Origin: Gammaproteobacteria bacterium
Lineage (GTDB): Bacteria > Pseudomonadota > Gammaproteobacteria > Xanthomonadales > SZUA-36
Assembly (NCBI GenBank): GCA_021772935.1
Contig: JAJFLA010000049.1
Span: forward strand, 124,001-188,000
Length of the DNA stretch: 64,000 bases
Direction: 5' to 3'
Shown here: positions 1 through 64,000 of the stretch, piece by piece
Layout of the letters: each line of letters starts with the position of its first letter
Position numbering within the stretch: the first letter of the stretch is position 1
The notes under the pieces: model-generated
What the model saw: only the letters and a program-made list of their open reading frames with translations
Database searches by the model: none
Told to the model about the DNA's origin: nothing
Position numbers and translations under genes: made by a program

Positions 1-170
1 GCTGGATGTTACAGGCACCGGGTCTCCGGCCAGGGCGTGTCCTGACCGCTGATGTGCTTAGAAAGTCAACACGTCGCTGGCCGCGTGTATTGGTTTGGAC
101 CCTTTTGTTTACATCAGCCGCTGCTGTGGCTGTGCTCAAGTGGAAACCGGAGTGGTTGAATATCTTTTAA
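1..170 (+). CDS. C-terminal fragment of a membrane protein (5' end outside window)
   Basis: An open frame enters from the left edge and stops at TAA 168-170, giving about 55 residues. The stretch includes a basic segment (RKSTRRWPR), then one hydrophobic helix (VLVWTLLFTSAAAVAVL), then a short WKPEWLNIF tail. This is the usual look of the last transmembrane segment of an integral inner-membrane protein. The family cannot be recognised from so short a piece. Nothing gene-like is visible in the 75 bases that follow. Confidence 0.55.
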   Translation, partial: WMLQAPGLRPGRVLTADVLRKSTRRWPRVLVWTLLFTSAAAVAVLKWKPEWLNIF

Positions 171-245
171 TCGGTATCGTGTTGATGTGGAAAGTATCTT
201 TGCTCTTGCTTTTATGCGTGGGAGTGTCGAAGTAACCCGTGAAAG

Positions 246-791
246 CTATTCTGAATTAAGCAAACCAAGCATCACGCTGTGTTGCCATTCACCATAGACA
301 TACCAGCGGTCGCGGAACAGGCCTTCGCGCTGAAACCCCAGCTTTTCAAGAAGACCGAGGCTGGCAGCGTTTTCCATATCGACATCGGCTTCGATACGGT
401 GCAATTTGAGGGTCTTGAATGCAAATTCAATGATGGCTTCAAGAGCCTGTTGCATCAGCCCTTGCCGCCAATAATTGTGATTCAGGATAAAGCCGATCTC
501 TGCCCGGCGATTTTGCTGGCTGAATTGAAACAGGATACATTTCCCAATCATTGAGTCCTGACCATTGGGGATAAGTGACCAGCACATACTGTTGCCTTGC
601 GCATCCGATTCGAGGTCTTCTTTTAATATGATAAGTGCATCATCTATGTTCGAGATCGGTTGGTTACTCCAGTATTTCATGCTTTGAGGGTCTGAAAGCA
701 TGGCGAACATTCCTTCTGCGTCTGCCAGAGTTGACGGACGTAAGTAGAGGTCATTGGTGTTTAGTTCACGCGGAATATTGCATAAATCCAT
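246..791 (-). CDS. RimJ/RimL-type GNAT N-acetyltransferase
   Basis: Predicted cytoplasmic acetyl-CoA-dependent N-acetyltransferase of about 181 residues. The N-terminal strand LYLRPSTLADAEGMFAML, the FILNHNYWRQGLMQQALEAI acetyl-CoA loop and the C-terminal NAASLGLLEKLGFQREG segment are typical of the RimJ/RimL branch of GNAT enzymes that modify protein N-termini, ribosomal proteins or small amines. The frame could open at 818, but ATG 791 is preceded by AAAGGA at good spacing and lies 2 nt after the stop of the upstream gene, so 791 is preferred. It is probably cotranscribed with the HExxH protein. The substrate is unknown. Confidence 0.85.
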   Translation of the reverse strand: MDLCNIPRELNTNDLYLRPSTLADAEGMFAMLSDPQSMKYWSNQPISNIDDALIILKEDLESDAQGNSMCWSLIPNGQDSMIGKCILFQFSQQNRRAEIGFILNHNYWRQGLMQQALEAIIEFAFKTLKLHRIEADVDMENAASLGLLEKLGFQREGLFRDRWYVYGEWQHSVMLGLLNSE

Positions 792-793
792 GT

Positions 794-1330
794 TTAATCC
801 TTTCTCAGCGTCCAGCAAGGTTGGCGTTGCTGATTGATCAATTTTTGTTGTAGTAACCAGCCCCGGGCTTCTTCAGCGTCGTGTTCAAACCAGGCCTGTG
901 CCGAACCAAGTCTGAAGGTATATCCCCAGCGATCCATATCCTTGAACATGCGTTGTTGGCCAAGTTGTTCAATATGATCCGCCAGCAAGATCTGCAGGTA
1001 ACAGACTGCATTTTCCTCATCATAATCACCACCGGCATTGGTATGCAGGCCGTCACGCCTGGTTTCATCCATACAAATATAATGACAGGCCTCATGCAGG
1101 ATGGAATGTAAGGGTGTATCGGCCCTCACCAGCAATTCATTACCAATAAGGCCAGCTTCTTCATCGCCCCAGAAACTGCCGGGTATTTGCTGGCCGTTTG
1201 TGATGGTCTTAATTGACAATCCGTAGCTTGACAGCATATTGGCAATTGAGGTCAGTTCGACATCGGCCAGGCGTAATACGTCATTATTGTCGCCAGTCTT
1301 GTGCAGGGGTTGTAGAATTGTTTCGTTCAT
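794..1330 (-). CDS. HExxH-motif putative metalloprotease-like protein
   Basis: Protein of 178 residues with no signal peptide. A zincin motif, HEACH, lies at residues 79-83 (H79, E80, H83), followed by an acidic stretch DYDEENAVCYL around 102-112 that could supply the third zinc ligand (E105/E106). The N-terminal 70 residues resemble a small alpha/beta lead-in as in ImmA/IrrE-like or SprT-like minimal zincins, but no family can be assigned with certainty. It sits directly upstream of the acetyltransferase in the same direction and faces a two-component system across a 122-bp divergent promoter region. Function unknown; a soluble zinc peptidase is an inference from the motif. Confidence 0.65.
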   Translation of the reverse strand: MNETILQPLHKTGDNNDVLRLADVELTSIANMLSSYGLSIKTITNGQQIPGSFWGDEEAGLIGNELLVRADTPLHSILHEACHYICMDETRRDGLHTNAGGDYDEENAVCYLQILLADHIEQLGQQRMFKDMDRWGYTFRLGSAQAWFEHDAEEARGWLLQQKLINQQRQPCWTLRKD

Positions 1331-1452
1331 GGCGCTTTGTAATTAATGTGACTATTAGAACATAGGAATATGACCCGTCTGCGCTATTATGCGTATGCGG
1401 ACTACTGCCGCAAGTTATTTAGTGGCTCATTAGAGGTTTCACAAGATTCAGC

Positions 1453-2607
1453 ATGGACATACTCCAGGGTAAATACCGGCCGATTGAATTGCTCCGTTAT
1501 GCGGGTTTGTTTTTGTGGTTTTGTGCCGGTATTCCGATGTTGTTGATGCGAGTGATCTACCCGCAACCATTGCCCCTGGAGCTGTACATTGGCTGGTTCA
1601 TGCTGCACGGTTTATTCGGCTTGATGTACTGGAACCTGATGCAGTACCTGCCGGAACGCACAGCCATCAGCCATCGTTTACTATACCTGAGCGTGTTAAC
1701 TGGAAGTGCACTGGGTATTAGTGCAGTCTCACAGTCTTTGATGGGCGGGATATTGCTACTGATCGTATCTGTTGTGCTGCCGTGGATGTTAACGGTTGTG
1801 CCTGCAGTTACCTGGCTCATTGCACAAAATGTGGTGCTTGCAGTTACTTTGAGTCGCATACCGGAAGTAAGTCTGAGTGATGCTTCAATGGAGGCTGCTT
1901 TGTTTCTTGGTATTTCTCTGTTCGCATTTATGAGTTCGGTGGTTGTTTTGCGTCAAAATGCGGTCCGTGATGAGTTGCGCAAAGTTAATTCGGAACTACG
2001 GGCTACACAATCGTTGTTGACACAGAATACGCGCATCGCCGAGCGGGTGCGTATCGCGCGGGAATTACACGATCTTGTTGGTCATCATCTGACTGCCCTC
2101 ACACTGAACCTTGAAGTTGTGACTCACCTGGTGGATGGCAAAGTGCTGGAGCATGTGCAACAGGCGCATTCCCTGGCCAAGCTATTGTTGGCTGATGTGC
2201 GCGAAGTGGTCAGTGATATGCGTCGGGATGATATGGTCAACCTGGCTGATGCGCTGCATACCTTGATTGAGGGTGTTCCCAAGCCCAGGATCCATCTCGA
2301 TCTGTCCTCAGAAGAGCTCATGACTGAACCACAACGGGCGCAGGTTCTGTTACGCTGCGTGCAGGAAATGATCACCAACAGCGTACGTCATGCACAAGCG
2401 GGAAATTTGTGGATTCGGCTGTCTATGACCCGCGATGGACTAGCCATGAGTGCGCGTGATGATGGCATCGGAGTTGATAAGCTTGCTGTCGGAAATGGTC
2501 TTCTGGGAATGTCCGAGCGCTTGAAACAATTGGGTGGTAAGCTGGAAATTGAATCAGAACCAGGCGCAGGATTCGAGTTGCACGCATGGTTACCAACTGA
2601 GTTTTGA
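1453..2607 (+). CDS. NarL-type sensor histidine kinase (HisKA_3)
   Basis: Membrane sensor kinase of 384 residues. The first about 160 residues form several hydrophobic segments with no large periplasmic loop, so it probably senses within the membrane. A coiled linker follows (LRQNAVRDELRKVNSELRATQ), then the HisKA_3 phosphoacceptor motif RIARELHDLVGHHLTAL and a HATPase_c domain with ITNSVRHAQA (N box) and DDGIGV / GNGLLGMSERL (G boxes). It is followed after 34 bp by its LuxR-type response regulator, so the two form a cognate DesK/LiaS-like pair. No Shine-Dalgarno is obvious at the ATG. The signal is unknown. Confidence 0.88.
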   Translation: MDILQGKYRPIELLRYAGLFLWFCAGIPMLLMRVIYPQPLPLELYIGWFMLHGLFGLMYWNLMQYLPERTAISHRLLYLSVLTGSALGISAVSQSLMGGILLLIVSVVLPWMLTVVPAVTWLIAQNVVLAVTLSRIPEVSLSDASMEAALFLGISLFAFMSSVVVLRQNAVRDELRKVNSELRATQSLLTQNTRIAERVRIARELHDLVGHHLTALTLNLEVVTHLVDGKVLEHVQQAHSLAKLLLADVREVVSDMRRDDMVNLADALHTLIEGVPKPRIHLDLSSEELMTEPQRAQVLLRCVQEMITNSVRHAQAGNLWIRLSMTRDGLAMSARDDGIGVDKLAVGNGLLGMSERLKQLGGKLEIESEPGAGFELHAWLPTEF

Positions 2608-2641
2608 TGAAAGTAAAGAAGACCTTGATGGAGTGTTAGAA

Positions 2642-3283
2642 ATGATAAAAGTGATGCTCGTAGATGATCAGAACCTGGTGCGTAAAGGTGTACGCAGCCT
2701 GCTGGAACTGTCTGAGGAAATTGAAGTGATTGCCGAAGCTTCTGACGGGCTCGAAGCTATCCGCACGATTCCTGAGATTGGCCCGGACGTGGTTTTGCTG
2801 GATATGCGTATGCCAGGTAAATCCGGGCTTGATGTACTGCAAAAGCTGTCAAGCGATGGTAGCTTGCCCCCCACCATTATCCTGACAACATTTGATGATG
2901 ACGAGATGGTGCTGGCAGGTATCAAGGCGGGTGCCAAGGGTTTTCTGCTCAAGGATGTCAGCCTGGAAGAATTGGTAGGTGCAATCAAGACGGTTGCCAA
3001 GGGCGGATCAATGGTCAAACCGGCTGTAACTCAACGTCTGCTCAAAGGTTTGGAAAATTTACAAACCAATTTTTCCAGTCTGGACCGACCGGATCCATTG
3101 ACAGAACGTGAAACTGAGATTCTTCGTCTGATGGCAGGTGGTTACAGCAATAAAGAAATTGCCAATTCACTGGGTGTTGCTGAAGGCACGGTCAAGAATC
3201 ACGTCTCTAATATCCTGTCAAAAATGGGTGTGCGCGATCGTACCCGTGCGGTATTAAAAGCCTTCGAAATGGCACTGCTTTAG
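2642..3283 (+). CDS. NarL/LuxR-family response regulator
   Basis: Two-domain regulator of 213 residues. The receiver domain (MIKVMLVDDQNLVRKGV, phosphoacceptor in VVLLDMRMPGKSG, then TTFDDDE and the K of FLLKDV) is followed by a LuxR-type helix-turn-helix (LTERETEILRLMAGGYSNKEIA, VAEGTVKNHVSNILSKMGV). The frame is open from 2534, but ATG 2642 matches the family start and has GGAG about 8 nt upstream. It pairs with the kinase just upstream. Targets are unknown; autoregulation or control of the neighbouring small envelope genes is possible but not shown. Confidence 0.9.
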   Translation: MIKVMLVDDQNLVRKGVRSLLELSEEIEVIAEASDGLEAIRTIPEIGPDVVLLDMRMPGKSGLDVLQKLSSDGSLPPTIILTTFDDDEMVLAGIKAGAKGFLLKDVSLEELVGAIKTVAKGGSMVKPAVTQRLLKGLENLQTNFSSLDRPDPLTERETEILRLMAGGYSNKEIANSLGVAEGTVKNHVSNILSKMGVRDRTRAVLKAFEMALL

Positions 3284-3307
3284 CAGAATTGCGTTGTGCT
3301 GGTGATA

Positions 3308-3529
3308 TTATTCGTTGGAGTTGCGACTATTCCCGATCAGTGACTTTTTAGTCCGGCAGGTATAACCACGATAACCAATCAGAAGGAACAGGAAACCCAC
3401 CACGATAAAAGCAGGATAGATACGTAAACCCAGAGCCACGAAACCTATTCCCATCAGGAATAACAGCAAGGGTTGAATTTTGCCGCCAGCGTAACGCGAC
3501 CGCTTGGCTGCGGTCAGATATTTAATCAA
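3308..3529 (-). CDS. Small two-helix membrane protein
   Basis: About 73 residues starting at TTG 3529, which has AAGGG about 8 nt upstream. A basic N-terminus (IKYLTAAKRSRYAGGK) is followed by two hydrophobic helices (QPLLLFLMGIGFVALGL and PAFIVVGFLFLLIGYRGY) and a short polar tail. It lies 35 bp downstream of a PspB-like gene on the same strand and is probably cotranscribed. The family is not recognised; the pairing suggests an envelope role. Confidence 0.55.
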   Translation of the reverse strand: MIKYLTAAKRSRYAGGKIQPLLLFLMGIGFVALGLRIYPAFIVVGFLFLLIGYRGYTCRTKKSLIGNSRNSNE

Positions 3530-3564
3530 GTATTTTCCCTTGCAAGTCAGGTATACGGTTGTAT

Positions 3565-3804
3565 TTATGACGCCTTGTCGAGATGATCGAACTGGCGTTT
3601 CAAGTCTTCACCAGGGTTGGTCACAATACGCTCCAGTGTTTCCACACGGTCGCGTAAATCGTTTTCCAACGCATCCAGCTTATCATGAATAGCATTGAGT
3701 TCTTTGGTGATTTCTCTGCTGTTTTGCTTTTTCCCCTTGTCGCTGAAAATCCCGGCGACTATACCGGCTACTGAAATCAAGGCGATTGCTGTCCACGTAC
3801 TCAT
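3565..3804 (-). CDS. PspB-like small membrane-anchored coiled-coil protein
   Basis: 79 residues: one N-terminal transmembrane helix (TAIALISVAGIVAGIFS), then a polar segment predicted to be a coiled coil (EITKELNAIHDKLDALENDL) and a tail DRVETLERIVTNPGEDLKRQF. The TM plus cytoplasmic coiled coil plus 'LERIV' region resembles PspB, the inner-membrane partner of PspC/PspA in envelope stress, but no pspA or pspC is nearby, so this is only a resemblance. The start has an excellent ribosome site (GGAGGAAACACG-ATG). Confidence 0.6.
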   Translation of the reverse strand: MSTWTAIALISVAGIVAGIFSDKGKKQNSREITKELNAIHDKLDALENDLRDRVETLERIVTNPGEDLKRQFDHLDKAS

Positions 3805-3869
3805 CGTGTTTCCTCCATTGGCCGGGTTCTAATATAAGCGTTGCGAGCTTGCGTCAACAGTGAGGAAAG

Positions 3870-4991
3870 TCATAGAGCCGGTTCCCCTGGGCGGTCACTA
3901 CGTCGTATGCTTTCGGGTAATTGGTCATGATCAGTGACTTCGATGTGGTCTTCGAAATGTATGCGCTCCATCAGATAACAGAGGCAATCCTGCTGAATCA
4001 CCCTGCGGTCAAGCGTTAACATGGAAGGCATGATTTCGCGGATGGTTTCAATCTGACTGCGGTCAAACCTGAAATATTGTGTGGTGACATCGACGTCATT
4101 GATATCTGTTGCCACCAATGGCCGCGCAGGGCCACCATTGACATCACCTAAGGAGATTCCGGTGGGTAGTTCCTGAAAATTGAGAACATCCAGGTTTTCC
4201 CTGAATGCAATTTCAGTTGGTACATGTCCGAATCCAAACAGTACATCGTCGTGAACCCGGACTGTGGCAACCATGCGGAACACATGTACGTCATCCGCAT
4301 CAACCGGTGTAGTGGGGATACTGCTCAGGTGCATACAGGTTTCCAAAAAACCAATGCTGTGGTCGGTGCCGTGAACTTCACCAGCCTGACCACATTCCAG
4401 TGTTGTCGATGGACAGAACTTGGAAAAAGCCAGTGATTGTGTTCCTGCCGGCATGGTGAAATAAACCACCTTGGAAGAAAAATAGGAAGCCAGTCGTAAA
4501 AATTCAGGACGAATGCGGTTGATCGCGGCATAATGTGGGTTTAGGCCGGTGTTGTTGTGAATGTCAATGGCGGCTATCGGGGACAGAGAGCGCACACGCT
4601 CAGTCACCTGTTGGAACAATTTTCCGATATGACTGTCAGCATATTTGCCACCTGGCCAGCATCGGTTGTAATCGAGTTGGTCATCAAGGCGGCGTAATTG
4701 GTGTTTTGCCGCATGTGTATTGCCAATCAGAATGGATAATGAGCGCGGCAGTTGATCAAATTCATAATGGCTTTTCAGTAGCCGCCGGATGGCTTCCCAG
4801 CCGGTGACTTCATTGCCATGTTGTAAAACGGTTACAAACAGGGGTTGCGGGTTTTTGCCCTGGAGATGAATCAGCGTCGGGCCATCCAGTGCATGATGTA
4901 ATGCAGATGCCGGTCGTTCCAACAACCCTGGAGGTAAATAGTCAAGTTCGGTAAGTTTCACTGTGAAAGAATGTGGCCCTAAAAAATGCAT
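3870..4991 (-). CDS. M14 / AstE-AspA-like zinc carboxypeptidase family protein
   Basis: 373 residues, no signal peptide, predicted cytoplasmic. The zinc-site motifs of the succinylglutamate desuccinylase / aspartoacylase branch of M14 are visible: VLQHGNEVTGWEAIRRLL (H and E ligands, about residues 57-61) and AAIDIHNNTGLNPHY (third histidine), and a C-terminal beta-rich domain follows. Members hydrolyse amide bonds of N-acylated amino acids or short peptides. No arginine-catabolic ast genes are nearby, so the substrate is not inferable. The start at 4991 lacks a clear Shine-Dalgarno. Confidence 0.75.
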   Translation of the reverse strand: MHFLGPHSFTVKLTELDYLPPGLLERPASALHHALDGPTLIHLQGKNPQPLFVTVLQHGNEVTGWEAIRRLLKSHYEFDQLPRSLSILIGNTHAAKHQLRRLDDQLDYNRCWPGGKYADSHIGKLFQQVTERVRSLSPIAAIDIHNNTGLNPHYAAINRIRPEFLRLASYFSSKVVYFTMPAGTQSLAFSKFCPSTTLECGQAGEVHGTDHSIGFLETCMHLSSIPTTPVDADDVHVFRMVATVRVHDDVLFGFGHVPTEIAFRENLDVLNFQELPTGISLGDVNGGPARPLVATDINDVDVTTQYFRFDRSQIETIREIMPSMLTLDRRVIQQDCLCYLMERIHFEDHIEVTDHDQLPESIRRSDRPGEPAL

Positions 4992-5126
4992 AACGATACA
5001 GGCAATTTAACGAGCAGGATATAGCAGGCTTGAAAATATTTTCAGCGGCCCAAGAATAGCAATTTAGGGAGCCGGTCGGGATACACCAGCGAAGGCTGTC
5101 AATCAGAAGAACAACTGGATAAATCC

Positions 5127-6047
5127 ATGATAGAAGTGAAATCATTAAGTAAATCTTATGGCGTTTTTAAAGCTGTAGATGATTTGAGTTTTACGGTTAG
5201 GGCCGGTCAGGTGCTGGGTTTCCTGGGACCTAACGGTGCAGGTAAATCAACCACCATGAAAATGCTGACAGGTTTCCTCACACCCACATCAGGTACAGCC
5301 TTGATCAATGGCATTGATGTTGTGGAGAATTCGGTATTGGCACGCAAAACCATTGGTTACCTGCCCGAAGGTGCACCGAGTTACGGTGAGATGACGGTGC
5401 AACAGTTTTTAGGTTTTGTTGCCCGTGCCAGATTGATAGACAAAAATTCTGTAGCTGTCAGTGTCGACCGGGCGATTGAAAAACTCAACCTGTCGGACGT
5501 AAAACATCAGGTGATCGAAACCCTGTCAAAGGGTTTTAAACGGCGTGTCGGCTTGGCGCAGGCTATTATCCATGACCCACAAATACTGATACTGGATGAG
5601 CCGACAGATGGTCTCGATCCTAACCAGAAGCGTGAAGTTCGCCGTCTGATCAGAGCCATGGCAAAAGACAAAATCATCATCATCTCGACCCATATTCTGG
5701 AAGAAGTTGAAGCTGTTTGTAATCGTGTGATGATCATTGCCGAAGGTCGACTACTGGCAGATGATAGTCCGCAAGCCTTAATAATGCGTTCGCGTTATCA
5801 CAATGCTGTTTCATTGGTGGTCGATGCAGCAGAGAAAGTGGCCAGTATTTTAGGTGAACTACCGCAGGTGGCCAGAGTAGAGCTCAATGAAGGTGAGTTA
5901 ACTTTGTTTCCTGCTGGCGATGGCTTGTTCGAGGCGGTGACCGCTACGATCAGTGCAAATCAGTGGCAGGTTTCCGCATTGCGACTCGAAGCTGGACGTC
6001 TTGATGAAGTGTTCCACACTATTACGTCTGGGGGGGCAGCAGCATGA
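5127..6047 (+). CDS. ABC transporter ATPase, GldA/NatA-like
   Basis: Nucleotide-binding subunit of an ABC-2 type exporter, 306 residues. Walker A is GPNGAGKST, the Q-loop region is IGYLPEGAP, the signature is LSKGFKRRVGLAQA, Walker B is ILILDEPTDGLDPNQ and the H-loop is STHIL. The C-terminal about 80 residues form the extra domain typical of GldA/CcmA-like ATPases. It heads a six-gene operon and overlaps the permease gene by ATGA. Together with the next genes it matches the GldA-GldF-GldG layout found widely outside gliding bacteria, where its cargo is unknown. Confidence 0.9.
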   Translation: MIEVKSLSKSYGVFKAVDDLSFTVRAGQVLGFLGPNGAGKSTTMKMLTGFLTPTSGTALINGIDVVENSVLARKTIGYLPEGAPSYGEMTVQQFLGFVARARLIDKNSVAVSVDRAIEKLNLSDVKHQVIETLSKGFKRRVGLAQAIIHDPQILILDEPTDGLDPNQKREVRRLIRAMAKDKIIIISTHILEEVEAVCNRVMIIAEGRLLADDSPQALIMRSRYHNAVSLVVDAAEKVASILGELPQVARVELNEGELTLFPAGDGLFEAVTATISANQWQVSALRLEAGRLDEVFHTITSGGAAA

Positions 6048-6778
6048 ACAGTGTGATCAACGTGATGCGCAGAGAACTGACCGGCTATTTTGCTACTCCG
6101 GTCGCTTATGTTTTCCTGATTATTTTCCTGGTGATGACCGGAGTATTTGCTTTCTACATGGGCAACTTCTATGAACGTGGCTTCGCCGACCTTGACCCGT
6201 TCTTCCGTTTTCACCCCTGGCTTTACCTGTTCCTGGTTCCGGCGATTTCCATGCGTTTGTGGGCGGAGGAAAGACGTTCCGGAACCATAGAGTTGTTGTT
6301 TACCTTGCCGTTGACAACAATTGAGGCTGTTTTGGGTAAATTCCTCGCAGCCTGGTTATTTATCGGTCTGGCACTGCTATTGACGTTGCCGATGTGGATC
6401 ACGGTGAATTATCTTGGTCAACCGGATAACGGTGTGATCCTGGCGGCTTATCTCGGTAGTTGGCTGATGGCCGGTGGTTTTCTGGCCATCGGTTCATGTA
6501 TGTCAGCATTGACTCGCAACCAGGTGGTGGCGTTTATTTTGAGTATTGTAGTGTGCTTCGTGTTTTTGTTAAGTGGGTTACCGATGGTAATGAACCTGTT
6601 TAATAGTTGGGCACCGCAAATTGTACTTGACGGTATTGCCAGCCTCAGTTTCCTGAAGCACTTTGCAGATATCTCAAAAGGTGTCATTGATGTTCGTGAC
6701 CTGATTTATTTTGGGCTGGTGATTGGTTTCTGGTTATTTGCCAATGTTCTAATTCTTGACATGAAGAAGGCCGACTGA
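6044..6778 (+). CDS. ABC-2 type permease, GldF-like
   Basis: Inner-membrane permease of 244 residues with about six transmembrane helices. The conserved ABC-2 feature is the segment SMRLWAEERRSGTIELLFTLPLTT after the second helix. It begins at an ATGA overlap with the ATPase and its TGA overlaps the next ATG by one base, so the subunits are translationally coupled. It is expected to form the channel of the Gld-like exporter. Confidence 0.9.
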   Translation: MNSVINVMRRELTGYFATPVAYVFLIIFLVMTGVFAFYMGNFYERGFADLDPFFRFHPWLYLFLVPAISMRLWAEERRSGTIELLFTLPLTTIEAVLGKFLAAWLFIGLALLLTLPMWITVNYLGQPDNGVILAAYLGSWLMAGGFLAIGSCMSALTRNQVVAFILSIVVCFVFLLSGLPMVMNLFNSWAPQIVLDGIASLSFLKHFADISKGVIDVRDLIYFGLVIGFWLFANVLILDMKKAD

Positions 6779-8655
6779 TGGAACATAAGAATCGTTCAGT
6801 TTTTTCAGCAGGTGTTTTGGCACTGCTGACGATTTTGTTTATAACGCTGACCATACTGTCTTCAGTTTTTCTGAAGGGCATGCGAGTTGACCTGACTAAA
6901 AATGGTTTGTATACCCTTAGTGATGGTACACACAACATCCTGGAAAATATGGATGAGCCAGTCAAACTTTACCTTTATTTTTCCGAGGATGTCAGCCGTG
7001 AGTTACCTCAGTTTCGTAGTTATGCGCGCTGGGCAGGTGAGATGCTGGAAGAGTTTGCAGACCGTAGTAACGGCAAACTAAGCTTGCAACGGGTTAACCC
7101 GGTTCCATTTTCGCCGCAGGAAGACGAGGCAGCACAATATGGCCTGCAGGGAGTGCCAGTAGGGCCTGCTGGGGATATGCTTTATTTTGGCCTGGCGGGT
7201 ACCAACTCGCTGGATGGTTTGCAGGTCATGCCTTTTTTGCAACCAGAAAAGGAGAGGTTTCTTGAATATGATCTTGCCAAGATGGTTTCCTCGTTGTCGC
7301 ATCCAAACCACAAAAAAGTTGGCTTGATTTCCGCTCTGGATATGAAACCAGGCTTTGATCCGGCGACCCAAAGCATGCGTGAGGCCTGGGTAATTCATCA
7401 ACAATTCTCCCAGCTTTTTGAGTTGCAGGATATATCACCCGCTAGCGTTGAACTGCCAACTGATCTGGAGCTGTTGGTTCTGGTCCATCCCAAGGATCTT
7501 GGCGAGAATTTGCTCTATCAGATTGACCAGTTTGCATTACGTGGTGGTCATGTATTGGCTTTTATGGATCCGCTGGCAGAAGCTGACCTTGGCGGTGATC
7601 CCAACGACCCTATGGCAAGAATGAATGCTGGCGGTAGCTCCTCGCTGGGACCTTTACTTAAAGCATGGGGTGTCGGTTTTAATACCGATAAGGTCCTTGG
7701 TGATCGTGCCTATGCTTTACAGGTCAGTATTGCACAAGGGCAACCGCCGGTTCGGCACCTGGGTATTTTGTCGGTCAAGTCAGACGGCATGAATAATACC
7801 GATGTTGTCAGTGCCGACCTGCAATCGGTGAATTTCTCAACAACAGGTTGGTTAGCGCCGCTTGAGGGCGCAAGTACCGGTTTTGAACCTCTGGTGGAAA
7901 GTAGCGAAAGTGCCGCACCTATTGACGCGGCACGGCTCAGGTTTTTATCAAACCCTCAGGACCTCTCGCAGGATTTTGAGCCCACAGGTGACCGCTATGC
8001 TCTGGTGGCTCGCATCACGGGTCAGGCCTTGACCGCATTCGAGCAAGCACCTGAGGGGATATCGTTGGTGACACATTTGACAGCGTCGGACAAGGCAGGG
8101 ATCAACGTGGTTTTATTTGCAGATTCTGACATATTGACGGATCGTCTATGGGTGCAAAAACAAAATTTTCTTGGCCAGACGATCGTCAATTCTTTTGCCG
8201 ATAATGGCACCTTGGTGGCCAATATTGCCGACCAGTTGCTAGGTAGCTCCGATCTGATCGACATCCGTGCCCGCGCCAGCACCAATCAGCCATTTGAGCG
8301 AGTGGGTGCCCTGAGGTTGTCTGCAGAAGCCCAGTTCCGTGACACCGAACAACGTTTACAGGCCGAACTCGATGAAACCGAACAGACCCTGACGCAAATG
8401 CAGTCGGCCAGACAGGATGGTGAGCTGACGGTGTTGACACCTCAACAACAGCAAGAGGTGCAACGTTTCGTGGACCGGAAACTGCAAATCCGTGGTGAAT
8501 TGCGTCAGGTGCAACATGACCTGTCAAGGGATATCGATGCGTTGGGTATGCGGCTTAAATTGATCAATATAGTGTTGATGCCGGTGTTGATTATCATTGC
8601 GGCATTGGTGTTCAGGCAAATGCGGCGCAAGCGACGGCAGCGAGGTGAGCAATGA
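6778..8655 (+). CDS. GldG-like ABC-type auxiliary transport protein
   Basis: 625 residues. An N-terminal TM helix (ALLTILFITLTILSSVFL) precedes the VDLTKNGLYTLSDGT motif that marks GldG/intraflagellar-transport-like domains; a large periplasmic region follows, then a coiled-coil stretch (about 560-600, DTEQRLQAELDETEQTLTQM) and a C-terminal TM helix (LINIVLMPVLIIIAALVF) with a basic tail. Such proteins accompany ABC-2 permeases and are thought to present cargo or scaffold the complex. Its ends overlap both neighbours (TGATG upstream, ATGA downstream). Confidence 0.88.
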   Translation: MEHKNRSVFSAGVLALLTILFITLTILSSVFLKGMRVDLTKNGLYTLSDGTHNILENMDEPVKLYLYFSEDVSRELPQFRSYARWAGEMLEEFADRSNGKLSLQRVNPVPFSPQEDEAAQYGLQGVPVGPAGDMLYFGLAGTNSLDGLQVMPFLQPEKERFLEYDLAKMVSSLSHPNHKKVGLISALDMKPGFDPATQSMREAWVIHQQFSQLFELQDISPASVELPTDLELLVLVHPKDLGENLLYQIDQFALRGGHVLAFMDPLAEADLGGDPNDPMARMNAGGSSSLGPLLKAWGVGFNTDKVLGDRAYALQVSIAQGQPPVRHLGILSVKSDGMNNTDVVSADLQSVNFSTTGWLAPLEGASTGFEPLVESSESAAPIDAARLRFLSNPQDLSQDFEPTGDRYALVARITGQALTAFEQAPEGISLVTHLTASDKAGINVVLFADSDILTDRLWVQKQNFLGQTIVNSFADNGTLVANIADQLLGSSDLIDIRARASTNQPFERVGALRLSAEAQFRDTEQRLQAELDETEQTLTQMQSARQDGELTVLTPQQQQEVQRFVDRKLQIRGELRQVQHDLSRDIDALGMRLKLINIVLMPVLIIIAALVFRQMRRKRRQRGEQ

Positions 8656-9734
8656 AACGTAGCTTCCTATTCCTGGCTGTTCTGACATCACTCTCTGTAC
8701 TCGTGTTGTGGGTGTTTGCGATTAAAGATAGCGCACTAGAAACCACTGGCGTGAATACTTTGTTATTGCCGGAAATATCAAAACAAATCAATGATGTAAG
8801 CCGGGTGGAGATCATTTCGGCGGGCAATAAACCGGTCGCAACCTTGCTGAAAACCGAGCATGGCTGGCAGCTTGAGCAGATGGGTGGCTACCGGGCGGAC
8901 TGGAAAAAATTGCAAACACTGCTTGCTACCCTGGCCCAAGCCAGGGTGATTGAGCCCAAGACCGATAAAGTGGAATATTACACTCGCCTCGGGGTTGAAG
9001 ATGTTGCTGTTGAGGATGCCGGCAGCGTGCTGGTGATGCTCAGTATTGGTGAGCAAACCACCGGTATTTTGATTGGTCATCAGGCCCAGGGTAGGCAGGG
9101 CCAGTATGTGCGCTTGCAAAATTCAGCAGCGAGCGCCCTGGTGGACCGTGAGTTTGTGGTTTCTTCTGAGCGGCTGGATTGGGCAGATTCCACGATTCTT
9201 GATATCAACGCATCGGAAGTTGCTGAAGTTGAGATTATTCACGCACAAGGTGAAAGTTTGTTAGTGACCAAAATCTCAGCAGACCAGACTGATTTTGATC
9301 TCGTGGCTTTGCCGCGAGGTAGAGAAATCAAAAGTAGCTGGGCTGTGAATTCCCTGGGTTCTGTTTTTTCCATGTTGAATATGGAAACGGTCCGCCCTGT
9401 TGGTGACGTGGTTTGGAACGATGCCGTAAAAATGCGCTTGTTGATGTTCTCGGGTGTGGAAATTATGGCCGATATGGTTACGGCCGGGGATGAGTATCTG
9501 TTGCGCTTGCATGCCAGCCATCCTGCAGCTGATGTGGTCAATAAGCAGACAAAAGATCAGCAAGACGCCGTTGCACAACAGGCGGCTGAAAAGCGGGCTG
9601 AAAATGATGTGGCCATGATCGTTGAGGATATCAACCAAAAGACCACGGCTTGGGCTTATGGCATCAGCAAACAAAAGTACGATGCCATGGTTAAGACACC
9701 GGAAGACCTATTGAAACCACTGGAGTCACCATGA
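8652..9734 (+). CDS. DUF4340 domain-containing protein
   Basis: 360 residues with one N-terminal TM anchor (SFLFLAVLTSLSVLVLWVFAI) and a periplasmic domain with the DUF4340 pattern: repeated beta segments such as EIISAGNKPVATLLKTEHGW and DSTILDINASEVAEVEI. DUF4340 proteins are the regular fourth member of Gld-like ABC operons; their role is not known. A late charged Ala/Gln/Lys-rich segment (about 295-325) is probably helical. It overlaps both neighbouring genes by ATGA. Confidence 0.85.
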   Translation: MKRSFLFLAVLTSLSVLVLWVFAIKDSALETTGVNTLLLPEISKQINDVSRVEIISAGNKPVATLLKTEHGWQLEQMGGYRADWKKLQTLLATLAQARVIEPKTDKVEYYTRLGVEDVAVEDAGSVLVMLSIGEQTTGILIGHQAQGRQGQYVRLQNSAASALVDREFVVSSERLDWADSTILDINASEVAEVEIIHAQGESLLVTKISADQTDFDLVALPRGREIKSSWAVNSLGSVFSMLNMETVRPVGDVVWNDAVKMRLLMFSGVEIMADMVTAGDEYLLRLHASHPAADVVNKQTKDQQDAVAQQAAEKRAENDVAMIVEDINQKTTAWAYGISKQKYDAMVKTPEDLLKPLESP

Positions 9735-10099
9735 ATCATTCGGTACGTATTGTCGCGTTTACAGCAGCACTATTGTGCCTTTCGGCTGTCACCCTGGCCG
9801 CGTTGGGCAGTCATGTGATTAATATGAGAGGGCTGCAGGGTATTTGGCAGACCGCGTCTATCATCCATTTTTTTAATGCAGCTGCTCTTATGGGTCTGGC
9901 GGCATTGCTTACACAGCAAAACTCGCGTCATCTGTGGTGGGGCGCGTGGTTGATTGGTTTGGGCACTGTGGTCTTTTGCGGCAGTATTTACCTGCATGTG
10001 ATGACCGGGCATACACTAGCGGGGGTAGCGCCTACAGGTGGTTTGCTGATGATGTTGGGCTGGTTATTGGTGACACTGTCCTTTTTGCGTAAATCATGA
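9731..10099 (+). CDS. DUF423 (YgdD-like) small membrane protein
   Basis: 122 residues with four hydrophobic helices. The arrangement ALGSHVI...IWQTASIIHFFNAAALMGLAAL...GTVVFCGSIYLHVMTG...APTGGLLMMLGWL matches the DUF423 family, whose members are conserved inner-membrane proteins of unknown function. It overlaps the DUF4340 gene by ATGA and the glycosylase gene by ATGA, so it is a full member of the operon even though DUF423 is not known to belong to Gld-like systems. Confidence 0.85.
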   Translation: MNHSVRIVAFTAALLCLSAVTLAALGSHVINMRGLQGIWQTASIIHFFNAAALMGLAALLTQQNSRHLWWGAWLIGLGTVVFCGSIYLHVMTGHTLAGVAPTGGLLMMLGWLLVTLSFLRKS

Positions 10100-10719
10100 G
10101 TAGGTTGCGATACAACCGTAAACAAGCTACTGATAGTTTAAGCTCGAGTTGTGCAAAGATGGCCAGCCTGATCCGGGAAAAAGGCCCGTTCACGCTGCAA
10201 ATCGGTAAGAATACCGATTTGTTTACCTCGCTTGCGAGTTCTATCACTTACCAGCAACTATCCGGCAAAGCTGCAGCGACCATATATGGTCGCTTTGAAG
10301 CCTTGTTCGAAAACAATACACCCGTTGCCGCTGTAGCGGCTACGCTTTCTGTGCAAACGCTACGTTCGGTTGGTCTTTCCAACAACAAGGCTCTATCCAT
10401 CATTGATCTTGCAGAACATAGCTGTTCTGGAATGTTGCCAAATGCCCGGAAAATGGCATCTCTGGATGATGAGTCTGTCATCAAAAGTCTCTGCCATGTA
10501 CGAGGTATTGGACCGTGGACCGCACAAATGCACCTGATATTTTCACTTGGCCGTGCCGATGTTATGCCCGCAACCGACCTTGGTATCCAGAAAGGTGTTC
10601 AACTAACCTATCAACTGCCTGTATTGCCCAAACCTGAAATGGTTCTCGATACAACCCGGCATCTCGCGCCTTATCGCTCCGTTGCAAGCTGGTACTTTTG
10701 GCGGGTGATAGATGATTGA
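10096..10719 (+). CDS. DNA-3-methyladenine glycosylase II-like (HhH-GPD) protein
   Basis: 207 residues. It is an AlkA-like base-excision enzyme reduced to the helix-hairpin-helix GPD core: SSITYQQLSGKAAATIYGRF, hairpin CHVRGIGPWTAQMHLIF, and the catalytic aspartate in ATDLGIQKG. The N-terminal beta domain of E. coli AlkA is absent, as in the short MagIII/yeast MAG1-like forms. It is expected to excise alkylated purines from DNA. It is translationally coupled (ATGA) to a membrane protein gene, which is an odd operon partner. No ada or alkB homologue is nearby. Confidence 0.85.
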   Translation: MSRLRYNRKQATDSLSSSCAKMASLIREKGPFTLQIGKNTDLFTSLASSITYQQLSGKAAATIYGRFEALFENNTPVAAVAATLSVQTLRSVGLSNNKALSIIDLAEHSCSGMLPNARKMASLDDESVIKSLCHVRGIGPWTAQMHLIFSLGRADVMPATDLGIQKGVQLTYQLPVLPKPEMVLDTTRHLAPYRSVASWYFWRVIDD

Positions 10720-10802
10720 TATGGGTAGATAATAAAAGGTAATCAGCTTGCTTGAATAAATGCACAAAATGCTTCATGTTGTTAACCTGCTAATGTTCAA
10801 CG

Positions 10803-11276
10803 GTGTCCATAATGAATTTGCTCGATCATTTTATTCTCCAACATTGCCAAATTTCACTTTTGCGAGGTGAGCTATTACGTGTTTCTCGTGAAGGAGCGAT
10901 GCAGGATGCAAAAGTCGAAATGAATCTGACACCCCGGCTGATGGAGATGGATTCAGGTGAAAAGCTACCGTCTTACCAGGTCAGTGCAAGACTGATATGT
11001 ATCGGCGGTGCTGGTGATGAGTCCGGGCCGGCTTTTAAGGCAAAAGTGGGCATCGAAACTGTTTACCAGCAAATCTCTGGCGGGCCACTTGATATATCTG
11101 AGTTCACCAACTATCACGCCAGTCTGGCACGGCAGATTTATCCGTTGCTGGCGCAGGAATTACGTGGATTATTGACACGTATGGGGCTTTCCAATATTCA
11201 GTTACCGTTTGATCTGAATCCAAGCTCAAAGACGATCAGCGTATCACCGGACCAGATCCCGAATCGTGTTCATTGA
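10803..11276 (+). CDS. SecB-like fold hypothetical protein
   Basis: 157 residues from GTG 10803, or 154 from ATG 10812; no signal peptide. The beta-strand-rich middle (FKAKVGIETVYQQISG) followed by a C-terminal helix and PLLAQELRGLLTRMGLSNIQLPFDL looks like the SecB chaperone fold, in which the last helix precedes a short strand ending at the tetramer interface. Overall similarity to true SecB is weak, so it may be a SecB-like adaptor of unknown role. It stands alone between the ABC operon and a MITE-like element. Confidence 0.5.
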   Translation: MSIMNLLDHFILQHCQISLLRGELLRVSREGAMQDAKVEMNLTPRLMEMDSGEKLPSYQVSARLICIGGAGDESGPAFKAKVGIETVYQQISGGPLDISEFTNYHASLARQIYPLLAQELRGLLTRMGLSNIQLPFDLNPSSKTISVSPDQIPNRVH

Positions 11277-11291
11277 GACCAAACTCGAATA

Positions 11292-11313
11292 ATTCAGGTT
11301 ATGGAGCCTGAAT
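11292..11313 (+). terminator. Possible weak hairpin after the SecB-like gene
   Basis: ATTCAGG and CCTGAAT form 7-bp arms around an 8-nt loop, 16 nt after the stop of the SecB-like gene. No U-tract follows, so intrinsic termination is doubtful. Confidence 0.25.
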
Positions 11314-11383
11314 CAAGCCTGGACTGACAAAGGCAAGCGCCAAAAAAATGGCTCCACTCTTGCCGCAGGTGAAATATACGGCT

Positions 11384-11548
11384 TAGGAGCCTGTCGGATT
11401 TAACATGATCTACTGCGGAAAAACCGAGTTTGGCCATGTTTCCTGCTCTTTTGCGTCAAATAGCGGTGCTATTTTCCTTAAAAGACCAAAAAACCTGACT
11501 CAAATCGGCTTTCCCTCGCTACGATCGGTCAAACCCGACAGGCTCCTA
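11384..11548. mobile_element. MITE-like element, 165 bp, with terminal inverted repeats
   Basis: The left end TAGGAGCCTGTCGG (11384-11397) is repeated exactly inverted at the right end (11535-11548), and similarity runs inward over about 21 positions with two mismatches. The interior shows further imperfect inverted similarity (about 11414-11432 against 11501-11520). If the ends are taken as GGAGCC...GGCTCC, a TA dinucleotide flanks each side, as expected of a TA target duplication. No transposase is encoded, so it would be a non-autonomous element moved in trans. The right end touches the stop codon of the GNAT-VanY gene. Only this copy was noticed in the window. Confidence 0.6.
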
Positions 11549-12556
11549 GCCGGTCCAATACCAATGCCAGGGTTCATAAGCCATACCATGACGATTGACC
11601 TTCGGATATGACATTCTAAACCCATGCTTGTCGGCAGAGTTTTGCAGCCAGGTAAAAGCCGGGCTTTTCTCAAACGTCTCTTGCAGTGGTTTAAAGCCAG
11701 GCGTAGTGATATCCAGTGCACGACCGCTGTGGTGTTCGCTGTAGCCGGGCGCAGCCGAGACCTTGATGATGTCCTCAATACTGTGTCCTGCATTCAGTTT
11801 TCTGCTGATAATGCCACATTGGTAATCGACAGAGCGAAAGGCAGATACTGCTTGTAATTCAATACCTGCACTAGCGGCGACTTGTTTCATTGCAGACCAC
11901 GCACGTGCAGCTCTGGGGATCATCATTTGCTCGCGTGCAAAGATGTCTTGGCCAATCGACGTGGCGTTCCTGCATTCGTGTTGCAATGTTAACCTGTGCG
12001 TTAAGCCGTAATCATCCGCAATACCCAATTGTTGGTGCAGCACGGCAGTTTTGCGCCCATATCGGGTTTGCCGGTGTGGAAAATGTCTATACATATGTAA
12101 TGCCGGCAGCTTGGTACGCAGATCTGGTTTAATCGTGGCGTCTTTCACAGTCTTATAACCGCATGCCTGGTAAAAATTGATTGAAGGTTGAGCAGCACTG
12201 ATTTGTAGTTGTAACAGACCGTAATGTATCGCTAATTTTTCAACTTCACTCACCATTTTCTGACCCAGGCCTTGTCTTTGTGCTGAGGGTGATACGAACA
12301 GCGCGACCATTTCCCTGCGGTCCAGATCCAGACTGTTGCTGGCCAGTAAAACGCCGTCGTGATCGGCGACCAACACACAACCATCCAGAATTCTGTTTTC
12401 CAGTGACTTGCTGCGTCTTAGAAGTGCCCAGTTTTGCAGCATGCCTGGAGAGTAGTATGCGCCAGCTGGTATTGCCAGTATGGAGGTGCGACGAAGCACC
12501 AGCAGTGCTTCAATATCGTTCAAATGTGCCTTGCGGATTTTGAGATTTGTGCTCAC
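11546..12556 (-). CDS. GNAT acetyltransferase - VanY-type D,D-carboxypeptidase fusion
   Basis: 336 residues joining two enzymes. Residues 1-160 are a GNAT domain (MSTNLKIRKAHLNDIEALL; VALFVSPSAQRQGLGQKMVSEVE acetyl-CoA loop; SINFYQACGYKTV). Residues about 170-336 are a peptidase of the VanY / LAS type: AFRSVDYQ, the SxHxxGxAxD motif with H275 and D282, and E328/H331 in EPWHW. All zinc and catalytic residues are present. There is no signal peptide, unusual for a peptidoglycan carboxypeptidase, so it would act on cytoplasmic precursors or amino-acyl substrates unless exported another way. The stop TAG (11546-11548) lies within the terminal repeat of the MITE-like element, so the original C-terminus may have been altered. 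Confidence 0.85.
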   Translation of the reverse strand: MSTNLKIRKAHLNDIEALLVLRRTSILAIPAGAYYSPGMLQNWALLRRSKSLENRILDGCVLVADHDGVLLASNSLDLDRREMVALFVSPSAQRQGLGQKMVSEVEKLAIHYGLLQLQISAAQPSINFYQACGYKTVKDATIKPDLRTKLPALHMYRHFPHRQTRYGRKTAVLHQQLGIADDYGLTHRLTLQHECRNATSIGQDIFAREQMMIPRAARAWSAMKQVAASAGIELQAVSAFRSVDYQCGIISRKLNAGHSIEDIIKVSAAPGYSEHHSGRALDITTPGFKPLQETFEKSPAFTWLQNSADKHGFRMSYPKVNRHGMAYEPWHWYWTG

Positions 12557-12614
12557 ATCGTAAATCTTAGCAATGCTTTAGGGTCGTTAGCCAAGATTAA
12601 AAGTGATTTCGCTG

Positions 12615-13880
12615 TTAAATGGCTGGTCCGGTATAAAAAATGCCCTTGAGCAGGAAGAAAAACAGGATGGCCAGAATGCCGCCAGCCGGTAAGGTAATCA
12701 CCCATGAGAGCATGATATTACGCACCACACGTAAATTCAGTGCACCAATACCACGGGCAATGCCGACACCAAGCACCGCACCCACCAGCGTGTGGGTTGT
12801 AGAAATGGGGATACCGGTGCCAGATGCGATAACGACGGTTGAGGCGGCCGCAAGTTCAGCCGCAAAACCACGTGATGGTGTGAGCTCGGTGATATTGCGT
12901 CCGACAGTACGGATCACACGCCAACCATAGGTCGCCAGGCCAAGCACGATGCCCACGCCGCCGAGTAAAAGTATCCACGTGGCTAACGCGGATTGTTGAG
13001 CTACCGCACCGGTTTTGATAATGCTGACTATCGCTGCAACAGGGCCGACAGCGTTAGCCACATCATTTGAGCCATGCGCAAAGGCCATACCACAGGCTGT
13101 GAACACCATCAAAATACCAAAGATTTTTTCAACATTAGTGAAACGAAAATCAACGTCCTCATCCGGATTAGTCTTGATATTTCTTATCGCAACAATTCCG
13201 ATCGACATTGTGAGAAGGCCACTGACCACAGCCACCAATACTGACTGGCCTATAGTCAAATCGAGGCCAACATGTTTCAGGCCTTTCAGGAGTGTCACCA
13301 ACGCCAGGATAAAACCTACCGCAAAGATATAAAAGGGTACGTATTTACGGGCATTTTTCAGTGGGTCTTTGGTACCCAGGATTAATTTTTGTACGCTCAT
13401 GAAAATGAAAAAAGCGAGAAAGCCTGACAGCATTGGCGAAACAACCCAGGATATCGCAATGGTGCCGACCTTTGACCAATGTACAGATTCCACACCGATA
13501 CCAACGGCGGCAAAACCTACGATGGCACCGACAATCGAATGTGTAGTGGAAACTGGCCAGCCTTTTCTGGAGGCGATCAATAACCAGACAGCGGCAGCGA
13601 GCAGTGCGGCCAGCATGCCGAATATCAATAGCTCAGGATTATTTTCGACCTGGGAAGCATCTATGATGCCTTTACGAATCGTAGAGGTTACCTGGCCACC
13701 GGCCAGGAAGGCACCGGCAAACTCGAATACAGCGGCCACCAGGATGGCCTGCTTAATGGTTAACGCCTTTGAGCCGACCGAAGTGGCCATTGCATTGGCG
13801 ACGTCATTGGCACCAATGCCCCACGCCATGAATAAGCCGAACGCGGCCGCCAGGCCTAAATACCAGAGTGAAAATTCCAT
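12615..13880 (-). CDS. Low-affinity inorganic phosphate transporter, PiT family
   Basis: 421 residues, about ten or eleven TM helices, with the duplicated PiT signature GANDVANAMATSVGSKALT near the N-terminus and GSNDVANAVGPVAAI in the second half. PiT carriers import metal-phosphate by ion symport. It is preceded by a good ribosome site (AAGGGAC) and lies 28 bp after the DUF47 gene, the usual Pit partner. The unit is divergent from pstCAB-phoU, putting constitutive and inducible phosphate uptake side by side. Confidence 0.92.
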   Translation of the reverse strand: MEFSLWYLGLAAAFGLFMAWGIGANDVANAMATSVGSKALTIKQAILVAAVFEFAGAFLAGGQVTSTIRKGIIDASQVENNPELLIFGMLAALLAAAVWLLIASRKGWPVSTTHSIVGAIVGFAAVGIGVESVHWSKVGTIAISWVVSPMLSGFLAFFIFMSVQKLILGTKDPLKNARKYVPFYIFAVGFILALVTLLKGLKHVGLDLTIGQSVLVAVVSGLLTMSIGIVAIRNIKTNPDEDVDFRFTNVEKIFGILMVFTACGMAFAHGSNDVANAVGPVAAIVSIIKTGAVAQQSALATWILLLGGVGIVLGLATYGWRVIRTVGRNITELTPSRGFAAELAAASTVVIASGTGIPISTTHTLVGAVLGVGIARGIGALNLRVVRNIMLSWVITLPAGGILAILFFFLLKGIFYTGPAI

Positions 13881-13908
13881 TGTTTTGTCCCTTTAGACCC
13901 TTGCTACC

Positions 13909-14586
13909 TTATCGTGCCAGCATCAATTGCAGACGGCTGCCCACACGTTGTGCGCGGTCGGCGATATTGCCAGTTTTGTCGATGACTTTGTACAGGAACA
14001 TGATGTTAACTGGATGTAGCTCATTTTCGAGTTTGAATAACTCATTGCGTAGCACGACTTGTTGTTCATCAGTATCCTGCTCAATATCATCAAGCTTAAT
14101 CAGTAAACGGCCGACACGTTTCCGTTCCGCTTTTCCAAATCCGGTTTCAATCAATTCATCCAGTTCACTTATGGATGTATATGCCTGGGTACAGGCATCG
14201 ATACTTCGTTTTACCAGTTTCTTGTATCCCTTTGCCATCGATTTTGGTATACGCATGTCGCGTCCAATGATCAGCCCGGCAACATCTCTGGCGCTGCCGG
14301 CAACCATGTCCTGCATGGTTAACACTTCAAGAATGTCACGACGATCGATGGGCATAAACAGACTGCTGGGCAGACGCAGGCGAAGATCCTTTTTGAGCTT
14401 GTCGGCTTCATTCTCCATGGTGACGATATTTTGATGGTGCAGTATGCGACCCTGCTCGTCATTGTCCAATACCGCCCGGGTGAATGGAACCAGTTCACTG
14501 ACACATGAAACGACTTTATCCATGTGTTCTTGCAAAGGCTTGACAGGTGATTTTCCGAAGATGCCGCTGAGATAACTACCTGACAT
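13909..14586 (-). CDS. DUF47 / TIGR00153 PhoU-like protein, Pit accessory
   Basis: 225 residues, all helical, with the DUF47 pattern: KSPVKPLQEHMDKVVSCVSELVPF, ENEADKLKKDLRLRLPSSLF, PIDRRDILEVLTMQD. These PhoU-like proteins are encoded next to PiT transporters and are thought to regulate their activity. GGGAGA precedes the ATG. First gene of the pit unit; its promoter shares the 126-bp divergent region with pstC. Confidence 0.9.
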   Translation of the reverse strand: MSGSYLSGIFGKSPVKPLQEHMDKVVSCVSELVPFTRAVLDNDEQGRILHHQNIVTMENEADKLKKDLRLRLPSSLFMPIDRRDILEVLTMQDMVAGSARDVAGLIIGRDMRIPKSMAKGYKKLVKRSIDACTQAYTSISELDELIETGFGKAERKRVGRLLIKLDDIEQDTDEQQVVLRNELFKLENELHPVNIMFLYKVIDKTGNIADRAQRVGSRLQLMLAR

Positions 14587-14672
14587 TCTTGTCTCCCTTT
14601 GAAGGCCAGACGCTGCTGGCCGAATGAATCAAAAAAATATTGCCGTGATTTTACCCCAGCCCCGGATTGGTT

Positions 14673-14694
14673 TTGTAATAAAATTGTCATATTT
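14673..14694 (+). promoter_or_regulatory. Candidate PhoB box upstream of pstC
   Basis: Two 11-bp direct repeats, TTGTAATAAAA then TTGTCATATTT, match the TGTCA-type half sites spaced one helical turn apart. The site ends 18 bp before the pstC start and also lies upstream of the divergent DUF47-pit unit. The first half is degenerate. Confidence 0.55.
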
Positions 14695-14712
14695 AGCATT
14701 TAAGATGCATCA

Positions 14713-16965
14713 ATGACTTCAGCGCACAAAGCCGGACCGCTCAATATTGCCCAGCGGACGGATACGTTTCACCGTTGGCGAAGTCGTAAAGACCTGCTGG
14801 CCAAGAGAGTCATCGGTCTGGGTGGCTTGGTTGTGATTGCCGCGGTGTTATTGATTCTCTTTTATCTTATGTATGTGGTAACACCTTTGTTTCTGTCGGC
14901 AAAAATGTCACAAACAAGCATTGGTGGTAACCCGGACTGGGTAAACAACAGCACTGTTTTCCTGGCGATTGAAGAGCAGCAACAAGTTGCATTCAGAATT
15001 GATCAGAGTGGAATGGCGGCGTTTTTCAGTCTGGATGATTTGCGTGTGCTTGAATCGAACACGCTAACCCAGGACGGCAGGCAAGTTACGCTGGCGGCAG
15101 GCGACCAAGGCAATAGTGGGCTTGTGGCTGTGGCATTTGATGATGGTTATGTTAGTTTATTACAGCATCGTTACAATACTGATTTTTCCGCCGGTATCGA
15201 ACAACGAAAAATTATCCCATCACTTGATTTTCCTTACGGAAGCGACCGACGTTGGTTAATGCCTGATGGTGGCATCACCGGTTTGGCCTTGTCTGAAGGT
15301 GAATCAGAGTTGCTGTTGGCGGCCTCTGGAAGTGGTGGGCGGGTTCGGCTTGAGTGGAGTGCAAAACAGGAAAACTTTCTAAGTAGTGAGGTCAGCCTCG
15401 ATAGCTCGATCAAAATACTGGATGTAGATTTTGAGATCACGGCCATTACCGTAAGTGACGATCATCGCTGGTTGTATCTGGGTGATGAATCCGGGCGGGT
15501 CCACTTTATCCAGATAAGCGGAATGCAAGAAATACAGGCGATCCAGGTTTCGGATTCGGACATCAGCAGTATGAGTATGTTGTTGGGTGGTATATCGGTG
15601 TTGGCAGGTGATAGCAACGGGCATATTACGCAATTATTTCCGGTCCGGGATGAAGATCATCAATACAGACTGGAAGTGATAAGACGATTTAAAAACCAGC
15701 AGGTAGCGATCAGTCGGATTGTTCCAGAGCAACGTCGCAAGGGATTTATTGCAGTGGATGTGGATGGCACCCTGGCTGTTTATCACAGCACTGCCGGGCG
15801 ACAGGTATTACAACAGCAACTGCTGGGCGGTCTACCGTCGGCACTGGCACTGGCACCGCGAGCTGCGGGTTTGTTGGTACTCAATAAGGACGGTAGCGCC
15901 GACTTCATAGATATTGACAACGAGCATCCTGAAGTATCCTTTTCGTCCCTGTGGTCCAAAGTCTGGTATGAAAACTACAGCCAGGCTGAATATATCTGGC
16001 AGTCATCTGCTTCCAGCAATGAATTCGAACCCAAATTCAGTTTGACCCCACTGGCATTTGGAACACTCAAGGCGGCACTTTACGCGATGTTGTTTGCGTT
16101 GCCGTTGGCTCTGGCGGGCGCGGCTTTTACGGCGTACTTCATGTCACCGGCTCTACGCAGAATGGTCAAGCCAACGATTGAGATCATGGCTGCACTGCCG
16201 ACCGTTATCCTTGGTTTCCTGGCGGGTTTGTGGTTTGCGCCTTTTCTGGAAGAAAACTTGGCTGGAATGATGGTTCTGATGTTGGTAGTACCGGTCGGTC
16301 TGTTGCTTTTTGCATGGTTCTGGACCCAGGCTGGTTGGCGCATAAAAGATTATGTCGCTGAGGGTTGGGAACCGGTTTTGTTATTGCCAGTGCTGGTGGT
16401 TCTCGGCATTGCTGCGATCAAATTCGCGGGCCCATTTCAGGATTTGTTTTTTGCCGGTGATTTGCGTTTATGGTTGAACCAGGAAGCGGGTATTTCCTAC
16501 GACCAGAGAAACGCAATCGTAGTGGGTTGTGCAATGGGTTTTGCCGTGATTCCGACCATCTTCTCTATCGCAGAAGATGCTATTTATGGTGTACCAAAAA
16601 CACTTTCAGATGGTTCATTGGCATTGGGGGCTACGCCGTGGCAAACCATGGTCCGGGTTATATTGCCTACCGCCAGTCCAGGCATGTTCTCGGCCGTGAT
16701 GATTGGTCTTGGCCGGGCGGTTGGTGAGACCATGATTGTACTTATGGCTACCGGTAATACGCCGATCATGGATTGGAACCTGTTTGAGGGGATGCGTACC
16801 TTAGCGGCCAATATTGCCGTAGAGATGCCGGAGTCCGCCATGAACAGTTCGCACTATCGCATTTTGTTCCTGGCCGCATTGGTGTTGTTTTTGTTTACTT
16901 TTGTTGTCAATACCGGTGCTGAACTGATTCGCCAGCGACTGCGTGAAAAGTACAGCTCATTGTGA
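14713..16965 (+). CDS. pstC: Phosphate ABC transporter permease PstC (long form)
   Basis: 750 residues. An N-terminal TM helix (about 35-57) is followed by a long periplasmic region of beta repeats up to about residue 440 and then by the permease core with the binding-protein-dependent transport motif (SLALGATPWQTMVRVILPTASPG; FSAVMIGLGRAVGETMIVL). E. coli PstC is only about 320 residues; the long version is common in marine and environmental gammaproteobacteria. It forms the channel with PstA and PstB for high-affinity phosphate import. First gene of pstCAB-phoU, preceded by a Pho box; pstS is not in this operon but about 19 kb away. Confidence 0.93.
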   Translation: MTSAHKAGPLNIAQRTDTFHRWRSRKDLLAKRVIGLGGLVVIAAVLLILFYLMYVVTPLFLSAKMSQTSIGGNPDWVNNSTVFLAIEEQQQVAFRIDQSGMAAFFSLDDLRVLESNTLTQDGRQVTLAAGDQGNSGLVAVAFDDGYVSLLQHRYNTDFSAGIEQRKIIPSLDFPYGSDRRWLMPDGGITGLALSEGESELLLAASGSGGRVRLEWSAKQENFLSSEVSLDSSIKILDVDFEITAITVSDDHRWLYLGDESGRVHFIQISGMQEIQAIQVSDSDISSMSMLLGGISVLAGDSNGHITQLFPVRDEDHQYRLEVIRRFKNQQVAISRIVPEQRRKGFIAVDVDGTLAVYHSTAGRQVLQQQLLGGLPSALALAPRAAGLLVLNKDGSADFIDIDNEHPEVSFSSLWSKVWYENYSQAEYIWQSSASSNEFEPKFSLTPLAFGTLKAALYAMLFALPLALAGAAFTAYFMSPALRRMVKPTIEIMAALPTVILGFLAGLWFAPFLEENLAGMMVLMLVVPVGLLLFAWFWTQAGWRIKDYVAEGWEPVLLLPVLVVLGIAAIKFAGPFQDLFFAGDLRLWLNQEAGISYDQRNAIVVGCAMGFAVIPTIFSIAEDAIYGVPKTLSDGSLALGATPWQTMVRVILPTASPGMFSAVMIGLGRAVGETMIVLMATGNTPIMDWNLFEGMRTLAANIAVEMPESAMNSSHYRILFLAALVLFLFTFVVNTGAELIRQRLREKYSSL

Positions 16966-16975
16966 GGCTGGTCGC

Positions 16976-18634
16976 ATGAAATCATTCAATAAATGGATAG
17001 CGGATGGTACCCCCTGGGTATGGTTGAACGCCGCAGCGGTCAGTGCCAGTGTTTTGTTGGTTGTTGGTTTGTTATTACTGATAGGTGTTCGCGGTTTTAC
17101 ACATTTTTGGCCGCTGGAGATACAGGAAATTGTTTATTTGCAGGATAACGGGGAAGAAGTGGTTATTGCTGGTCAGATCCGTGAAGAAGAAAACGTAACA
17201 GCACAGCGGCTGCGTGAATCTGGTCTGGAAGTTGATGAAAACAAACAATTTGTGACCCGCTATCTGCTAAAAATTGGTAACCGTGATATTGGTGGTCAGG
17301 ATTTTCGCTGGATACTCGAGCCATCCATCCAGTCTATTAAAAAACCGCATAGCATGACCGTGTTTGAACGCGAGGAATGGGGGGTATTTATCGGCAGGTT
17401 GATTGCAGTTCGTGAAGCCGGTCAATTGCTCGGTAATGCAGATACCTGGGTAGATTTTCAGCAAAGACTTGAGCGCGCCAATGAACTGCGTGATGAAATC
17501 AATAAGTTGAAAAAAGGTAGCATTGGCACTGTCAACTACCGTCTTGAACGCTTGCGACTGAGGCAACGCAGTCTTGAGATCAAAGGCAAGCTTGCCCCGG
17601 TGAGTCTCGGTGACATAGAAACTGAACGTGAAGCATTGAAGGCAGAATACAAAGGGCTGGAAGAAGCGTTGGCACGTTTATATGCGAAATTGCAACGTGA
17701 TGCAGTTGTCGTGACCACCGCAGCTGGACAGGAACTCGAGTTACCGATGTCATCCATCGTTGCTGCGCATCGTCCCAACCAGATGGGTTTGATCGGGAAA
17801 ATTGGGCATTTCTTCCACAATATTTGGAAATTTGTTGCTGATGATCCGCGTGAGGCCAATACCGAAGGCGGTATATTTCCGGCCATATTCGGCACCGTGC
17901 TTATGGTCTTGTTAATGAGTGTGTTTGTAACGCCACTGGGTGTTGTTGCTGCGGTTTACCTGAAGGAGTATGCGCGCCAGGGATTATTTACACGGTTTAT
18001 TCGTATTGCTGTCAATAACCTTGCTGGTGTGCCATCGATTGTTTATGGCGTATTCGGGCTGGGTTTTTTTGTCTACACACTAGGTGGCAGTCTGGACCGC
18101 TTGTTTTTTCCGGAAGCTTTGCCAGCACCAACTTTTGGTACCGGTGGTCTGTTCTGGGCTTCGCTGACATTGGCTTTACTTACTTTGCCGGTGGTCATCG
18201 TATCGACCGAAGAGGGGCTTTCTCGAATACCTCGCAGTATTCGAGAGGGTAGCCTTGCTTTGGGCGCAACTCAATGGGAAACGCTGTGGCGAACGGTTTT
18301 ACCGATGGCCTCACCTGGCATCATGACTGGCCTGATCCTGGCAGTGGCAAGGGCAGCAGGTGAGGTTGCACCATTGATGTTGGTTGGTGTGGTCAAGCTG
18401 GCACCAGCCTTACCACTGGATGGTAACGCTCCGTTCCTGCACCTGGACAGAAAATTCATGCACCTTGGTTTTCATATTTATGATGTTGGTTTTCAAAGCC
18501 CGAATGTTGAAGCCGCAAGACCCCTGGTCTATGCAACCGCACTATTATTAGTCGTTGTCATTGTGCTTTTGAACCTGGTTGCTATCCAGGTACGCAACCG
18601 ATTGAGCGAAAAATACCGTGGATTGGAATCATGA
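16976..18634 (+). CDS. pstA: Phosphate ABC transporter permease PstA (long form)
   Basis: 552 residues from ATG 16976, 10 bp after the pstC stop; the frame is open further upstream but that would overlap pstC. N-terminal TM, a periplasmic/coiled-coil insert to about residue 290 ([19 protein letters not shown]-like), then the permease core with [20 protein letters not shown] and [19 protein letters not shown]. Like PstC it is much longer than the E. coli protein. It overlaps pstB by ATGA. Confidence 0.93.
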
Positions 18635-19440
18635 CTCAAAAAAACAAGATACAAGCTGGCGCAGTGCAACGAGTGCCGAACTTACATCCCACCGCAGTAA
18701 CGATTAACGATCTGGATCTTTACTATGGTAAAACGCAAGCATTGCAGCAGATTAACCTGAATATTCCTGCGAGTCAGGTAACCGCCTTTATCGGTCCAAG
18801 TGGTTGTGGTAAATCTACATTATTGCGATGTTTTAACCGTCTCAATGACCTGATAGATAGTTGCCGGATTAACGGTGAAATATTGCTCGACGGTCGTGAT
18901 ATTTATGCTGAGAATATCGATGTCGCCGAGTTGCGCAGAGAGGTCGGTATTGTTTTCCAGAAACCAAACCCGTTTCCCAAGTCTATTTATGAAAATGTGG
19001 CTTATGGTTTACGTATTCAGGGCATCAACAAACGCCGTCAACTTGATGAATCGGTCGAGTGGGCCTTAAAAGGTGCGGCCTTGTGGGATGAAGTAAAAAA
19101 CCGCCTGAATGAATCTGCGTTCAGCTTGTCTGGTGGTCAGCAACAGCGCCTGGTTATTGCCCGTGCGATCGCGGTACAACCAAAATTTATCTTGCTTGAT
19201 GAACCCTGCTCAGCGCTTGATCCTATTTCAACCCTGAAGGTAGAAGAATTGATTTCAGAGTTGAAATCACAATATACGATTATTATGGTCACCCATAATA
19301 TGCAACAGGCTGCACGGGTTTCTGACTATACTGCTTTTATGTATATGGGCGAGCTGATCGAATTTGGCACGACCGATCAGGTATTTACCAATCCACGCCT
19401 GAAAAAGACCGAGGAATACATCACAGGCCGTTATGGTTGA
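18631..19440 (+). CDS. pstB: Phosphate ABC transporter ATPase PstB
   Basis: 269 residues. Walker [10 protein letters not shown], PstB-specific FNRLNDLI, Q-loop [21 protein letters not shown], signature [14 protein letters not shown], Walker [17 protein letters not shown]-loop MVTHNMQQA. It powers phosphate import and, with PhoU, takes part in phosphate signalling to PhoR. Start overlaps pstA (ATGA). Confidence 0.96.
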
Positions 19441-19470
19441 TGGCCAGGTGCATTACACTAGGAGGCCTTT

Positions 19471-20199
19471 ATGAGTGATCTACACCTTGGCCAGCACATT
19501 TCCCGCCAGTTCAACGAAGAACTGGAAGATGTTCGCAGTAAAGTGCTGCATATGGGAGGCATTGTTGAAGAGCAACTGGCCAATGCGCTGCGGGTGCTGG
19601 TAAACGATGAGTCTGAGCTGGCTCGTATTGTCATCGATGCGGATGCCATTGTTAATTCGCTTGAAGTAGAGATTGATGAGGAATGCACCCGGATCGTAGC
19701 CCGGCGTCAGCCTGCCGCGACAGATTTACGTCTCGTCATGACGGTGAGCAAGACTATTAATGAACTGGAGCGTATTGGTGATGAGGCCAAACGGGTAGCT
19801 AAAATGTCCCGAAAAGATATGGACGGCGTGCTTCAGGATGACGTGCGTGTTGAACTGGCGCACATGGGTGAGTTGGTGCGTGAGATGTTACGTCAGGTGC
19901 TGGATGCTTTTGCACGTACTGATGTGGATACGGCTGTGCTGGTGGTCAAAGCGGACGCAAAAGTTGATAAAAGGTATAAAAAAATCATCAAGCAGCTTAT
20001 CGACCGAATGCGTGATGAGCCGGATGCAGTACCTGCTGTGATGAAGATTATGTGGGCGGTACGTTCACTGGAGCGTCTTGGTGATCGTTGCCAGAATATT
20101 GCTGAACATATTATTTACATGGTGTTGGGTACCGATATCCGTCACATCAAGCTGGATGATGTACTGGCTGAAATTGAGGCACAATCTGAACTGGAGTAA
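19471..20199 (+). CDS. phoU: Phosphate signalling regulator PhoU
   Basis: 242 residues, all helical, with two copies of the PhoU repeat: MGGIVEEQLANALRVLVNDE...DADAIVNSLEVEIDEEC and MGELVREMLRQVLDAFARTD...KADAKVDKRYKKIIKQL. It connects the Pst transporter to PhoR, keeping the kinase quiet when phosphate is plentiful. AGGAGG lies just before the ATG. Last gene of the pst operon, converging on the TrmB-like gene with only 21 bp between. Confidence 0.94.
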   Translation: MSDLHLGQHISRQFNEELEDVRSKVLHMGGIVEEQLANALRVLVNDESELARIVIDADAIVNSLEVEIDEECTRIVARRQPAATDLRLVMTVSKTINELERIGDEAKRVAKMSRKDMDGVLQDDVRVELAHMGELVREMLRQVLDAFARTDVDTAVLVVKADAKVDKRYKKIIKQLIDRMRDEPDAVPAVMKIMWAVRSLERLGDRCQNIAEHIIYMVLGTDIRHIKLDDVLAEIEAQSELE

Positions 20200-20220
20200 A
20201 GACGGGTTCCCAGGTCAAAA

Positions 20221-21114
20221 TTACCCACTCAGGATATTATCCAGTCTCTTTTTGTGCGGGACGGCGCTTTGTAGCAAAATTTCCATATCTTGCTGATTTA
20301 GAACGGTATTTAATAGAAACACATCTTGTTCTTTCATCAGTTTTTTAAGCTCTTCTGGTAGTTCTATTGTATCGGCTAAGTGTTTTAGTTTGTGGAAAAA
20401 GTGTTCTCGACTCAAGCCAACGTGAAGCACACAAGCGAGGTACAGGTCTTTGCTCCACATGGCTTGAATAACTTCGCTTAAATCACTATTAAACAGACAT
20501 ACAAGACTCTTTTTTCCATCAATGACCAGGTTAAGTTGCTCGGTTTTCCACAATTTTATCGCTCTGCCAGAGTGGAATGTTTTTACTTCATCGGCACCTT
20601 CTAAAGTACTTTCGTCATAAGACTGCAAGCAAACACTGACTCCACGCTTGATTGCTGCGGTTAAGTGGTCTTTTAAACAAGTCAGGATGGTTGGAAAGGC
20701 ATCAATAACAATCGCGAGCTGAGCGGAATCGATTGCGGTCTTGGCATACTGAATGGCCAGGGCTGCATTATCTATACGGTAGAAGCCCTCTTCGCTTTCT
20801 TTATAGCGGTTTTCATTGAGCAATTTTGAGGCTAAGGAACGCCTCTCCTGAAAAGCTGTATTTAATGAGGTCAGGAAAATTTCAGGCTCAACCGCGTGAC
20901 AGAGTTCTTTAGATGTTTTCTGGATCAGGACACCACCTAGCTCCGCTAATACCCGTACTGATTTATAAACATTTGCGGTGGCTTTATTGAGTAACTTGGC
21001 CAAGCGATAGGCAGTTACACCATCGGTGTGCAGCAAGAGCTCACAGTACACCTCAGCTTCAAGTGCATTCAAGCCAAGGTTTCTAAGTGTCTCAAGCAAC
21101 TGTTGTGAAATCAT
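20221..21114 (-). CDS. TrmB-family transcriptional regulator
   Basis: 297 residues from ATG 21114. An N-terminal winged helix (LLETLRNLGLNALEAEVYCELL; VTAYRLAKLLNKATANVYKSVRVL) matches the TrmB family, followed by a phospholipase-D-like effector domain (IQYAKTAIDSAQLAIVIDAF; IKLWKTEQLNLVIDGKKSLVCLF). The frame stays open to 21171, which would add NRT repeats encoded by a 9-bp tandem repeat; the ATG at 21114 has AGGA at proper spacing supplied by that repeat. The gene is divergent from the multicopper oxidase operon, so it is the natural candidate for its regulator. Looks AT-richer than the pst genes. Confidence 0.8.
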   Translation of the reverse strand: MISQQLLETLRNLGLNALEAEVYCELLLHTDGVTAYRLAKLLNKATANVYKSVRVLAELGGVLIQKTSKELCHAVEPEIFLTSLNTAFQERRSLASKLLNENRYKESEEGFYRIDNAALAIQYAKTAIDSAQLAIVIDAFPTILTCLKDHLTAAIKRGVSVCLQSYDESTLEGADEVKTFHSGRAIKLWKTEQLNLVIDGKKSLVCLFNSDLSEVIQAMWSKDLYLACVLHVGLSREHFFHKLKHLADTIELPEELKKLMKEQDVFLLNTVLNQQDMEILLQSAVPHKKRLDNILSG

Positions 21115-21149
21115 GTTTGTCCTGTTTGTCCTGTTTGTCCTGTTTGCCT
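21114..21149. repeat. 9-bp tandem repeat over the regulator's ribosome-binding region
   Basis: Three perfect copies of TGTTTGTCC (21114-21140) and a fourth degenerate one (21141-21149). On the minus strand each unit carries AGGACAAA, and the last copy provides AGGA before the ATG at 21114. Because the unit is 9 bp, copy-number change keeps the upstream frame but alters how many Shine-Dalgarno-like sites precede the start. Confidence 0.85.
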
Positions 21150-21171
21150 GGTTGAAGTTTGTTCGATGCAC

Positions 21172-21558
21172 CGATGCAATAATCGGTTACAAGCCTCGAA
21201 GTATAAGGCGATTATATACGCAGCGCTCATGGAATATGCCTTGGTGGGTCATACAGTGCCATTGTGTGACATTAACTGCCATAACCCGCTATTAGCATAC
21301 AGATCAACCGTGAACAGTTGATGAACCGGAAGGTGTGAACTAGTCTCATTTGCATCTGGGTTTTCCAAATCATTTAGTTTTCTCATGATCTGGTTTCTCA
21401 TGACCTGGTTTTATCGTGCATTTAATAGTAGTAAAAAACGCAAAAAACTAAAGTGATATGACTTGGGGTAGGGATTCAGTTGAACATTATTTCTACTCTC
21501 ATATTGTAACTATTTTCAAATTAAAAATACTCAATAATCGAGTTTGTTTGGAGGGAAT
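21172..21558. promoter_or_regulatory. Divergent intergenic region, TrmB-like gene / multicopper oxidase operon
   Basis: 387 bp without a gene, AT-rich toward the oxidase. It holds a 15-bp tandem direct repeat (next entry) and AT-rich stretches that could be promoters, but no clear -35/-10 pair was fixed by eye. GGAGGG lies immediately before the oxidase ATG. Confidence 0.5.
21381..21410. repeat. 15-bp tandem direct repeat, candidate operator
   Basis: TCTCATGATCTGGTT (21381-21395) is followed at once by TCTCATGACCTGGTT (21396-21410), one mismatch. It lies about 150 bp upstream of the multicopper oxidase start and may bind the adjacent TrmB-like regulator or another activator. Confidence 0.5.
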
Positions 21559-23319
21559 ATGAAGAGACGCAAAGTATTGAAAATGGGGGCTCTGCTAACG
21601 GTACCTGCTGTTTTTGGTGGTGCCAAAGTAGCTAATGCCCAGCTATGTCGGCCAACGAGTTACAGAAGTCTTGAAAGTGAGCCGGATAGCCCACCGGTAA
21701 CGGCTTACACCGAGCCATTGTTTATTCCCCCCAAGTTACATGATGTGGGTGTCGGTGCACTGAATCCGCCGATCGATCCAAACAGACATCAGCGTTACGA
21801 TGAATTTGAAGCTGAGAAATTTTATGAGCAGCACATCGTAGAAGGTGTATGGAATTACCACTCCGATCTGTCTGCACTAGCTCCCGCACAAGCAGGGGCT
21901 CCAGCGGGTGCGGGCTCAATTGCATGGATGTACAGTGGCAGCATTACTGGACAAGCGACAACACCGGGACCAACTCTGGTCGCCCGTTATGGTGAGCCGG
22001 CGTTTGTTCGTCGCCACAACGATTTGCCCTTATCCGAAGATGTTGTGATGCCGATTGGTTATCCGGCAATTTCCACCCATTTGCATAATGCACATACGGC
22101 ATCTGAAAGTGATGGTTACCCGATGGATTTTGCCACCCCGGGGGAGTTCTGGGAGCACCATTACGCGATGTATTACGCCCGTAATGATTCAAATGAGGCA
22201 TTGGCCAGCTTGTGGTATCACGATCACATGATCGATTTTACCGCGACCAATGTTTACGCCGGCTTATCGGGCATGGCAATTTTTTACGATGATATTGATT
22301 CAGGTGATGAAACAGACCCGAATCCCCAAGCACTAAATCTGCCCGGTAATATGCAATTTGGAGATGATGGAGCAGGTAACTCACTTGGTTTTGATATCTC
22401 AATGATTTTACATGACGTGCGCTTTACTGCCGACGGTAACCCGACCTACAACGTATTTGATACCGATGGTCATCTGGGTGATCTAATAACGGTTAATCGT
22501 AAGGTTCAGCCGTTCATGAACGTCAAGCGGCGGAAATATCGTTTCCGGATTTATGACGGTGGCCCGTCACGATTCTATGAACTTGGCTTGTACAAGACTT
22601 CTGATCGGGACACACCAGTGAGCTTCGACATCATTGCGAATGACGGCAACCTGTTGGAAGAGCCTTTCTCAGGCGCAACCAGTGTCATCATCGGGCCCGC
22701 TAATCGCAACGATATTATCGTTGATTTTTCACAGTTCAATGCAGGGGATGAAGTAGAGATACTGAACCTGATGGAACAGGTTAACGGTCAAGGCCCAACC
22801 GGCAGGCGCCTGACGGGTAATGACCGGATGAAAGTTCTTCAGTTCAGAGTAGAGGAAATGGGGTCTGGTGAAGTAGATGCCAGTCAAATTCCGGCAGCAT
22901 TACGACCGTTGCCATCCATTCCACCACAAGAGGTGCTGGATACGCTGGTACATCGCGAATGGGTATTTGACCACGATATGGGTTTGTGGACGGTCAATGG
23001 TCAATTTATGGATCCGTCGGTTGTTTCTGCTGCACCTAAACAGGGTACGGCTGAGGTCTGGACATTCCGCAATGCTGGCAGTTCATGGGCGCATCCATGT
23101 CATGTGCATTTTGAAGAGTGCCAGGTGCTTGAGTGGAACGGAAAGAAACCAACCGGTGTTCTTAAATCCAGAAAAGACGTGATGACGCTGGGTCCAAATG
23201 ATGTGGTCAAAGTGTTCTACCGCTTTGATGATTTTGTTGGACGTTACGTTATTCACTGTCATAACAATGTGCACGAAGACAATGCCATGATGTTGCGTTG
23301 GGATATCACCCCAGGCTAG
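21559..23319 (+). CDS. Tat-exported multicopper oxidase
   Basis: 586 residues from ATG 21559 with GGAGGG just upstream. The leader MKRRKVLKMG...GGAKVANA has the twin-arginine motif and an ANA cleavage site, so the folded copper enzyme would be exported by Tat. All four copper motifs are present: THLHNAHTASESDG, WYHDHMID, HPCHVHFEECQVL and HCHNNVHEDNAMM, giving the T1 His-Cys-His-Met set and the trinuclear centre. Sequence style is nearest the CotA/bilirubin-oxidase-like three-domain oxidases. Substrate could be Cu(I), Mn(II), phenolics or another reductant. It heads a three-gene unit with a Sco-like and an unknown secreted protein. Confidence 0.92.
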   Translation: MKRRKVLKMGALLTVPAVFGGAKVANAQLCRPTSYRSLESEPDSPPVTAYTEPLFIPPKLHDVGVGALNPPIDPNRHQRYDEFEAEKFYEQHIVEGVWNYHSDLSALAPAQAGAPAGAGSIAWMYSGSITGQATTPGPTLVARYGEPAFVRRHNDLPLSEDVVMPIGYPAISTHLHNAHTASESDGYPMDFATPGEFWEHHYAMYYARNDSNEALASLWYHDHMIDFTATNVYAGLSGMAIFYDDIDSGDETDPNPQALNLPGNMQFGDDGAGNSLGFDISMILHDVRFTADGNPTYNVFDTDGHLGDLITVNRKVQPFMNVKRRKYRFRIYDGGPSRFYELGLYKTSDRDTPVSFDIIANDGNLLEEPFSGATSVIIGPANRNDIIVDFSQFNAGDEVEILNLMEQVNGQGPTGRRLTGNDRMKVLQFRVEEMGSGEVDASQIPAALRPLPSIPPQEVLDTLVHREWVFDHDMGLWTVNGQFMDPSVVSAAPKQGTAEVWTFRNAGSSWAHPCHVHFEECQVLEWNGKKPTGVLKSRKDVMTLGPNDVVKVFYRFDDFVGRYVIHCHNNVHEDNAMMLRWDITPG

Positions 23320-23364
23320 TGAAGGCAATGATAAACAAATAAGTGAATTGTTAGGAGAAACCTT

Positions 23365-23994
23365 ATGAAAGACAGAAGAAAACTTCTTGCTTCACTAGCT
23401 GTTGCACTGCCAGCCATGGCCGTTGCGAGTGCTAGAGCAAGTTCCGCACCTGAAAATAAAAGTGCTTTTAAAGCGTGTCCTCGTGGGATTACAGGACCGA
23501 CAGTCGATCGTTTCCCACAAGCGGTTGTAACAGACCAAAATAAGCAAAAAGCATGGTTTTATGAAGAATTAATCCATGACAAGCTGGTCTTGGTCAACTT
23601 CACATCAGTTAGTGGTGAAAAGCATTATCCAATCATCAGTAATATGGTAAAAGTTCAAAACATGATTGGTGACCGGTTGGGTAAAGATGTTTTTATCTAC
23701 ACGATTTCAACTGATCCACATCACGATACGCCTGAAAGCCTGAAGGAACTTGCTGATGCGCATGGCGCAAAGTGGCAATTCCTGACCGGTGAGCCAGAAG
23801 ATGTTCGAGCCATATTGGGTGGCTTTGGCATTCGCGGCAGCATCAATGGATTATCCTGGGTGGGCAATGAAAAAACAGGTAGATGGATGACTAAAGCCAG
23901 TCGTCAGCATCCTCTGTATATTGCTGAAGCCGTTGCACGATTAAGTACGGGTAAACACCATAAACCGTTCTTAGTCGACATGCATAGCGTGTGA
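23365..23994 (+). CDS. Sco-like thioredoxin-fold protein lacking the copper ligands
   Basis: 209 residues with an export signal that looks Tat-like (KDRRKLLASLAVALPAMAVASARA). The thioredoxin/Sco fold is clear: WFYEELIHDKLVLVNF, NMVKVQNMIGDRLGKDVFIYTISTDPHHDTPESLKELA, WQFLTGEPEDV. Where Sco proteins have CxxxCP, this one has SGEKHYP, and the later conserved histidine region reads GSINGLSWVGNE, so both cysteines and the histidine are gone. It cannot bind copper as Sco does or act as a thiol reductase. It lies 45 bp after the multicopper oxidase and just before the 723-aa protein, so it may be a structural partner or chaperone. Confidence 0.85.
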   Translation: MKDRRKLLASLAVALPAMAVASARASSAPENKSAFKACPRGITGPTVDRFPQAVVTDQNKQKAWFYEELIHDKLVLVNFTSVSGEKHYPIISNMVKVQNMIGDRLGKDVFIYTISTDPHHDTPESLKELADAHGAKWQFLTGEPEDVRAILGGFGIRGSINGLSWVGNEKTGRWMTKASRQHPLYIAEAVARLSTGKHHKPFLVDMHSV

Positions 23995-24008
23995 GGGGAG
24001 AAATAGAA

Positions 24009-26180
24009 ATGAAATTTATTAATACAAGAGCATTGGCAGTAACCCTGGCGACGGCCTCACTCGCCGTTTCAGGGTCAGTGCAAGCATTGCCCGATAGCCC
24101 AACACATACACACGTTGACCCTATTGGTGTGGGTGCTTGCGAACTGGTAACTGATAACTGGTTGCCACCTCTCGGTGCGAATCCGGGTAGCATTCCCGGT
24201 TGGCTTGGACACCCTTGTGCACAGCCTCGGCCCAACCATGGCGGCTTCTTTGGTTCCATGCAAACAACGGTGGGTGACACAACCTTTGTGGTAACACCAG
24301 AGGGCCAGTTTGACCCGGTATCACCTTTTGATCAGCCACCAGGGACTAATTTTATCAATACGGTTAACCATAACCTGGTTGACTTTAATGGTGATGAAAT
24401 GCCGAATACCCAGCCCTCCGCGCTAGGTAGTAGTGAGTATATGCTGCACGATGGTCCGGTCACCAGGATACCTATTAATCCGACCAACCCGGCACAGGAT
24501 CTGGATTCAATAATTGATGCCTTAGAGCTGGCAGCGACAGGTGAGAAGTCCAAGAAGTCCAAGAAGTCCAAGGATATTAAAGTCAAAGCCAAATATATTG
24601 ATTTTGCGATCAATATCCTCGAAGGCAACCCCATCAAGGACCGTGCTTACAGTGGGTTCCCGATGCTGCATTACAATGGCCCCAACAAATGGGCCGAAGT
24701 CCAACCGATTTACGATGAAGAGGGTGTGAAAATCGGCGGTAACCTGGATGTTGATATGATCTATTTTGATCAACACATCGAGGCCAATGTTGCTTTGATT
24801 GATCCGTCCCTGGTCCAGGATGTTCCTTGGACAATTACGTACCGTGTCAACATTCTAAGTGGTGGTCTTGAAGATTTCTCACCCATGGTGATGAATTTTG
24901 ACAGAACACCTGCAGATACGGTTGGGCCGATGCATGCATCTATGGATCAGTCATATTTTCCGATGCTAGAGGAAGGTAACGAGTACACGGTGAAAATTAA
25001 GGAAACCCTGGGTAAATACTACAACCTGACTTACACCTGGGGTTGGCGTATTCACCCTCCGCGTGTTCAGGTGACGGAAAATGCGACCAAAATGGCGGGT
25101 GGTAAGACATTGCTAGCACACGAAGTTGATGTTTTTGGTGCAGACCCTATGGGTAGCGAAGCCAATAAATTGGCGGCAATTGCAAAAATTGGTGACCTGT
25201 CTCCAGCCAAACGCATGTGGAATCTCTTTCATGAATTACGTGGGCCTGCGGCTGGCAACAGCGGCAAGTACAAAGACTTGAAGGTAGATCCGACTGAACT
25301 TGCTGCGATTAGTGCAGACCTGCGTGCGGCTTATCTCGATTGGATGGATCGCACCAAGTTGCCCGCAGGTGTCGTAGCTGATCCAAATGCCACCATCACA
25401 TTATTGTATGTCAATAACACAATTTACGGCAGTCGCCAGGGTATTACAGGTACTGGCGTCAGTGGTGATGACAGTGGTCAGGGTCCAGCGGCATTCAAGG
25501 GTGTTTGTAATGGTTGTGCCCATGATTGGAATATTCGTCCTTACGTCTACAACGTCACTTTATATAATGGAGATAATTTCCCTCATGGTTATATGAATGT
25601 TGACTTTGGTGGCTCTCGAGGCTGGGAAAATCAATTTCAGGACACTGATCCAACCACTGCCTTGGCAGCACACGATCATACTGAGCCAACGGTGATCGAG
25701 GGCAGCTACTTTACTATCGTTGATGATGTTTTATTGGATACTACGCCCAACCTTGGCAAACAGGCTTTGAGGAATGTACCCGGCACGATCAACGGCGGCG
25801 GTGGCGTCGACCAGATATTTGGTGATGATGTTGACTACGGTATACATGAGTTGATATCAAACGACAGGGTCTTCCCGATGAATTCTGGTGGTTCTGAAGA
25901 GTTTCTTGAGCCAACTCCGCGTGAATTGAATGCCGACGGCACTATCAATGATAATGCTGAGCAACAATTTGGGTCAGGTTGTTTCTTCACTTTTGGCAGG
26001 CAACACTCATGGCCAAACGCAGGTGGTCCCTGGGGTGGGATTATGGTGCCGCCGGTTACCGGAGGTGTGCCTGGAACGCACAAGGTGGAAATTACCTATA
26101 ACTTTGAACCCAGCAGAAGATTGAAAATTTATCAATTCGATCCTTTGCATCATGATGTTGCCGTTTACTCACTTCACTGA
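24009..26180 (+). CDS. Large secreted protein of unknown family, oxidase operon
   Basis: 723 residues from ATG 24009 (GGGGAG upstream; a GTG at 23991 in frame is less likely). A Sec-type signal (MKFINTRALAVTLATASLAVSGSVQA) is followed by a long sequence with no family I recognise. Visible features: a His-rich N-terminus (SPTHTHVDP), a KSK triplet repeat near residues 180-188, TWGWRIHPPRVQV, CNGCAHDW (CxxC without heme His), AAHDHTEPTVIEGSYF, FTFGRQHSWPNAGGPWGG and a C-terminal FDPLHHDVAVYSLH. The scattered His/Asp and beta-rich character could suit a periplasmic metal-binding or substrate-binding protein. Its place after an oxidase and a ligand-less Sco suggests it works with them. Confidence 0.8.
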   Translation: MKFINTRALAVTLATASLAVSGSVQALPDSPTHTHVDPIGVGACELVTDNWLPPLGANPGSIPGWLGHPCAQPRPNHGGFFGSMQTTVGDTTFVVTPEGQFDPVSPFDQPPGTNFINTVNHNLVDFNGDEMPNTQPSALGSSEYMLHDGPVTRIPINPTNPAQDLDSIIDALELAATGEKSKKSKKSKDIKVKAKYIDFAINILEGNPIKDRAYSGFPMLHYNGPNKWAEVQPIYDEEGVKIGGNLDVDMIYFDQHIEANVALIDPSLVQDVPWTITYRVNILSGGLEDFSPMVMNFDRTPADTVGPMHASMDQSYFPMLEEGNEYTVKIKETLGKYYNLTYTWGWRIHPPRVQVTENATKMAGGKTLLAHEVDVFGADPMGSEANKLAAIAKIGDLSPAKRMWNLFHELRGPAAGNSGKYKDLKVDPTELAAISADLRAAYLDWMDRTKLPAGVVADPNATITLLYVNNTIYGSRQGITGTGVSGDDSGQGPAAFKGVCNGCAHDWNIRPYVYNVTLYNGDNFPHGYMNVDFGGSRGWENQFQDTDPTTALAAHDHTEPTVIEGSYFTIVDDVLLDTTPNLGKQALRNVPGTINGGGGVDQIFGDDVDYGIHELISNDRVFPMNSGGSEEFLEPTPRELNADGTINDNAEQQFGSGCFFTFGRQHSWPNAGGPWGGIMVPPVTGGVPGTHKVEITYNFEPSRRLKIYQFDPLHHDVAVYSLH
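24546..24572 (+). repeat. In-frame 9-bp tandem repeat (KSK x3) in the unknown secreted protein
   Basis: Three perfect copies of AAGTCCAAG encode KSK-KSK-KSK, a strongly basic linker between two parts of the protein. Copy-number change would be in frame. Confidence 0.85.
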
Positions 26181-26197
26181 GTTTCAGCAAAGCTTTC

Positions 26198-26227
26198 AGA
26201 TGCCACATCGGTTTCGATGTGGCATCT
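26198..26227 (+). terminator. Strong hairpin terminator after the oxidase operon
   Basis: AGATGCCACATCG and CGATGTGGCATCT pair perfectly over 13 bp around a GTTT loop, followed by TTGCTTGT. It lies 17 bp after the stop of the 723-aa protein and separates the oxidase operon from cusBA. Confidence 0.75.
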
Positions 26228-26247
26228 TTGCTTGTAACCATATTTAT

Positions 26248-26265
26248 TACTATGTAAATATAGTA
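26248..26265. promoter_or_regulatory. Palindrome upstream of the cusB-like gene
   Basis: TACTAT and ATAGTA arms separated by 6 nt, ending 20 bp before the cusB-like ATG. A possible metal-regulator operator or AT-rich promoter element; it does not match the E. coli CusR or CueR site. Confidence 0.35.
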
Positions 26266-26285
26266 CTAGGCACGCACAGTGAGTC

Positions 26286-27599
26286 ATGAGACTGAAATCA
26301 CTTACCATTATCCTGTTTTTTATCGTTGTGGGCGCACTTGCACTGAGCCACAGCGGTGCGATTAACTCGTTTGTTAGCGAGCAAAGTCCTTCTGCGCGAG
26401 AAAGCCATGTTGTGGCGTCCAGCGATAACAACAAATATGTATGCCCGATGCATTCGCACATTGTTTCGCATGAAGCAGATGAGTGTCCAATCTGTGGTAT
26501 GGAATTGGTTATCAACACCAGCAGGCAACCTGATGCTTTAGGTGAAAGGACCACAGGAATAGAAAGTTCACAACAAGCAGAAGTTTACCCTGAAGTCAGG
26601 ATCTCGCCCTTAGTTGTGCATAATTTGGGTATTCGCAGCGAACTTGTTGAGCGTGGCAATCTTAGTCACCGTATTGAAACAATTGGCAAAATCACCCGTG
26701 TGGACCCGATGGCACGGAGTCGTATAACTTCCCCGATCAGCGGCACTATTATTGAAATGGTTGATAAATATAGTGGTGCGAAAGTCCAACAGGATGAGTT
26801 TCTATTTTCAGTTGCATCAGAAGAGTTGTTCGCTTTGGAAAAAGCCTTTCAACAAGCTTTTATGCAGGGTGATAAACCGACTGCCAGTGGCATGATTCCG
26901 AAACTGGTATCCATGGGGCTTGATGCCCACCAGGTAGCGCAGTTACAGAATGGTGCTGAGCCCATATTCCCAGCGAAAGTATTCGCCCGGGAAGACGGCT
27001 TTGTTTTTACCCGAAGAGGCGGTGAGGGTGAACCTGTCACTTCTTCGTTCACGGTATTTAACCTCGGTGGGAATTACCAGGTTATTGAAGTCACGGTTGA
27101 AATATTTGAGCGTCAATGGGATTTGGTTAAAGAGGGTCAAAAGGCCTCAATGCAACTGCGTAATCTGCCGGGAAAAATATTCTATGGCACTGTTGAAAGA
27201 GTTGATGAGCCGGTTGGTTATACCACACGAGCGCTGGAATCCCGCCTCAAGTTTAAAACAGACCACCAGGGTATGACACAAAGTACATTTGCAAGGGTGA
27301 TTATTGATGGTAAGTCCAAACAGGACGTATTGCTGGTGTCGCGCGATGCAGTGATCAGAACGGCCGCTGGTGAGCGCGTGGTAACACTCACTGAGGATGG
27401 TCGTTTTCAGCCTGTTAGTGTGACTATAGGGGAAGAAGCCAACGGTAGAATTGAAATTGTTACCGGTTTGCTTGAAGGGCAAAGAGTCGTTGTATCCGGC
27501 CAATTTCTACTCGACTCAGAGAGCAACCTGATGGCTGGTTTAAACAGAATCTCGAATTCAGAACCCCCCAACCCCATACGCGAAGACCAGAAGCATTGA
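26286..27599 (+). CDS. cusB: CusB-like RND periplasmic adaptor with heavy-metal-binding domain
   Basis: 437 residues, membrane-fusion protein of a heavy-metal RND pump. An N-terminal hydrophobic anchor or signal is followed by a heavy-metal-binding module YVCPMHSHIVSHEADECPICGMEL (about 50-74) with paired Cys, Met and His residues, then the adaptor body: barrel and lipoyl halves (ARSRITSPISGTIIEMVD, VFAREDGFVFTRRGGEGEPV) and the membrane-proximal region (GEEANGRIEIVTGLLEGQRVV). The extra domain is common in Cus/Sil-type adaptors of environmental bacteria. It is 10 bp upstream of the cusA-like gene. No outer-membrane channel gene follows. Confidence 0.9.
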   Translation: MRLKSLTIILFFIVVGALALSHSGAINSFVSEQSPSARESHVVASSDNNKYVCPMHSHIVSHEADECPICGMELVINTSRQPDALGERTTGIESSQQAEVYPEVRISPLVVHNLGIRSELVERGNLSHRIETIGKITRVDPMARSRITSPISGTIIEMVDKYSGAKVQQDEFLFSVASEELFALEKAFQQAFMQGDKPTASGMIPKLVSMGLDAHQVAQLQNGAEPIFPAKVFAREDGFVFTRRGGEGEPVTSSFTVFNLGGNYQVIEVTVEIFERQWDLVKEGQKASMQLRNLPGKIFYGTVERVDEPVGYTTRALESRLKFKTDHQGMTQSTFARVIIDGKSKQDVLLVSRDAVIRTAAGERVVTLTEDGRFQPVSVTIGEEANGRIEIVTGLLEGQRVVVSGQFLLDSESNLMAGLNRISNSEPPNPIREDQKH

Positions 27600-27609
27600 G
27601 CAAGCTGAG

Positions 27610-30600
27610 GTGATCTCTCGCGTTATTGATTGTTCGATCAACAACCGCTTGTTGATTTTAGTTGCAGCAGTAATACTGAGTATTTGGGGTGCATACTCTG
27701 TCACCTCCATCCCACTCGATGCCATTCCAGATCTGTCTGATGTGCAAGTCATTGTACGCACCAGTTATGCTGGACAATCGCCTCAGGTTGTTGAAGACCA
27801 GGTTACCTATCCGTTATCAACCGCCATGTTATCGGTTCCAGGTGCTGTCACCGTCAGGGGCTACTCCTATTTTGGGGATTCTTTTGTATATGTAATTTTT
27901 TCGGATGACACAGATCTGTATTGGGCACGAACACGTGTGCTGGAGTATTTAAACCAGGTTTCAGATCAGTTACCCAACAACGCAAAACCCAAGTTAGGTC
28001 CTGATGCAACCGGAGTGGGTTGGGTTTATCAATACGCTTTGGTCGATAGGAGTGGTCAGCATGATTTAGCCGAATTACGTAGCTTGCAAGACTGGTTATT
28101 GAAATTTGAATTACAAACCATTCCAGGCGTTGCCGAGGTCGCAACGGTTGGTGGCATGGTCAAGCAGTATCAGGTGGTCGTCGACCCGAATAAGTTGCGC
28201 GGTTACTATCTCACCCTGGCAAATGTTGCTACCGCTATTGCTGAGTCAAACCAGGAGATTGGCGGCTCATCTATCGAATTATCTGAGGCTGAATACATCG
28301 TTCGAATCAAGGGATACTTGAAAAGTGTTAATGACCTGAAACTGGTCAGTGTACCCACAGTTCGACGCAGAACATCCCTGTCTTCCGTGTTGTTGAGTGA
28401 CGTTGCTCAAGACATTCGTCTGGGTCCAGCAATGAGGCGTGGGCTTGCAGACCTCGATGGTGAAGGAGAGGTGGTGGGGGGCATCGTAGTCATGCGCTCA
28501 AACCACAACGCACTTGCTACCATTGAAGCCGTTAAAACAAAGCTCAATGAGCTTAAACTGAGTCTGCCTGACGGTGTGGAGATAATCGAAACATATGATC
28601 GTTCCGCGCTGATTGAAAGAGGTGTGACAACGCTAAGCCACCGACTCATTGAAGAGTTGTTGGTTGTGATTGCAGTTTGTGCCTTATTCCTGCTCCATTT
28701 TCGATCTTCATTGGTCATCACTATTAGTTTGCCCATCGGCATCCTGGGTGCTTTTGCGTTGATGAGAGTGCAGGGTATTAATGCCAATATCATGTCTCTG
28801 GGTGGGATCGCAATAGCCATCGGTGCGATGGTAGATGCCAGCATAGTGATGATTGAAAATGTACATAAACATATCGAGAGATCGGTAATATCAACGGGGG
28901 AATCTGATCAAGGCAATGTCCGATATCTGACACGTATTGACATTATAAAAAATGCTGCAAAAGAAGTTGGGTCTCCATTGTTTTTCTCCTTATTGATTAT
29001 CACCTTCAGTTTTCTACCAATTTTTACGCTGGAAGCCCAGGAGGCTAGATTATTCTTACCGTTGGCATATACAAAAACCTATGCGATGGCGGTTGCAGCA
29101 GGCTTGTCAATTACGCTGGTGCCGGCACTGATGGCCTACTTGATCAAAGGCAAAATCCATAAGGAAGAAGATAATCTGTTAAGCAAGTTTTTTGTCAGAT
29201 TATATATGCCTGTTATAAAAACAGCCTTGTTAAAACCGGGAATCACCTTATTGCTTGTTGGCTTGTTGGTGCTCTCAGTAATTTGGCCGTATTCACAGCT
29301 TGGACGCGAGTTTATGCCGGAAATGGACGAGGGTGATCTGCTGTATATGCCAACAACCTTGCCAGGCATTTCTATTGGTAAGGCACGGGAAATACTCCAG
29401 CAGACCGATCGTTTGATCAAGACCATCCCGGAAGTAAAACGTGTATTCGGGAAGGTTGGACGAGCCGAATCTGCCACAGATCCCGCACCACTTACGATGC
29501 TGGAAACGACCATTCAACTCAAGCCGAAAGACCAGTGGCGTGAGGGTATGAATCTGGAAAAACTTAAGTTGCTGCTCGATCAACGGGTAAAAATCCCGAG
29601 TCTGCATAATGTCTGGCTGATGCCGATAAGGACTCGAATCGATATGCAATCTACTGGTATTAATACCCCCATTGGTATCAAAATTTCCGGGCCCGATTTA
29701 AAAACGATTGAGACCATTGGTAAAGATGTTGAGGCTGTCATTAAAGGCCTGAAGGGGACCAGGACCGTATACTCAGAAAGGGTTATGGGTGCCCGCTATA
29801 TTGATATCGATATCGATCGTGATTCGGCAGCGCACTATGGCTTGAGTATTAAAGAAATCGAAGATGCTGCGAGTATTGCCATCGGTGGTAAAAATTTAAC
29901 TACAACGATTGAAGGTAGGGAGCGGTATTCGGTCAACCTCAGGTACCCGCAGGCGATGAGGGATTCCATCGCTAATTTAAAATCTCTACAGCTGATTGCG
30001 ACAGAAGATACACATGTGCAGCTCCAGGACCTGGCCGAAATCACCATTGTTGAAGGTCCACCGATCATAAAAAGTGAAAATGCCAGGATGAATGCCTGGG
30101 TCTATATCACCAATGATGGCGGAGACATCGGCAGTTATGTTGATTCAGCCAAACAAGCATTGCTTCAGCAAGTAAAAATACCCACTGGTTACAGCCTTAA
30201 TTGGGCCGGGCAGTACCAATATATGCAGCGGGCTGAAAAGCGAATGCAAACCATTATTCCAATTACGTTATTAATCATCGTAATGCTGCTCTATCTTAGT
30301 TTTAGAAACCTGACAGAAGCAATGATGGTGATGTTTTCAGTTCCGCTGGCACTGGTCGGCGGTTTTTGGCTGCTCTATATGCTTGGGTTCAATATTTCGG
30401 TTGCTGTTGCTGTCGGCATGATAGCTTTGGCTGGTGTTGCTGCAGAGTTTGGCGTGGTTATGCTGGTCTACCTGAAAGAGGCGGTGGCGCGCAATAAGCC
30501 AACAACGAATGAAGACTTGATGGCGGCGGTGATTGAAGGCGCGGTACACAGGGTGAGACCAAAAGCAATGACGGCCGCCGTTATTATTGCCGGGCTGTTA

Positions 30601-30762
30601 CCCATCATGCTGGGCTCCGGGACCGGTTCAGAAGTTATGCACCGTATTGCCGCGCCAATGATTGGAGGAATGATTACTGCGCCATTGGTATCAATGGTAC
30701 TGATACCTGTGCTTTATTTTTTATGGCAAAAAAATAGTAACCCTCAAAAACCAGACCAATGA
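27610..30762 (+). CDS. cusA: CusA-like heavy-metal efflux RND pump
   Basis: 1050 residues from GTG 27610, the usual size for HME-RND pumps. Twelve TM helices with the family motif AIAIGAMVDASIVMIENVHK and a DUF-free large periplasmic domain. Three methionines correspond to the Cu(I)-binding triad of E. coli CusA (M573, M623, M672): M580 in LLYMP, M630 in APLTMLETT and M679 in RIDMQSTG, with the same 50 and 49 residue spacing. This argues for Cu(I)/Ag(I) rather than Co/Zn/Cd export. It works with the adaptor upstream; the outer-membrane partner must come from elsewhere in the genome. Confidence 0.94.
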   Translation: MISRVIDCSINNRLLILVAAVILSIWGAYSVTSIPLDAIPDLSDVQVIVRTSYAGQSPQVVEDQVTYPLSTAMLSVPGAVTVRGYSYFGDSFVYVIFSDDTDLYWARTRVLEYLNQVSDQLPNNAKPKLGPDATGVGWVYQYALVDRSGQHDLAELRSLQDWLLKFELQTIPGVAEVATVGGMVKQYQVVVDPNKLRGYYLTLANVATAIAESNQEIGGSSIELSEAEYIVRIKGYLKSVNDLKLVSVPTVRRRTSLSSVLLSDVAQDIRLGPAMRRGLADLDGEGEVVGGIVVMRSNHNALATIEAVKTKLNELKLSLPDGVEIIETYDRSALIERGVTTLSHRLIEELLVVIAVCALFLLHFRSSLVITISLPIGILGAFALMRVQGINANIMSLGGIAIAIGAMVDASIVMIENVHKHIERSVISTGESDQGNVRYLTRIDIIKNAAKEVGSPLFFSLLIITFSFLPIFTLEAQEARLFLPLAYTKTYAMAVAAGLSITLVPALMAYLIKGKIHKEEDNLLSKFFVRLYMPVIKTALLKPGITLLLVGLLVLSVIWPYSQLGREFMPEMDEGDLLYMPTTLPGISIGKAREILQQTDRLIKTIPEVKRVFGKVGRAESATDPAPLTMLETTIQLKPKDQWREGMNLEKLKLLLDQRVKIPSLHNVWLMPIRTRIDMQSTGINTPIGIKISGPDLKTIETIGKDVEAVIKGLKGTRTVYSERVMGARYIDIDIDRDSAAHYGLSIKEIEDAASIAIGGKNLTTTIEGRERYSVNLRYPQAMRDSIANLKSLQLIATEDTHVQLQDLAEITIVEGPPIIKSENARMNAWVYITNDGGDIGSYVDSAKQALLQQVKIPTGYSLNWAGQYQYMQRAEKRMQTIIPITLLIIVMLLYLSFRNLTEAMMVMFSVPLALVGGFWLLYMLGFNISVAVAVGMIALAGVAAEFGVVMLVYLKEAVARNKPTTNEDLMAAVIEGAVHRVRPKAMTAAVIIAGLLPIMLGSGTGSEVMHRIAAPMIGGMITAPLVSMVLIPVLYFLWQKNSNPQKPDQ

Positions 30763-30772
30763 GAGAGATGAG

Positions 30773-31426
30773 ATGAAGGTTGTTTTCTTTACCTGTGGAT
30801 TAGTTTTAATGGCTCTATTTGCTTTTTCGACAAAGCTTAGTGCAAATGAGCCTTTCGCGGAAAACGCACATTATAAAAGAGTGTCTTCCGGAAATACGGC
30901 GACAATTGGACATTCGAACAAAATTGAAGTGATTGAGTTTTTTCTCTATTCCTGCTCACATTGTTATGAGCTCGAACCAAAATTAAAAAACTGGCTTGAT
31001 ACTAATAAAGACAAAGTCACTTTTAAGCGGGTCCCAGCGGTTATTGCCCCAAGCTGGGTGACCTTGGCTAAAACCTATTATATTGCAGAAAAACTGGGCG
31101 TTCTGGATCAGACCCATGAGGCCTTATTCAAGTCGATTCATGTCGACAAGAAAGTCTATTTAAATGAATATAAATTAACAGAATTCTTCTCAGCTTATGG
31201 TATTGCACCAAATGTTTTTTTACACGAATTTAATTCAAAAGATATCGTTGATAAGGTGAGTGACGCGCGCATATTATCCGTCAAATATGCTTTTAGGGGT
31301 GTACCCGCCATCGTTATTAATGATGAGTTCAAAACCGCGCCATTTTATACAAAGGATCAAGAGCAAATGTTGGAGGTCATGGACTACTTACTGGCAAAAA
31401 TAACCACAGCCAAGGCTTCTGACTAG
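30773..31426 (+). CDS. DsbA-like periplasmic thiol:disulfide interchange protein
   Basis: 217 residues with a Sec signal (MKVVFFTCGLVLMALFAFSTKLSA). Thioredoxin fold with helical insert; the active site is CSHC in FFLYSCSHCYELEPKL and the cis-proline loop is FRGVPAIVIND. The CxHC form is that of the DsbA oxidases. It starts 10 bp after the cusA-like stop, so it is in the copper operon; copper damages disulfides, and a dedicated oxidase for secreted Cys proteins of this cluster is plausible. No dsbB is adjacent. Confidence 0.88.
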   Translation: MKVVFFTCGLVLMALFAFSTKLSANEPFAENAHYKRVSSGNTATIGHSNKIEVIEFFLYSCSHCYELEPKLKNWLDTNKDKVTFKRVPAVIAPSWVTLAKTYYIAEKLGVLDQTHEALFKSIHVDKKVYLNEYKLTEFFSAYGIAPNVFLHEFNSKDIVDKVSDARILSVKYAFRGVPAIVINDEFKTAPFYTKDQEQMLEVMDYLLAKITTAKASD

Positions 31427-31506
31427 CCCACAGCGATTAGCAATTAGTCAATTTATTTTCTTTATCAGACAACAGAACCTGTAAACCTTAACAAAGGAGA
31501 CTAAAA

Positions 31507-32394
31507 ATGGATGGATTGAAGTTTAGTAAAAAGCAGTCTAAAACGCTGGTTATCACATTAGCCTTGATGATTTGTGGATTTAGTCACAACGTGATGGGTA
31601 AAACTTTCAACGCCTACCCAGGACAATACACAGCAAATTTAATAGAAGTGGAAGCTACCAATATTATTCGATTTTCAGTCGAGGTCTGGACTGGCTATCC
31701 CAAACATTTGCGTATTACTTTAGCCGGTGTTTCTGCGCCGTCGGTCGATTCCGATGCACCGAAGTGTGAATTGGCTTTGGCGCAAGAGGCTTATGAATTC
31801 ACAAAAGACTACATGAGCAAAGCCAAGGATATAAAAGTTACAAACATTTTTATGGAGAACACTCAACAGACTGAAGGGGTGGCTGGTATCAATACCAAGA
31901 CGAGTAGCCTGGCGACAGTACTGATTAACAAGGGTTTTGCTCGTTCTAGCAATGAACATGCCGATGAGCCCTGGTGCGTGGATGAGGTGCTTAGCACAGA
32001 AAAAACTGAAAACGCCGAAATTGCTGTAATAAGCGGTCCAGTTAAAAAACCCGAAACCACTACCGGGTTTATGCAGGAAATCACTGAAGTCCGGGTGCAT
32101 GAAGGGCCTAATCGTAGCGGCGAAGAAGTTTATGAATTTCGTTGTAAAGGTTGCCATGAGAAGAACACGCAGGGTGCGCCAATGCCAACTGATAATTTTG
32201 CCTGGACGGAGCGCTTAAATAAGGGCTTTGCGGTGCTGATGGAACATTCAATGAACGGCTATAACAATTATTTGATGCCACCCAAAGGCGGTTGTCGGGA
32301 TTGTAATGAAGTAGAAATTCGTGGCGCTGTGATTTTTATGTTGGAGTCTAGTGGTATCAAATTAGCGGAAGGACGCGCAACAAGAGTCAATTAA
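31507..32394 (+). CDS. SNase-like domain fused to cytochrome c5-type heme domain
   Basis: 295 residues, secreted (hydrophobic stretch at about 13-32). Residues about 38-160 have the OB-fold pattern of staphylococcal-nuclease-like domains (LRITLAGVSAPS, LATVLINKGFAR), but the active-site positions of SNase (the acid of GDT, the E after the DAP motif and the second R) seem replaced, so catalysis is unlikely. Residues about 200-295 are a cytochrome c5-like domain: heme site CKGCH (213-217), axial methionine in YLMPPKGGC, and the extra CRDC pair typical of c5. Electron transfer in the periplasm is likely; the fused domain may bind a partner or metal. It follows the DsbA-like gene by 80 bp. Confidence 0.82.
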   Translation: MDGLKFSKKQSKTLVITLALMICGFSHNVMGKTFNAYPGQYTANLIEVEATNIIRFSVEVWTGYPKHLRITLAGVSAPSVDSDAPKCELALAQEAYEFTKDYMSKAKDIKVTNIFMENTQQTEGVAGINTKTSSLATVLINKGFARSSNEHADEPWCVDEVLSTEKTENAEIAVISGPVKKPETTTGFMQEITEVRVHEGPNRSGEEVYEFRCKGCHEKNTQGAPMPTDNFAWTERLNKGFAVLMEHSMNGYNNYLMPPKGGCRDCNEVEIRGAVIFMLESSGIKLAEGRATRVN

Positions 32395-32441
32395 GCACTT
32401 AATCTCTCTCAAATAAATTGCGCAAAAATATTGCTTTGTTT

Positions 32442-32455
32442 TTGACTTAAGTCAA
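32442..32455. promoter_or_regulatory. FNR/Dnr-type binding-site candidate
   Basis: TTGACTTAAGTCAA is a perfect 14-bp palindrome fitting the TTGAY-N4-RTCAA consensus of the Crp-Fnr oxygen and NO regulators. It lies 277 bp upstream of the HTH gene and 47 bp after the cytochrome gene. Confidence 0.5.
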
Positions 32456-32520
32456 GCAATACGAATGATACTTGGTGATTATATGGTATTGATTTTTTGG
32501 ATGTAAAATTGTCAATTACA

Positions 32521-32542
32521 AATAGCATAACAATATGCTATT
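32521..32542. promoter_or_regulatory. 22-bp palindrome, operator candidate
   Basis: AATAGCATA and TATGCTATT form perfect 9-bp arms around ACAA, about 190 bp upstream of the small HTH gene. It could be an operator or a transcript hairpin; no known regulator consensus is recognised. Confidence 0.4.
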
Positions 32543-32731
32543 CTTGTTTCCAGCATTCTAAACGGACTTAGTAATTTAATCCTTTTTATGTTCTGGTTTT
32601 TACTTCGGTAAAGGCTGCGGTCAAAAGTTTACCTGTTTAAAAAAATCTAAAGCACCGTGTGCCAATGAAGATAAATTCCAGGTAAAAATTGAAAACCAAA
32701 TATCAAAAGTTAATTAAGAGGCAGGATAGCT

Positions 32732-33016
32732 ATGAGTGCAGATGGTAGGGGTACCAGTGTTAAAAATGTTGAGAAATTGCATTCTTGGAAAAGGATTGCC
32801 AATTATTTAAACCGCAGTGTAAGAACAGCCAGAAGGTGGGAAGAACACGAAAATCTTCCCATTCGACGGCATCAACATGTGAAAAGCCCGACAGTTTTTG
32901 CTTATGCCCATGAACTCGAACAATGGCTGCGTGGTCGGGAGCAACCAAACTCTAAATTACCGAATGATGACGATGATGCGTTGACATCAACTCAACAGTT
33001 CATTCCCTCCTGGTGA
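32732..33016 (+). CDS. Small helix-turn-helix DNA-binding protein
   Basis: 94 residues. The core SWKRIANYLNRSVRTARRWEEHENLPIRR is a MerR/excisionase-like winged HTH, as found at the front of larger regulators; here it stands alone with a short acidic tail (PNDDDDA). It may regulate the flanking genes or itself through the palindromes upstream. GAGG lies about 11 bp before the ATG. No recombinase is nearby, so an excisionase role is unlikely. Confidence 0.7.
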   Translation: MSADGRGTSVKNVEKLHSWKRIANYLNRSVRTARRWEEHENLPIRRHQHVKSPTVFAYAHELEQWLRGREQPNSKLPNDDDDALTSTQQFIPSW

Positions 33017-33101
33017 GGGAGCCGTAAGCAATTTTGTGTAATAACTCTGTTACAGAAGATTCGACATACATAGTGGGGAGCATGGTCTTAAAATGAAATT
33101 A

Positions 33102-33134
33102 ACGTAGGGTGCGTATCATTTACGCACCCTACGT
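33102..33134. terminator. Perfect inverted repeat between convergent genes
   Basis: ACGTAGGGTGCGTA (33102-33115) and its complement (33121-33134) pair over 14 bp around TCATT. It sits between the convergent HTH and spy-like genes and could end both transcripts. The GTAGGGTGCG core is also typical of dispersed palindromic (REP-like) units. Confidence 0.6.
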
Positions 33135-33158
33135 AATATCAATGACCTAAAGTTAGTT

Positions 33159-33668
33159 TCAACCATGACCAGAACGGTGGTGCTCGCGTCTTTCACTGCG
33201 ATGTTGCTTACGGTGCTCGGCCATCGCATCGAGTTCAGCGCGTTGCTCATCGGTCAGTTGGCTCAAAACTTCTGATAAAGCGCGGCTGGTGATCAACAGG
33301 CGTTCGGTTATCAGCTTGCCTTCTTTTTCGGCCAGCGCAGCAACCGCTTGTTCGTCGTAGCTGTTAGCTTTAATCAGTTCTTTCAGCTGCAAATGACCGG
33401 CCTTGCTTTCTTCCATGAGAGAACGGACCTCTTCTTTGAGACCTTGCATAAGCGCTTTTATATTTTCGTTTTGTTCATCGTCCAGATCGAGATGTCTTAT
33501 GCCACGCATCAGTTGACCAACAACCGGCATAGCCTGTATCTCACGTTGGTGGTGTTGTCCCTTTTTTCCGCGTTCGCGATCGGGGTTTTGTGCCAGTGCC
33601 GTGTCAACGGCAGTTAGCAGCAGGCCACTTATCATCGTGCCGATCAATAGTTTGTTCAATGTGTTCAT
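33159..33668 (-). CDS. Spy/CpxP-family periplasmic protein (LTxxQ)
   Basis: 169 residues from ATG 33668 (GGAG 6 nt upstream), with signal MNTLNKLLIGTMISGLLLTAVDTALA. The mature part is helical and charged, with the two LTxxQ-type motifs of the Spy/CpxP family: LDLDDEQNENIKALM and LSQLTDEQRAELDAM. The C-terminus is His/Arg rich (EHRKQHRSERREHHRSGHG), which may bind metal. Spy/CpxP proteins act as periplasmic chaperones and feed back on Cpx. It is divergent from cpxRA with a CpxR box in between. Confidence 0.86.
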   Translation of the reverse strand: MNTLNKLLIGTMISGLLLTAVDTALAQNPDRERGKKGQHHQREIQAMPVVGQLMRGIRHLDLDDEQNENIKALMQGLKEEVRSLMEESKAGHLQLKELIKANSYDEQAVAALAEKEGKLITERLLITSRALSEVLSQLTDEQRAELDAMAEHRKQHRSERREHHRSGHG

Positions 33669-33749
33669 GTATTTCTCCATATATGGGGTGAGTGGTATTG
33701 CTTGCAGTCTATAAGACACCATTTCACTGTCTGCTTGCGTTAAGCTTGT

Positions 33750-33764
33750 GTAAAGAAAGGTAAA
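33750..33764 (+). promoter_or_regulatory. CpxR box between spy-like gene and cpxRA
   Basis: GTAAA-GAAAG-GTAAA matches the CpxR consensus GTAAA-N5-GTAAA exactly. It lies 82 bp before the spy-like start and 69 bp before the cpxR-like start, so it could serve both promoters. Confidence 0.75.
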
Positions 33765-33833
33765 GTCACAACATAATCACCCCTGTTAGTTAAAATCAGG
33801 GCTGTAAACCCTTTGGAAAATGTCAGGTTAAAT

Positions 33834-34520
33834 ATGCCGCAAACCATACTCATAGCGGATGACGACACGGAACTGTGTGAGTTGTTGCGCGAATACCTTG
33901 GTCAGGAAGGCTTCGAAGTACGGCTTGCACATGACGGTCAGCAGGCGCTGGTCGAATCCCGACGACCGGGTCTTGATGCCATGGTTCTCGATATTATGAT
34001 GCCTCAGATGAATGGTATTGATGTGTTACGTATGCTGCGGAAGGAGTCTGAACTACCTGTGATTATGTTAACCGCAAGGGGCGATGATGTGGACCGGATT
34101 ATTGGTCTGGAGCTGGGCGCCGATGATTATCTGGCTAAGCCGGCCAATCCGCGCGAATTATTGGCGCGTATTCGTGCAATTTTACGACGGTCCAATAGCC
34201 ATTCCACAGTGGCCATCCTGGAAGTTGATGATCTGGTATTAAACCAGGCCGGTCGCGACTTACGATGTGACGGTCAGCTAATCGAGCTGACCAGTACGGA
34301 GTTCAGTATTCTGCAACTGTTGCTGCGACGTTGTGGTGAAGTGGTTGAAAAAAAGGACTTATACCTGGCCGCCCTGGGACGTGAGCCGGTTGCTTATGAT
34401 CGCAGCATCGATATGCATGTGAGTAATTTACGCAGAAAACTGGGGCCGGCAAGTGATGGCACCGAGCGCATTGAAACCATCCGTGGTATCGGTTACCAGT
34501 ATCGCAGCTTATCACCCTGA
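33834..34520 (+). CDS. cpxR: OmpR-family response regulator, CpxR-like
   Basis: 228 residues from ATG 33834 (CAGG upstream). Receiver domain with DDDTELCELLREYLG, phosphoacceptor in DAMVLDIMMPQMNG, TARGDD and the K of YLAKP; OmpR-type winged helix with ELTSTEFSILQLLL and VAYDRSIDMHVSNLRRKLG. The gene order and the nearby Spy-like gene identify it as CpxR. It is followed 11 bp later by the kinase. Confidence 0.9.
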   Translation: MPQTILIADDDTELCELLREYLGQEGFEVRLAHDGQQALVESRRPGLDAMVLDIMMPQMNGIDVLRMLRKESELPVIMLTARGDDVDRIIGLELGADDYLAKPANPRELLARIRAILRRSNSHSTVAILEVDDLVLNQAGRDLRCDGQLIELTSTEFSILQLLLRRCGEVVEKKDLYLAALGREPVAYDRSIDMHVSNLRRKLGPASDGTERIETIRGIGYQYRSLSP

Positions 34521-34531
34521 AGGAGTCTTCT

Positions 34532-35872
34532 GTGCCCCGTATGTTCTGGAAGCTTTTTTTCTCAATATGGTTGAGCATTATGGCCTTTGCTGTCGTGGTC
34601 AGCTGGATCAACCAGACGGTCATTTTACGTAATGGCGTAGAGGAGCCGGCAGCGGCATTCGAGTCCAGGCTGAATCACTTTAAAAGTAAACTGGCCAGTG
34701 ATTTGAAGCAGGGTGGTGAGCGCAAGTTAAAGAAGGCTCTGCGAGACTTGCCGCCTCATATGCACAACCAGATTTTTGTGATGGATGCCAATGGCAATGA
34801 GCTATTGGGTCGTGAACGGGCACTTGGAAGACAGAAACAAGGCAGGTCAAGGCTCGCCAGCATGCAATTACGGGATGCAAATGGACAGGTTTACACATTG
34901 CTCAGTGCAAGCCGCAGACCCCCGCGTACGCTACTCGCGCCCGGTCCCCAGGGGGTAGGTCTGCGTCTGGGAGTAGCGGCTGTTATCAGCGCTCTGCTGA
35001 GTGTGTTACTGGCCCGATACCTGGCTGCGCCACTTGGACATTTGAGTCGTGCAAGTCGGCAGTTGGCGACCGGTGATCTAACCGTGAGGGTTGGCGCTAT
35101 CCTCGATCAGCGTAAAGATGAATTTGGTCAGCTGGCATTGGATATGGATGAGATGGCCGGTCGCTTGCAGGCTTCACAACAGGCCAATCAGCGCTTATTA
35201 CGTGACGTCAGCCACGAACTGCGCTCACCGCTGGCACGTTTACGTGTCGCGCTTGAAATCGCTCGCAACAAAGATCAAAGCCTGGTAGCTGCAGAACTGA
35301 ACCGTATTGAGTTGGAAAGCGAACGTCTGGAAAAGTTGGTCGATGAGGTCTTGAGCTTATTGCGTGAGTCATCTGCACCACAAGAGTTGAAGTTGTTACA
35401 TTTTGATCTGGCCGAAATGCTGCAAGATCTGGCCAACACGGTCAATTACGAAGTGGCTGATGATGGCGAGCAAATCGAATTGTGTTTACAAGCTCCGTTG
35501 ACACTGGAAGCTGATCAGGAACTACTTTGGCGTGTATTTGAAAACCTGCTGCGTAATGCTTTGCTGCATTCCGGTGGGTCCGGAAATATCCAGATATCTG
35601 CAAAACAGGTTTCCAGCAATGAACTTCAGGTTAGCGTGTCAGACTCAGGGCCGGGGATCGCTGAGACACATATCAGCAGGATATTTGAACCTTTTTACCG
35701 TGTTGACGAAGCACGTAATAGAAGTTCAGGTGGGCATGGTCTCGGCCTGGCGATTGCTGCCTCAGCGGTACGCCGCCATGGAGGCAGGATTTCAGCCTCA
35801 AACCGGCAAGGCGGGGGACTGGAGGTTTTGGTGTCTTTGCCCGTGCAGCAGGGACAGGATTCAGGCGCGTGA
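34532..35872 (+). CDS. cpxA: Sensor histidine kinase, CpxA-like
   Basis: 446 residues from GTG 34532 with AAGGAG at good spacing. N-terminal TM (FWKLFFSIWLSIMAFAVVVS), periplasmic loop, second TM (VAAVISALLSVLLARYLA), HAMP, HisKA phosphoacceptor LLRDVSHELRSPLARLRVAL, and HATPase_c (ENLLRNALLHS, DSGPGI, GHGLGLAIA). Senses envelope stress and phosphorylates CpxR. Its last 12 bp overlap the convergent epmA stop. Confidence 0.9.
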   Translation: MPRMFWKLFFSIWLSIMAFAVVVSWINQTVILRNGVEEPAAAFESRLNHFKSKLASDLKQGGERKLKKALRDLPPHMHNQIFVMDANGNELLGRERALGRQKQGRSRLASMQLRDANGQVYTLLSASRRPPRTLLAPGPQGVGLRLGVAAVISALLSVLLARYLAAPLGHLSRASRQLATGDLTVRVGAILDQRKDEFGQLALDMDEMAGRLQASQQANQRLLRDVSHELRSPLARLRVALEIARNKDQSLVAAELNRIELESERLEKLVDEVLSLLRESSAPQELKLLHFDLAEMLQDLANTVNYEVADDGEQIELCLQAPLTLEADQELLWRVFENLLRNALLHSGGSGNIQISAKQVSSNELQVSVSDSGPGIAETHISRIFEPFYRVDEARNRSSGGHGLGLAIAASAVRRHGGRISASNRQGGGLEVLVSLPVQQGQDSGA

Positions 35873-36814
35873 AAACGGGAAAGCAGTCACATCACTGATC
35901 GTATCCGCAGCAGTAATAGCCATCAGTAAACGATCTACACCAAGGGCGACGCCGGCACATTCCGGCAGACCGTGCTCGAGTGCTGCGAGCAGGTTTTGAT
36001 CGACTGCGTAGCTTGCTTTCCCGCGATTTTCACGTTGTGTATTGTCAGCTTCAAAGCGTCGTCGTTGTTCGATGGGGTCGGTTAATTCCTGATAACCATT
36101 GGCGAGTTCGGTACAGCCCAGGTAGAGCTCAAATCGTTCTGCCAGCGGGGGTGCTTCCGGGCGAACCCTGGCCAGTGCGGCCTGTTCGGCAGGAAAATCA
36201 TAAACAAATGTCAGGCATTTTTTGGGTAGGGCAGGTTGGATCACAAGACTGATTAGCAGATCGAGCCATTGTTTGCGCTCCAGTTCAATATCGTGGATGC
36301 CATGTTTCTTTGCTGTACTACGAAGTAATTGCTCATTTGCGGTGAACGGGTCAAGCTTAAGATAGTGTAAAAAAAGCTCCCGGTAAGTGAGTCTCTGTTG
36401 CGGCCATTGATCAAATTTTCCACGACCACAGTGCCTGACCAGCACAGCAACTTCTTTCATCAACTGCAAGTAACTAAAGTCAGTTCGGTACCACTCAAGC
36501 AAAGTAAACTCAGGGTTGTGACAACGACCTGATTCGTTGGCACGAAAGACTCGCCCGAGTTCAAAGATATCGCCACTACCTGCTGCCAACAGGCGTTTGA
36601 GTGCGAACTCCGGTGAGGTACGCAGGTAGCCACCGCTATCTATCTGGATGGATTGGATTTCAGGGTCGGTATTGCCGGCCATTGAGATCAATGGAGTTTC
36701 GACCTCCATGACATCCTGAGCGGAGAAGTAATCACGTATATCCCGCAGCAAACTGGCCCGTGCTTTCAAATGGGCGGGAGCGGCCGTGGGACGCCAGCTT
36801 TGAGTAGGGTTCAT
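35861..36814 (-). CDS. epmA: Elongation factor P--(R)-beta-lysine ligase EpmA
   Basis: 317 residues from ATG 36814; the frame is open further upstream but family alignment favours MNPTQSWRPTA. A free-standing class II lysyl-tRNA synthetase-like catalytic domain without anticodon-binding domain: EVETPLIS (motif 1), FELGRVFRANESGRCHNPEFTLLEWY (motif 2), GVALGVDRLLMAI (motif 3). It attaches beta-lysine to EF-P. No epmB or efp is in the window. Confidence 0.93.
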   Translation of the reverse strand: MNPTQSWRPTAAPAHLKARASLLRDIRDYFSAQDVMEVETPLISMAGNTDPEIQSIQIDSGGYLRTSPEFALKRLLAAGSGDIFELGRVFRANESGRCHNPEFTLLEWYRTDFSYLQLMKEVAVLVRHCGRGKFDQWPQQRLTYRELFLHYLKLDPFTANEQLLRSTAKKHGIHDIELERKQWLDLLISLVIQPALPKKCLTFVYDFPAEQAALARVRPEAPPLAERFELYLGCTELANGYQELTDPIEQRRRFEADNTQRENRGKASYAVDQNLLAALEHGLPECAGVALGVDRLLMAITAADTISDVTAFPFSRA

Positions 36815-36862
36815 GACACTGATTAGTTTGTGACCTTTCGATTGGAACTGGTATCTTAAATC

Positions 36863-36880
36863 AAAACGGGCTCTAACCCG
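36863..36880 (-). terminator. Possible hairpin downstream of the porin gene
   Basis: On the minus strand CGGG-TTAGAG-CCCG is followed by TTTT, 78 bp after the porin stop. The stem is short, so it is a weak candidate. Confidence 0.3.
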
Positions 36881-36957
36881 CATAATTCACCAAGGCGGGC
36901 TAAAGGGCCCGTCTCCAGTCGCTGTCAGTGCATACCACCGTGAGTCTTAAAGCATCA

Positions 36958-38256
36958 TCAGTATTTGAAACTTACATCCAGCTGCAGTTTATTGTAGTCA
37001 TCAAAGCCACCGGGTTTAAGACTGGTTTCATTGATGAAATAAGCGAATTGGGCATTGATGTTTTTATCGATGGCATAACTGCCTTTGAATTTGTGACCCC
37101 GGGAATCAGTGCCGCCACCACCAAAGTCTGAATCGGACAAAAGACCAAGCACAGAATCGGCTTCAAGCTCCTGGTAAACATAAGCCAGTTCCCATTGGCC
37201 TTTGTTTTTTGCCTTGCCGACCTTGAGACCGAAAGCATAGGCGCTATCATTTTCTTTGACTGCCTGATTTTGAACGATGTTCGCAAAAAGCAATGCTGGC
37301 TTACCGAAAACACTGAAACCCAGGTCTGCGAACAACTCAACTTCTTCGTAGTCATACAGATAGGTGTTGGTCACAGAGTTAAAGCTGTTACCAAAAAAGT
37401 CTGTGTCATCACCAAAAAAAGAACCACTGCCTGCGGTATCAAATCGATGGTACCCCATCCCAACCGTCAATTTTAAGGCATCTCCAACCGGTATTTGGAT
37501 ACCTGCCTGGGTCAGAAACGCAAATAATTGCTCCTTTTTACTGTCACTTTCAATCCAGGTACCCACTCCATTGGCAAACCAATTGCCATTGTCCCATTTG
37601 AAACCGATGCCTTCCGGTCGCCAATCCCCGTCCCAAAGCAGGCCGGTTTTACCGCTCTTGTGAATGTAGTTGCTGAACTTACCAGCGATAATATGTGTAT
37701 TGGCTAATCCGGACCAGTCAAAGTAAGCCAGGTCCAGGTTAAGACTCTTGGTTGAGCCGCCCCCACCAAGGGTCTGGTTTGAAGAGAGTGGGTCGTCACT
37801 GCCGCTGGCGAGCCCAAGCCCGACCGATACGGTCGGCGATACATCTGCAATGAGTGCGGCGCGTGCGCGGATACGATTGCGGTTGCGATTGGGCTTGCCG
37901 TCGACATCAGTATTTTCGTAACGATAACGGAAGTCACCTTTCCAATGTAACCGGTCAGTCCAGTCAGGTGGTGTCACTTGTTGTTGCAGTTTGTTGGTGA
38001 TCGCATCGGTTTTTTCATTCACTGCAGTCACCGCTACTGCGGTTTCCTGGTTGTGTTTCTCCAATTTCGCATTGGCTGTTGTTAGTGCGTGGTTTTCAGC
38101 TTCAAGACGATCCAGTCGCTGGCTTAACGCCAGCAATTGTTCTCGTACGGCTGTCAGTTCCTCATCGCTTGCGGCATGTGTGACCACCGGTGGCAACAGC
38201 AGTAGCGCACATAATGTAATGATCATTCCGAATGGTGCTTTTGTGTAAGGCAGCAT
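36958..38256 (-). CDS. Putative outer-membrane porin (Porin_5-like)
   Basis: 432 residues from ATG 38256, chosen because GAGGAA precedes it. Signal MLPYTKAPFGMIITL...VVTHA, then a coiled coil (DEELTAVREQLLALSQRLDRLEAENHAL), then a beta barrel of amphipathic strands ending in the aromatic KLQLDVSFKY expected at an outer-membrane C-terminus. It begins 45 bp after pstS on the same strand and is probably cotranscribed, so it may serve phosphate or anion passage in low phosphate; this is inference from position. Confidence 0.85.
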   Translation of the reverse strand: MLPYTKAPFGMIITLCALLLLPPVVTHAASDEELTAVREQLLALSQRLDRLEAENHALTTANAKLEKHNQETAVAVTAVNEKTDAITNKLQQQVTPPDWTDRLHWKGDFRYRYENTDVDGKPNRNRNRIRARAALIADVSPTVSVGLGLASGSDDPLSSNQTLGGGGSTKSLNLDLAYFDWSGLANTHIIAGKFSNYIHKSGKTGLLWDGDWRPEGIGFKWDNGNWFANGVGTWIESDSKKEQLFAFLTQAGIQIPVGDALKLTVGMGYHRFDTAGSGSFFGDDTDFFGNSFNSVTNTYLYDYEEVELFADLGFSVFGKPALLFANIVQNQAVKENDSAYAFGLKVGKAKNKGQWELAYVYQELEADSVLGLLSDSDFGGGGTDSRGHKFKGSYAIDKNINAQFAYFINETSLKPGGFDDYNKLQLDVSFKY

Positions 38257-38301
38257 GACTAATTCCTCTGTTTTCTTCATCGTATTTGTTACATACCAGA
38301 A

Positions 38302-39270
38302 CTACTGAATCTTAAGCGTTTCCCGTTTGGCGATTTTAGCCGGCAAGGGGATATAACCATCTTTGACGACGACTTGCTGGCCGTCACGCGACAAAACAAG
38401 CTTGATGAACTCTTTCGTCAGGGGTGGCAACGGCCTGCCAGGCGTTTTGTTTACATAAATGTAGAGAAAACGTGCCAGCGGGTAGGTGCCGGAAATTGCA
38501 TTTACCGGGCTGGCCGCAATAAATTCTTTTCCGGTATTGCGAGACAAGGGAATCGCTCGTACAGAAGAAGTTGTGTAGCCGATTCCCGAGTAACCGATAC
38601 CGTTGACGGATGCACTGACTGACTGCACGACTGAAGCAGATCCTGGCTGTTCATTGACCGTATTTTTATAGTCACCCTTGCAAAGTGCTTTGCTCTTGAA
38701 ATAACCATAAGTGCCGGAAACTGAGTTACGTCCATAGAGTTGAATTTCACGTGAGGCCCATGAACCTGTGAGACCTAAATCGCCCCATCCATTGATGTCG
38801 TTGGGTTCGCCACAGGTTCTGGTTGAAGAGAAAATGGCATCAAGCTGAGGAATTGTAAGTCCCTTAATCGGATTATCCTTGTGTACAAAAACAGCCAGGG
38901 CGTCGATTGCCACCGCAATGGCTGTGGGTTTGTAAGCAAACTTCTTCTCAAATGCCTCTATTTCCTTGTCCTTCATCAATCGACTCATAGGTCCGAGGTT
39001 GGAGGTGTTTTCAGCGAGAGCTGGCGGTGCAGTAGAAGACCCAGCTGCCTGGATTTGTACATTGACATTAGGGTAGGTCTTTTTAAAAGACTCGGCCCAC
39101 AAGGTCATCAGGTTGGCCAGCGTGTCTGAACCCACACTGGACAAATTGCCCGAGACACCGGAGGTTTTTTCATAAGTCGGCAGGTTTTCGTCCACCAGGG
39201 TTTGAGCGAAAACGGCAGTTACATTGAAAAGCGTAGCAGACACAAGCATTGCAGCAATACCATGTTTCAT
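38302..39270 (-). CDS. pstS: Phosphate-binding protein PstS
   Basis: 322 residues from ATG 39270 (GGGAGGAG upstream). Signal [23 protein letters not shown], then a PstS-like periplasmic binding fold: [58 protein letters not shown]. It captures phosphate for PstCAB, which is encoded about 19 kb away. A Pho box lies 73 bp upstream. Confidence 0.93.
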
Positions 39271-39342
39271 TGATGTACTCCTCCCGAAGCTTTGTAAGTT
39301 TGAGGTTGGGCTCGAGGCCAGTGTTGAGAATGGTAATGGGTT

Positions 39343-39364
39343 TATATGACAGTGATGTGACATC
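39343..39364 (-). promoter_or_regulatory. PhoB box upstream of pstS
   Basis: On the minus strand two TGTCA half-sites 11 bp apart are seen (in GATGTCACATC and ACTGTCATATA). The site is 73 bp before the pstS ATG, within the phoR-pstS gap. Confidence 0.65.
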
Positions 39365-39410
39365 TATTGATTTTATAAGAATTGTCACCAGCGACAGTCT
39401 CTGAACGGGG

Positions 39411-40703
39411 TTATATCAGCTTTTGAGGCTTTCTCTTTGGCGGGAAAATGCAACGAAACTCGCTGCCTTCACCATACTCGCTTCTTATTTCCAGTTTTGC
39501 ATCGTGACTGTGGAGTACATGTTTGACAATGGCAAGTCCGAGGCCAGTGCCGCCGGTCTTTCGGTTACGGTCATCGCCCACACGGTAGAATCGTTCAGTA
39601 ATACGGGGAATATCACGGTGTGGAATGCCGACGCCATTATCTTTGACGCTCAAGGTTGGGCCCGCAGTGGTTTCCTGCCAGGTTACATTAATTTTACCTT
39701 GTGTCGGCGTGTAGTTGACCGCATTCAGAATGAGATTCTGGAAGGCACTTTTGAGATCAAGCTGCACACCACTTATATTCAATCCAGGCTCGATCTTGAA
39801 GTTGATTTCATGGTTGTCCTGGCTAAGCTCTTTTGCTTGCTCAGCTAGCTGGGTCAGCATGGTCGGGACATCAACCTCAACCGCACCATTTTGTTTGTCT
39901 GTCTGCTGTAACCTGGAGAGTTCAAGCAGGTCTTCCAGTAAGGCGTGCATTTGGCGTGCCTGTTTGAACATGCGTTCTATTACTTCTGGGTCTGGTGTCC
40001 CAGCTTCCGTTTTGAGTACCTCCAGATAACCGAGCAGAACGGTTAAGGGCGTGCGTAATTCATGAGAGACATTGGCAACCAGGTCGTGCCGTATGCGATC
40101 AAGGTTGCGTATGTCAGTGATGTTCCGAAGGATTAATAAACGCTGGTTTTTTCTGAAACGCACGGCATTTATTTGCAGACTGATGTTGTCATCAGTAGGG
40201 CAGCTTATTTCCAGGTTGCTCTGTAGTTCGTCGTGAATGGCAAGCCAGTCGGCAAAGGCTGGTTCGCGGATGAGATTGGTCACAGCCTGGCCCTGATCAA
40301 TAGGTGTTTTCAGACCGAGCAATCGCATCGCCGGGTCGTTAAACCACCGGATGAGATCATGACTGTCTATCACCAGTGTGGCATCTGGGAAAGCATCAGT
40401 CATTCCTTCAAAATCATCAATAACCTCTTGGTATTGGAGATTTCGTTTTATATTCTGTTTTTGTAGAGTGGCAATACGATCAAATATCTCTGCCCACATT
40501 CCGAAGCTTTCTGGCGGGTCCAATTTCCAGGATTGTAACCACCGGTACAGGCGTAAACTGTTATAAAGCTGCCAGGCCAGGTAAGCCAACAGAAATATGC
40601 CCATCATCACCAGCAATTGCCCGGACCACCAGCCAATCAGCAAGGCTACAAGCACACCACCAAGCAACCGGGTCAGATGGTATGTCCAGTCAGATTTGAT
40701 CAT
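39411..40703 (-). CDS. phoR: Phosphate regulon sensor kinase PhoR
   Basis: 430 residues. Two N-terminal hydrophobic segments (about 11-43) without a periplasmic domain, a PAS-like domain (DAFPDATLVIDSHDLIRWFND), then HisKA with DLVANVSHELRTPLTVLLGYLE and HATPase_c with LILNAVNYTP, DNGVGI and GTGLGLAIV. This is the PhoR layout; it phosphorylates PhoB when phosphate is scarce. It lies 16 bp after phoB, and a perfect palindrome overlaps the phoB stop. Confidence 0.92.
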   Translation of the reverse strand: MIKSDWTYHLTRLLGGVLVALLIGWWSGQLLVMMGIFLLAYLAWQLYNSLRLYRWLQSWKLDPPESFGMWAEIFDRIATLQKQNIKRNLQYQEVIDDFEGMTDAFPDATLVIDSHDLIRWFNDPAMRLLGLKTPIDQGQAVTNLIREPAFADWLAIHDELQSNLEISCPTDDNISLQINAVRFRKNQRLLILRNITDIRNLDRIRHDLVANVSHELRTPLTVLLGYLEVLKTEAGTPDPEVIERMFKQARQMHALLEDLLELSRLQQTDKQNGAVEVDVPTMLTQLAEQAKELSQDNHEINFKIEPGLNISGVQLDLKSAFQNLILNAVNYTPTQGKINVTWQETTAGPTLSVKDNGVGIPHRDIPRITERFYRVGDDRNRKTGGTGLGLAIVKHVLHSHDAKLEIRSEYGEGSEFRCIFPPKRKPQKLI

Positions 40704-40714
40704 TTTTGTTGGAG

Positions 40715-40728
40715 GAGCACTAGTGCTC
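40715..40728. repeat. Perfect 14-bp palindrome at the phoB-phoR junction
   Basis: GAGCACTAGTGCTC overlaps the phoB stop codon and precedes the phoR start by 11 bp. As RNA it could fold or mask the phoR start, which lacks a Shine-Dalgarno. Significance uncertain. Confidence 0.35.
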
Positions 40729-41436
40729 TTCAGCTACAAAGCGATAACCATGGCTGCGCACCGTTTGTATGTAGTGTTCGAGATTTTTCTCCTGCAGGAT
40801 TTTCCTCAAGCGTCTGACGTGGACATCTACCGTACGTTCTTCAAGGAAGACATTGGTTCCCCACACGTGGTCAAGTAGTTGTGAACGGCTATAGGCACGT
40901 TTTTCATGGCTCATGAAAAACTCAAGTAAGCGATACTCGGTTGGTCCGATATGGGTTAGTTTCTGATCGAGAAAAACCTGTCGTGAAGCCGTATCCATGG
41001 TAATGGAACCGCTTGTGATTTTGCCGTCCGCACCGCCTGGGTCAGATCTGCGTAGAACTGCGGTAATCCTGGCGGTCAGTTCACGTGGGGAAAACGGTTT
41101 AATAATGTAATCATCTGCACCGGCGTTTAAGCCTAGCACCTTGTCATCTTCAGAAACCTTGGCGGTTAACATGATAATGGGAATATCCGCTGTCACCGGG
41201 TTGTTTCGCAAGCGGCGGGTCAGTTCCGGGCCACTCATATTGGGCATCATCCAATCCAGCAATACTATGTCGGGGCATTTTTCATTGATTTTTCTCAGAG
41301 CCTCCCTACCATCTCCGGCGCAGCGTACGCTCATATCTGATTTACTGAGTGTAAACCTGATCATTTCCCGAATGGCTGATTCGTCATCAACAACCAGTAC
41401 AGTGATTTGATTTGCGGTCACAAGCTTTCCTGACAT
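40720..41436 (-). CDS. phoB: Phosphate regulon response regulator PhoB
   Basis: 238 residues. Receiver domain (ITVLVVDDESAIREMIRFTL, phosphoacceptor in DIVLLDWMMPNMSG, TAKVSEDD, K of YIIKPFSPREL) and OmpR-type winged helix with GPTEYRLLEFFMSHEKRAYSR and ERTVDVHVRRLRKIL. The WMMPNMSG form is characteristic of PhoB. Own promoter carries a Pho box, so autoregulation is expected. Confidence 0.95.
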   Translation of the reverse strand: MSGKLVTANQITVLVVDDESAIREMIRFTLSKSDMSVRCAGDGREALRKINEKCPDIVLLDWMMPNMSGPELTRRLRNNPVTADIPIIMLTAKVSEDDKVLGLNAGADDYIIKPFSPRELTARITAVLRRSDPGGADGKITSGSITMDTASRQVFLDQKLTHIGPTEYRLLEFFMSHEKRAYSRSQLLDHVWGTNVFLEERTVDVHVRRLRKILQEKNLEHYIQTVRSHGYRFVAEEH

Positions 41437-41480
41437 TTTAACGGGTGGGCATCAATACCCAATCGGCGTCTGACCTGTAC

Positions 41481-41513
41481 ATTATAAGATGGTATATGAC
41501 AATTTGATGACAA
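41481..41513 (-). promoter_or_regulatory. phoB: PhoB-activated promoter of phoBR
   Basis: On the minus strand two 11-bp repeats TTGTCATCAAA and TTGTCATATAC form a nearly ideal Pho box (41492-41513); a TATAAT -10 hexamer follows 5 nt later (41481-41486), replacing a normal -35. It is 45 bp upstream of the phoB ATG. Confidence 0.75.
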
Positions 41514-41543
41514 ATGTGGAACGGAGTTGGGGTGTGTCTTGGC

Positions 41544-43022
41544 TTATTTGTCTGATTCACCTGCTTCAATACGTAATTCCATCAACCTTGCGCTGACCCT
41601 CGCGCGCTGGTAATAATCAAGATCTGAGCGCCTGGCAAGGCTTTCCAGTTGTATGATCGCTTCCTGGGTTCCACCGCGTTGGTAATAGGATTCTGCGATC
41701 GCTTCGGTTGACCGGACTTCATCGCCGGCAAGATTGGCTGCTTGCGCGTACAGTGCATAAAGTGTGGGGTTGTTTTTGCGAGAGACAAGCTGCTGTCTCA
41801 GTACAACACTGGCAATTTCAGCCAGTTCGGGTTTGTTTTGGTTCAAAAGGGCTTTACTGTACTCAAGAGCAATCGCCTGGCTGCCTGGAAAGCTATGGTA
41901 TAAGTCAGCGAAGGCTTCAATGGCCTGTTCATGCTGACCTCTTTTCAGTTGCAGGTTGGCCATTTGCAATTGAAATGCCATTCTTGAAGGCTCTTGTTCC
42001 AATAGATTACTGAGTATGGCCTCAGATTTGTCGTATTCAGCGTTTCTTTGTTGTGCAATTGCCAGACCATAAAGGTTTCCGTTTTTTCTTGCCTCGGTGA
42101 GTGGTTTTTCTAATTCGGTATTAAAATGTTTGATGGCCTCGTTCGCATCCTTCTCAAGCAATGCCCGCAGCCTGGCCTGCACAATATAAAATTGCCTACC
42201 TTCGGCGGTCTCCACCGGTGGCAGGTTTTGAATGCGGTTCTCCGCTTCGGCGATACGGTTGACGGATACCGGGTGCGTACGCAGAAATTCTGGTGGACCT
42301 TCACCATTAGCACGAGTGGTTTGCCCCATCTTTTCAAAAAAATCAGCCATGCCTTGTGGGTCGTAACCGCTGGCAGCCAGTGTCCTGATGCCTACCCGAT
42401 CGGCCTCGACTTCATTGTGTCGTGTGAAATTGATTTGAGCCTGCATTGCTGCAGCCTGCGCACCCATGACGGCCCCGCTGATGACGTCACCATTGCCACC
42501 ACTGGCGAGGATCAAACCCATCATGGCCAGCATGGCGAGAATATTCATGGTCTTGGCCTTTTCAAATGCCCGATACATATGAAGTTGGGTGATGTGGGCA
42601 ATTTCGTGTGACAAGACGCCGGCTACCTCGTCTTGTGTTTCTGCCAGCAGGATCAAGCCGCTGTGCAATGCAATTACTCCACCGGGCGCTGCAAAGGCGT
42701 TGATCACTGACTGGTCGAGCACTACAAAGGTAAAGGCGGCTCCCGGCTGGTCGCTTCGTGAAGCCAGGTTAAACCCCATATCCGAAAAGAAATCATTGAT
42801 CAGTGGGTCTTCAATTAGCAGTTCATAAGCCCGCATCTGGCGGACCAGACCCTCCGCATACTCGCGCTCTTCACTGTTTGAAAGCACGTTACTGGCAGAG
42901 TTACCCAGCTCAGGTAAGTGGACACGTCCAGTCTGTGCAATACTCGACAGGCTGATGAAGGTTACCAGAACCGCAAGCAGAACTTGTTTCAATGACCCAT
43001 GTTTTTTCTTGACCGGAACCAT
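41544..43022 (-). CDS. bepA: M48 metalloprotease, BepA-like
   Basis: 492 residues with signal (about 10-30) and AAGGAA before the ATG. Zinc peptidase domain: GVIALHSGLILLAETQDEVAGVLSHEIAHITQLH (HExxH) and NEVEADRVGIRTLAASGYD (third ligand E), followed by a TPR-like helical C-terminal half. This is the BepA (YfgC) layout, a periplasmic protease and chaperone acting on outer-membrane barrel and LptD assembly. Its gene stands opposite a glutaredoxin gene. Confidence 0.9.
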   Translation of the reverse strand: MVPVKKKHGSLKQVLLAVLVTFISLSSIAQTGRVHLPELGNSASNVLSNSEEREYAEGLVRQMRAYELLIEDPLINDFFSDMGFNLASRSDQPGAAFTFVVLDQSVINAFAAPGGVIALHSGLILLAETQDEVAGVLSHEIAHITQLHMYRAFEKAKTMNILAMLAMMGLILASGGNGDVISGAVMGAQAAAMQAQINFTRHNEVEADRVGIRTLAASGYDPQGMADFFEKMGQTTRANGEGPPEFLRTHPVSVNRIAEAENRIQNLPPVETAEGRQFYIVQARLRALLEKDANEAIKHFNTELEKPLTEARKNGNLYGLAIAQQRNAEYDKSEAILSNLLEQEPSRMAFQLQMANLQLKRGQHEQAIEAFADLYHSFPGSQAIALEYSKALLNQNKPELAEIASVVLRQQLVSRKNNPTLYALYAQAANLAGDEVRSTEAIAESYYQRGGTQEAIIQLESLARRSDLDYYQRARVSARLMELRIEAGESDK

Positions 43023-43234
43023 ACTTTCCTTGAGACTGATGAAATCGTTTCTGAGACACTGCTCATGCCAAATTGTTCGTTTAAGCGACCAATTAATGAT
43101 GATGCACTACACCAGTTTATCCCAGGCTTCTGTTTGAGAAGCCCTTGGTTCATGCACCAACTAATTACGGGCCGCCTGTATGCAGAGTGTAAACCAGATT
43201 GAATCATACTTAATTATCATAAGCGTAAATTACC

Positions 43235-43471
43235 ATGCAAATTAAAATGTACACTAAAGCTTACTGCTCTTTCTGTTATGCAGCAAAGAGACTGTTGGCC
43301 AAACGAGGTCTTGCGTTTGAAGAGATACCATTGTCGGGCAATGCCATGGTGGAACAGGAAATGTGGGCGCTGACCGGTGGCAAGACAGTTCCGCAAATCC
43401 TGATAGACGGCAAACCCATCGGTGGCTACACAGAATTGATTGAGATGGATTCGGATGGTAAATTGCAGTAG
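43235..43471 (+). CDS. Glutaredoxin, GrxC-like
   Basis: 78 residues, a minimal glutaredoxin: active site CSFC in TKAYCSFCYAAKRLL, the cis-proline TVPQILID and the glutathione-binding GGYTELIEMDSDGKL end. It reduces disulfides with glutathione in the cytoplasm. The Cys-Ser-Phe-Cys site differs from the usual CPYC/CPFC by lacking the proline. Confidence 0.9.
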   Translation: MQIKMYTKAYCSFCYAAKRLLAKRGLAFEEIPLSGNAMVEQEMWALTGGKTVPQILIDGKPIGGYTELIEMDSDGKLQ

Positions 43472-43732
43472 TGTTAAGTCCAGCGAGGGTGGTCGGCTTC
43501 AGGTCTGAAAACCCCAATGTTGCTTTACTGCAACTTCGCTTAACTAGGCTTTATTGACACTACATTTCTTTGAAAATATCAGGCTTACTTATTTTTATCA
43601 TTCTTCTTTGGTAAAACATCATGTTATCTTGTGTTTATAAACCTAAACCTAGGTTGCTTTCTTATTTGCCCTGATAGGGTCCTTTACGTTGACTTATTGT
43701 TGTTTTCCTGCCATATTCCTTCATAATTACAT

Positions 43733-44950
43733 ATGCGAATGGGCAGGATTAAAACTCCGGGAATGAAATATCGGTTTTTGACAGCTTTATTGTTAGTAGC
43801 GGGTATGATACCGGCGCTTTCTGCTGCGCGTGTTTCAGGCCTGCCGATGACCGGTCTTAGCGCCGGTGGTGCCGGTGTGACTTCGTTTTATTTGTTGGGT
43901 TTTGAGCTCGGTCCCTGGCAGGATTATCTTGCACGCGAACTGACCCCGGACTACCTGTTGGATTCAACTGCTGGTCCATTGCACGTTTCGTGGATCAACG
44001 AGCAGGCCGTATTGATTCTGCCACTTTTTGCAGAGCAACTCTTGGGCGAGCCCGAAACATTCCTCAGGCTTGAAGTTGACTGGCAGTACTCGGACGAACT
44101 GGCCATGAACAGTTTTGATCCAGTTGTGAGCTCTGGAACAATCGGTCTTGAGCGCAGACTGATCTCACCAGGCTTGATGCACCGTTTAAATGATAACCAG
44201 ATGGTTGGTGTTTCCGTGGTATTTGCAACTCAGAGCTACGGCGTTTCCAGTCTTGGCTTGCAGTCATATAACCAAACGGTACCGGCAAATTTGCGCGCGA
44301 CCATTTATGACCCTTATCAGGAGACCGGCTACGGTGCCGGTGTCAGCCTGGCGTTACGCAGCGAAATTACTAATGGTGTAACGCTGGATGCTGGTTTCCA
44401 GTCCCGTATCGATATGAACGAGTTTGCCAACTACCGGGGTGTCTATTCTCAACCGGCGGATCTGGATATTCCAGCGCGTGCCCGGCTTGGGCTTGCTTTC
44501 CAGGCGAGCGATAAGTCCTGGTTGAATGTCTCAGTAGAACGGGTGCTTTACAGTGAAGTTGGTGCATTTGCCAGCCGCAACTTGCCGAGACGTTTTTTGT
44601 CTCTTTTGGGAGACTCAACCAGCCCGTCATTTTCCTGGGATGACCTGACGGTATATTCAGTTGGCTGGGCCTGGGCAGACAATAAAGGTACTTCCTGGCA
44701 TGTCGACTTCAGTTCACGGTCTCAGCCATCACCGAGCTCAAGAATTCTAAGTCAGGCCCTTGACAGCGACCTGGCACAAAATGCCATGACGATTGGCTAC
44801 AGTCGTCGTATGAGTATGAGCAGTCGTTTTAATGTCAATGCAGCTTACGCACCAGCCGAGTACGCCTTTGGTGGCAATGTGCTGGGCGTTACGAGTGATC
44901 AACTGAGTCAGGACTTTGAGCTTGAAGCGTTCTGGACCTGGGATTTCTAA
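43733..44950 (+). CDS. Outer-membrane beta-barrel protein, FadL/OmpP1-like
   Basis: 405 residues; ATG 43733 is kept, though ATG 43763 (MKYRFLTALLLVAGM) would begin nearer the signal. Signal ends at about LSAA. The rest is beta-rich, with the FadL-type C-terminal pattern DIPARARLGLAFQ, SWDDLTVYSVGWAW and a terminal aromatic F. The N-terminal NGYFTHGIG-type motif of classical FadL is absent. Substrate unknown. It shares the barrel pattern of the FadL protein at 51995-53383. The 261 bp before it hold no clear gene. Confidence 0.7.
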   Translation: MRMGRIKTPGMKYRFLTALLLVAGMIPALSAARVSGLPMTGLSAGGAGVTSFYLLGFELGPWQDYLARELTPDYLLDSTAGPLHVSWINEQAVLILPLFAEQLLGEPETFLRLEVDWQYSDELAMNSFDPVVSSGTIGLERRLISPGLMHRLNDNQMVGVSVVFATQSYGVSSLGLQSYNQTVPANLRATIYDPYQETGYGAGVSLALRSEITNGVTLDAGFQSRIDMNEFANYRGVYSQPADLDIPARARLGLAFQASDKSWLNVSVERVLYSEVGAFASRNLPRRFLSLLGDSTSPSFSWDDLTVYSVGWAWADNKGTSWHVDFSSRSQPSPSSRILSQALDSDLAQNAMTIGYSRRMSMSSRFNVNAAYAPAEYAFGGNVLGVTSDQLSQDFELEAFWTWDF

Positions 44951-45041
44951 GGCGTAACACCTACTTCGCCAAATAGCGTGGGCTCCCGAATATGCCTGGC
45001 TTGCTCAACATCCTCAATCGCATACGCCAGGGTTTCACTAC

Positions 45042-46121
45042 ATGAATCTGCTAACTTCGTGGTTTAAACGAACATTCGCTGACCCCCAGGTTGTTATTCT
45101 TGGCATCGTGCTCGGTGCGGGCTTTCTGATCGTCGCTGGTCTTGGACAAGTATTGACGCCGGTTTTTGCCAGCATTGTTATCGCCTACCTGCTGGAAGCA
45201 GTGGTCATTCGTCTGCAGTTGCTGGGTTTGAACAGGCTTGCATCCGTGCTGTTGGTATTCCTGTTGTTTCTTGCCAGTCTTTTCTTCCTGTTATTTGGTT
45301 TGGTGCCAATGTTGACCCGCCAGTTGACCCAACTGGTACAGCAGATTCCCAATTACATTACCCAGGGACAGGCACTTTTACTTCAATTACCTCAACGTTA
45401 CCCGCAAATGGTTTCGGAAGAGCAGGTGCAGGCCCTGATTAGCAGTGTTGGTAACGAACTGGCGCTTGGTGGTCAACAATTCCTGACCTGGTCATTAGCA
45501 TCGGTCGGAAATGTGGTGGGTCTGCTGGTTTTACTGGTATTAATTCCAGTGCTGATCTTCTTCATACTCAAGGACAAGCAGCAGTTGATCGATTGGTTTA
45601 AAGGTTATCTGCCTGTCGAACGTCACCTGGTATCTTCCGTTTGGGCTGATGTTGAGGCACAGATTGCCAACTATGTACGTGGCAAGGCAGGTGAGATCGT
45701 TATTGTAGGGGGCGTTAGTTACGTTACTTTCGTTTCATTAGGCTTGGAATATTCAGCCTTACTGGCAACAATGGTTGGTTTTTCAGTTCTTGTCCCCTAT
45801 ATCGGAGCTGCAGTCATTACTTTACCGATTGCGTTCGTGGCATATTTTCAGTGGGGATGGGGCTGGAGCTTTGGCCAGGTCATGATTGCCTATGCCATCA
45901 TTCAGGCGCTTGATGGCAATGTGCTGGTACCTTTGCTTTTTTCTGAAGCATTGGATCTGCATCCGGTAGCCATCATCGTCGCGATCCTTGTTTTCGGTGG
46001 TTTGTGGGGCTTCTGGGGTATCTTTTTTGCAATCCCGTTAGCCACTGTGGTACAGGCGGTACTGAAGGCTTGGCCGCGGGTTATAAAACTTGAGGACTCG
46101 TCAGTCGAAGCGTCTGAATAA
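45042..46121 (+). CDS. AI-2E / PerM family transporter
   Basis: 359 residues with about eight TM helices in the AI-2E transporter pattern: an early pair of helices (ILGIVLGAGFLIVAGLGQVLTPVFAS), the central VLIFFILKDKQQLIDWFK loop, and the C-terminal DGNVLVPLLFSEALDLHPVAIIVAILVFGGLWGFWGIFFAIP block. Family members are exporters of autoinducer-2 or other small molecules, or Na+/H+ exchangers. Substrate here unknown. Confidence 0.88.
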   Translation: MNLLTSWFKRTFADPQVVILGIVLGAGFLIVAGLGQVLTPVFASIVIAYLLEAVVIRLQLLGLNRLASVLLVFLLFLASLFFLLFGLVPMLTRQLTQLVQQIPNYITQGQALLLQLPQRYPQMVSEEQVQALISSVGNELALGGQQFLTWSLASVGNVVGLLVLLVLIPVLIFFILKDKQQLIDWFKGYLPVERHLVSSVWADVEAQIANYVRGKAGEIVIVGGVSYVTFVSLGLEYSALLATMVGFSVLVPYIGAAVITLPIAFVAYFQWGWGWSFGQVMIAYAIIQALDGNVLVPLLFSEALDLHPVAIIVAILVFGGLWGFWGIFFAIPLATVVQAVLKAWPRVIKLEDSSVEASE

Positions 46122-46202
46122 GCAGCCACAATGATCTCCATAATAGTAAGCAATTTTAGACCTGTAGACGGGTCTTGTTTCTGATAATAAAAAGGAAGAA
46201 GT

Positions 46203-47168
46203 ATGTATAAAAAAGTGATTTTTGTTTTTGTTTTATGTCTTGCCATAACCAGTATGGCCGCGACGGCACAAACAAACCGGCCAGGAAACCCACGCGGTTA
46301 TAGTCCTGATGTCCTGCTGGAAGTATTCAAACTGACCCAGGCTGATAGCGATGTGCCGTTTGACTCATTGATGCAGGCCTGTTCAGCGCGTGACTGCATA
46401 CCTTCTATTGATCAGCCGGTTTATTTACCGACCGCTGAAGTTGATTATCTACGTGATGACGATCTTGTCATGACACTGACTCATAACGGTATCACCCGCG
46501 CATACCCACTTCGAATCCTTGACCACCATGAGATTGTGAATGATATGTTCGGTTCTGACCCGGTTGCGATTACTTATTGCCCATTATGTGGTTCAGGGCT
46601 GGCATTTGATCGCAGGCAAGGCGGACAGGTACTGGACTTTGGTGTTTCATCCTTGCTTCATAATAGCGACCTGGTCATGTATGACCATCAGACCGAGTCC
46701 CTTTGGCAACAGATCACCGGCGAGGCCTTTGCCGGTAAATCACGTGGTAGCCAGCTCAAGTCTTTACCGTTATCAATGGTCACCTGGAATGATTGGCGCC
46801 AGCAATATCCGGCTGCTCACGTATTGACTGTCGATGACATCAAGTCGGATCGTTATATGAAAGACGCATATGGTGATTACGCTGAAAGTGAGCGGTTGTA
46901 CATGCCGATTAGCGCGACTGATGCCAGATTGCATCCCAAGCGGGTGATTTATGGGATGGAGATCGGTGAGCGTGCGTTGGCCGTTGATAGCGAATGGTTG
47001 GTGAAACAAGGCAGCTGGTCGAATGAGTATGAAGGTAAAAAACTGGTTCTTACGATCGACAGCAGTGGTGAGGTGGCCGCATCATTGGATGGACAAGTAG
47101 TCACGGTTCACCGTATGTTCTGGTTTGCCTGGTACAGTTTTCACACGCAAACAGCATTGATCAACTGA
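46203..47168 (+). CDS. DUF3179 domain-containing secreted protein
   Basis: 321 residues with signal peptide MYKKVIFVFVLCLAITSMAATAQ. The DUF3179 core is visible: HNGITRAYPLRILDHHEIVND, DPVAITYCPLCGSGLAFDR, SLLHNSDLVMYDHQTESLWQQITGEA. The conserved Cys pair CPLC and histidines suggest metal binding, but the function is unknown. GGAAG precedes the ATG. Confidence 0.85.
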   Translation: MYKKVIFVFVLCLAITSMAATAQTNRPGNPRGYSPDVLLEVFKLTQADSDVPFDSLMQACSARDCIPSIDQPVYLPTAEVDYLRDDDLVMTLTHNGITRAYPLRILDHHEIVNDMFGSDPVAITYCPLCGSGLAFDRRQGGQVLDFGVSSLLHNSDLVMYDHQTESLWQQITGEAFAGKSRGSQLKSLPLSMVTWNDWRQQYPAAHVLTVDDIKSDRYMKDAYGDYAESERLYMPISATDARLHPKRVIYGMEIGERALAVDSEWLVKQGSWSNEYEGKKLVLTIDSSGEVAASLDGQVVTVHRMFWFAWYSFHTQTALIN

Positions 47169-47198
47169 GCCTGATTCACCTCGTTGCGGATAAGGCTG

Positions 47199-48593
47199 TT
47201 ATAAAGCCTCTGACGCAAAATCGGCCAGTCGTGAACGCTCTCCACGTTGCAAAGTGATGTGCGCCGAGTGCGCCCATTGCTTGAAACGGTCCACGGCAAA
47301 TGTCAGACCTGAAGTGGTTTCCGTCAGATAGGGCGTATCAATTTGTGCGACGTTACCCAGGCAGATCATTTTTGTCCCAGGACCAGCGCGGGTTAACAGT
47401 GCTTTCATCTGCTTGGAGGTGATGTTCTGGGCTTCATCGATAATGACGTAACGGTTGAGAAAGGTTCGGCCCCGCATAAAGCTCATCGAGCGTACTTTGA
47501 TGCGGTTGGCCAGCAGGTCATTAGTGGCAGCGCGCCCCCATTCTCCACCTTCTTCTGATTGGGTCAGTACCTCGATATTGTCGGTCAGAGCACCCATCCA
47601 TGGAGTCATTTTTTCTTCTTCGGTGCCTGGCAGAAAACCAATGTCTTCACCGATCGAAACCGTTGCGCGGGTGACAATGATTTCCTTATACCTTTTTTCA
47701 TCCAGGGTCTGGGCCAGACCGGCTGCCAGGGTTAACAGGGTTTTTCCGGTACCGGCAATACCCATAAGGGTGACAAAATCAATGTCCGGGTCCACCAGCA
47801 GGTTCAGCGCGAAGTTCTGTTCACGATTGCGTGCTTGTATACCCCAGATGGTGTTTTTGCCTGACTTGTAATCTGTTACCAGTTTGAGTACCAAAAACCC
47901 TTCGCTGACTTCAACCACAATGGCCTCAATGCCGTCACCATCTCCAATCACTACACATTGATTCGGAAACCAGTCATCACCATTAACCCGCTTGATACGA
48001 TAAAAGGTTGAGCCATTCTCACTCCATGAGTCAACTTGTGGGTAGCGGTCCCAGAACGAGTCGTCCTCAATCGTCATACCTTTGTAGAGCAGGTCTACAT
48101 CATCCAGTGCCCGGTCATTATAATAATCCTCTGCTGGTACATTCAGGATGGCAGCTTTTATTCGCAAGTTGATGTCTTTGGAAATAAGTACTATTTCGCG
48201 GTCTGTTTCGTTTTTCTGCAAGGCCAGGGCAGTGCTGAGAATTTCGTTATCCGCGAATGATCCTTCACTCAGCAACTTGGGGTGGGTCCCGGTTGTTTGG
48301 GTTTGAAAGTACAGGCGGCCACAGGAGTCGGCTAGTTCCAGACCATGTGGGATGACCAGTTTCAGACCGTTTTCCAGCTGTGTAGCACCTTGAGAGCTCA
48401 TCATGTCGCCGATGAATCGACTGAACTGACGTACATTCCTTGCAACTTCTGTCAGGCCTTTTTTGGCGGCATCGAGTTCTTCCAGTACTATCATGGGCAG
48501 GAATATATCGTGCTCTTCAAAGCGGAATATCGATGTTGGGTCATGCATCAGGACGTTGGTATCAAGGACATACAGACGTTTATTTTTTCCCAT
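47199..48593 (-). CDS. PIN domain - PhoH ATPase (PhoH2-like)
   Basis: 464 residues. N-terminal PIN ribonuclease domain (KRLYVLDTNVLMHDPTSIFRFEEHDIFLPMIVLEELD, later acidic residues near ILSTALAL) joined to a PhoH AAA-like ATPase with Walker A GIAGTGKTLLTL and Walker B YVIIDEAQN. PhoH2 proteins couple RNA unwinding to cleavage. Despite the name, no Pho box was noticed upstream. Confidence 0.9.
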   Translation of the reverse strand: MGKNKRLYVLDTNVLMHDPTSIFRFEEHDIFLPMIVLEELDAAKKGLTEVARNVRQFSRFIGDMMSSQGATQLENGLKLVIPHGLELADSCGRLYFQTQTTGTHPKLLSEGSFADNEILSTALALQKNETDREIVLISKDINLRIKAAILNVPAEDYYNDRALDDVDLLYKGMTIEDDSFWDRYPQVDSWSENGSTFYRIKRVNGDDWFPNQCVVIGDGDGIEAIVVEVSEGFLVLKLVTDYKSGKNTIWGIQARNREQNFALNLLVDPDIDFVTLMGIAGTGKTLLTLAAGLAQTLDEKRYKEIIVTRATVSIGEDIGFLPGTEEEKMTPWMGALTDNIEVLTQSEEGGEWGRAATNDLLANRIKVRSMSFMRGRTFLNRYVIIDEAQNITSKQMKALLTRAGPGTKMICLGNVAQIDTPYLTETTSGLTFAVDRFKQWAHSAHITLQRGERSRLADFASEAL

Positions 48594-48665
48594 TAGGCTA
48601 GTGTAGTGTCCTATATAATGTGACGATTAAGCGAGTAGCGAAATATTGATAAAGTTGGGTCAAAA

Positions 48666-49124
48666 TCAGGCTTTAAGTGCATCAAGCACTGCCTGGGCAT
48701 GTCCGGGTACACGCACCTTGCGCCATTCCTGCAATAAAACACCCGTAGCATCAATCAGAAAAGTGCTACGTTCTATGCCCATATAGGTACGACCATACAG
48801 TTTCTTTTCATGGATCACATCGAATTGCCTGCACAGCAGTTCTTCATTGTCTGATAAAAGGTGAAATGGCAGTTTGTGTTTGCTCCTGAAATTCCCATGA
48901 ACTTTAACTGAGTCCCGAGAAACACCGAGTATGTCCGCACCAGCCTCAATAAACTGCGGGTAAAGATCACGGAAATCCTGACCTTCTCGGGTACAACCGG
49001 GGGTATTATCTTTTGGGTAAAAATAAATAACCAGCTTGTGATCACTAAAGTCGCATAAAGACAGGTTTTGATCGCCGGTAGCGGGAAGAGTAATGTTTTC
49101 TATGCGCTTTCCTACACTGACCAT
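48666..49124 (-). CDS. bcp: Thioredoxin-dependent peroxiredoxin, Bcp/PrxQ family
   Basis: 152 residues from ATG 49124 (GGAG upstream); the frame extends further but that part is not protein-like. Peroxidatic cysteine in YFYPKDNTPGCTREG; the resolving cysteine of the usual TPGCxxxxC form is replaced (TPGCTREGQDF), so it may work as a 1-Cys form or use a distant Cys. GVSRDS and HEKKLYGRTYMGIERSTFLID complete the pattern. Divergent from dapA. Confidence 0.92.
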   Translation of the reverse strand: MVSVGKRIENITLPATGDQNLSLCDFSDHKLVIYFYPKDNTPGCTREGQDFRDLYPQFIEAGADILGVSRDSVKVHGNFRSKHKLPFHLLSDNEELLCRQFDVIHEKKLYGRTYMGIERSTFLIDATGVLLQEWRKVRVPGHAQAVLDALKA

Positions 49125-49196
49125 ATGTGCTCCCAAAGTATGGTAGATTGACTGTAACCACTGGCAGACTCTATGTTGCTGCTTCCTTAAGGCAGG

Positions 49197-49226
49197 GTAC
49201 TTGTCACCCAACGGGTCCGCAAGTAC
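49197..49226 (+). promoter_or_regulatory. Nested inverted repeat in the dapA leader region
   Basis: GTACTTG and CAAGTAC enclose a second pair, ACCC and GGGT, giving a possible stem-loop 34 bp before dapA. It may be a leader hairpin or an operator for the divergent bcp gene. Confidence 0.35.
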
Positions 49227-49260
49227 TATTGCGCGACGCTTACATTGCACGGGTTTTTTT

Positions 49261-50136
49261 ATGTTCCACGGCAGCATTGTTGCATTGGTAACACCCATGG
49301 ATGAACATGGACGGATTGACTTCGGCGCACTACAGCGCCTGGTCGATTTCCATTTGCATTCCGGCACCAATGGTATCGTGGTCGCTGGCACCACCGGTGA
49401 ATCAACCACCTTGACTAAAGCCGAGTTCAAACAATTGCTTTCAAGCGTGGTGGAACAGGTTGATTCCAGCATACCTGTGTTGGCTGGCACCGGCAGTACG
49501 GCTACTGCAAAAGCAATCATGCAGACGCAGATTGCAACGGATCTGGGTGCTGATGGTGCGCTGGTGGTAACACCGTATTACAATCGCCCAATGCAGGCTG
49601 GCTTGCTTGCGCATTACCATGCTTTAGCTGATGCAAGCTCAATCCCGTTGGTGATTTATAATGTACCTTCAAGGACAGCCGTTGACATATTGCCTGAAAC
49701 TGTTGCTGAGTTGGCGCGACGCGATGAAATTGTTGCTATTAAAGAAGCCGTTCCAGATATGGCTAGAATCGAGACGCTGATTAGCTTGTGTGGGCAGTCA
49801 TTAGCTGTTCTCAGTGGTGATGATACAAGTGCTCTCGATGCGATGCGTCACGGCGCAAAAGGTGTTGTTTCAGTAGCTGCTAATGTTGTACCTGGTTTAT
49901 TCCGTGAAATGTGCGAGGATGCTGCCGCCAATAATTGGCAGACGGCAGCTAAAATTGATGACACGTTACGTCATTTATACGGCATACTTGCGTTTGAAAC
50001 CAATCCCATCCCTGTAAAATGGGCATTGTATAAAATGGCACTTAGCGAAAATGGTATTCGGCTGCCTTTGTTGCCCTTGAGTGAAAAATACCACGAAACA
50101 TGTGAGCAAGGCTTGAAACAACTCGGGCTGATTTGA
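49261..50136 (+). CDS. dapA: 4-hydroxy-tetrahydrodipicolinate synthase
   Basis: 291 residues from ATG 49261 (MFHGSIVALVTPMDEHGRIDF, as in the family). Condenses pyruvate with aspartate semialdehyde in lysine and peptidoglycan precursor synthesis. Class I aldolase: GTTGESTTL, GALVVTPYYNRP with catalytic Tyr, VIYNVPSRTA, and the Schiff-base lysine in IVAIKEAVPD. There is no Shine-Dalgarno; a run of seven T immediately precedes the ATG. Followed 21 bp later by a BamC-like gene, the E. coli order. Confidence 0.95.
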   Translation: MFHGSIVALVTPMDEHGRIDFGALQRLVDFHLHSGTNGIVVAGTTGESTTLTKAEFKQLLSSVVEQVDSSIPVLAGTGSTATAKAIMQTQIATDLGADGALVVTPYYNRPMQAGLLAHYHALADASSIPLVIYNVPSRTAVDILPETVAELARRDEIVAIKEAVPDMARIETLISLCGQSLAVLSGDDTSALDAMRHGAKGVVSVAANVVPGLFREMCEDAAANNWQTAAKIDDTLRHLYGILAFETNPIPVKWALYKMALSENGIRLPLLPLSEKYHETCEQGLKQLGLI

Positions 50137-50157
50137 ATTGACCGGAATTTAAAAAAT

Positions 50158-50772
50158 ATGATGATTTCTTTCTATCGAACGGCAATAGCACTAATTTTAG
50201 TTGCAGTTCTTTCCGGCTGTAGCTGGTTTGGCAAAAATGAGCCAGAGTACCTTGCAAGTGCTGAGGATAAGCCGTTAAAAATTCCGCAGGGCCTGGACGA
50301 TCCTACAGGCACCACCCCGGTTATCATTGCGGTGCCTCAAATGAGAAAGCCGGCTGGAGATGAACTGGAGCCAAAGCCGCCTCGTGTGGTAAGCACTGCA
50401 GGTAAACAGGATACGAATGCCTATATGGCCTGGTCTGCCGAGGGTGCATATCTGATGGTAAAAGATACACCGGAAAGTGTGGCGAGAAGACTCCGTTTTG
50501 CGATTGAAAACAGTGGAATGACATTGATGCAAAGGGATGAATCAGGTGCTCACAAGTTTCAGTACACTCAGCCAAAGTCGACTAATACAGGTTTTTTCTC
50601 AAGAATCGCGTTTTGGCGTCGTAAACCGGCAGATCACTCAGGTACTTTCATGACCAACCTTAAAGCAGATGGTGAGAACACAAGGGTGTATCTGCTTTTC
50701 AGTAATGGTGAGTCCTGTGATACTGCGGGTTCGGAACACGTACTTGGGATCTTCATGGAGCGCCTGGGATAA
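50158..50772 (+). CDS. BamC-like outer-membrane lipoprotein
   Basis: 204 residues, with a lipoprotein signal ending at LSGC (Cys at about 21) and SWFGKNEPEY after it. It contains one TPESVARRLRFAIENSGMTL-type BamC helix-grip domain and the lysine/proline-rich lead KIPQGLDDP. E. coli BamC has about 344 residues and two such domains, so this is a short version, but its position after dapA supports the assignment to the barrel-assembly machine. Confidence 0.75.
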   Translation: MMISFYRTAIALILVAVLSGCSWFGKNEPEYLASAEDKPLKIPQGLDDPTGTTPVIIAVPQMRKPAGDELEPKPPRVVSTAGKQDTNAYMAWSAEGAYLMVKDTPESVARRLRFAIENSGMTLMQRDESGAHKFQYTQPKSTNTGFFSRIAFWRRKPADHSGTFMTNLKADGENTRVYLLFSNGESCDTAGSEHVLGIFMERLG

Positions 50773-50977
50773 GCCGACTAAGCTGATCAATAGCTGACAG
50801 GTTCTGGGGGGGCAAGGCATGAAGTTGAAGCCAGATGCTGTGCAAAATCGGATAGGATAAACCGTAACTTTAGGAAATCGCTCAAACACCCTGTAAGGCT
50901 TTGAATTAAAATGACAAAGTCGTTTTATTGTCCGCCGTCGCCTGAGGGCGCCTACTCTTGGTGGCGAAATATGCGGG

Positions 50978-51301
50978 CTAGCGTTCCAGCAAGGGCAATT
51001 TGTCGGGTTTGCCATCCCACTCGGCCGCATCTTCCGGCGGTGTTCCCGCTTCGGTGATGACCGGCCAGATCAATGATAACTCGGCATTGAGTTCGGTGAA
51101 GTGTTGCTGACCCTCCGGCAAGTCGTCTTCTGGGTAAATGGCCTCAGCAGGGCATTCTGGTTCGCACAGCGTGCAATCAATGCACTCTTCCGGGTCTATG
51201 GTCAGGAAATTAGGGCCTTCATGAAAACAGTCCACCGGACAGACTTCAACACAATCCATATATTTGCACTTGATGCAGTTTTCAGTAACAACGAAAGTCA
51301 T
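50978..51301 (-). CDS. fdxA: Seven-iron ferredoxin FdxA
   Basis: 107 residues from ATG 51301. The CxxxxxCxxxCP-type pattern [17 protein letters not shown] provides the 3Fe-4S and [12 protein letters not shown] the 4Fe-4S cluster. Low-potential electron carrier in the cytoplasm. No redox partner gene is adjacent. Confidence 0.92.
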
Positions 51302-51521
51302 TGTGCCTTTATTCCTTTGTTTTCCGGTCAACGACCAGGGTTGAGTGACACCCCTGCCAATCGCGACAGGCTAAATGTTAAGGATACTAAACTATGCCAG
51401 TTCGTCACACCTGTTTTGTTGTTTTCAGTTCAATCTGAACCTGCTTTGCATGCATTAGTTTTTTATGAACGAAAAATTCTACACAGTTATAATAACAAGT
51501 TAAATTCTGGAGGATTAGCAG

Positions 51522-51911
51522 ATGAGTAATTTTGGCTTTGGTAAGACAGTTAAACATGATTTCGACACTGCTATAGAGCGCGTCACCGAGGAGCTAGGCA
51601 AAGAGGGCTTTGGGATACTCACAGTTATTGATGTGCAGGCAACACTCAAAGCAAAGTTGGATAAAGATATGCGGCCATATCGCATTCTGGGTGCATGTAA
51701 CCCGGTGCTTGCCCACCAGGCAATCACCGCCGTGCCCGATATCGGATTATTGTTACCGTGCAATGTGCTGGTGCGTGAAGATGACGAGGGTCAGGTACAT
51801 GTTGAGTTCATGGACCCTGGTGCAGTATTGGGTCTGGTGAATAATCCGCAGATTGATCCATTGGCGAAACAGGTCAGGCAAAAGTTGGAAAACGTGCTGG
51901 CGGCAACCTAG
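51522..51911 (+). CDS. DUF302 domain-containing protein
   Basis: 129 residues, soluble. Matches the DUF302 pattern HDFDTAIERVTEELGKEGFGILTVIDVQATL, YRILGACNPVLAHQAI and LLPCNVLVRE. Function unknown; often found with redox or sulfur genes. Its stop codon touches a run of ten G. Confidence 0.85.
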   Translation: MSNFGFGKTVKHDFDTAIERVTEELGKEGFGILTVIDVQATLKAKLDKDMRPYRILGACNPVLAHQAITAVPDIGLLLPCNVLVREDDEGQVHVEFMDPGAVLGLVNNPQIDPLAKQVRQKLENVLAAT

Positions 51912-51947
51912 GGGGGGGGGCTGACTTTGAATCTGTCTTTTATGATA

Positions 51948-51969
51948 CCCCGGGCCAGGCGGCCCGGGG
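51948..51969. terminator. GC-rich hairpin between convergent genes
   Basis: CCCCGGGCC and GGCCCGGGG form a 9-bp stem with AGGC loop between the DUF302 gene and the convergent FadL gene. No strong U-tract on either side; probably ends both transcripts. Confidence 0.55.
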
Positions 51970-51994
51970 CTGATAGCGTTGAAATGGATTGGTA

Positions 51995-53383
51995 TTAACG
52001 CCAGCCGTAGCTGAATTCAATCTCCCATTGATCCATATCGAATGAGATGGTCTGGGTTGGGTCTAATGGACTGACACCGCTGACCTCTTTGTTAAATGCA
52101 TACATAAAGGCCGTGCTTAGCTCATTGCCTGAGGCCAGTTTTCTGGTGAAGCCGAAGGTGACATGATCTTCCATGACACCCGGCGCCAGGATGTTGAATA
52201 ACACCTCACTGTCCGGGATTGGTTGATCACCGTGGCTGAAACCGGCTCGCCAGGTCCAGTCATTGCCTAAACTCCACTGTGCACCAATTTTGTATACGGT
52301 CATATCTTCCCAGCCGAAACCTGCACCTGTTTCGCCACCAAGACAACTGGACAGGCTGGTGCCACCAGCACCTGCCGTAGGGCAGGCGAACAGATTGGAA
52401 AATGCGTTGCCAACAGAATTTACATCGCTGTACCAGATGTTTTCAACATCAAAATTTAGCGCCAGGTTTTGACTTGGTCGGAAAGTAAGACCAACTCTCA
52501 GATCGGCTGGAATATCAAAATTGCCACCACCGGCGAACAGGTCTGAGTACTTGTCCAGTTTACTCATGCTGACCTCGGTCTGGTAGCTGGCTGCAAAGCT
52601 GACCTGCTCGGTCAACTCCACCAAAATACCTAACTTGGCACCAAGACCATAAGACTGATCGTGACCGTTGTTAGACAGGCTATCAGGTAAGACTGTGCCA
52701 CCGCTGGCAGCAAATGTTTCCGTGAAGGCAGCAAAGGTGCCCACGCCGCGTGCTGCAAATACCTGTGCCACACCAAGTAGCGATACACCCCAGGTTAGCC
52801 GTTCACCCGCACTGCGGGCATAGGTGAGATCAAGAAATGCCTGGCTCAAATCCACACCAGCTGTTCCATTGCCGCCAAACAGCCCACCGCCAAAGGTTCC
52901 TGGTAAAGTCATTACTGGTGCCGGTCCGGGTCCATCCGGGTCAAAAGTAGCGTTACCACCTTTCCATTCCGTGTTCATGCCACCACGACCGTAAAAGGCG
53001 ACCGCAAATGCACCTTCATCGCCGATTTTCCAACTGCCGGCAAGGTGAGGGATGAAAAATAACTCATTGGAGCTGTCAATGCTGTTGGGGCCGATCGTAA
53101 AGGCACCAAAGTTACCGTTTATCTGGCTCTCAGACGTGTTGTAGCTGCGTGAGGGACTGAATAATGCAATGCCGGCGTCATATTTGCCGGTATTGGCCAA
53201 TGCTGCTGCTGGGTTATTGGCAATTGAAATAGCATCCTCTGGCATGGCCAGACCTGAGCCAGCCATGGCTTTGTTTTTGGCGCCAATCCCATGGGTGAAG
53301 TAACCATTGGTTGCCCACAGGGGGACCGTGAAGAGTAGTGTTACGATCGCTGTAGCCAGCTGACTGTGTTTATTGAGCCGCAT
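51995..53383 (-). CDS. OmpP1/FadL family outer-membrane transporter
   Basis: 462 residues with signal MRLNKHSQLATAIVTLLFTVPLWA and GGAG before the ATG. The FadL N-terminal plug NGYFTHGIGAKNKAMAGSG and AISIANNPAAAL are present, followed by the barrel with DIPADLRVGLTFRPS, GWEDMTVYKIGAQW and a terminal WEIEFSYGWR. Imports long-chain fatty acids or other hydrophobic compounds across the outer membrane. It has its own promoter with a palindrome between -35 and -10. Confidence 0.9.
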   Translation of the reverse strand: MRLNKHSQLATAIVTLLFTVPLWATNGYFTHGIGAKNKAMAGSGLAMPEDAISIANNPAAALANTGKYDAGIALFSPSRSYNTSESQINGNFGAFTIGPNSIDSSNELFFIPHLAGSWKIGDEGAFAVAFYGRGGMNTEWKGGNATFDPDGPGPAPVMTLPGTFGGGLFGGNGTAGVDLSQAFLDLTYARSAGERLTWGVSLLGVAQVFAARGVGTFAAFTETFAASGGTVLPDSLSNNGHDQSYGLGAKLGILVELTEQVSFAASYQTEVSMSKLDKYSDLFAGGGNFDIPADLRVGLTFRPSQNLALNFDVENIWYSDVNSVGNAFSNLFACPTAGAGGTSLSSCLGGETGAGFGWEDMTVYKIGAQWSLGNDWTWRAGFSHGDQPIPDSEVLFNILAPGVMEDHVTFGFTRKLASGNELSTAFMYAFNKEVSGVSPLDPTQTISFDMDQWEIEFSYGWR

Positions 53384-53486
53384 TTTGGCGCTCCTTTTTC
53401 ATCTCAAAAAAGCATTGACGGGTTGTGCATGTACGTGTCATACACAATGTTTATGTAAATTAAATAAGCTTAATGTAAGCAATACT

Positions 53487-53514
53487 ACTATAGATACTTG
53501 TATCTATAAATCAA
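53487..53514 (-). promoter_or_regulatory. FadL promoter with a 20-bp palindromic operator
   Basis: On the minus strand TTGATT (53509-53514) and TATAGT (53487-53492) are 16 bp apart. The space and part of the -10 are covered by a perfect palindrome 53489-53508 with arms TATAGATAC and GTATCTATA. A repressor there would block the polymerase; the ArsR-type regulator encoded just upstream is the obvious candidate. Confidence 0.6.
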
Positions 53515-53574
53515 GCAAAAATCAGTATTTAAGCTGCAATTTTATGCTTTATGTGATGAGATAAGAATAAATAA

Positions 53575-53904
53575 TCAGGTGGTACAAGATTCCTTTACGC
53601 AAAACAATTCATACAATACTTCCACAATCCGCGCGGCCTCACCGCTTTGAAGTGAGTAATAAATTGTCTGGGCTTGTCGGCGTGTTTTCACCAGACCCTC
53701 TTTACGCATTCGAGACAGATGCTGAGACAAAGGTGACTGAGGGAGTTCGAGTAAACCAGCTATTTGACCTACAGATTTTTCACCTTCGGCAAGTTGGCAC
53801 AGTATCATCAAACGATCTTTGTGACCGAGTGTCTTCATTAAGCTGCTGGCCCGATCAGCTGACTTTGCCATTTGCTCTAAGTTAATATCGGCATTGATTT
53901 CCAT
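53575..53904 (-). CDS. ArsR-family repressor, BigR/SqrR-like
   Basis: 109 residues. Winged helix with LKTLGHKDRLMILCQLAEGEKSV and LPQSPLSQHLSRMRKEGLV. Cysteines C36 (MILCQL) and C102 (LFCVKE) are 66 residues apart, the same separation as the redox pair of the persulfide sensors BigR (C42/C108) and SqrR (C41/C107); a third cysteine is C107. The metal-binding ELCVCDL motif of arsenic or cadmium sensors is absent. With a persulfide-dioxygenase-like gene nearby, sulfide/persulfide sensing is likely. Upstream of it on the same strand is the metallo-beta-lactamase-fold gene. Confidence 0.85.
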   Translation of the reverse strand: MEINADINLEQMAKSADRASSLMKTLGHKDRLMILCQLAEGEKSVGQIAGLLELPQSPLSQHLSRMRKEGLVKTRRQAQTIYYSLQSGEAARIVEVLYELFCVKESCTT

Positions 53905-53952
53905 TTAACTGGTTTCCTTTTCAATTGCTGCTAAATACTAAAACAACAAAAA

Positions 53953-54582
53953 TTAAAAGTTAATGCAATCCAGATCGTTCGCACTGATCAGCGGTCCATT
54001 ATATCGGGAGCGGATCTGAATCAGATTATCTTCCATGCCATTAAGACTGCGTGCCATGAAATGGCTAAGCACCAATTTTTCAGCACCTGTTTTGGTGGCT
54101 ATTTTACCAATTATGCTGGGTGGTGCGTGTAATTTTCTGCCCACACCAGTGATGCCTTCCGGGACAGGCATATGCATAACCAGCACATTCGTTCCGCTTG
54201 CAAATTCGACAAAAGCGTCAGAGCTACCATTCTGGTCACCCGAAAAATAAGCTGACTTCAGTAAAGCTACGAGGTCAGTAGAATGGTCGGTATGGAAGTG
54301 GCTTATGGCAATGTGTTGAAGATCTTCAAAGCGGGCACCGGCTTCACCAAAACGCAAAAAAATGCCACCTCCTGAGTCAATAAGGAATCGTGACCGACCA
54401 TTGATCCAGAGCAAATACCCTGTGGATGCTCGCCCATCATCAGCCACCGGTCCACCTGAACCTAATATTTGCAGTGTCAGGCCCTTGTTTGGGGCGCAGT
54501 TAAGCTTATCGCTACCGGCATTGCCAGTGGTTGTGATAGCACAGAATAAAAGGATAGTTAAAATTGATGTACGGTATTTCAT
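53953..54582 (-). CDS. Secreted metallo-beta-lactamase-fold protein with internal deletion
   Basis: 209 residues from ATG 54582 with signal MKYRTSILTILLFCAITTTGNA. The N-terminal half has LQILGSGGPVADDGRASTGYL, LIDSGGGIFLRFGEAG and the zinc motif ISHFHTDHS; the C-terminal part has VMHMPVPEGITGVGRKLHAPPSIIG, KLVLSHFMARSL and the end DLDCINF. Relatives of this type run to about 330 residues; here SAYFSG passes straight into the later GDQNGSSD segment (about 54230-54256), as if around 100 residues, including a further metal ligand, were lost in frame. It may be a decayed or non-catalytic version. Confidence 0.7.
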   Translation of the reverse strand: MKYRTSILTILLFCAITTTGNAGSDKLNCAPNKGLTLQILGSGGPVADDGRASTGYLLWINGRSRFLIDSGGGIFLRFGEAGARFEDLQHIAISHFHTDHSTDLVALLKSAYFSGDQNGSSDAFVEFASGTNVLVMHMPVPEGITGVGRKLHAPPSIIGKIATKTGAEKLVLSHFMARSLNGMEDNLIQIRSRYNGPLISANDLDCINF

Positions 54583-54869
54583 TGAGCAATTAATCAAGGG
54601 TGTTTTGATAGCCCTGTTTTACCCGGTTCTGGCTTTTATGTTAACATTTTTTAATATAAGCTGCCAAAATTTGCATGCTCAGTATTTAAACTCAATTGAG
54701 AGCTTCCTGGGTTTGATTCCTGTAGTTAATGAAACCAGACTTGATCATTGATTCTGATGCAACCCATCTGCAGCCTGGCCTGTTGCAAATCATTGACTGG
54801 CTCCATATTACATATACACGGGTTATCCCCATAAGCAGTGAATCAGACCCGTTTTACGGAGAAAGATGC

Positions 54870-55733
54870 ATGAGACCAACTGTTAAAGCGTTTTTTGACG
54901 AAGCCAGTAACACGATAACTTACGTGGTTACTGACCCGGCAAGTAAGGTTTGTGCAATTATCGATCCCGTACTGAATTTTGATCAGGCTAGTGGTCGAAC
55001 TTCAACATTATCAGCTGATGGTGTTATTGAATTTATTGTGAATAATGATTTTGAGGTAGCCTGGATACTGGAAACTCATGCTCATGCAGATCATCTTTCT
55101 GCGGCGCAGTATTTAAAATCAAAAATGGGAGGCAGAATCGGTATAGGCCGGCACATTACTGCTACCCAGGTGATTTTCAAGGATATATTCAACCTCGGTG
55201 GTAAGTTCCCTGTTAACGGCGAGCAATTCGACAGTATGTTTGACGATGGGGATTTGTTACAGCTGGGTACGATAGAGATTCGTGTCATACATACACCCGG
55301 ACATACGCCAGCGTGTATAAGCTATGTTGTCGGTGATTCTGCCTTTGTCGGCGACACCCTGTTCATGCCAGATTCCGGTACAGCACGTGTAGATTTTCCG
55401 GGCGGTGATGCAGCGACTTTGTATCAGTCTATTCAGCGTATCTTCGAACTGCCAACCGGGACACGCTTGTTCATGTGTCATGACTACAAAGCCCCTGGCA
55501 GGGATGAATACGCCTGGGAGACAACGGTTGCGGAGCAACGTACTAACAATGTTCACATTCATGAAGGTATAAGCGAACTGGAATTTGTTGAATTTCGCAA
55601 TAACCGGGATGCAAATCTCGGCATGCCAAAACTGATGTTGCCTTCAATCCAGGTCAATATACGGGCCGGACGAATGCCGTCGGCAGACAACAATGGTGTG
55701 GTCTACTTGAAACTACCGATCGATACTCTGTGA
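54870..55733 (+). CDS. Persulfide dioxygenase-like MBL-fold protein (ETHE1/Blh family)
   Basis: 287 residues from ATG 54870 (GGAG upstream; the frame is open from 54729 but that part is non-homologous). Single MBL domain with THAHADHLSAA (HxHxDH), HTPGHTPACISYVVGD, FVGDTLFMPDSGTARVDFPGGD and CHDYKAPGRDEYAWETTV. This is the pattern of the iron-dependent persulfide dioxygenases and Blh proteins that oxidise glutathione persulfide to sulfite. Its 3' end overlaps the convergent fadJ-like gene by 21 bp. The divergent ArsR/MBL pair may regulate it. Confidence 0.88.
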   Translation: MRPTVKAFFDEASNTITYVVTDPASKVCAIIDPVLNFDQASGRTSTLSADGVIEFIVNNDFEVAWILETHAHADHLSAAQYLKSKMGGRIGIGRHITATQVIFKDIFNLGGKFPVNGEQFDSMFDDGDLLQLGTIEIRVIHTPGHTPACISYVVGDSAFVGDTLFMPDSGTARVDFPGGDAATLYQSIQRIFELPTGTRLFMCHDYKAPGRDEYAWETTVAEQRTNNVHIHEGISELEFVEFRNNRDANLGMPKLMLPSIQVNIRAGRMPSADNNGVVYLKLPIDTL

Positions 55734-57689
55734 AAAATGCATGGGGCCACCGCGCCAACGTGGGAAGCCATAACCGTTGACCCAGATTACATCGAGGTCG
55801 CTCGTGCGGGTGGCCAGACCTTCAGACATGATGGTTTCACCTTCGGTGGCGATTGCTTTGATCATGCGTTGTTGAATTTCGTTTTCTGAAAGATCGCGTT
55901 GTTTTACCCCCAGTTTGAGTGCTTCTTCCCGAATCAACGCACAGATTTCCAGGTCTTCGCTCGCCAGTCCTGTTTCCGGGTCATAACGGTAGAAGCCACG
56001 ACCGGTTTTTCGACCAAGGTAACCACGTTCTGCCAACAGGTTCGCCGGGCGGAAATAACAGGGGTCGTCAGGCGGGTTGGGGTTCTGTTTCCGAGCGTTG
56101 TAGCCGATATCAATGCCTGACATGTCCAATACGGCTGTTGGGCCCATCGCCATGCCCCAGTTCTTCATTGCCTGGTCCAATTGTATGGGCGTCACGCCTT
56201 CGAGCAGCATTTGCTGACCTTCACGCCCGTATGCTGAATACATACGGTTGGCGGCAAATCCAAAGCCGTTACCCACCAGCACGGTACGTTTACCCAATTG
56301 CTTGCCTAATTTCATCATGGTCGAAATCGTAGTGGCTGAGGTTTGCGGAATACGAACAACTTCCAGCAATTTCATAATATGGGCCGGACTGAAAAAATGC
56401 ATACCCACGACACGTGATGGCTCACGCACTGCAGACGCGATGGCTTCGATATCCAGGTAAGAGGTGTTGGTTGCCAGTATGGCATCGGGTCGGCAGTGTT
56501 GGTCCAGCGAGCGGAAGATACTATGTTTTACTTCAAGGTTCTCAAATGCGGCTTCTATTACAAGATCAACCTGTGCTAATGAAGCGTGGTTACAGCTTCC
56601 ACTTATCTTCGTCAGGCGTTGTTGCCGTTGGTCTTCGCTTAAACGACCGCTGGTTACCATTTTGGCGTAGGTCTTTTCGATGGCGTTCAATGCCTGGTCC
56701 AGCTTTTCCTGATCAGTTTCGATAACTTTTACCGGGATATTTTGGTTAGCAAAACACATGGCGATACCACGTCCCATCGTGCCACCCCCGATGATTGCAG
56801 TTGTGCGAATTTCGATGGGAGTGTTCGCGACCGATTCTGGCAATTTTGCAGCGGCTCTTTCAGCGAAAAATATGTGCCGTAGTGCTTTGGATTGAGGAGA
56901 CGCCATACAAGTCAGGAACAACTCGCGCTCTTTTTTCAGTCCTTCGGCAAAAGATAGTTGGATGGCATTTTTAATTGATTCCATGGCTGCCAGTGGGGAT
57001 TCCTGGCCACGGGCTTTTTTGCTGACTCGTGTTTTCCAGTTTTTCAGAACTCCCTGGTTTACAGATGAATCTTCTAATTTTATTTCGGAGGATCGAGGCC
57101 AGGTTTTGTCTCTTGTAAGAATTTTTCTGGCAAATTCTATCGCAATCTTTAACAGGTCATTTTCACTACTTAACTCGTCAACCACTCCCATTTCCAGTGC
57201 TTCCTCGGCCTTGACGTGCCGACCGGAGGTAATCATGTCCAGTGCATTCTCCAGACCTGCAATTCGTGGCAGTCGTTGGGTGCCACCTGCACCGGGGATC
57301 AGACCCAGGTTGACTTCGGGTAAGCCGACCCGGCTTCCATTAAGTGCCAGACGATAATGACAAGCGAGTGCGGTCTCTAACCCACCGCCCAAAGCGGTGC
57401 CATGGATTGCCGCAATAATGGGTTTAGGGCACCCCTCCAGCGTCGCTAGCACGTCTGGCAGGTAGGGTGTCAATGGTGGTTTGCCAAATTCCGAAATATC
57501 GGCACCGGCGATAAACGTCCGGCCTGTGCAAATCAGCACGATGGCACGGATACTCTGCTCGGCGACGGCTGCACTCACACATTTAACCAGGCCACTACGC
57601 ACGGCTTGTGACAGCGCGTTGACCGGTGGGTTATTGATGCTGATGACGGCGATTTCGTCTTGGTGGTTAATAGAGACAGCTTGACTCAT
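55713..57689 (-). CDS. FadJ-like enoyl-CoA hydratase / 3-hydroxyacyl-CoA dehydrogenase
   Basis: 658 residues. N-terminal crotonase domain (INNPPVNALSQAV, GRTFIAGADISEF oxyanion loop, GTALGGGLETALACHYRL, EVNLGLIPGAGGTQRLPR), then NAD-binding domain (IIGGGTMGRGIAMCFANQ) and 3HCDH C-terminal domains (GMHFFSPAHIMKLLEVVR, GNGFGFAANRMYSAY). GGAA precedes the ATG. As last gene of the paa operon it would carry out the beta-oxidation-like hydration and dehydrogenation of phenylacetate intermediates, in place of separate PaaF/PaaG and PaaH. Confidence 0.9.
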   Translation of the reverse strand: MSQAVSINHQDEIAVISINNPPVNALSQAVRSGLVKCVSAAVAEQSIRAIVLICTGRTFIAGADISEFGKPPLTPYLPDVLATLEGCPKPIIAAIHGTALGGGLETALACHYRLALNGSRVGLPEVNLGLIPGAGGTQRLPRIAGLENALDMITSGRHVKAEEALEMGVVDELSSENDLLKIAIEFARKILTRDKTWPRSSEIKLEDSSVNQGVLKNWKTRVSKKARGQESPLAAMESIKNAIQLSFAEGLKKERELFLTCMASPQSKALRHIFFAERAAAKLPESVANTPIEIRTTAIIGGGTMGRGIAMCFANQNIPVKVIETDQEKLDQALNAIEKTYAKMVTSGRLSEDQRQQRLTKISGSCNHASLAQVDLVIEAAFENLEVKHSIFRSLDQHCRPDAILATNTSYLDIEAIASAVREPSRVVGMHFFSPAHIMKLLEVVRIPQTSATTISTMMKLGKQLGKRTVLVGNGFGFAANRMYSAYGREGQQMLLEGVTPIQLDQAMKNWGMAMGPTAVLDMSGIDIGYNARKQNPNPPDDPCYFRPANLLAERGYLGRKTGRGFYRYDPETGLASEDLEICALIREEALKLGVKQRDLSENEIQQRMIKAIATEGETIMSEGLATRTSDLDVIWVNGYGFPRWRGGPMHFSQSIDR

Positions 57690-57728
57690 GGGTTTTTCCG
57701 TTAAATGATCGGTGCGTCAGTCGGTTGA

Positions 57729-58643
57729 TTAATTGGGGAAGCGGTTTTCAAGGTTGCTGGAATCAACCTTCATATGACCGTCGGCATTCAGAAGTTCACG
57801 GCTTACCCATTTAATGGTGTGGGCCGTCAGTTCCCGGTATATTTCACCGGTCAGTGATTGCGCAGCATAACCTTCCCAGTCTGCTGGCAACATGGCGGCA
57901 GGTAACTCAGGGTCACTTAGTAGGATTCTACGATACTCATGCACCAGTAAAACCCGCAACAGAAACATCGAATGCCCACTGGGTGGTTGTTTACTCTGTA
58001 ACACTTTCTGGGCATTCTGGTACAGCGAAGTAAAGGCCTCATAGCGTTGCCGTAAATTCCTCAATTTCCAACGAGCCATAACCAGTTTTTGTAAGTTACC
58101 GGCATTTTCAGCCTGTGCCTGCATGTGCACAATACTGTCCTCCAGATCCAGATCTGCCAATAGTTCGTATAGTGGTGGCCGATCGTTGCTGGGCAAGGCA
58201 TAGACACTCGTGGCCATGCGCCCATAACCCAGCCATGACAATCCCCGGTGTAGAGCATCGCGTTTTTCTTCGGCAACCAAAGAAGTAAACAGCAAGGTCC
58301 ATACACCATCCCAGTCAGGTCTGTTGCTGGTGTAAATTCGGCTTGCAGCACGTTGGTAGTAATGTTGCCCGGTTTGAGTCAGGCTGTAATAACTGCGCCG
58401 GCCCTGCTTGCGTGACTCCAGCCAGCCGTCCTGCACCAGACGGAACACGGCAGTACGGGTCAGGCGTTCATTGATACCCAGGGGTGCCAGTGCGTGGATG
58501 ACGCTGCCAAGCCAGATTTCACCACCGTGTTGGGTCACAACATCACAGAAAAAGGTAAATACCAGTGTGGTGCTGCTGATATTGCCTGTTTGCATACGTT
58601 GCCGCAGAAAGTGGTCGAGTGGGCAGCTTGCTTTACTGGTCAT
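57729..58643 (-). CDS. paaX: PaaX-family phenylacetate repressor
   Basis: 304 residues from ATG 58643 (a TTG at 58682 would overlap paaE). PaaX-like N-terminal winged helix (LVFTFFCDVVTQHGGEIWLGSVIHAL, NERLTRTAVFRLVQDGWLES), central WLGYGRMATSVYALPSN region and C-terminal FLLRVLLVHEYRRILLSDPELP. PaaX binds phenylacetyl-CoA and is released from paa promoters. It sits between paaE and the fadJ-like gene. Confidence 0.92.
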   Translation of the reverse strand: MTSKASCPLDHFLRQRMQTGNISSTTLVFTFFCDVVTQHGGEIWLGSVIHALAPLGINERLTRTAVFRLVQDGWLESRKQGRRSYYSLTQTGQHYYQRAASRIYTSNRPDWDGVWTLLFTSLVAEEKRDALHRGLSWLGYGRMATSVYALPSNDRPPLYELLADLDLEDSIVHMQAQAENAGNLQKLVMARWKLRNLRQRYEAFTSLYQNAQKVLQSKQPPSGHSMFLLRVLLVHEYRRILLSDPELPAAMLPADWEGYAAQSLTGEIYRELTAHTIKWVSRELLNADGHMKVDSSNLENRFPN

Positions 58644-58656
58644 AAGGTTTGTGGGC

Positions 58657-59745
58657 TCAGAACTGGTCGAAATCGACGACAATTTTTTTTGATATAGGGT
58701 GAGACTGACAGGTCAATATATAACCATTGTCTATCTCTTCCGGTCTCAAGGTCTGGTTTAAATCCATATCTACTTCGCCTTCAATCAAGCGAGCTTTGCA
58801 AGTGGCGCAAACACCGCCTTTACAGGAAAACGGTAGATCGACACCATTGCGAAGCCCGGCGTCGAGTATGTTTTCACCATCGGTGCTGAGTTCAAAAGAA
58901 AATTCACGCCCATCTGACAAGATGCTGACTTCGCTGACCATGTCCCCGTATTCCTGCGCGCGTGCGTGGTGTCGCTCGATCGCTTTTTGGGCATTTTCAG
59001 CGGATGCGGCAAAGAGTTCAAAATGGATGTTCTGCTCCGCAATTCCCTCACCACGAAGACCACGTGAGACCTCTGAAATCATTGCTTCGGGGCCACAGAG
59101 GAAGAACTCATCAAAACCTCCAATGTTGATCAGACGTTGATTTAGAGCACCACCTTTACGATTGTCGAGGTGGCCGCTGAGTAAATCTACTTCCTGTGGT
59201 TCACGGCTGAAAATATTGATCCAGTGAAAGCGGTCCAGATAGGCATTTTTCAAAAACGCCAGCTCATGGCGGAACAGCATAGTGGTAGTGCGTTGGTTAC
59301 CATATAACAATGTGACACTACTGAGTGGCTCACGAGAGAGCACCGTTTTGATAATTGACAATACTGGTGTTATACCGCTGCCAGCGCAGATACACAGGTA
59401 TTGTTTGCTTTGCTCGGGATCAATCGCTGTGAAAAAATCACCACGTGACGGCATCACCTGCAATACGTCACCTGCTTTGAGCTGTTCATTGGCCCAGGTA
59501 GAAAACACGCCGCCGTCCACCTGTTTGATGGCCACCTGCAAACAGCCATCGTCGAGTCCGGCACAGATGGAGTATGACCTGCGGACTTCTTCACCATCAA
59601 TTTGCTGATTAAGGGTCAGGTACTGACCTTGGGTAAAGGTAAATTTTTCAGCGAGTTCAACGGGTACATCAAATGTAAGCACCACTGCATTTTCGGTGTC
59701 CTTACGTAGGTTCTTTACCCGCAATGGATAGAATTTCTTATTCAA
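58657..59745 (-). CDS. paaE: Phenylacetyl-CoA epoxidase reductase PaaE
   Basis: 362 residues from TTG 59745 (family length about 356; AAAGG about 9 nt upstream; no ATG fits). FAD-binding ferredoxin reductase domain (FTQGQYLTLNQQ, RRSYSICAG), NAD-binding motif GSGITPVLSII, and C-terminal 2Fe-2S domain with FSCKGGVCATCKARLIEGEV. Passes electrons from NADPH to the PaaABC epoxidase. Confidence 0.92.
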   Translation of the reverse strand: MNKKFYPLRVKNLRKDTENAVVLTFDVPVELAEKFTFTQGQYLTLNQQIDGEEVRRSYSICAGLDDGCLQVAIKQVDGGVFSTWANEQLKAGDVLQVMPSRGDFFTAIDPEQSKQYLCICAGSGITPVLSIIKTVLSREPLSSVTLLYGNQRTTTMLFRHELAFLKNAYLDRFHWINIFSREPQEVDLLSGHLDNRKGGALNQRLINIGGFDEFFLCGPEAMISEVSRGLRGEGIAEQNIHFELFAASAENAQKAIERHHARAQEYGDMVSEVSILSDGREFSFELSTDGENILDAGLRNGVDLPFSCKGGVCATCKARLIEGEVDMDLNQTLRPEEIDNGYILTCQSHPISKKIVVDFDQF

Positions 59746-59788
59746 TTTCCTGTACCTTTGTTTTTGTAAAGGGGTTTTAAATATTCCC

Positions 59789-60277
59789 TTAAATGCATTT
59801 GAAGTAATCGAATGGCTCCAGGCAATCCTTGCATTGGTAAAGTGCTTTACAGGCGGTGGAGCCAAATTCGCTGATTCGTTTTACTTCAGCGCTGCCGCAT
59901 TGAGGGCATTCGATAGTGCTTTTTTGTTGACCGCAAGCCGAAGTTGCAGGTGGTGCGATACCATAGCGGCGGAGTTTTTCCCGACCATTTTCACTCATCC
60001 AGTCAGTGGTCCACGCCGGACTCAGACTTTGGCGAACCGTAACCTGCTGATAACCAGCTTCTGCAAGCTTATTTTCTATGTCGGCCTGCATGGTGTTCAT
60101 GGCAGGACAGCCCGCATAAGTAGGTGTGATGGTTACCTCGATCACATCATCAGTAACCGAAATATCACGCAATACACCGAGGTCCTGGAGTGACAGAACC
60201 GGGATTTCGGGATCGACCACGCTGCTCAGCAAATCAAATAGCCGAGTAAGGTCCGTTTGCTGATCAAGGCTTACCAT
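59789..60277 (-). CDS. paaD: Phenylacetyl-CoA epoxidase accessory protein PaaD
   Basis: 162 residues. DUF59 (MIP18-like) domain (LLSSVVDPEIPVLSLQDLGVLRDI, TPTYAGCPAM) and a C-terminal zinc-ribbon-like cysteine set (CPQCGSAEV, CKDCLEPF). Thought to help iron or Fe-S maturation of the epoxidase. Overlaps paaC by 7 bp. Confidence 0.93.
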   Translation of the reverse strand: MVSLDQQTDLTRLFDLLSSVVDPEIPVLSLQDLGVLRDISVTDDVIEVTITPTYAGCPAMNTMQADIENKLAEAGYQQVTVRQSLSPAWTTDWMSENGREKLRRYGIAPPATSACGQQKSTIECPQCGSAEVKRISEFGSTACKALYQCKDCLEPFDYFKCI

Positions 60278-61062
60278 TGTTGCCCGGGATAGGTACGTTG
60301 CAGAAATTGCATTTCTGCTAAAAGGTATCCCAGGTGTTCGGTGTGTATGCCGTCACGGCCGCCACCGATAGCCCAGTTCTCGTTCGGAACATCAAGCGTG
60401 GCTTGTTTCAATATCAGCTGCATGGTTGATTCCCAGTTTGCTTTCAACGCACTGCGGTCTACGGCCATACCGGCTTCAACCAGTTGCAGCTCAACATCAG
60501 ACATTTCGAACATCTCCGGTACATAGCCCCATAGCTGGTCAAATGCGTTCTGTGCCCGCTCATGGCTTTCCTCGGTGCCATCACCCAGACGTTTGATCCA
60601 CTCTTCACTTCGTCTCAGGTGGTAACGTGATTCTTTAATTGCCTTGGCGGCGATGGCTGCCAGCGTTGGGTCTTGGGATTGTGTTAATGCGGAAAAAAAG
60701 CCCATGTCATAGACATCAACGATAAGTTGACGGGCCATGGTGACGGCGAAATCACCATTCGGCAATTCATTGATCAGAAAATTACGATATTCACGGCAAT
60801 CCCTGAGGTAGGCGATATCGTCTTCGTCACGACCCTTGCCCTCAAGCTTCGCGGCATATGAATAAAACAAACGTGCTCGACCGATAAAATCCAGTGAGAC
60901 ATTGGTCAGGGCGAGATCCTCTTCGAGAAACGGCCCGTTACGGCACCATTCGGATAAGCGATGACCGAGTGTTAAGGAGTCATCGCCGAGTGCGATGCAG
61001 TAGTTAAGTAGCGGTGTATCTAGCAGCGCAGTTGTTGATGGAGGATTCATCAGTCGGCTCAC
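60271..61062 (-). CDS. paaC: Phenylacetyl-CoA epoxidase structural subunit PaaC
   Basis: 263 residues from GTG 61062, which overlaps the paaB stop as GTGA; ATG 61050 is an alternative start. Ferritin-like helical protein (LLNYCIALGDDSLTLGHRLSEW, DIAYLRDCREYRNFLINELPNGDF, HLRRSEEWIKRLGDGTEESH) that lacks the diiron ligands of PaaA and supports the complex. Confidence 0.93.
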   Translation of the reverse strand: MSRLMNPPSTTALLDTPLLNYCIALGDDSLTLGHRLSEWCRNGPFLEEDLALTNVSLDFIGRARLFYSYAAKLEGKGRDEDDIAYLRDCREYRNFLINELPNGDFAVTMARQLIVDVYDMGFFSALTQSQDPTLAAIAAKAIKESRYHLRRSEEWIKRLGDGTEESHERAQNAFDQLWGYVPEMFEMSDVELQLVEAGMAVDRSALKANWESTMQLILKQATLDVPNENWAIGGGRDGIHTEHLGYLLAEMQFLQRTYPGQQW

Positions 61063-61346
61063 ATATTGTCCACTTCTTTTGGAAGCTTGTAGTGGGTGGC
61101 ATGGCGATAGGGTTTATCATCCATTGGGTCATAAAATGAAGCTACATCGCTTTCCTGAGATGCCGTGATATCACTGGAACAGACCACCCAGATACTGACG
61201 CCTTCACTGCGGCGTAAATACACATCACGAGCATACTCCAGTGCTTGTTCGCAGTCTTCAGCATGCAAGCTGCCAACGTGACGATGATCCAAACCTCGTT
61301 TGGAGCGGATAAATATTTCGAAAAGAGGTAGGGCTTGTTGATTCAT
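61059..61346 (-). CDS. paaB: Phenylacetyl-CoA epoxidase subunit PaaB
   Basis: 95 residues, GGAG before ATG 61346. FEIFIRSKRGLDHRHVGSLHA and EYARDVYLRRSEGVSIWVV are the PaaB hallmarks. Small subunit bridging PaaAC heterodimers. Lies 15 bp after paaA. Confidence 0.95.
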   Translation of the reverse strand: MNQQALPLFEIFIRSKRGLDHRHVGSLHAEDCEQALEYARDVYLRRSEGVSIWVVCSSDITASQESDVASFYDPMDDKPYRHATHYKLPKEVDNM

Positions 61347-61361
61347 TTATTCACTCCGGTA

Positions 61362-62315
61362 TCAGGCGACTTCGCGTGTTTGGCGTTTCAATTCGTAGGC
61401 GTGCATGGCATCACGAACCCACTGGCCATCTTGTTGTGCCTGGATGTGATGTTGCAGACGTTGGCGGTTACAGGGCCCGTTACCGGAGACAACTTGCATG
61501 AACTCATCCCAGTTAATAGTGCCGAAATCGTATTGACCACGTTCTTCATTCCATTTCAGGTTCTTATCAGGGATTTTCAGGCCAATAAACTCTGCCTGTG
61601 GTACGGTCTGATCAACAAAGCGTTGCCGAAGCACATCATTGCTTTCCCTTTTTAGTTTCCATTTCATAGACTGGCCACTATGAGCGGAATCTGAGTCGTG
61701 TGGCCCGAACATCATCAGCGACGGCCACCACCAGCGGTTCAGCGCATCTTGCGCCATGGCTTTTTGCTCTGCGCTGCCACGTGCCAGTACCATAGTGGCT
61801 TCATAGCCTTGGCGCTGATGGAAGCTCTCTTCTTTGCAGATTCGGATCATGGCCCGTGAATAGGGGCCGTAGGAGGTACGCTGCAGGGATACCTGGTTGA
61901 CAATGGCTGCACCGTCGACCAGCCAGCCGATCATGCCGATATCCGCCCAGGTCAAGCTTGGATAATTGAAAATAGAGGCATACTTGGCCTTACCGTCGTG
62001 CAGGGCTTGTACCATTTCTTCGCGACTGCAGCCCAGGGTTTCTGCTGCACTGTACAAATATAATCCGTGCCCACCTTCATCCTGGATTTTAGCTAGTAAG
62101 ACGACTTTGCGATAGAGTGTGGGCGCGCGGGTAATCCAGTTGCCTTCAGGCTGCATACCGATGACTTCGGAGTGGGCATGTTGGGACATCTGTCTGAGTA
62201 CGGTTTTTCGAAAGGCATCAGGCATCCAGTCTTTTGGCTCGATGCGTTGGTCATTGGCAACTTTTTCTTCAAAATTGTCCAGTTGGAGATCCGTTTGTGC
62301 GGTGTTTTCAGTCAT
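61362..62315 (-). CDS. paaA: Phenylacetyl-CoA epoxidase catalytic subunit PaaA
   Basis: 317 residues from ATG 62315 (a TTG further upstream is less likely). Diiron oxygenase with [37 protein letters not shown] and the ligand motif [11 protein letters not shown]. Converts phenylacetyl-CoA to the 1,2-epoxide. First gene of paaABCDE-paaX-fadJ-like. Confidence 0.96.
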
Positions 62316-62355
62316 TTGGCTTAGCAGAACCTTGGAGTGGGTCACAAATTTTGAT

Positions 62356-62394
62356 TGATACAAATATAGAAGCAAAGAATTTTTAATTGTATCA
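62356..62394. promoter_or_regulatory. Candidate PaaX operator upstream of paaA
   Basis: TGATACAA (62356-62363) and its exact complement TTGTATCA (62387-62394) form an inverted repeat separated by 23 bp, about 40-80 bp upstream of the paaA ATG. TGAT-N-inverted repeats are typical of PaaX sites, but the spacing differs from the E. coli operator. Confidence 0.45.
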
Positions 62395-62496
62395 CTTCAG
62401 GTGTGTGCTTGTTAACTATCAAAGTTTCTTTAGGAAAGAGTAACCTGGGGTGTGTGCGCAGTTTGCCTGGTTTAACCTTGGTCGTAGGTGACGAAA

Positions 62497-64000
62497 CTAT
62501 TCTTCTTGTGGCAACCACTTGGCAATGGTTGAGAACAGATTGTCTGGGTTAACTGGCTTGGCAACAAAGTCGTTCATTCCGGCCTCCAGACAGGCTTGTC
62601 GATCTTCGGTGAAAACATTCGCAGTCATTGCCAGGATGGGCAGATCATTTTGACTGGCTGAAGAATCCGTCAAGGTACGAATCAAACGAGTTGCTTCCAG
62701 ACCATCCATCACTGGCATCTGGACATCCATCAGGATAAGGTCATAGGTGGTGGATTGAACCATGGTAAGAGCCTGCTGGCCATTTTCTGCTGTATCGGTC
62801 ACTAAGTCCTTACTGTTCAATAAAGCTAATGCGACTTCACGGTTGATCAGATTGTCTTCGACCAACAGTATACGAGAGCCAGCATGACTGGAACGAAGTT
62901 GCACCTCTGAGGAAGTATCATCGTTTTGCGAGCCATCGCTGAGCCCCAGCAGGGCCGTAAACCAAAAAGTGCTACCTTTACCCAGTTCACTTTCGGCGCC
63001 CACTTCACCACCCATCAGTTGAGCCAGGTGACTGGTGATAGAGAGACCCAGGCCGGTGCCACCGTGTCGACGTGTGGTCGACACATCCGCCTGCTCAAAG
63101 GGATCAAAAAGACGGAACAGCTGGTCAGGTTCGATGCCCATACCTGTGTCCTGAACTTCGAATCGTAACAGAACCTCATCAGTGAACTTGGCCAGTGTTT
63201 TTGCTCGCAGAAAAATTGTTCCCTCGTCAGTAAACTTGACAGCATTACTGGCAAAGTTAAGCAAGGATTGGCGCAGACGAGTCAAGTCTCCACGAAGCCA
63301 GCTGGGCACTTCGCTTGTATCTACTTCAAAACCCAGACCTTTGGCCACTGCCTGCTCTTTCAGCAGATCCTGTACATGATCGAATAAAGAATCCAGATGA
63401 AAATCTGATTGTTCAAGCAGTAGCTTACCCGCCTCGATTTTGGAAATGTCCAGAATGTCGTTGATGATGGCCAACAGATGTCCGGCTGAGGCATCAATTT
63501 TGGTAAGCTTTTCTACTTGTTCCGGGCTGGGTTCGGCTCGTTGTAACAGGTGTGTCAGTCCTATAATTGCGTTCATGGGTGTACGTATTTCATGACTCAT
63601 ATTGGCCAGAAATGAGCTCTTCGCCTGGTTGGCGGTTTCTGCCCGTTTTCTTGCTTCGGCTAATTGCGCGGTTCTTTCCTCCACCAGTGTTTCAAGGTTA
63701 TGGCGGTGGTCGTCCAGTTCCTTGGCGAGTTGTTTTTTCTGCGTGATATCCTCATTGATCGCCACATAATGGGTGATTTCGTTGTCGGGATTATGAATAG
63801 GGGTGATACTTGCTCGCTCGATGTATTCGCTACCATCCTTACGTTTATTATGGAACTCACCACGCCAGGATTTGTTGTAGTTCAGTGCTTTCCACAAAGA
63901 GAGGTAGGTTTCCGACGGTGTCTTGCCCGATTGTAGTATTTGTGGGTTCTTGCCTAATAATTCTTCCAGTTGATAACCGGTGGCGTTCAAAAAGGCCTCG
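62497..64000 (-). CDS. PAS-containing hybrid sensor histidine kinase (5' end outside window)
   Basis: At least 500 residues, incomplete at the N-terminus. In order: the end of a PAS domain ([22 protein letters not shown], then [16 protein letters not shown]), a coiled coil, HisKA with [20 protein letters not shown], HATPase_c ([31 protein letters not shown]), and a C-terminal receiver ([18 protein letters not shown], phosphoacceptor in [14 protein letters not shown]). Signal unknown; the next phosphorelay partner, if any, is not in the window. Confidence 0.93.

Follow-up and report, generated by a model that had tools for sequence, protein, structure and literature searches.

It has been reported that in Iodidimonas a cluster of genes in the same orientation encodes IoxA (a multicopper oxidase, MCO, of 62 kDa), IoxB (SCO1/SenC) and IoxC (unknown, 71 kDa), and that further genes of this orientation are ioxD (SCO1/SenC), ioxE (unclear) and ioxF (SCO1/SenC) (PMC9415286). 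IoxA and IoxC were both present in preparations of the iodide-oxidising enzyme (IOX) from two genera, the enzyme has also been obtained from Roseovarius sp. A-2, and relatives of IoxA were reported in Gammaproteobacteria (PMC9415286). In the same review the function of IoxC is called unclear, and IoxB is described only by its likeness to Sco proteins and treated as possibly copper-binding (PMC9415286).

MCO genes accompanied by partner genes are known from other systems. According to PMC11409713, the mnxG and mcoA operons of P. putida GB-1 also combine an MCO with Sco genes, the mnxG operon consisting of genes for an MCO, a beta-propeller protein, two Sco proteins, an ABC-binding protein with a cytochrome c domain, and SurA. 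The cutFOG operon of Rhodobacter capsulatus encodes a Cu(I)-detoxifying MCO together with CutF and CutG, and the MCO, CutO, requires its co-encoded partner CutF; the abstract names no Sco-like or 723-aa member (PMC8456105). An MCO gene with a nearby Sco gene is also found on Skermanella pSM-3 and on Limimaricola and Paraburkholderia plasmids, which differ from the locus described below in that their Sco protein retains the CxxxC motif; a profile HMM of the 723-aa family described below found no member among the scanned proteins of these plasmids.

The three-gene core and its probable correspondence to ioxABC

The window, a 64,000-nucleotide stretch of gammaproteobacterial DNA, contains at positions 21559-26180 three genes in one direction, which encode a Tat-type MCO, a Sco-like protein and a protein of 723 aa. 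The gaps between them are 45 and 14 bases, a good ribosome site (judged by eye) precedes every start, and all three products have secreted-type leaders, of the Tat type in the first two and, by eye, of the Sec type in the third. A preliminary description had recognised these closely spaced, co-directional, signal-bearing genes, all of which are present, and had interpreted them as a three-gene operon. The trio stands, but the proposed end point does not, as genes for a CusB-like, a CusA-like and a DsbA-like protein and a cytochrome c fusion continue on the same strand to position 32394.

The first gene (21559..23319, + strand) encodes an IoxA-like MCO of 586 aa, which matches Pfam Cu-oxidase_2 (E 2.1e-14) and Cu-oxidase_3 and has Bilirubin oxidase as its best PDB match (E 4.9e-56). 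The earlier claim of a complete set of copper motifs and a Tat leader proved correct: all four motifs (HLH174, WYHDH219, HPCHVH512 and HCHNNVHEDNAM566) are intact, and the leader contains RRKVLK. The four motifs are kept in 10/10 trio MCOs examined, a count that excludes the eleventh, L029, which has a split frame. In a tree into which 15 of the 23 other MCO loci were entered, L029 again being excluded as split, the type A proteins and L026 formed one clade (100/99) and the type B proteins another (98/99); the tree gave no resolution as to whether the two clades unite with each other before joining the 1240-aa MCOs.

The second gene (23365..23994, + strand) encodes an IoxB-like, Sco-class protein of 209 aa. 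It had been described as a Sco fold devoid of copper residues, and this was confirmed by the match to Pfam SCO1-SenC (E 8.6e-10) and by the presence of G, Y and I at the positions of C, C and H in canonical Scos. The loss is general: none of the 11 trio Sco-like proteins has a ligand in any of the three columns (Cys, Cys, His), whereas all 11 canonical comparators have all three, and the CxxxC motif and distal His that mark the Sco copper chaperones are absent from the trio proteins. The aligned Sco proteins of Mnx-like and large-MCO clusters differ from them in retaining the ligands. When three of the 11 trio proteins (window, L010, L027) were run against Pfam, SCO1-SenC matched L010 with an E value of 9.2e-6 and L027 with 0.0021 (18.5 bits, below the cut-off of 22.8), and a genome scan with the same family also matched the trio Sco-like proteins of G066, G185, G496 and G756. 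In the Sco tree the 11 ligand-less proteins were all on one side, with support (91/87) below the mark for firm support. Between the window and L006, pN of this gene is 0.147 and pS 0.807. The loss of the ligands speaks against copper delivery by IoxB, at any rate in these relatives, and suggests that the Sco-like protein is most likely an assembly or holding partner. Two side observations concern the same protein: in L026 and L030 a His lies one column away from the ligand column, and the window protein carries an RR Tat-type leader, which the preliminary description did not mention.

The trio has the composition of the iox core, with an MCO containing four copper regions in first place, a SCO1/SenC-class protein in second and an uncharacterised protein of about 71 kDa in third. 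Compared by order, class and size, the order and direction of the three genes are the same as in the iox cluster at 11 of 12 loci. With 28 leader residues removed, the window MCO has a mass of 62.2 kDa, close to the 62 kDa of IoxA, and four relatives of the third protein fall between 69.5 and 73.5 kDa (L010 73.5, L027 71.0, L028 71.1, L029 69.5), near the 71 kDa of IoxC; the window protein itself differs, at 75.8 kDa. The range for 11 family members, L009 not included, is 63.8-81.0 kDa, calculated in the same way. At five related loci a canonical Sco gene occupies the place of ioxD, and at the three of these that were read further a cytochrome c-containing protein occupies the place of ioxE. 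The window differs in that cusB, cusA, a dsbA-like gene and an SNase-like/cytochrome c gene follow the trio instead of ioxD, ioxE and ioxF, and it was therefore filed as an iox core and not as a full ioxABCDEF cluster. It differs also in the absence of copper ligands from its IoxB-like protein, IoxB having been treated as a possible copper binder. From the agreement with ioxABC in gene order, protein class and size we infer that the 723-aa protein is homologous to IoxC, and consider it likely that the trio is homologous to ioxA, ioxB and ioxC, which form the core of the iodide-oxidising enzyme. The preliminary description had placed the third protein outside known systems, which is probably wrong in view of this match (PMC9415286), and had named a match of the trio to a described system as an argument against its proposal; ioxABC provides such a match, subject to direct sequence comparison.

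The IoxC-like protein family

The third gene (24009..26180, + strand) encodes the IoxC-like protein. The statement that it belongs to no recognised family agrees with the searches, in which the window protein gave nothing above the cut-off in Pfam, nothing in NCBIfam and, at E < 1, nothing in the PDB; Pfam gave no convincing match for any of the 12 family members either. The alignment of the 12 members revealed seven invariant residues, H349, D522, H526, D711, H714, H715 and H723 (window numbering), so that H714, H715 and the C-terminal H723 form an invariant ending.

AlphaFold, given five sequences, returned a useless model of the window protein (pLDDT 37). With the same family members the compact relative L009 gave pLDDT 56 and pTM 0.64, one of the five models being clearly best. 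A Foldseek search with the L009 model yielded nothing under E 0.001. Its weak matches included rusticyanin, azurin and AcoP, with rusticyanin at the top (E 5.8e-3, probability 0.85) and TM values of at most 0.39 among the matches listed. Of the best 50 matches 13 were cupredoxins or laccase, and MHC class I or MICA chains accounted for about half, which we attribute to chance. Among the best 50 matches of the poor model (pLDDT 37) 11 were of cupredoxin type, every one with E > 0.3. The viral library likewise yielded nothing under E 0.001. Profile comparison of the family with the MCO and with the Sco alignment found nothing, nor did comparison with a small cupredoxin set, which has no power because the MCO's own domains, used as positive control, went undetected as well. 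Pfam at E up to 10 detected no cupredoxin in the 723-aa protein, and by eye there is no Cys or Met at the positions of a cupredoxin His, Cys, His, Met site. The suggestion from the models that the protein could be a degenerate cupredoxin is treated as a lead only.

Distribution, neighbouring genes and alternative readings

The 723-aa family is rare. Twelve members were found, and 11 of them lie behind the same MCO and Sco-like genes, contrary to the possibility, raised beforehand, that homologues might occur mostly without the oxidase. Carriers amount to 7 of the 398 sampled genomes of the order, and an MCO match above 200 bits was obtained in these same seven genomes and in no other (next best 149.6 bits). 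This co-occurrence supports the proposal of a dedicated extracytoplasmic oxidation system with partners, whereas the copper handling proposed with it holds only for the window arrangement, with its CusBA-type pump next door. No family member was detected in viral contigs or, with three different members as query, in plasmids.

The trio is followed by a 13-bp hairpin (26198..26227, + strand), a possible terminator or attenuator between the ioxC-like and cusB-like genes. The strong hairpin noted earlier was verified, with 13 pairs and folding better than 200/200 shuffles (z -5.98); it has a short T tail, and over the whole consensus terminator scan there were 13 sites vs 11.3 in shuffles, no clear excess. 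Next comes a gene for a CusB-like membrane fusion protein (26286..27599, + strand; HlyD_D23 E 8.5e-28) with a heavy-metal-binding domain (CPMH...CPICGM; HMBD E 9.2e-12), and one for a CusA-like RND pump (27610..30762, + strand). The pump scored 1244.8 bits against E. coli CusA (residues 1-1039) vs 496.1 for ZneA. Three methionines of CusA act as relay methionines, and all three are kept in the window protein (aligned as LLYMP, LTMLET and RIDMQST), which by its sequence belongs to the CusA type of Cu(I)/Ag(I) RND pumps. Genes cusB and cusA lie behind the trio at five loci (window, L006, L007, L008 and L030); for the window proteins the check extended to the Pfam metal-binding domain and the methionines. 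No feature related to iodine was noticed in the window, where the trio adjoins a copper pump.

Further downstream are genes for a DsbA-like periplasmic thioredoxin (30773..31426, + strand; motif CSHC, Pfam DSBA E 8.6e-11) and for a monohaem cytochrome c (motif CKGCH, Cytochrome_CBB3 E 3.5e-8) fused to an N-terminal domain that resembles SNase by eye and has no Pfam match (31507..32394, + strand). The two parts are separate genes in L006 and L030, and among the matches listed the N-terminal domain was found only in the trio carriers G000, G185 and G066. On the other side, the divergent TrmB-like gene that the trio had been said to face is real (20221..21171, - strand; Pfam TrmB E 6.4e-10). A BLAST search of the ORFs at 11 related loci found no relative, and the gene was therefore dropped from the conserved unit as a local neighbour.

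The pump could indicate a copper-detoxification module, in which the MCO would be a Cu(I) oxidase like CueO/CutO, the 723-aa protein a copper donor or partner, and CusBA would remove Cu(I). Besides the five cusBA loci, in one of which (L008) the 723-aa gene adjoins cusB without a spacer, this would fit the dependence of CutO on CutF (PMC8456105) and the fact that the window MCO is the sole PF07732 match in its genome. However, PF07732 may overlook a divergent MCO, and the PF00394 search says little because it matched nothing in the genome, not even the window MCO. A second CusA-type pump, 60% identical, is encoded elsewhere in the genome, the MCO has 19 Met in 586 residues with no methionine-rich insert apparent, and at five other loci the same trio is followed by a canonical Sco, with no cusBA seen directly behind it. 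Taken together, we regard copper detoxification as unlikely.

Those five loci, with the order MCO, Sco-like, 723-aa family and Sco, recall instead the mnxG operon, with its cytochrome c and binding-protein gene (PMC11409713). The cytochrome c protein of the three loci read further is distantly related to those of L096 and L097 (E 9e-6 to 4e-16, mostly in the cytochrome c part), which were labelled Mnx-like from gene content only. That the trio is a small-MCO counterpart of this Mn(II)-oxidising system is nevertheless very unlikely. The mnxG and mcoA operons differ by a far larger MnxG-type MCO, a beta-propeller and SurA (PMC11409713); the window MCO has 586 aa, not about 2000, the 723-aa protein gave no match to a beta-propeller family, no SurA was noticed, and G186 has the trio (L029) and an Mnx-like cluster (L096) separately. 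A general secreted laccase for phenols, with no dedicated inorganic substrate, would agree with bilirubin oxidases as the closest solved structures and with the oxidation of ABTS and phenols by purified IOX (PMC9415286), but the strict and rare three-gene association would be unusual for such an enzyme, and in the matching system iodide is named as the substrate; this reading too is very unlikely.

Proposed roles and implications

If the trio is an iox core, iodide, and probably phenols too, would give up electrons at the type 1 copper of the MCO (IoxA), which would pass them to O2, with water and I2 or HOI as products. The second subunit of the oxidase would be the 723-aa protein (IoxC). Zinc has been reported in the purified enzyme and may be bound by the invariant histidines of IoxC; alternatively, these may shape the substrate site. 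The Sco-like protein (IoxB), presumably Tat-exported like the MCO, would serve in assembly or holding. In the window the CusBA-type Cu(I) pump, the DsbA-like protein and the cytochrome c would replace the Sco genes ioxD and ioxF as helpers, and probably manage the copper supply of the oxidase and thiol damage from its product. In the five loci with a canonical Sco no second one resembling ioxF was seen.

The trio is thus probably an iox core in a new genetic context, where it adjoins a copper pump. A literature search found no description of a ligand-less IoxB, of the copper-pump arrangement or of the His motif that is invariant at the C-terminus of IoxC. We tentatively suggest, as a possible wider interpretation, that the iox core represents a portable oxidase both of whose partners are former copper proteins. 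IoxB would be a ligand-less Sco now serving as a structural or maturation subunit, and IoxC could be a degenerate cupredoxin in which a new His-rich site, ending at the C-terminal residue, may bind the zinc of the enzyme. Such a core could be served by two helper sets, canonical Sco plus cytochrome c or, in Gammaproteobacteria, an island of Cu(I) pump, DsbA-like protein and cytochrome c, the latter forming a copper-pump-coupled iodide oxidase absent from the literature searched.

The family alignment names residues of IoxC worth testing and, if the assignment holds, the loss of ligands bears on the role of IoxB, which in these relatives at least would not be copper delivery. The rare three-gene signature would then make it possible to follow, in Gammaproteobacteria, the oxidation of iodide, a step of the iodine cycle that is poorly understood. 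Some of the trio carriers presumably come from vents and the subsurface, habitats that we take from the record names.

Layout of the locus and probable relation to iodide oxidase

The genome studied (G000) comprises 3.96 Mb in 56 contigs, with the window at 124001-188000 of contig C44. In its window, ORF calls place a multicopper oxidase gene (MCO, 21559-23319), a Sco-like gene (23365-23994) and the gene of a 723-aa protein (24009-26180) on the + strand, with intergenic gaps of 45 and 14 bases and with ribosome sites visible by eye upstream of all three starts. The preliminary description of three closely spaced genes in the same direction was thus borne out. The 13-bp hairpin said to close them is present at 26198-26227, 3' of the 723-aa gene (z -5.98, 0/200 shuffles equally good), with a short T tail; terminator-like sites across the whole region showed no clear excess (13 vs 11.3 in shuffles). 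The divergent TrmB-like gene also exists (20221-21171) and is genuine; a BLAST search of the ORFs in 11 related loci returned no relative. Directly upstream of it, at 12615-20199, a phosphate uptake block can be recognized by eye (PitA-like, PhoU-like, two permeases, PstB-like, PhoU).

The oxidase has its four copper motifs intact and a Tat-type leader, as had been described, and a mass of 62.2 kDa minus 28 leader residues. Among solved structures, bilirubin oxidases are its closest relatives (E 4.9e-56). It is the sole PF07732 match in the genome; PF00394 gave zero matches there, missing the window MCO itself, and so carries little weight as an MCO survey. The four motifs are kept in 10/10 trio MCOs (L029, whose frame is split, was excluded), and 9/10 passed a simple Tat pattern.

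According to a review (PMC9415286), iodide is oxidized in an O2-dependent manner by an enzyme consisting of at least IoxA and IoxC. Both proteins are part of the enzyme in Iodidimonas as well as in Roseovarius, and copper and zinc have been found in that of Iodidimonas. There, ioxA-ioxF are described as six genes in one direction: IoxA is a 62 kDa MCO distantly related to CotA, CueO, CumA and CopA; IoxB, IoxD and IoxF belong to the SCO1/SenC class; and the function of IoxC (71 kDa) and IoxE is given as unclear. The same text places IoxA relatives in Gammaproteobacteria and Nitrospirae. Homologues of ioxA and ioxC occur in some Nitrosomonas as well (PMC12335899), and copper increases production of the enzyme (PMC5928188). 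The trio agrees with the Iodidimonas genes in gene order, protein class and size, and on these grounds (synteny, class, size) it is probably the iox core. In contrast to the Iodidimonas cluster, ioxD-F do not follow the trio, and for this reason the window was assigned to the iox core and not to a full ioxABCDEF.

In such an enzyme the MCO would oxidize iodide at the type 1 copper. IoxC would be a second subunit, and its invariant histidines may hold the zinc. IoxB would not carry copper; it would take part in assembly or structure, using the same Tat route as the MCO. The literature searched, which covered few subscription papers, yielded no description of a ligand-less IoxB, of an iox core combined with a CusBA pump or of the IoxC C-terminal motif.

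The Sco-like protein and the 723-aa family

Two further claims, a Sco fold lacking the copper residues and a third protein outside recognized families, were upheld. By profile the window Sco-like protein is a Sco (E 8.6e-10). In the alignment all three ligand columns (C, C, H) are occupied in 11/11 canonical Scos, drawn from the same searches as the trio proteins, and any of these residues in 0/11 trio Sco-like proteins; in L026 and L030 a His lies one column off the distal-His column. An RR Tat-type pattern is found in 9/11 trio Sco-like proteins; that of L010 fails, and that of L026 starts after a run of N. Because synonymous sites are saturated between the window gene and that of L006 (pS 0.807) and pN is only 0.147, selection appears, judging from sequence comparison, to maintain the ligand-less protein. 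The Sco tree puts the 11 trio proteins on one side with support (91/87) short of firm. G000 has four further SCO1-class matches, one below the cut-off.

The window 723-aa protein had no Pfam match over the cut-off and no NCBIfam match. None of the 12 family members (window, L006, L007, L008, L009, L010 and L026-L031; L008, apparently contig G185:C106, was counted once) matched Pfam convincingly, and PDB sequence searches were empty or gave one chance row at E 1.3. H349, D522, H526, D711, H714, H715 and H723 are invariant in 12/12 members, every one of which ends in His. Minus 28 leader residues, the mass is 75.8 kDa in the window, 71.0 in L027 and 71.1 in L028, with a range of 63.8-81.0 kDa for the 11 members computed. 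By eye, the L006 member is lipoprotein-like with a Gly-Lys-Asp repeat linker.

Distribution and downstream genes

Co-occurrence of the three proteins, a check proposed earlier, was examined. Of the 12 loci, 11 share the order MCO, Sco-like, 723-aa, and the 723-aa family is carried by 7/398 genomes of the order and 3/398 of the phylum, G000 included in both. MCO matches above 200 bits occur in exactly those seven order genomes, the next best scoring 149.6 bits. Only L009 departs from this order: on this 6.3-kb contig from an Acidobacteriaceae MAG, a 537-aa member stands alone, accompanied by neither an MCO nor a Sco-like gene. That member lies at L009:3775-5388, with a transposase-like ORF nearby (by eye). 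Since nine genomes of the same genus gave no match, the distribution of the family is sporadic, suggesting either acquisition by transfer or frequent loss. No member was found in the viral contigs and plasmids searched.

Two ARRANGEMENTS of trio loci, type A and type B, were distinguished. In type A (n=5: window, L006, L007, L008, L030) cusB and cusA lie behind the trio. L006 and L007 have a glutamine-cyclotransferase gene in between, L007 also two more ORFs, and in L008 no spacer separates the 723-aa gene from cusB. A DsbA-like gene comes next in four loci, i.e. in all whose DNA extends far enough. In the window, the + strand continues with a CusB-like gene whose product has a heavy-metal-binding domain, then with genes for a CusA-like pump and a DsbA-like protein and, up to 32394, for a cytochrome c fusion. 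The pump scored 1244.8 bits against E. coli CusA and 496.1 against ZneA, and retains the three methionines that serve as a relay. The N-terminal domain of the fusion is SNase-like by eye, its Pfam match being the cytochrome part only. Among the matches listed for 299 genomes, those covering the SNase-like domain come from G000, G185 and G066 alone, all of them trio carriers; a further 171 genomes matched, with the cytochrome c part covered in their listed matches. In type A, copper balance and oxidative damage by I2/HOI are probably dealt with by the Cu(I) pump together with the DsbA-like protein and cytochrome c.

In type B (n=5: L010, L027, L028, L029, L031) a canonical Sco follows the trio. 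In the three loci read further (L010, L027, L031) a cytochrome c protein comes after this Sco; only that of L031 scored over the cut-off for a periplasmic-binding domain. The sequence of L026 stops just past the trio. Past the L031 cluster, L031:2114-4486 encodes a secreted 790-aa protein that looks PhoX-like by eye.

Other MCO-Sco sets

Genomes G054 and G137 encode a 1240-1261-aa MCO followed by a Sco-cytochrome c fusion with a tail PCuAC-like by eye. The pair recurs in G020, where the MCO begins at the contig edge and is split in two frames. A related fusion is found in G186 (locus L095), and Mnx-like clusters in G186 and G039. On plasmids of Skermanella, Paraburkholderia and Limimaricola an MCO has a canonical Sco nearby, and CxxxC is visible in three plasmid Sco proteins. 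Since these three and 11/11 comparators keep CxxxC or the ligands, ligand loss is, at the level of sequence, peculiar to the trio among the MCO-Sco sets read.

At L092:665-5799, L093:7140-12349 and L094:1-3691, large MCOs of ~1250 aa, extended at the C terminus by 400 aa, precede a Sco-cytochrome c fusion whose tail resembles PCuAC by eye; these are possibly mcoA-like Mn oxidase pairs. On Skermanella mucosa plasmid pSM-3 (L098:6929-11454) an MCO gene is followed, in the trio's order, by genes for a canonical Sco and for a 618-aa Ig-like protein. The latter did not match the HMM of the 723-aa family and perhaps represents an alternative partner at the third position. In Limimaricola variabilis, a plasmid of vent-plume origin (L100:1-8792) carries a very large peroxidase-family gene next to an MCO and Sco-cytochrome c pair, a possible metal- or halide-oxidation island.
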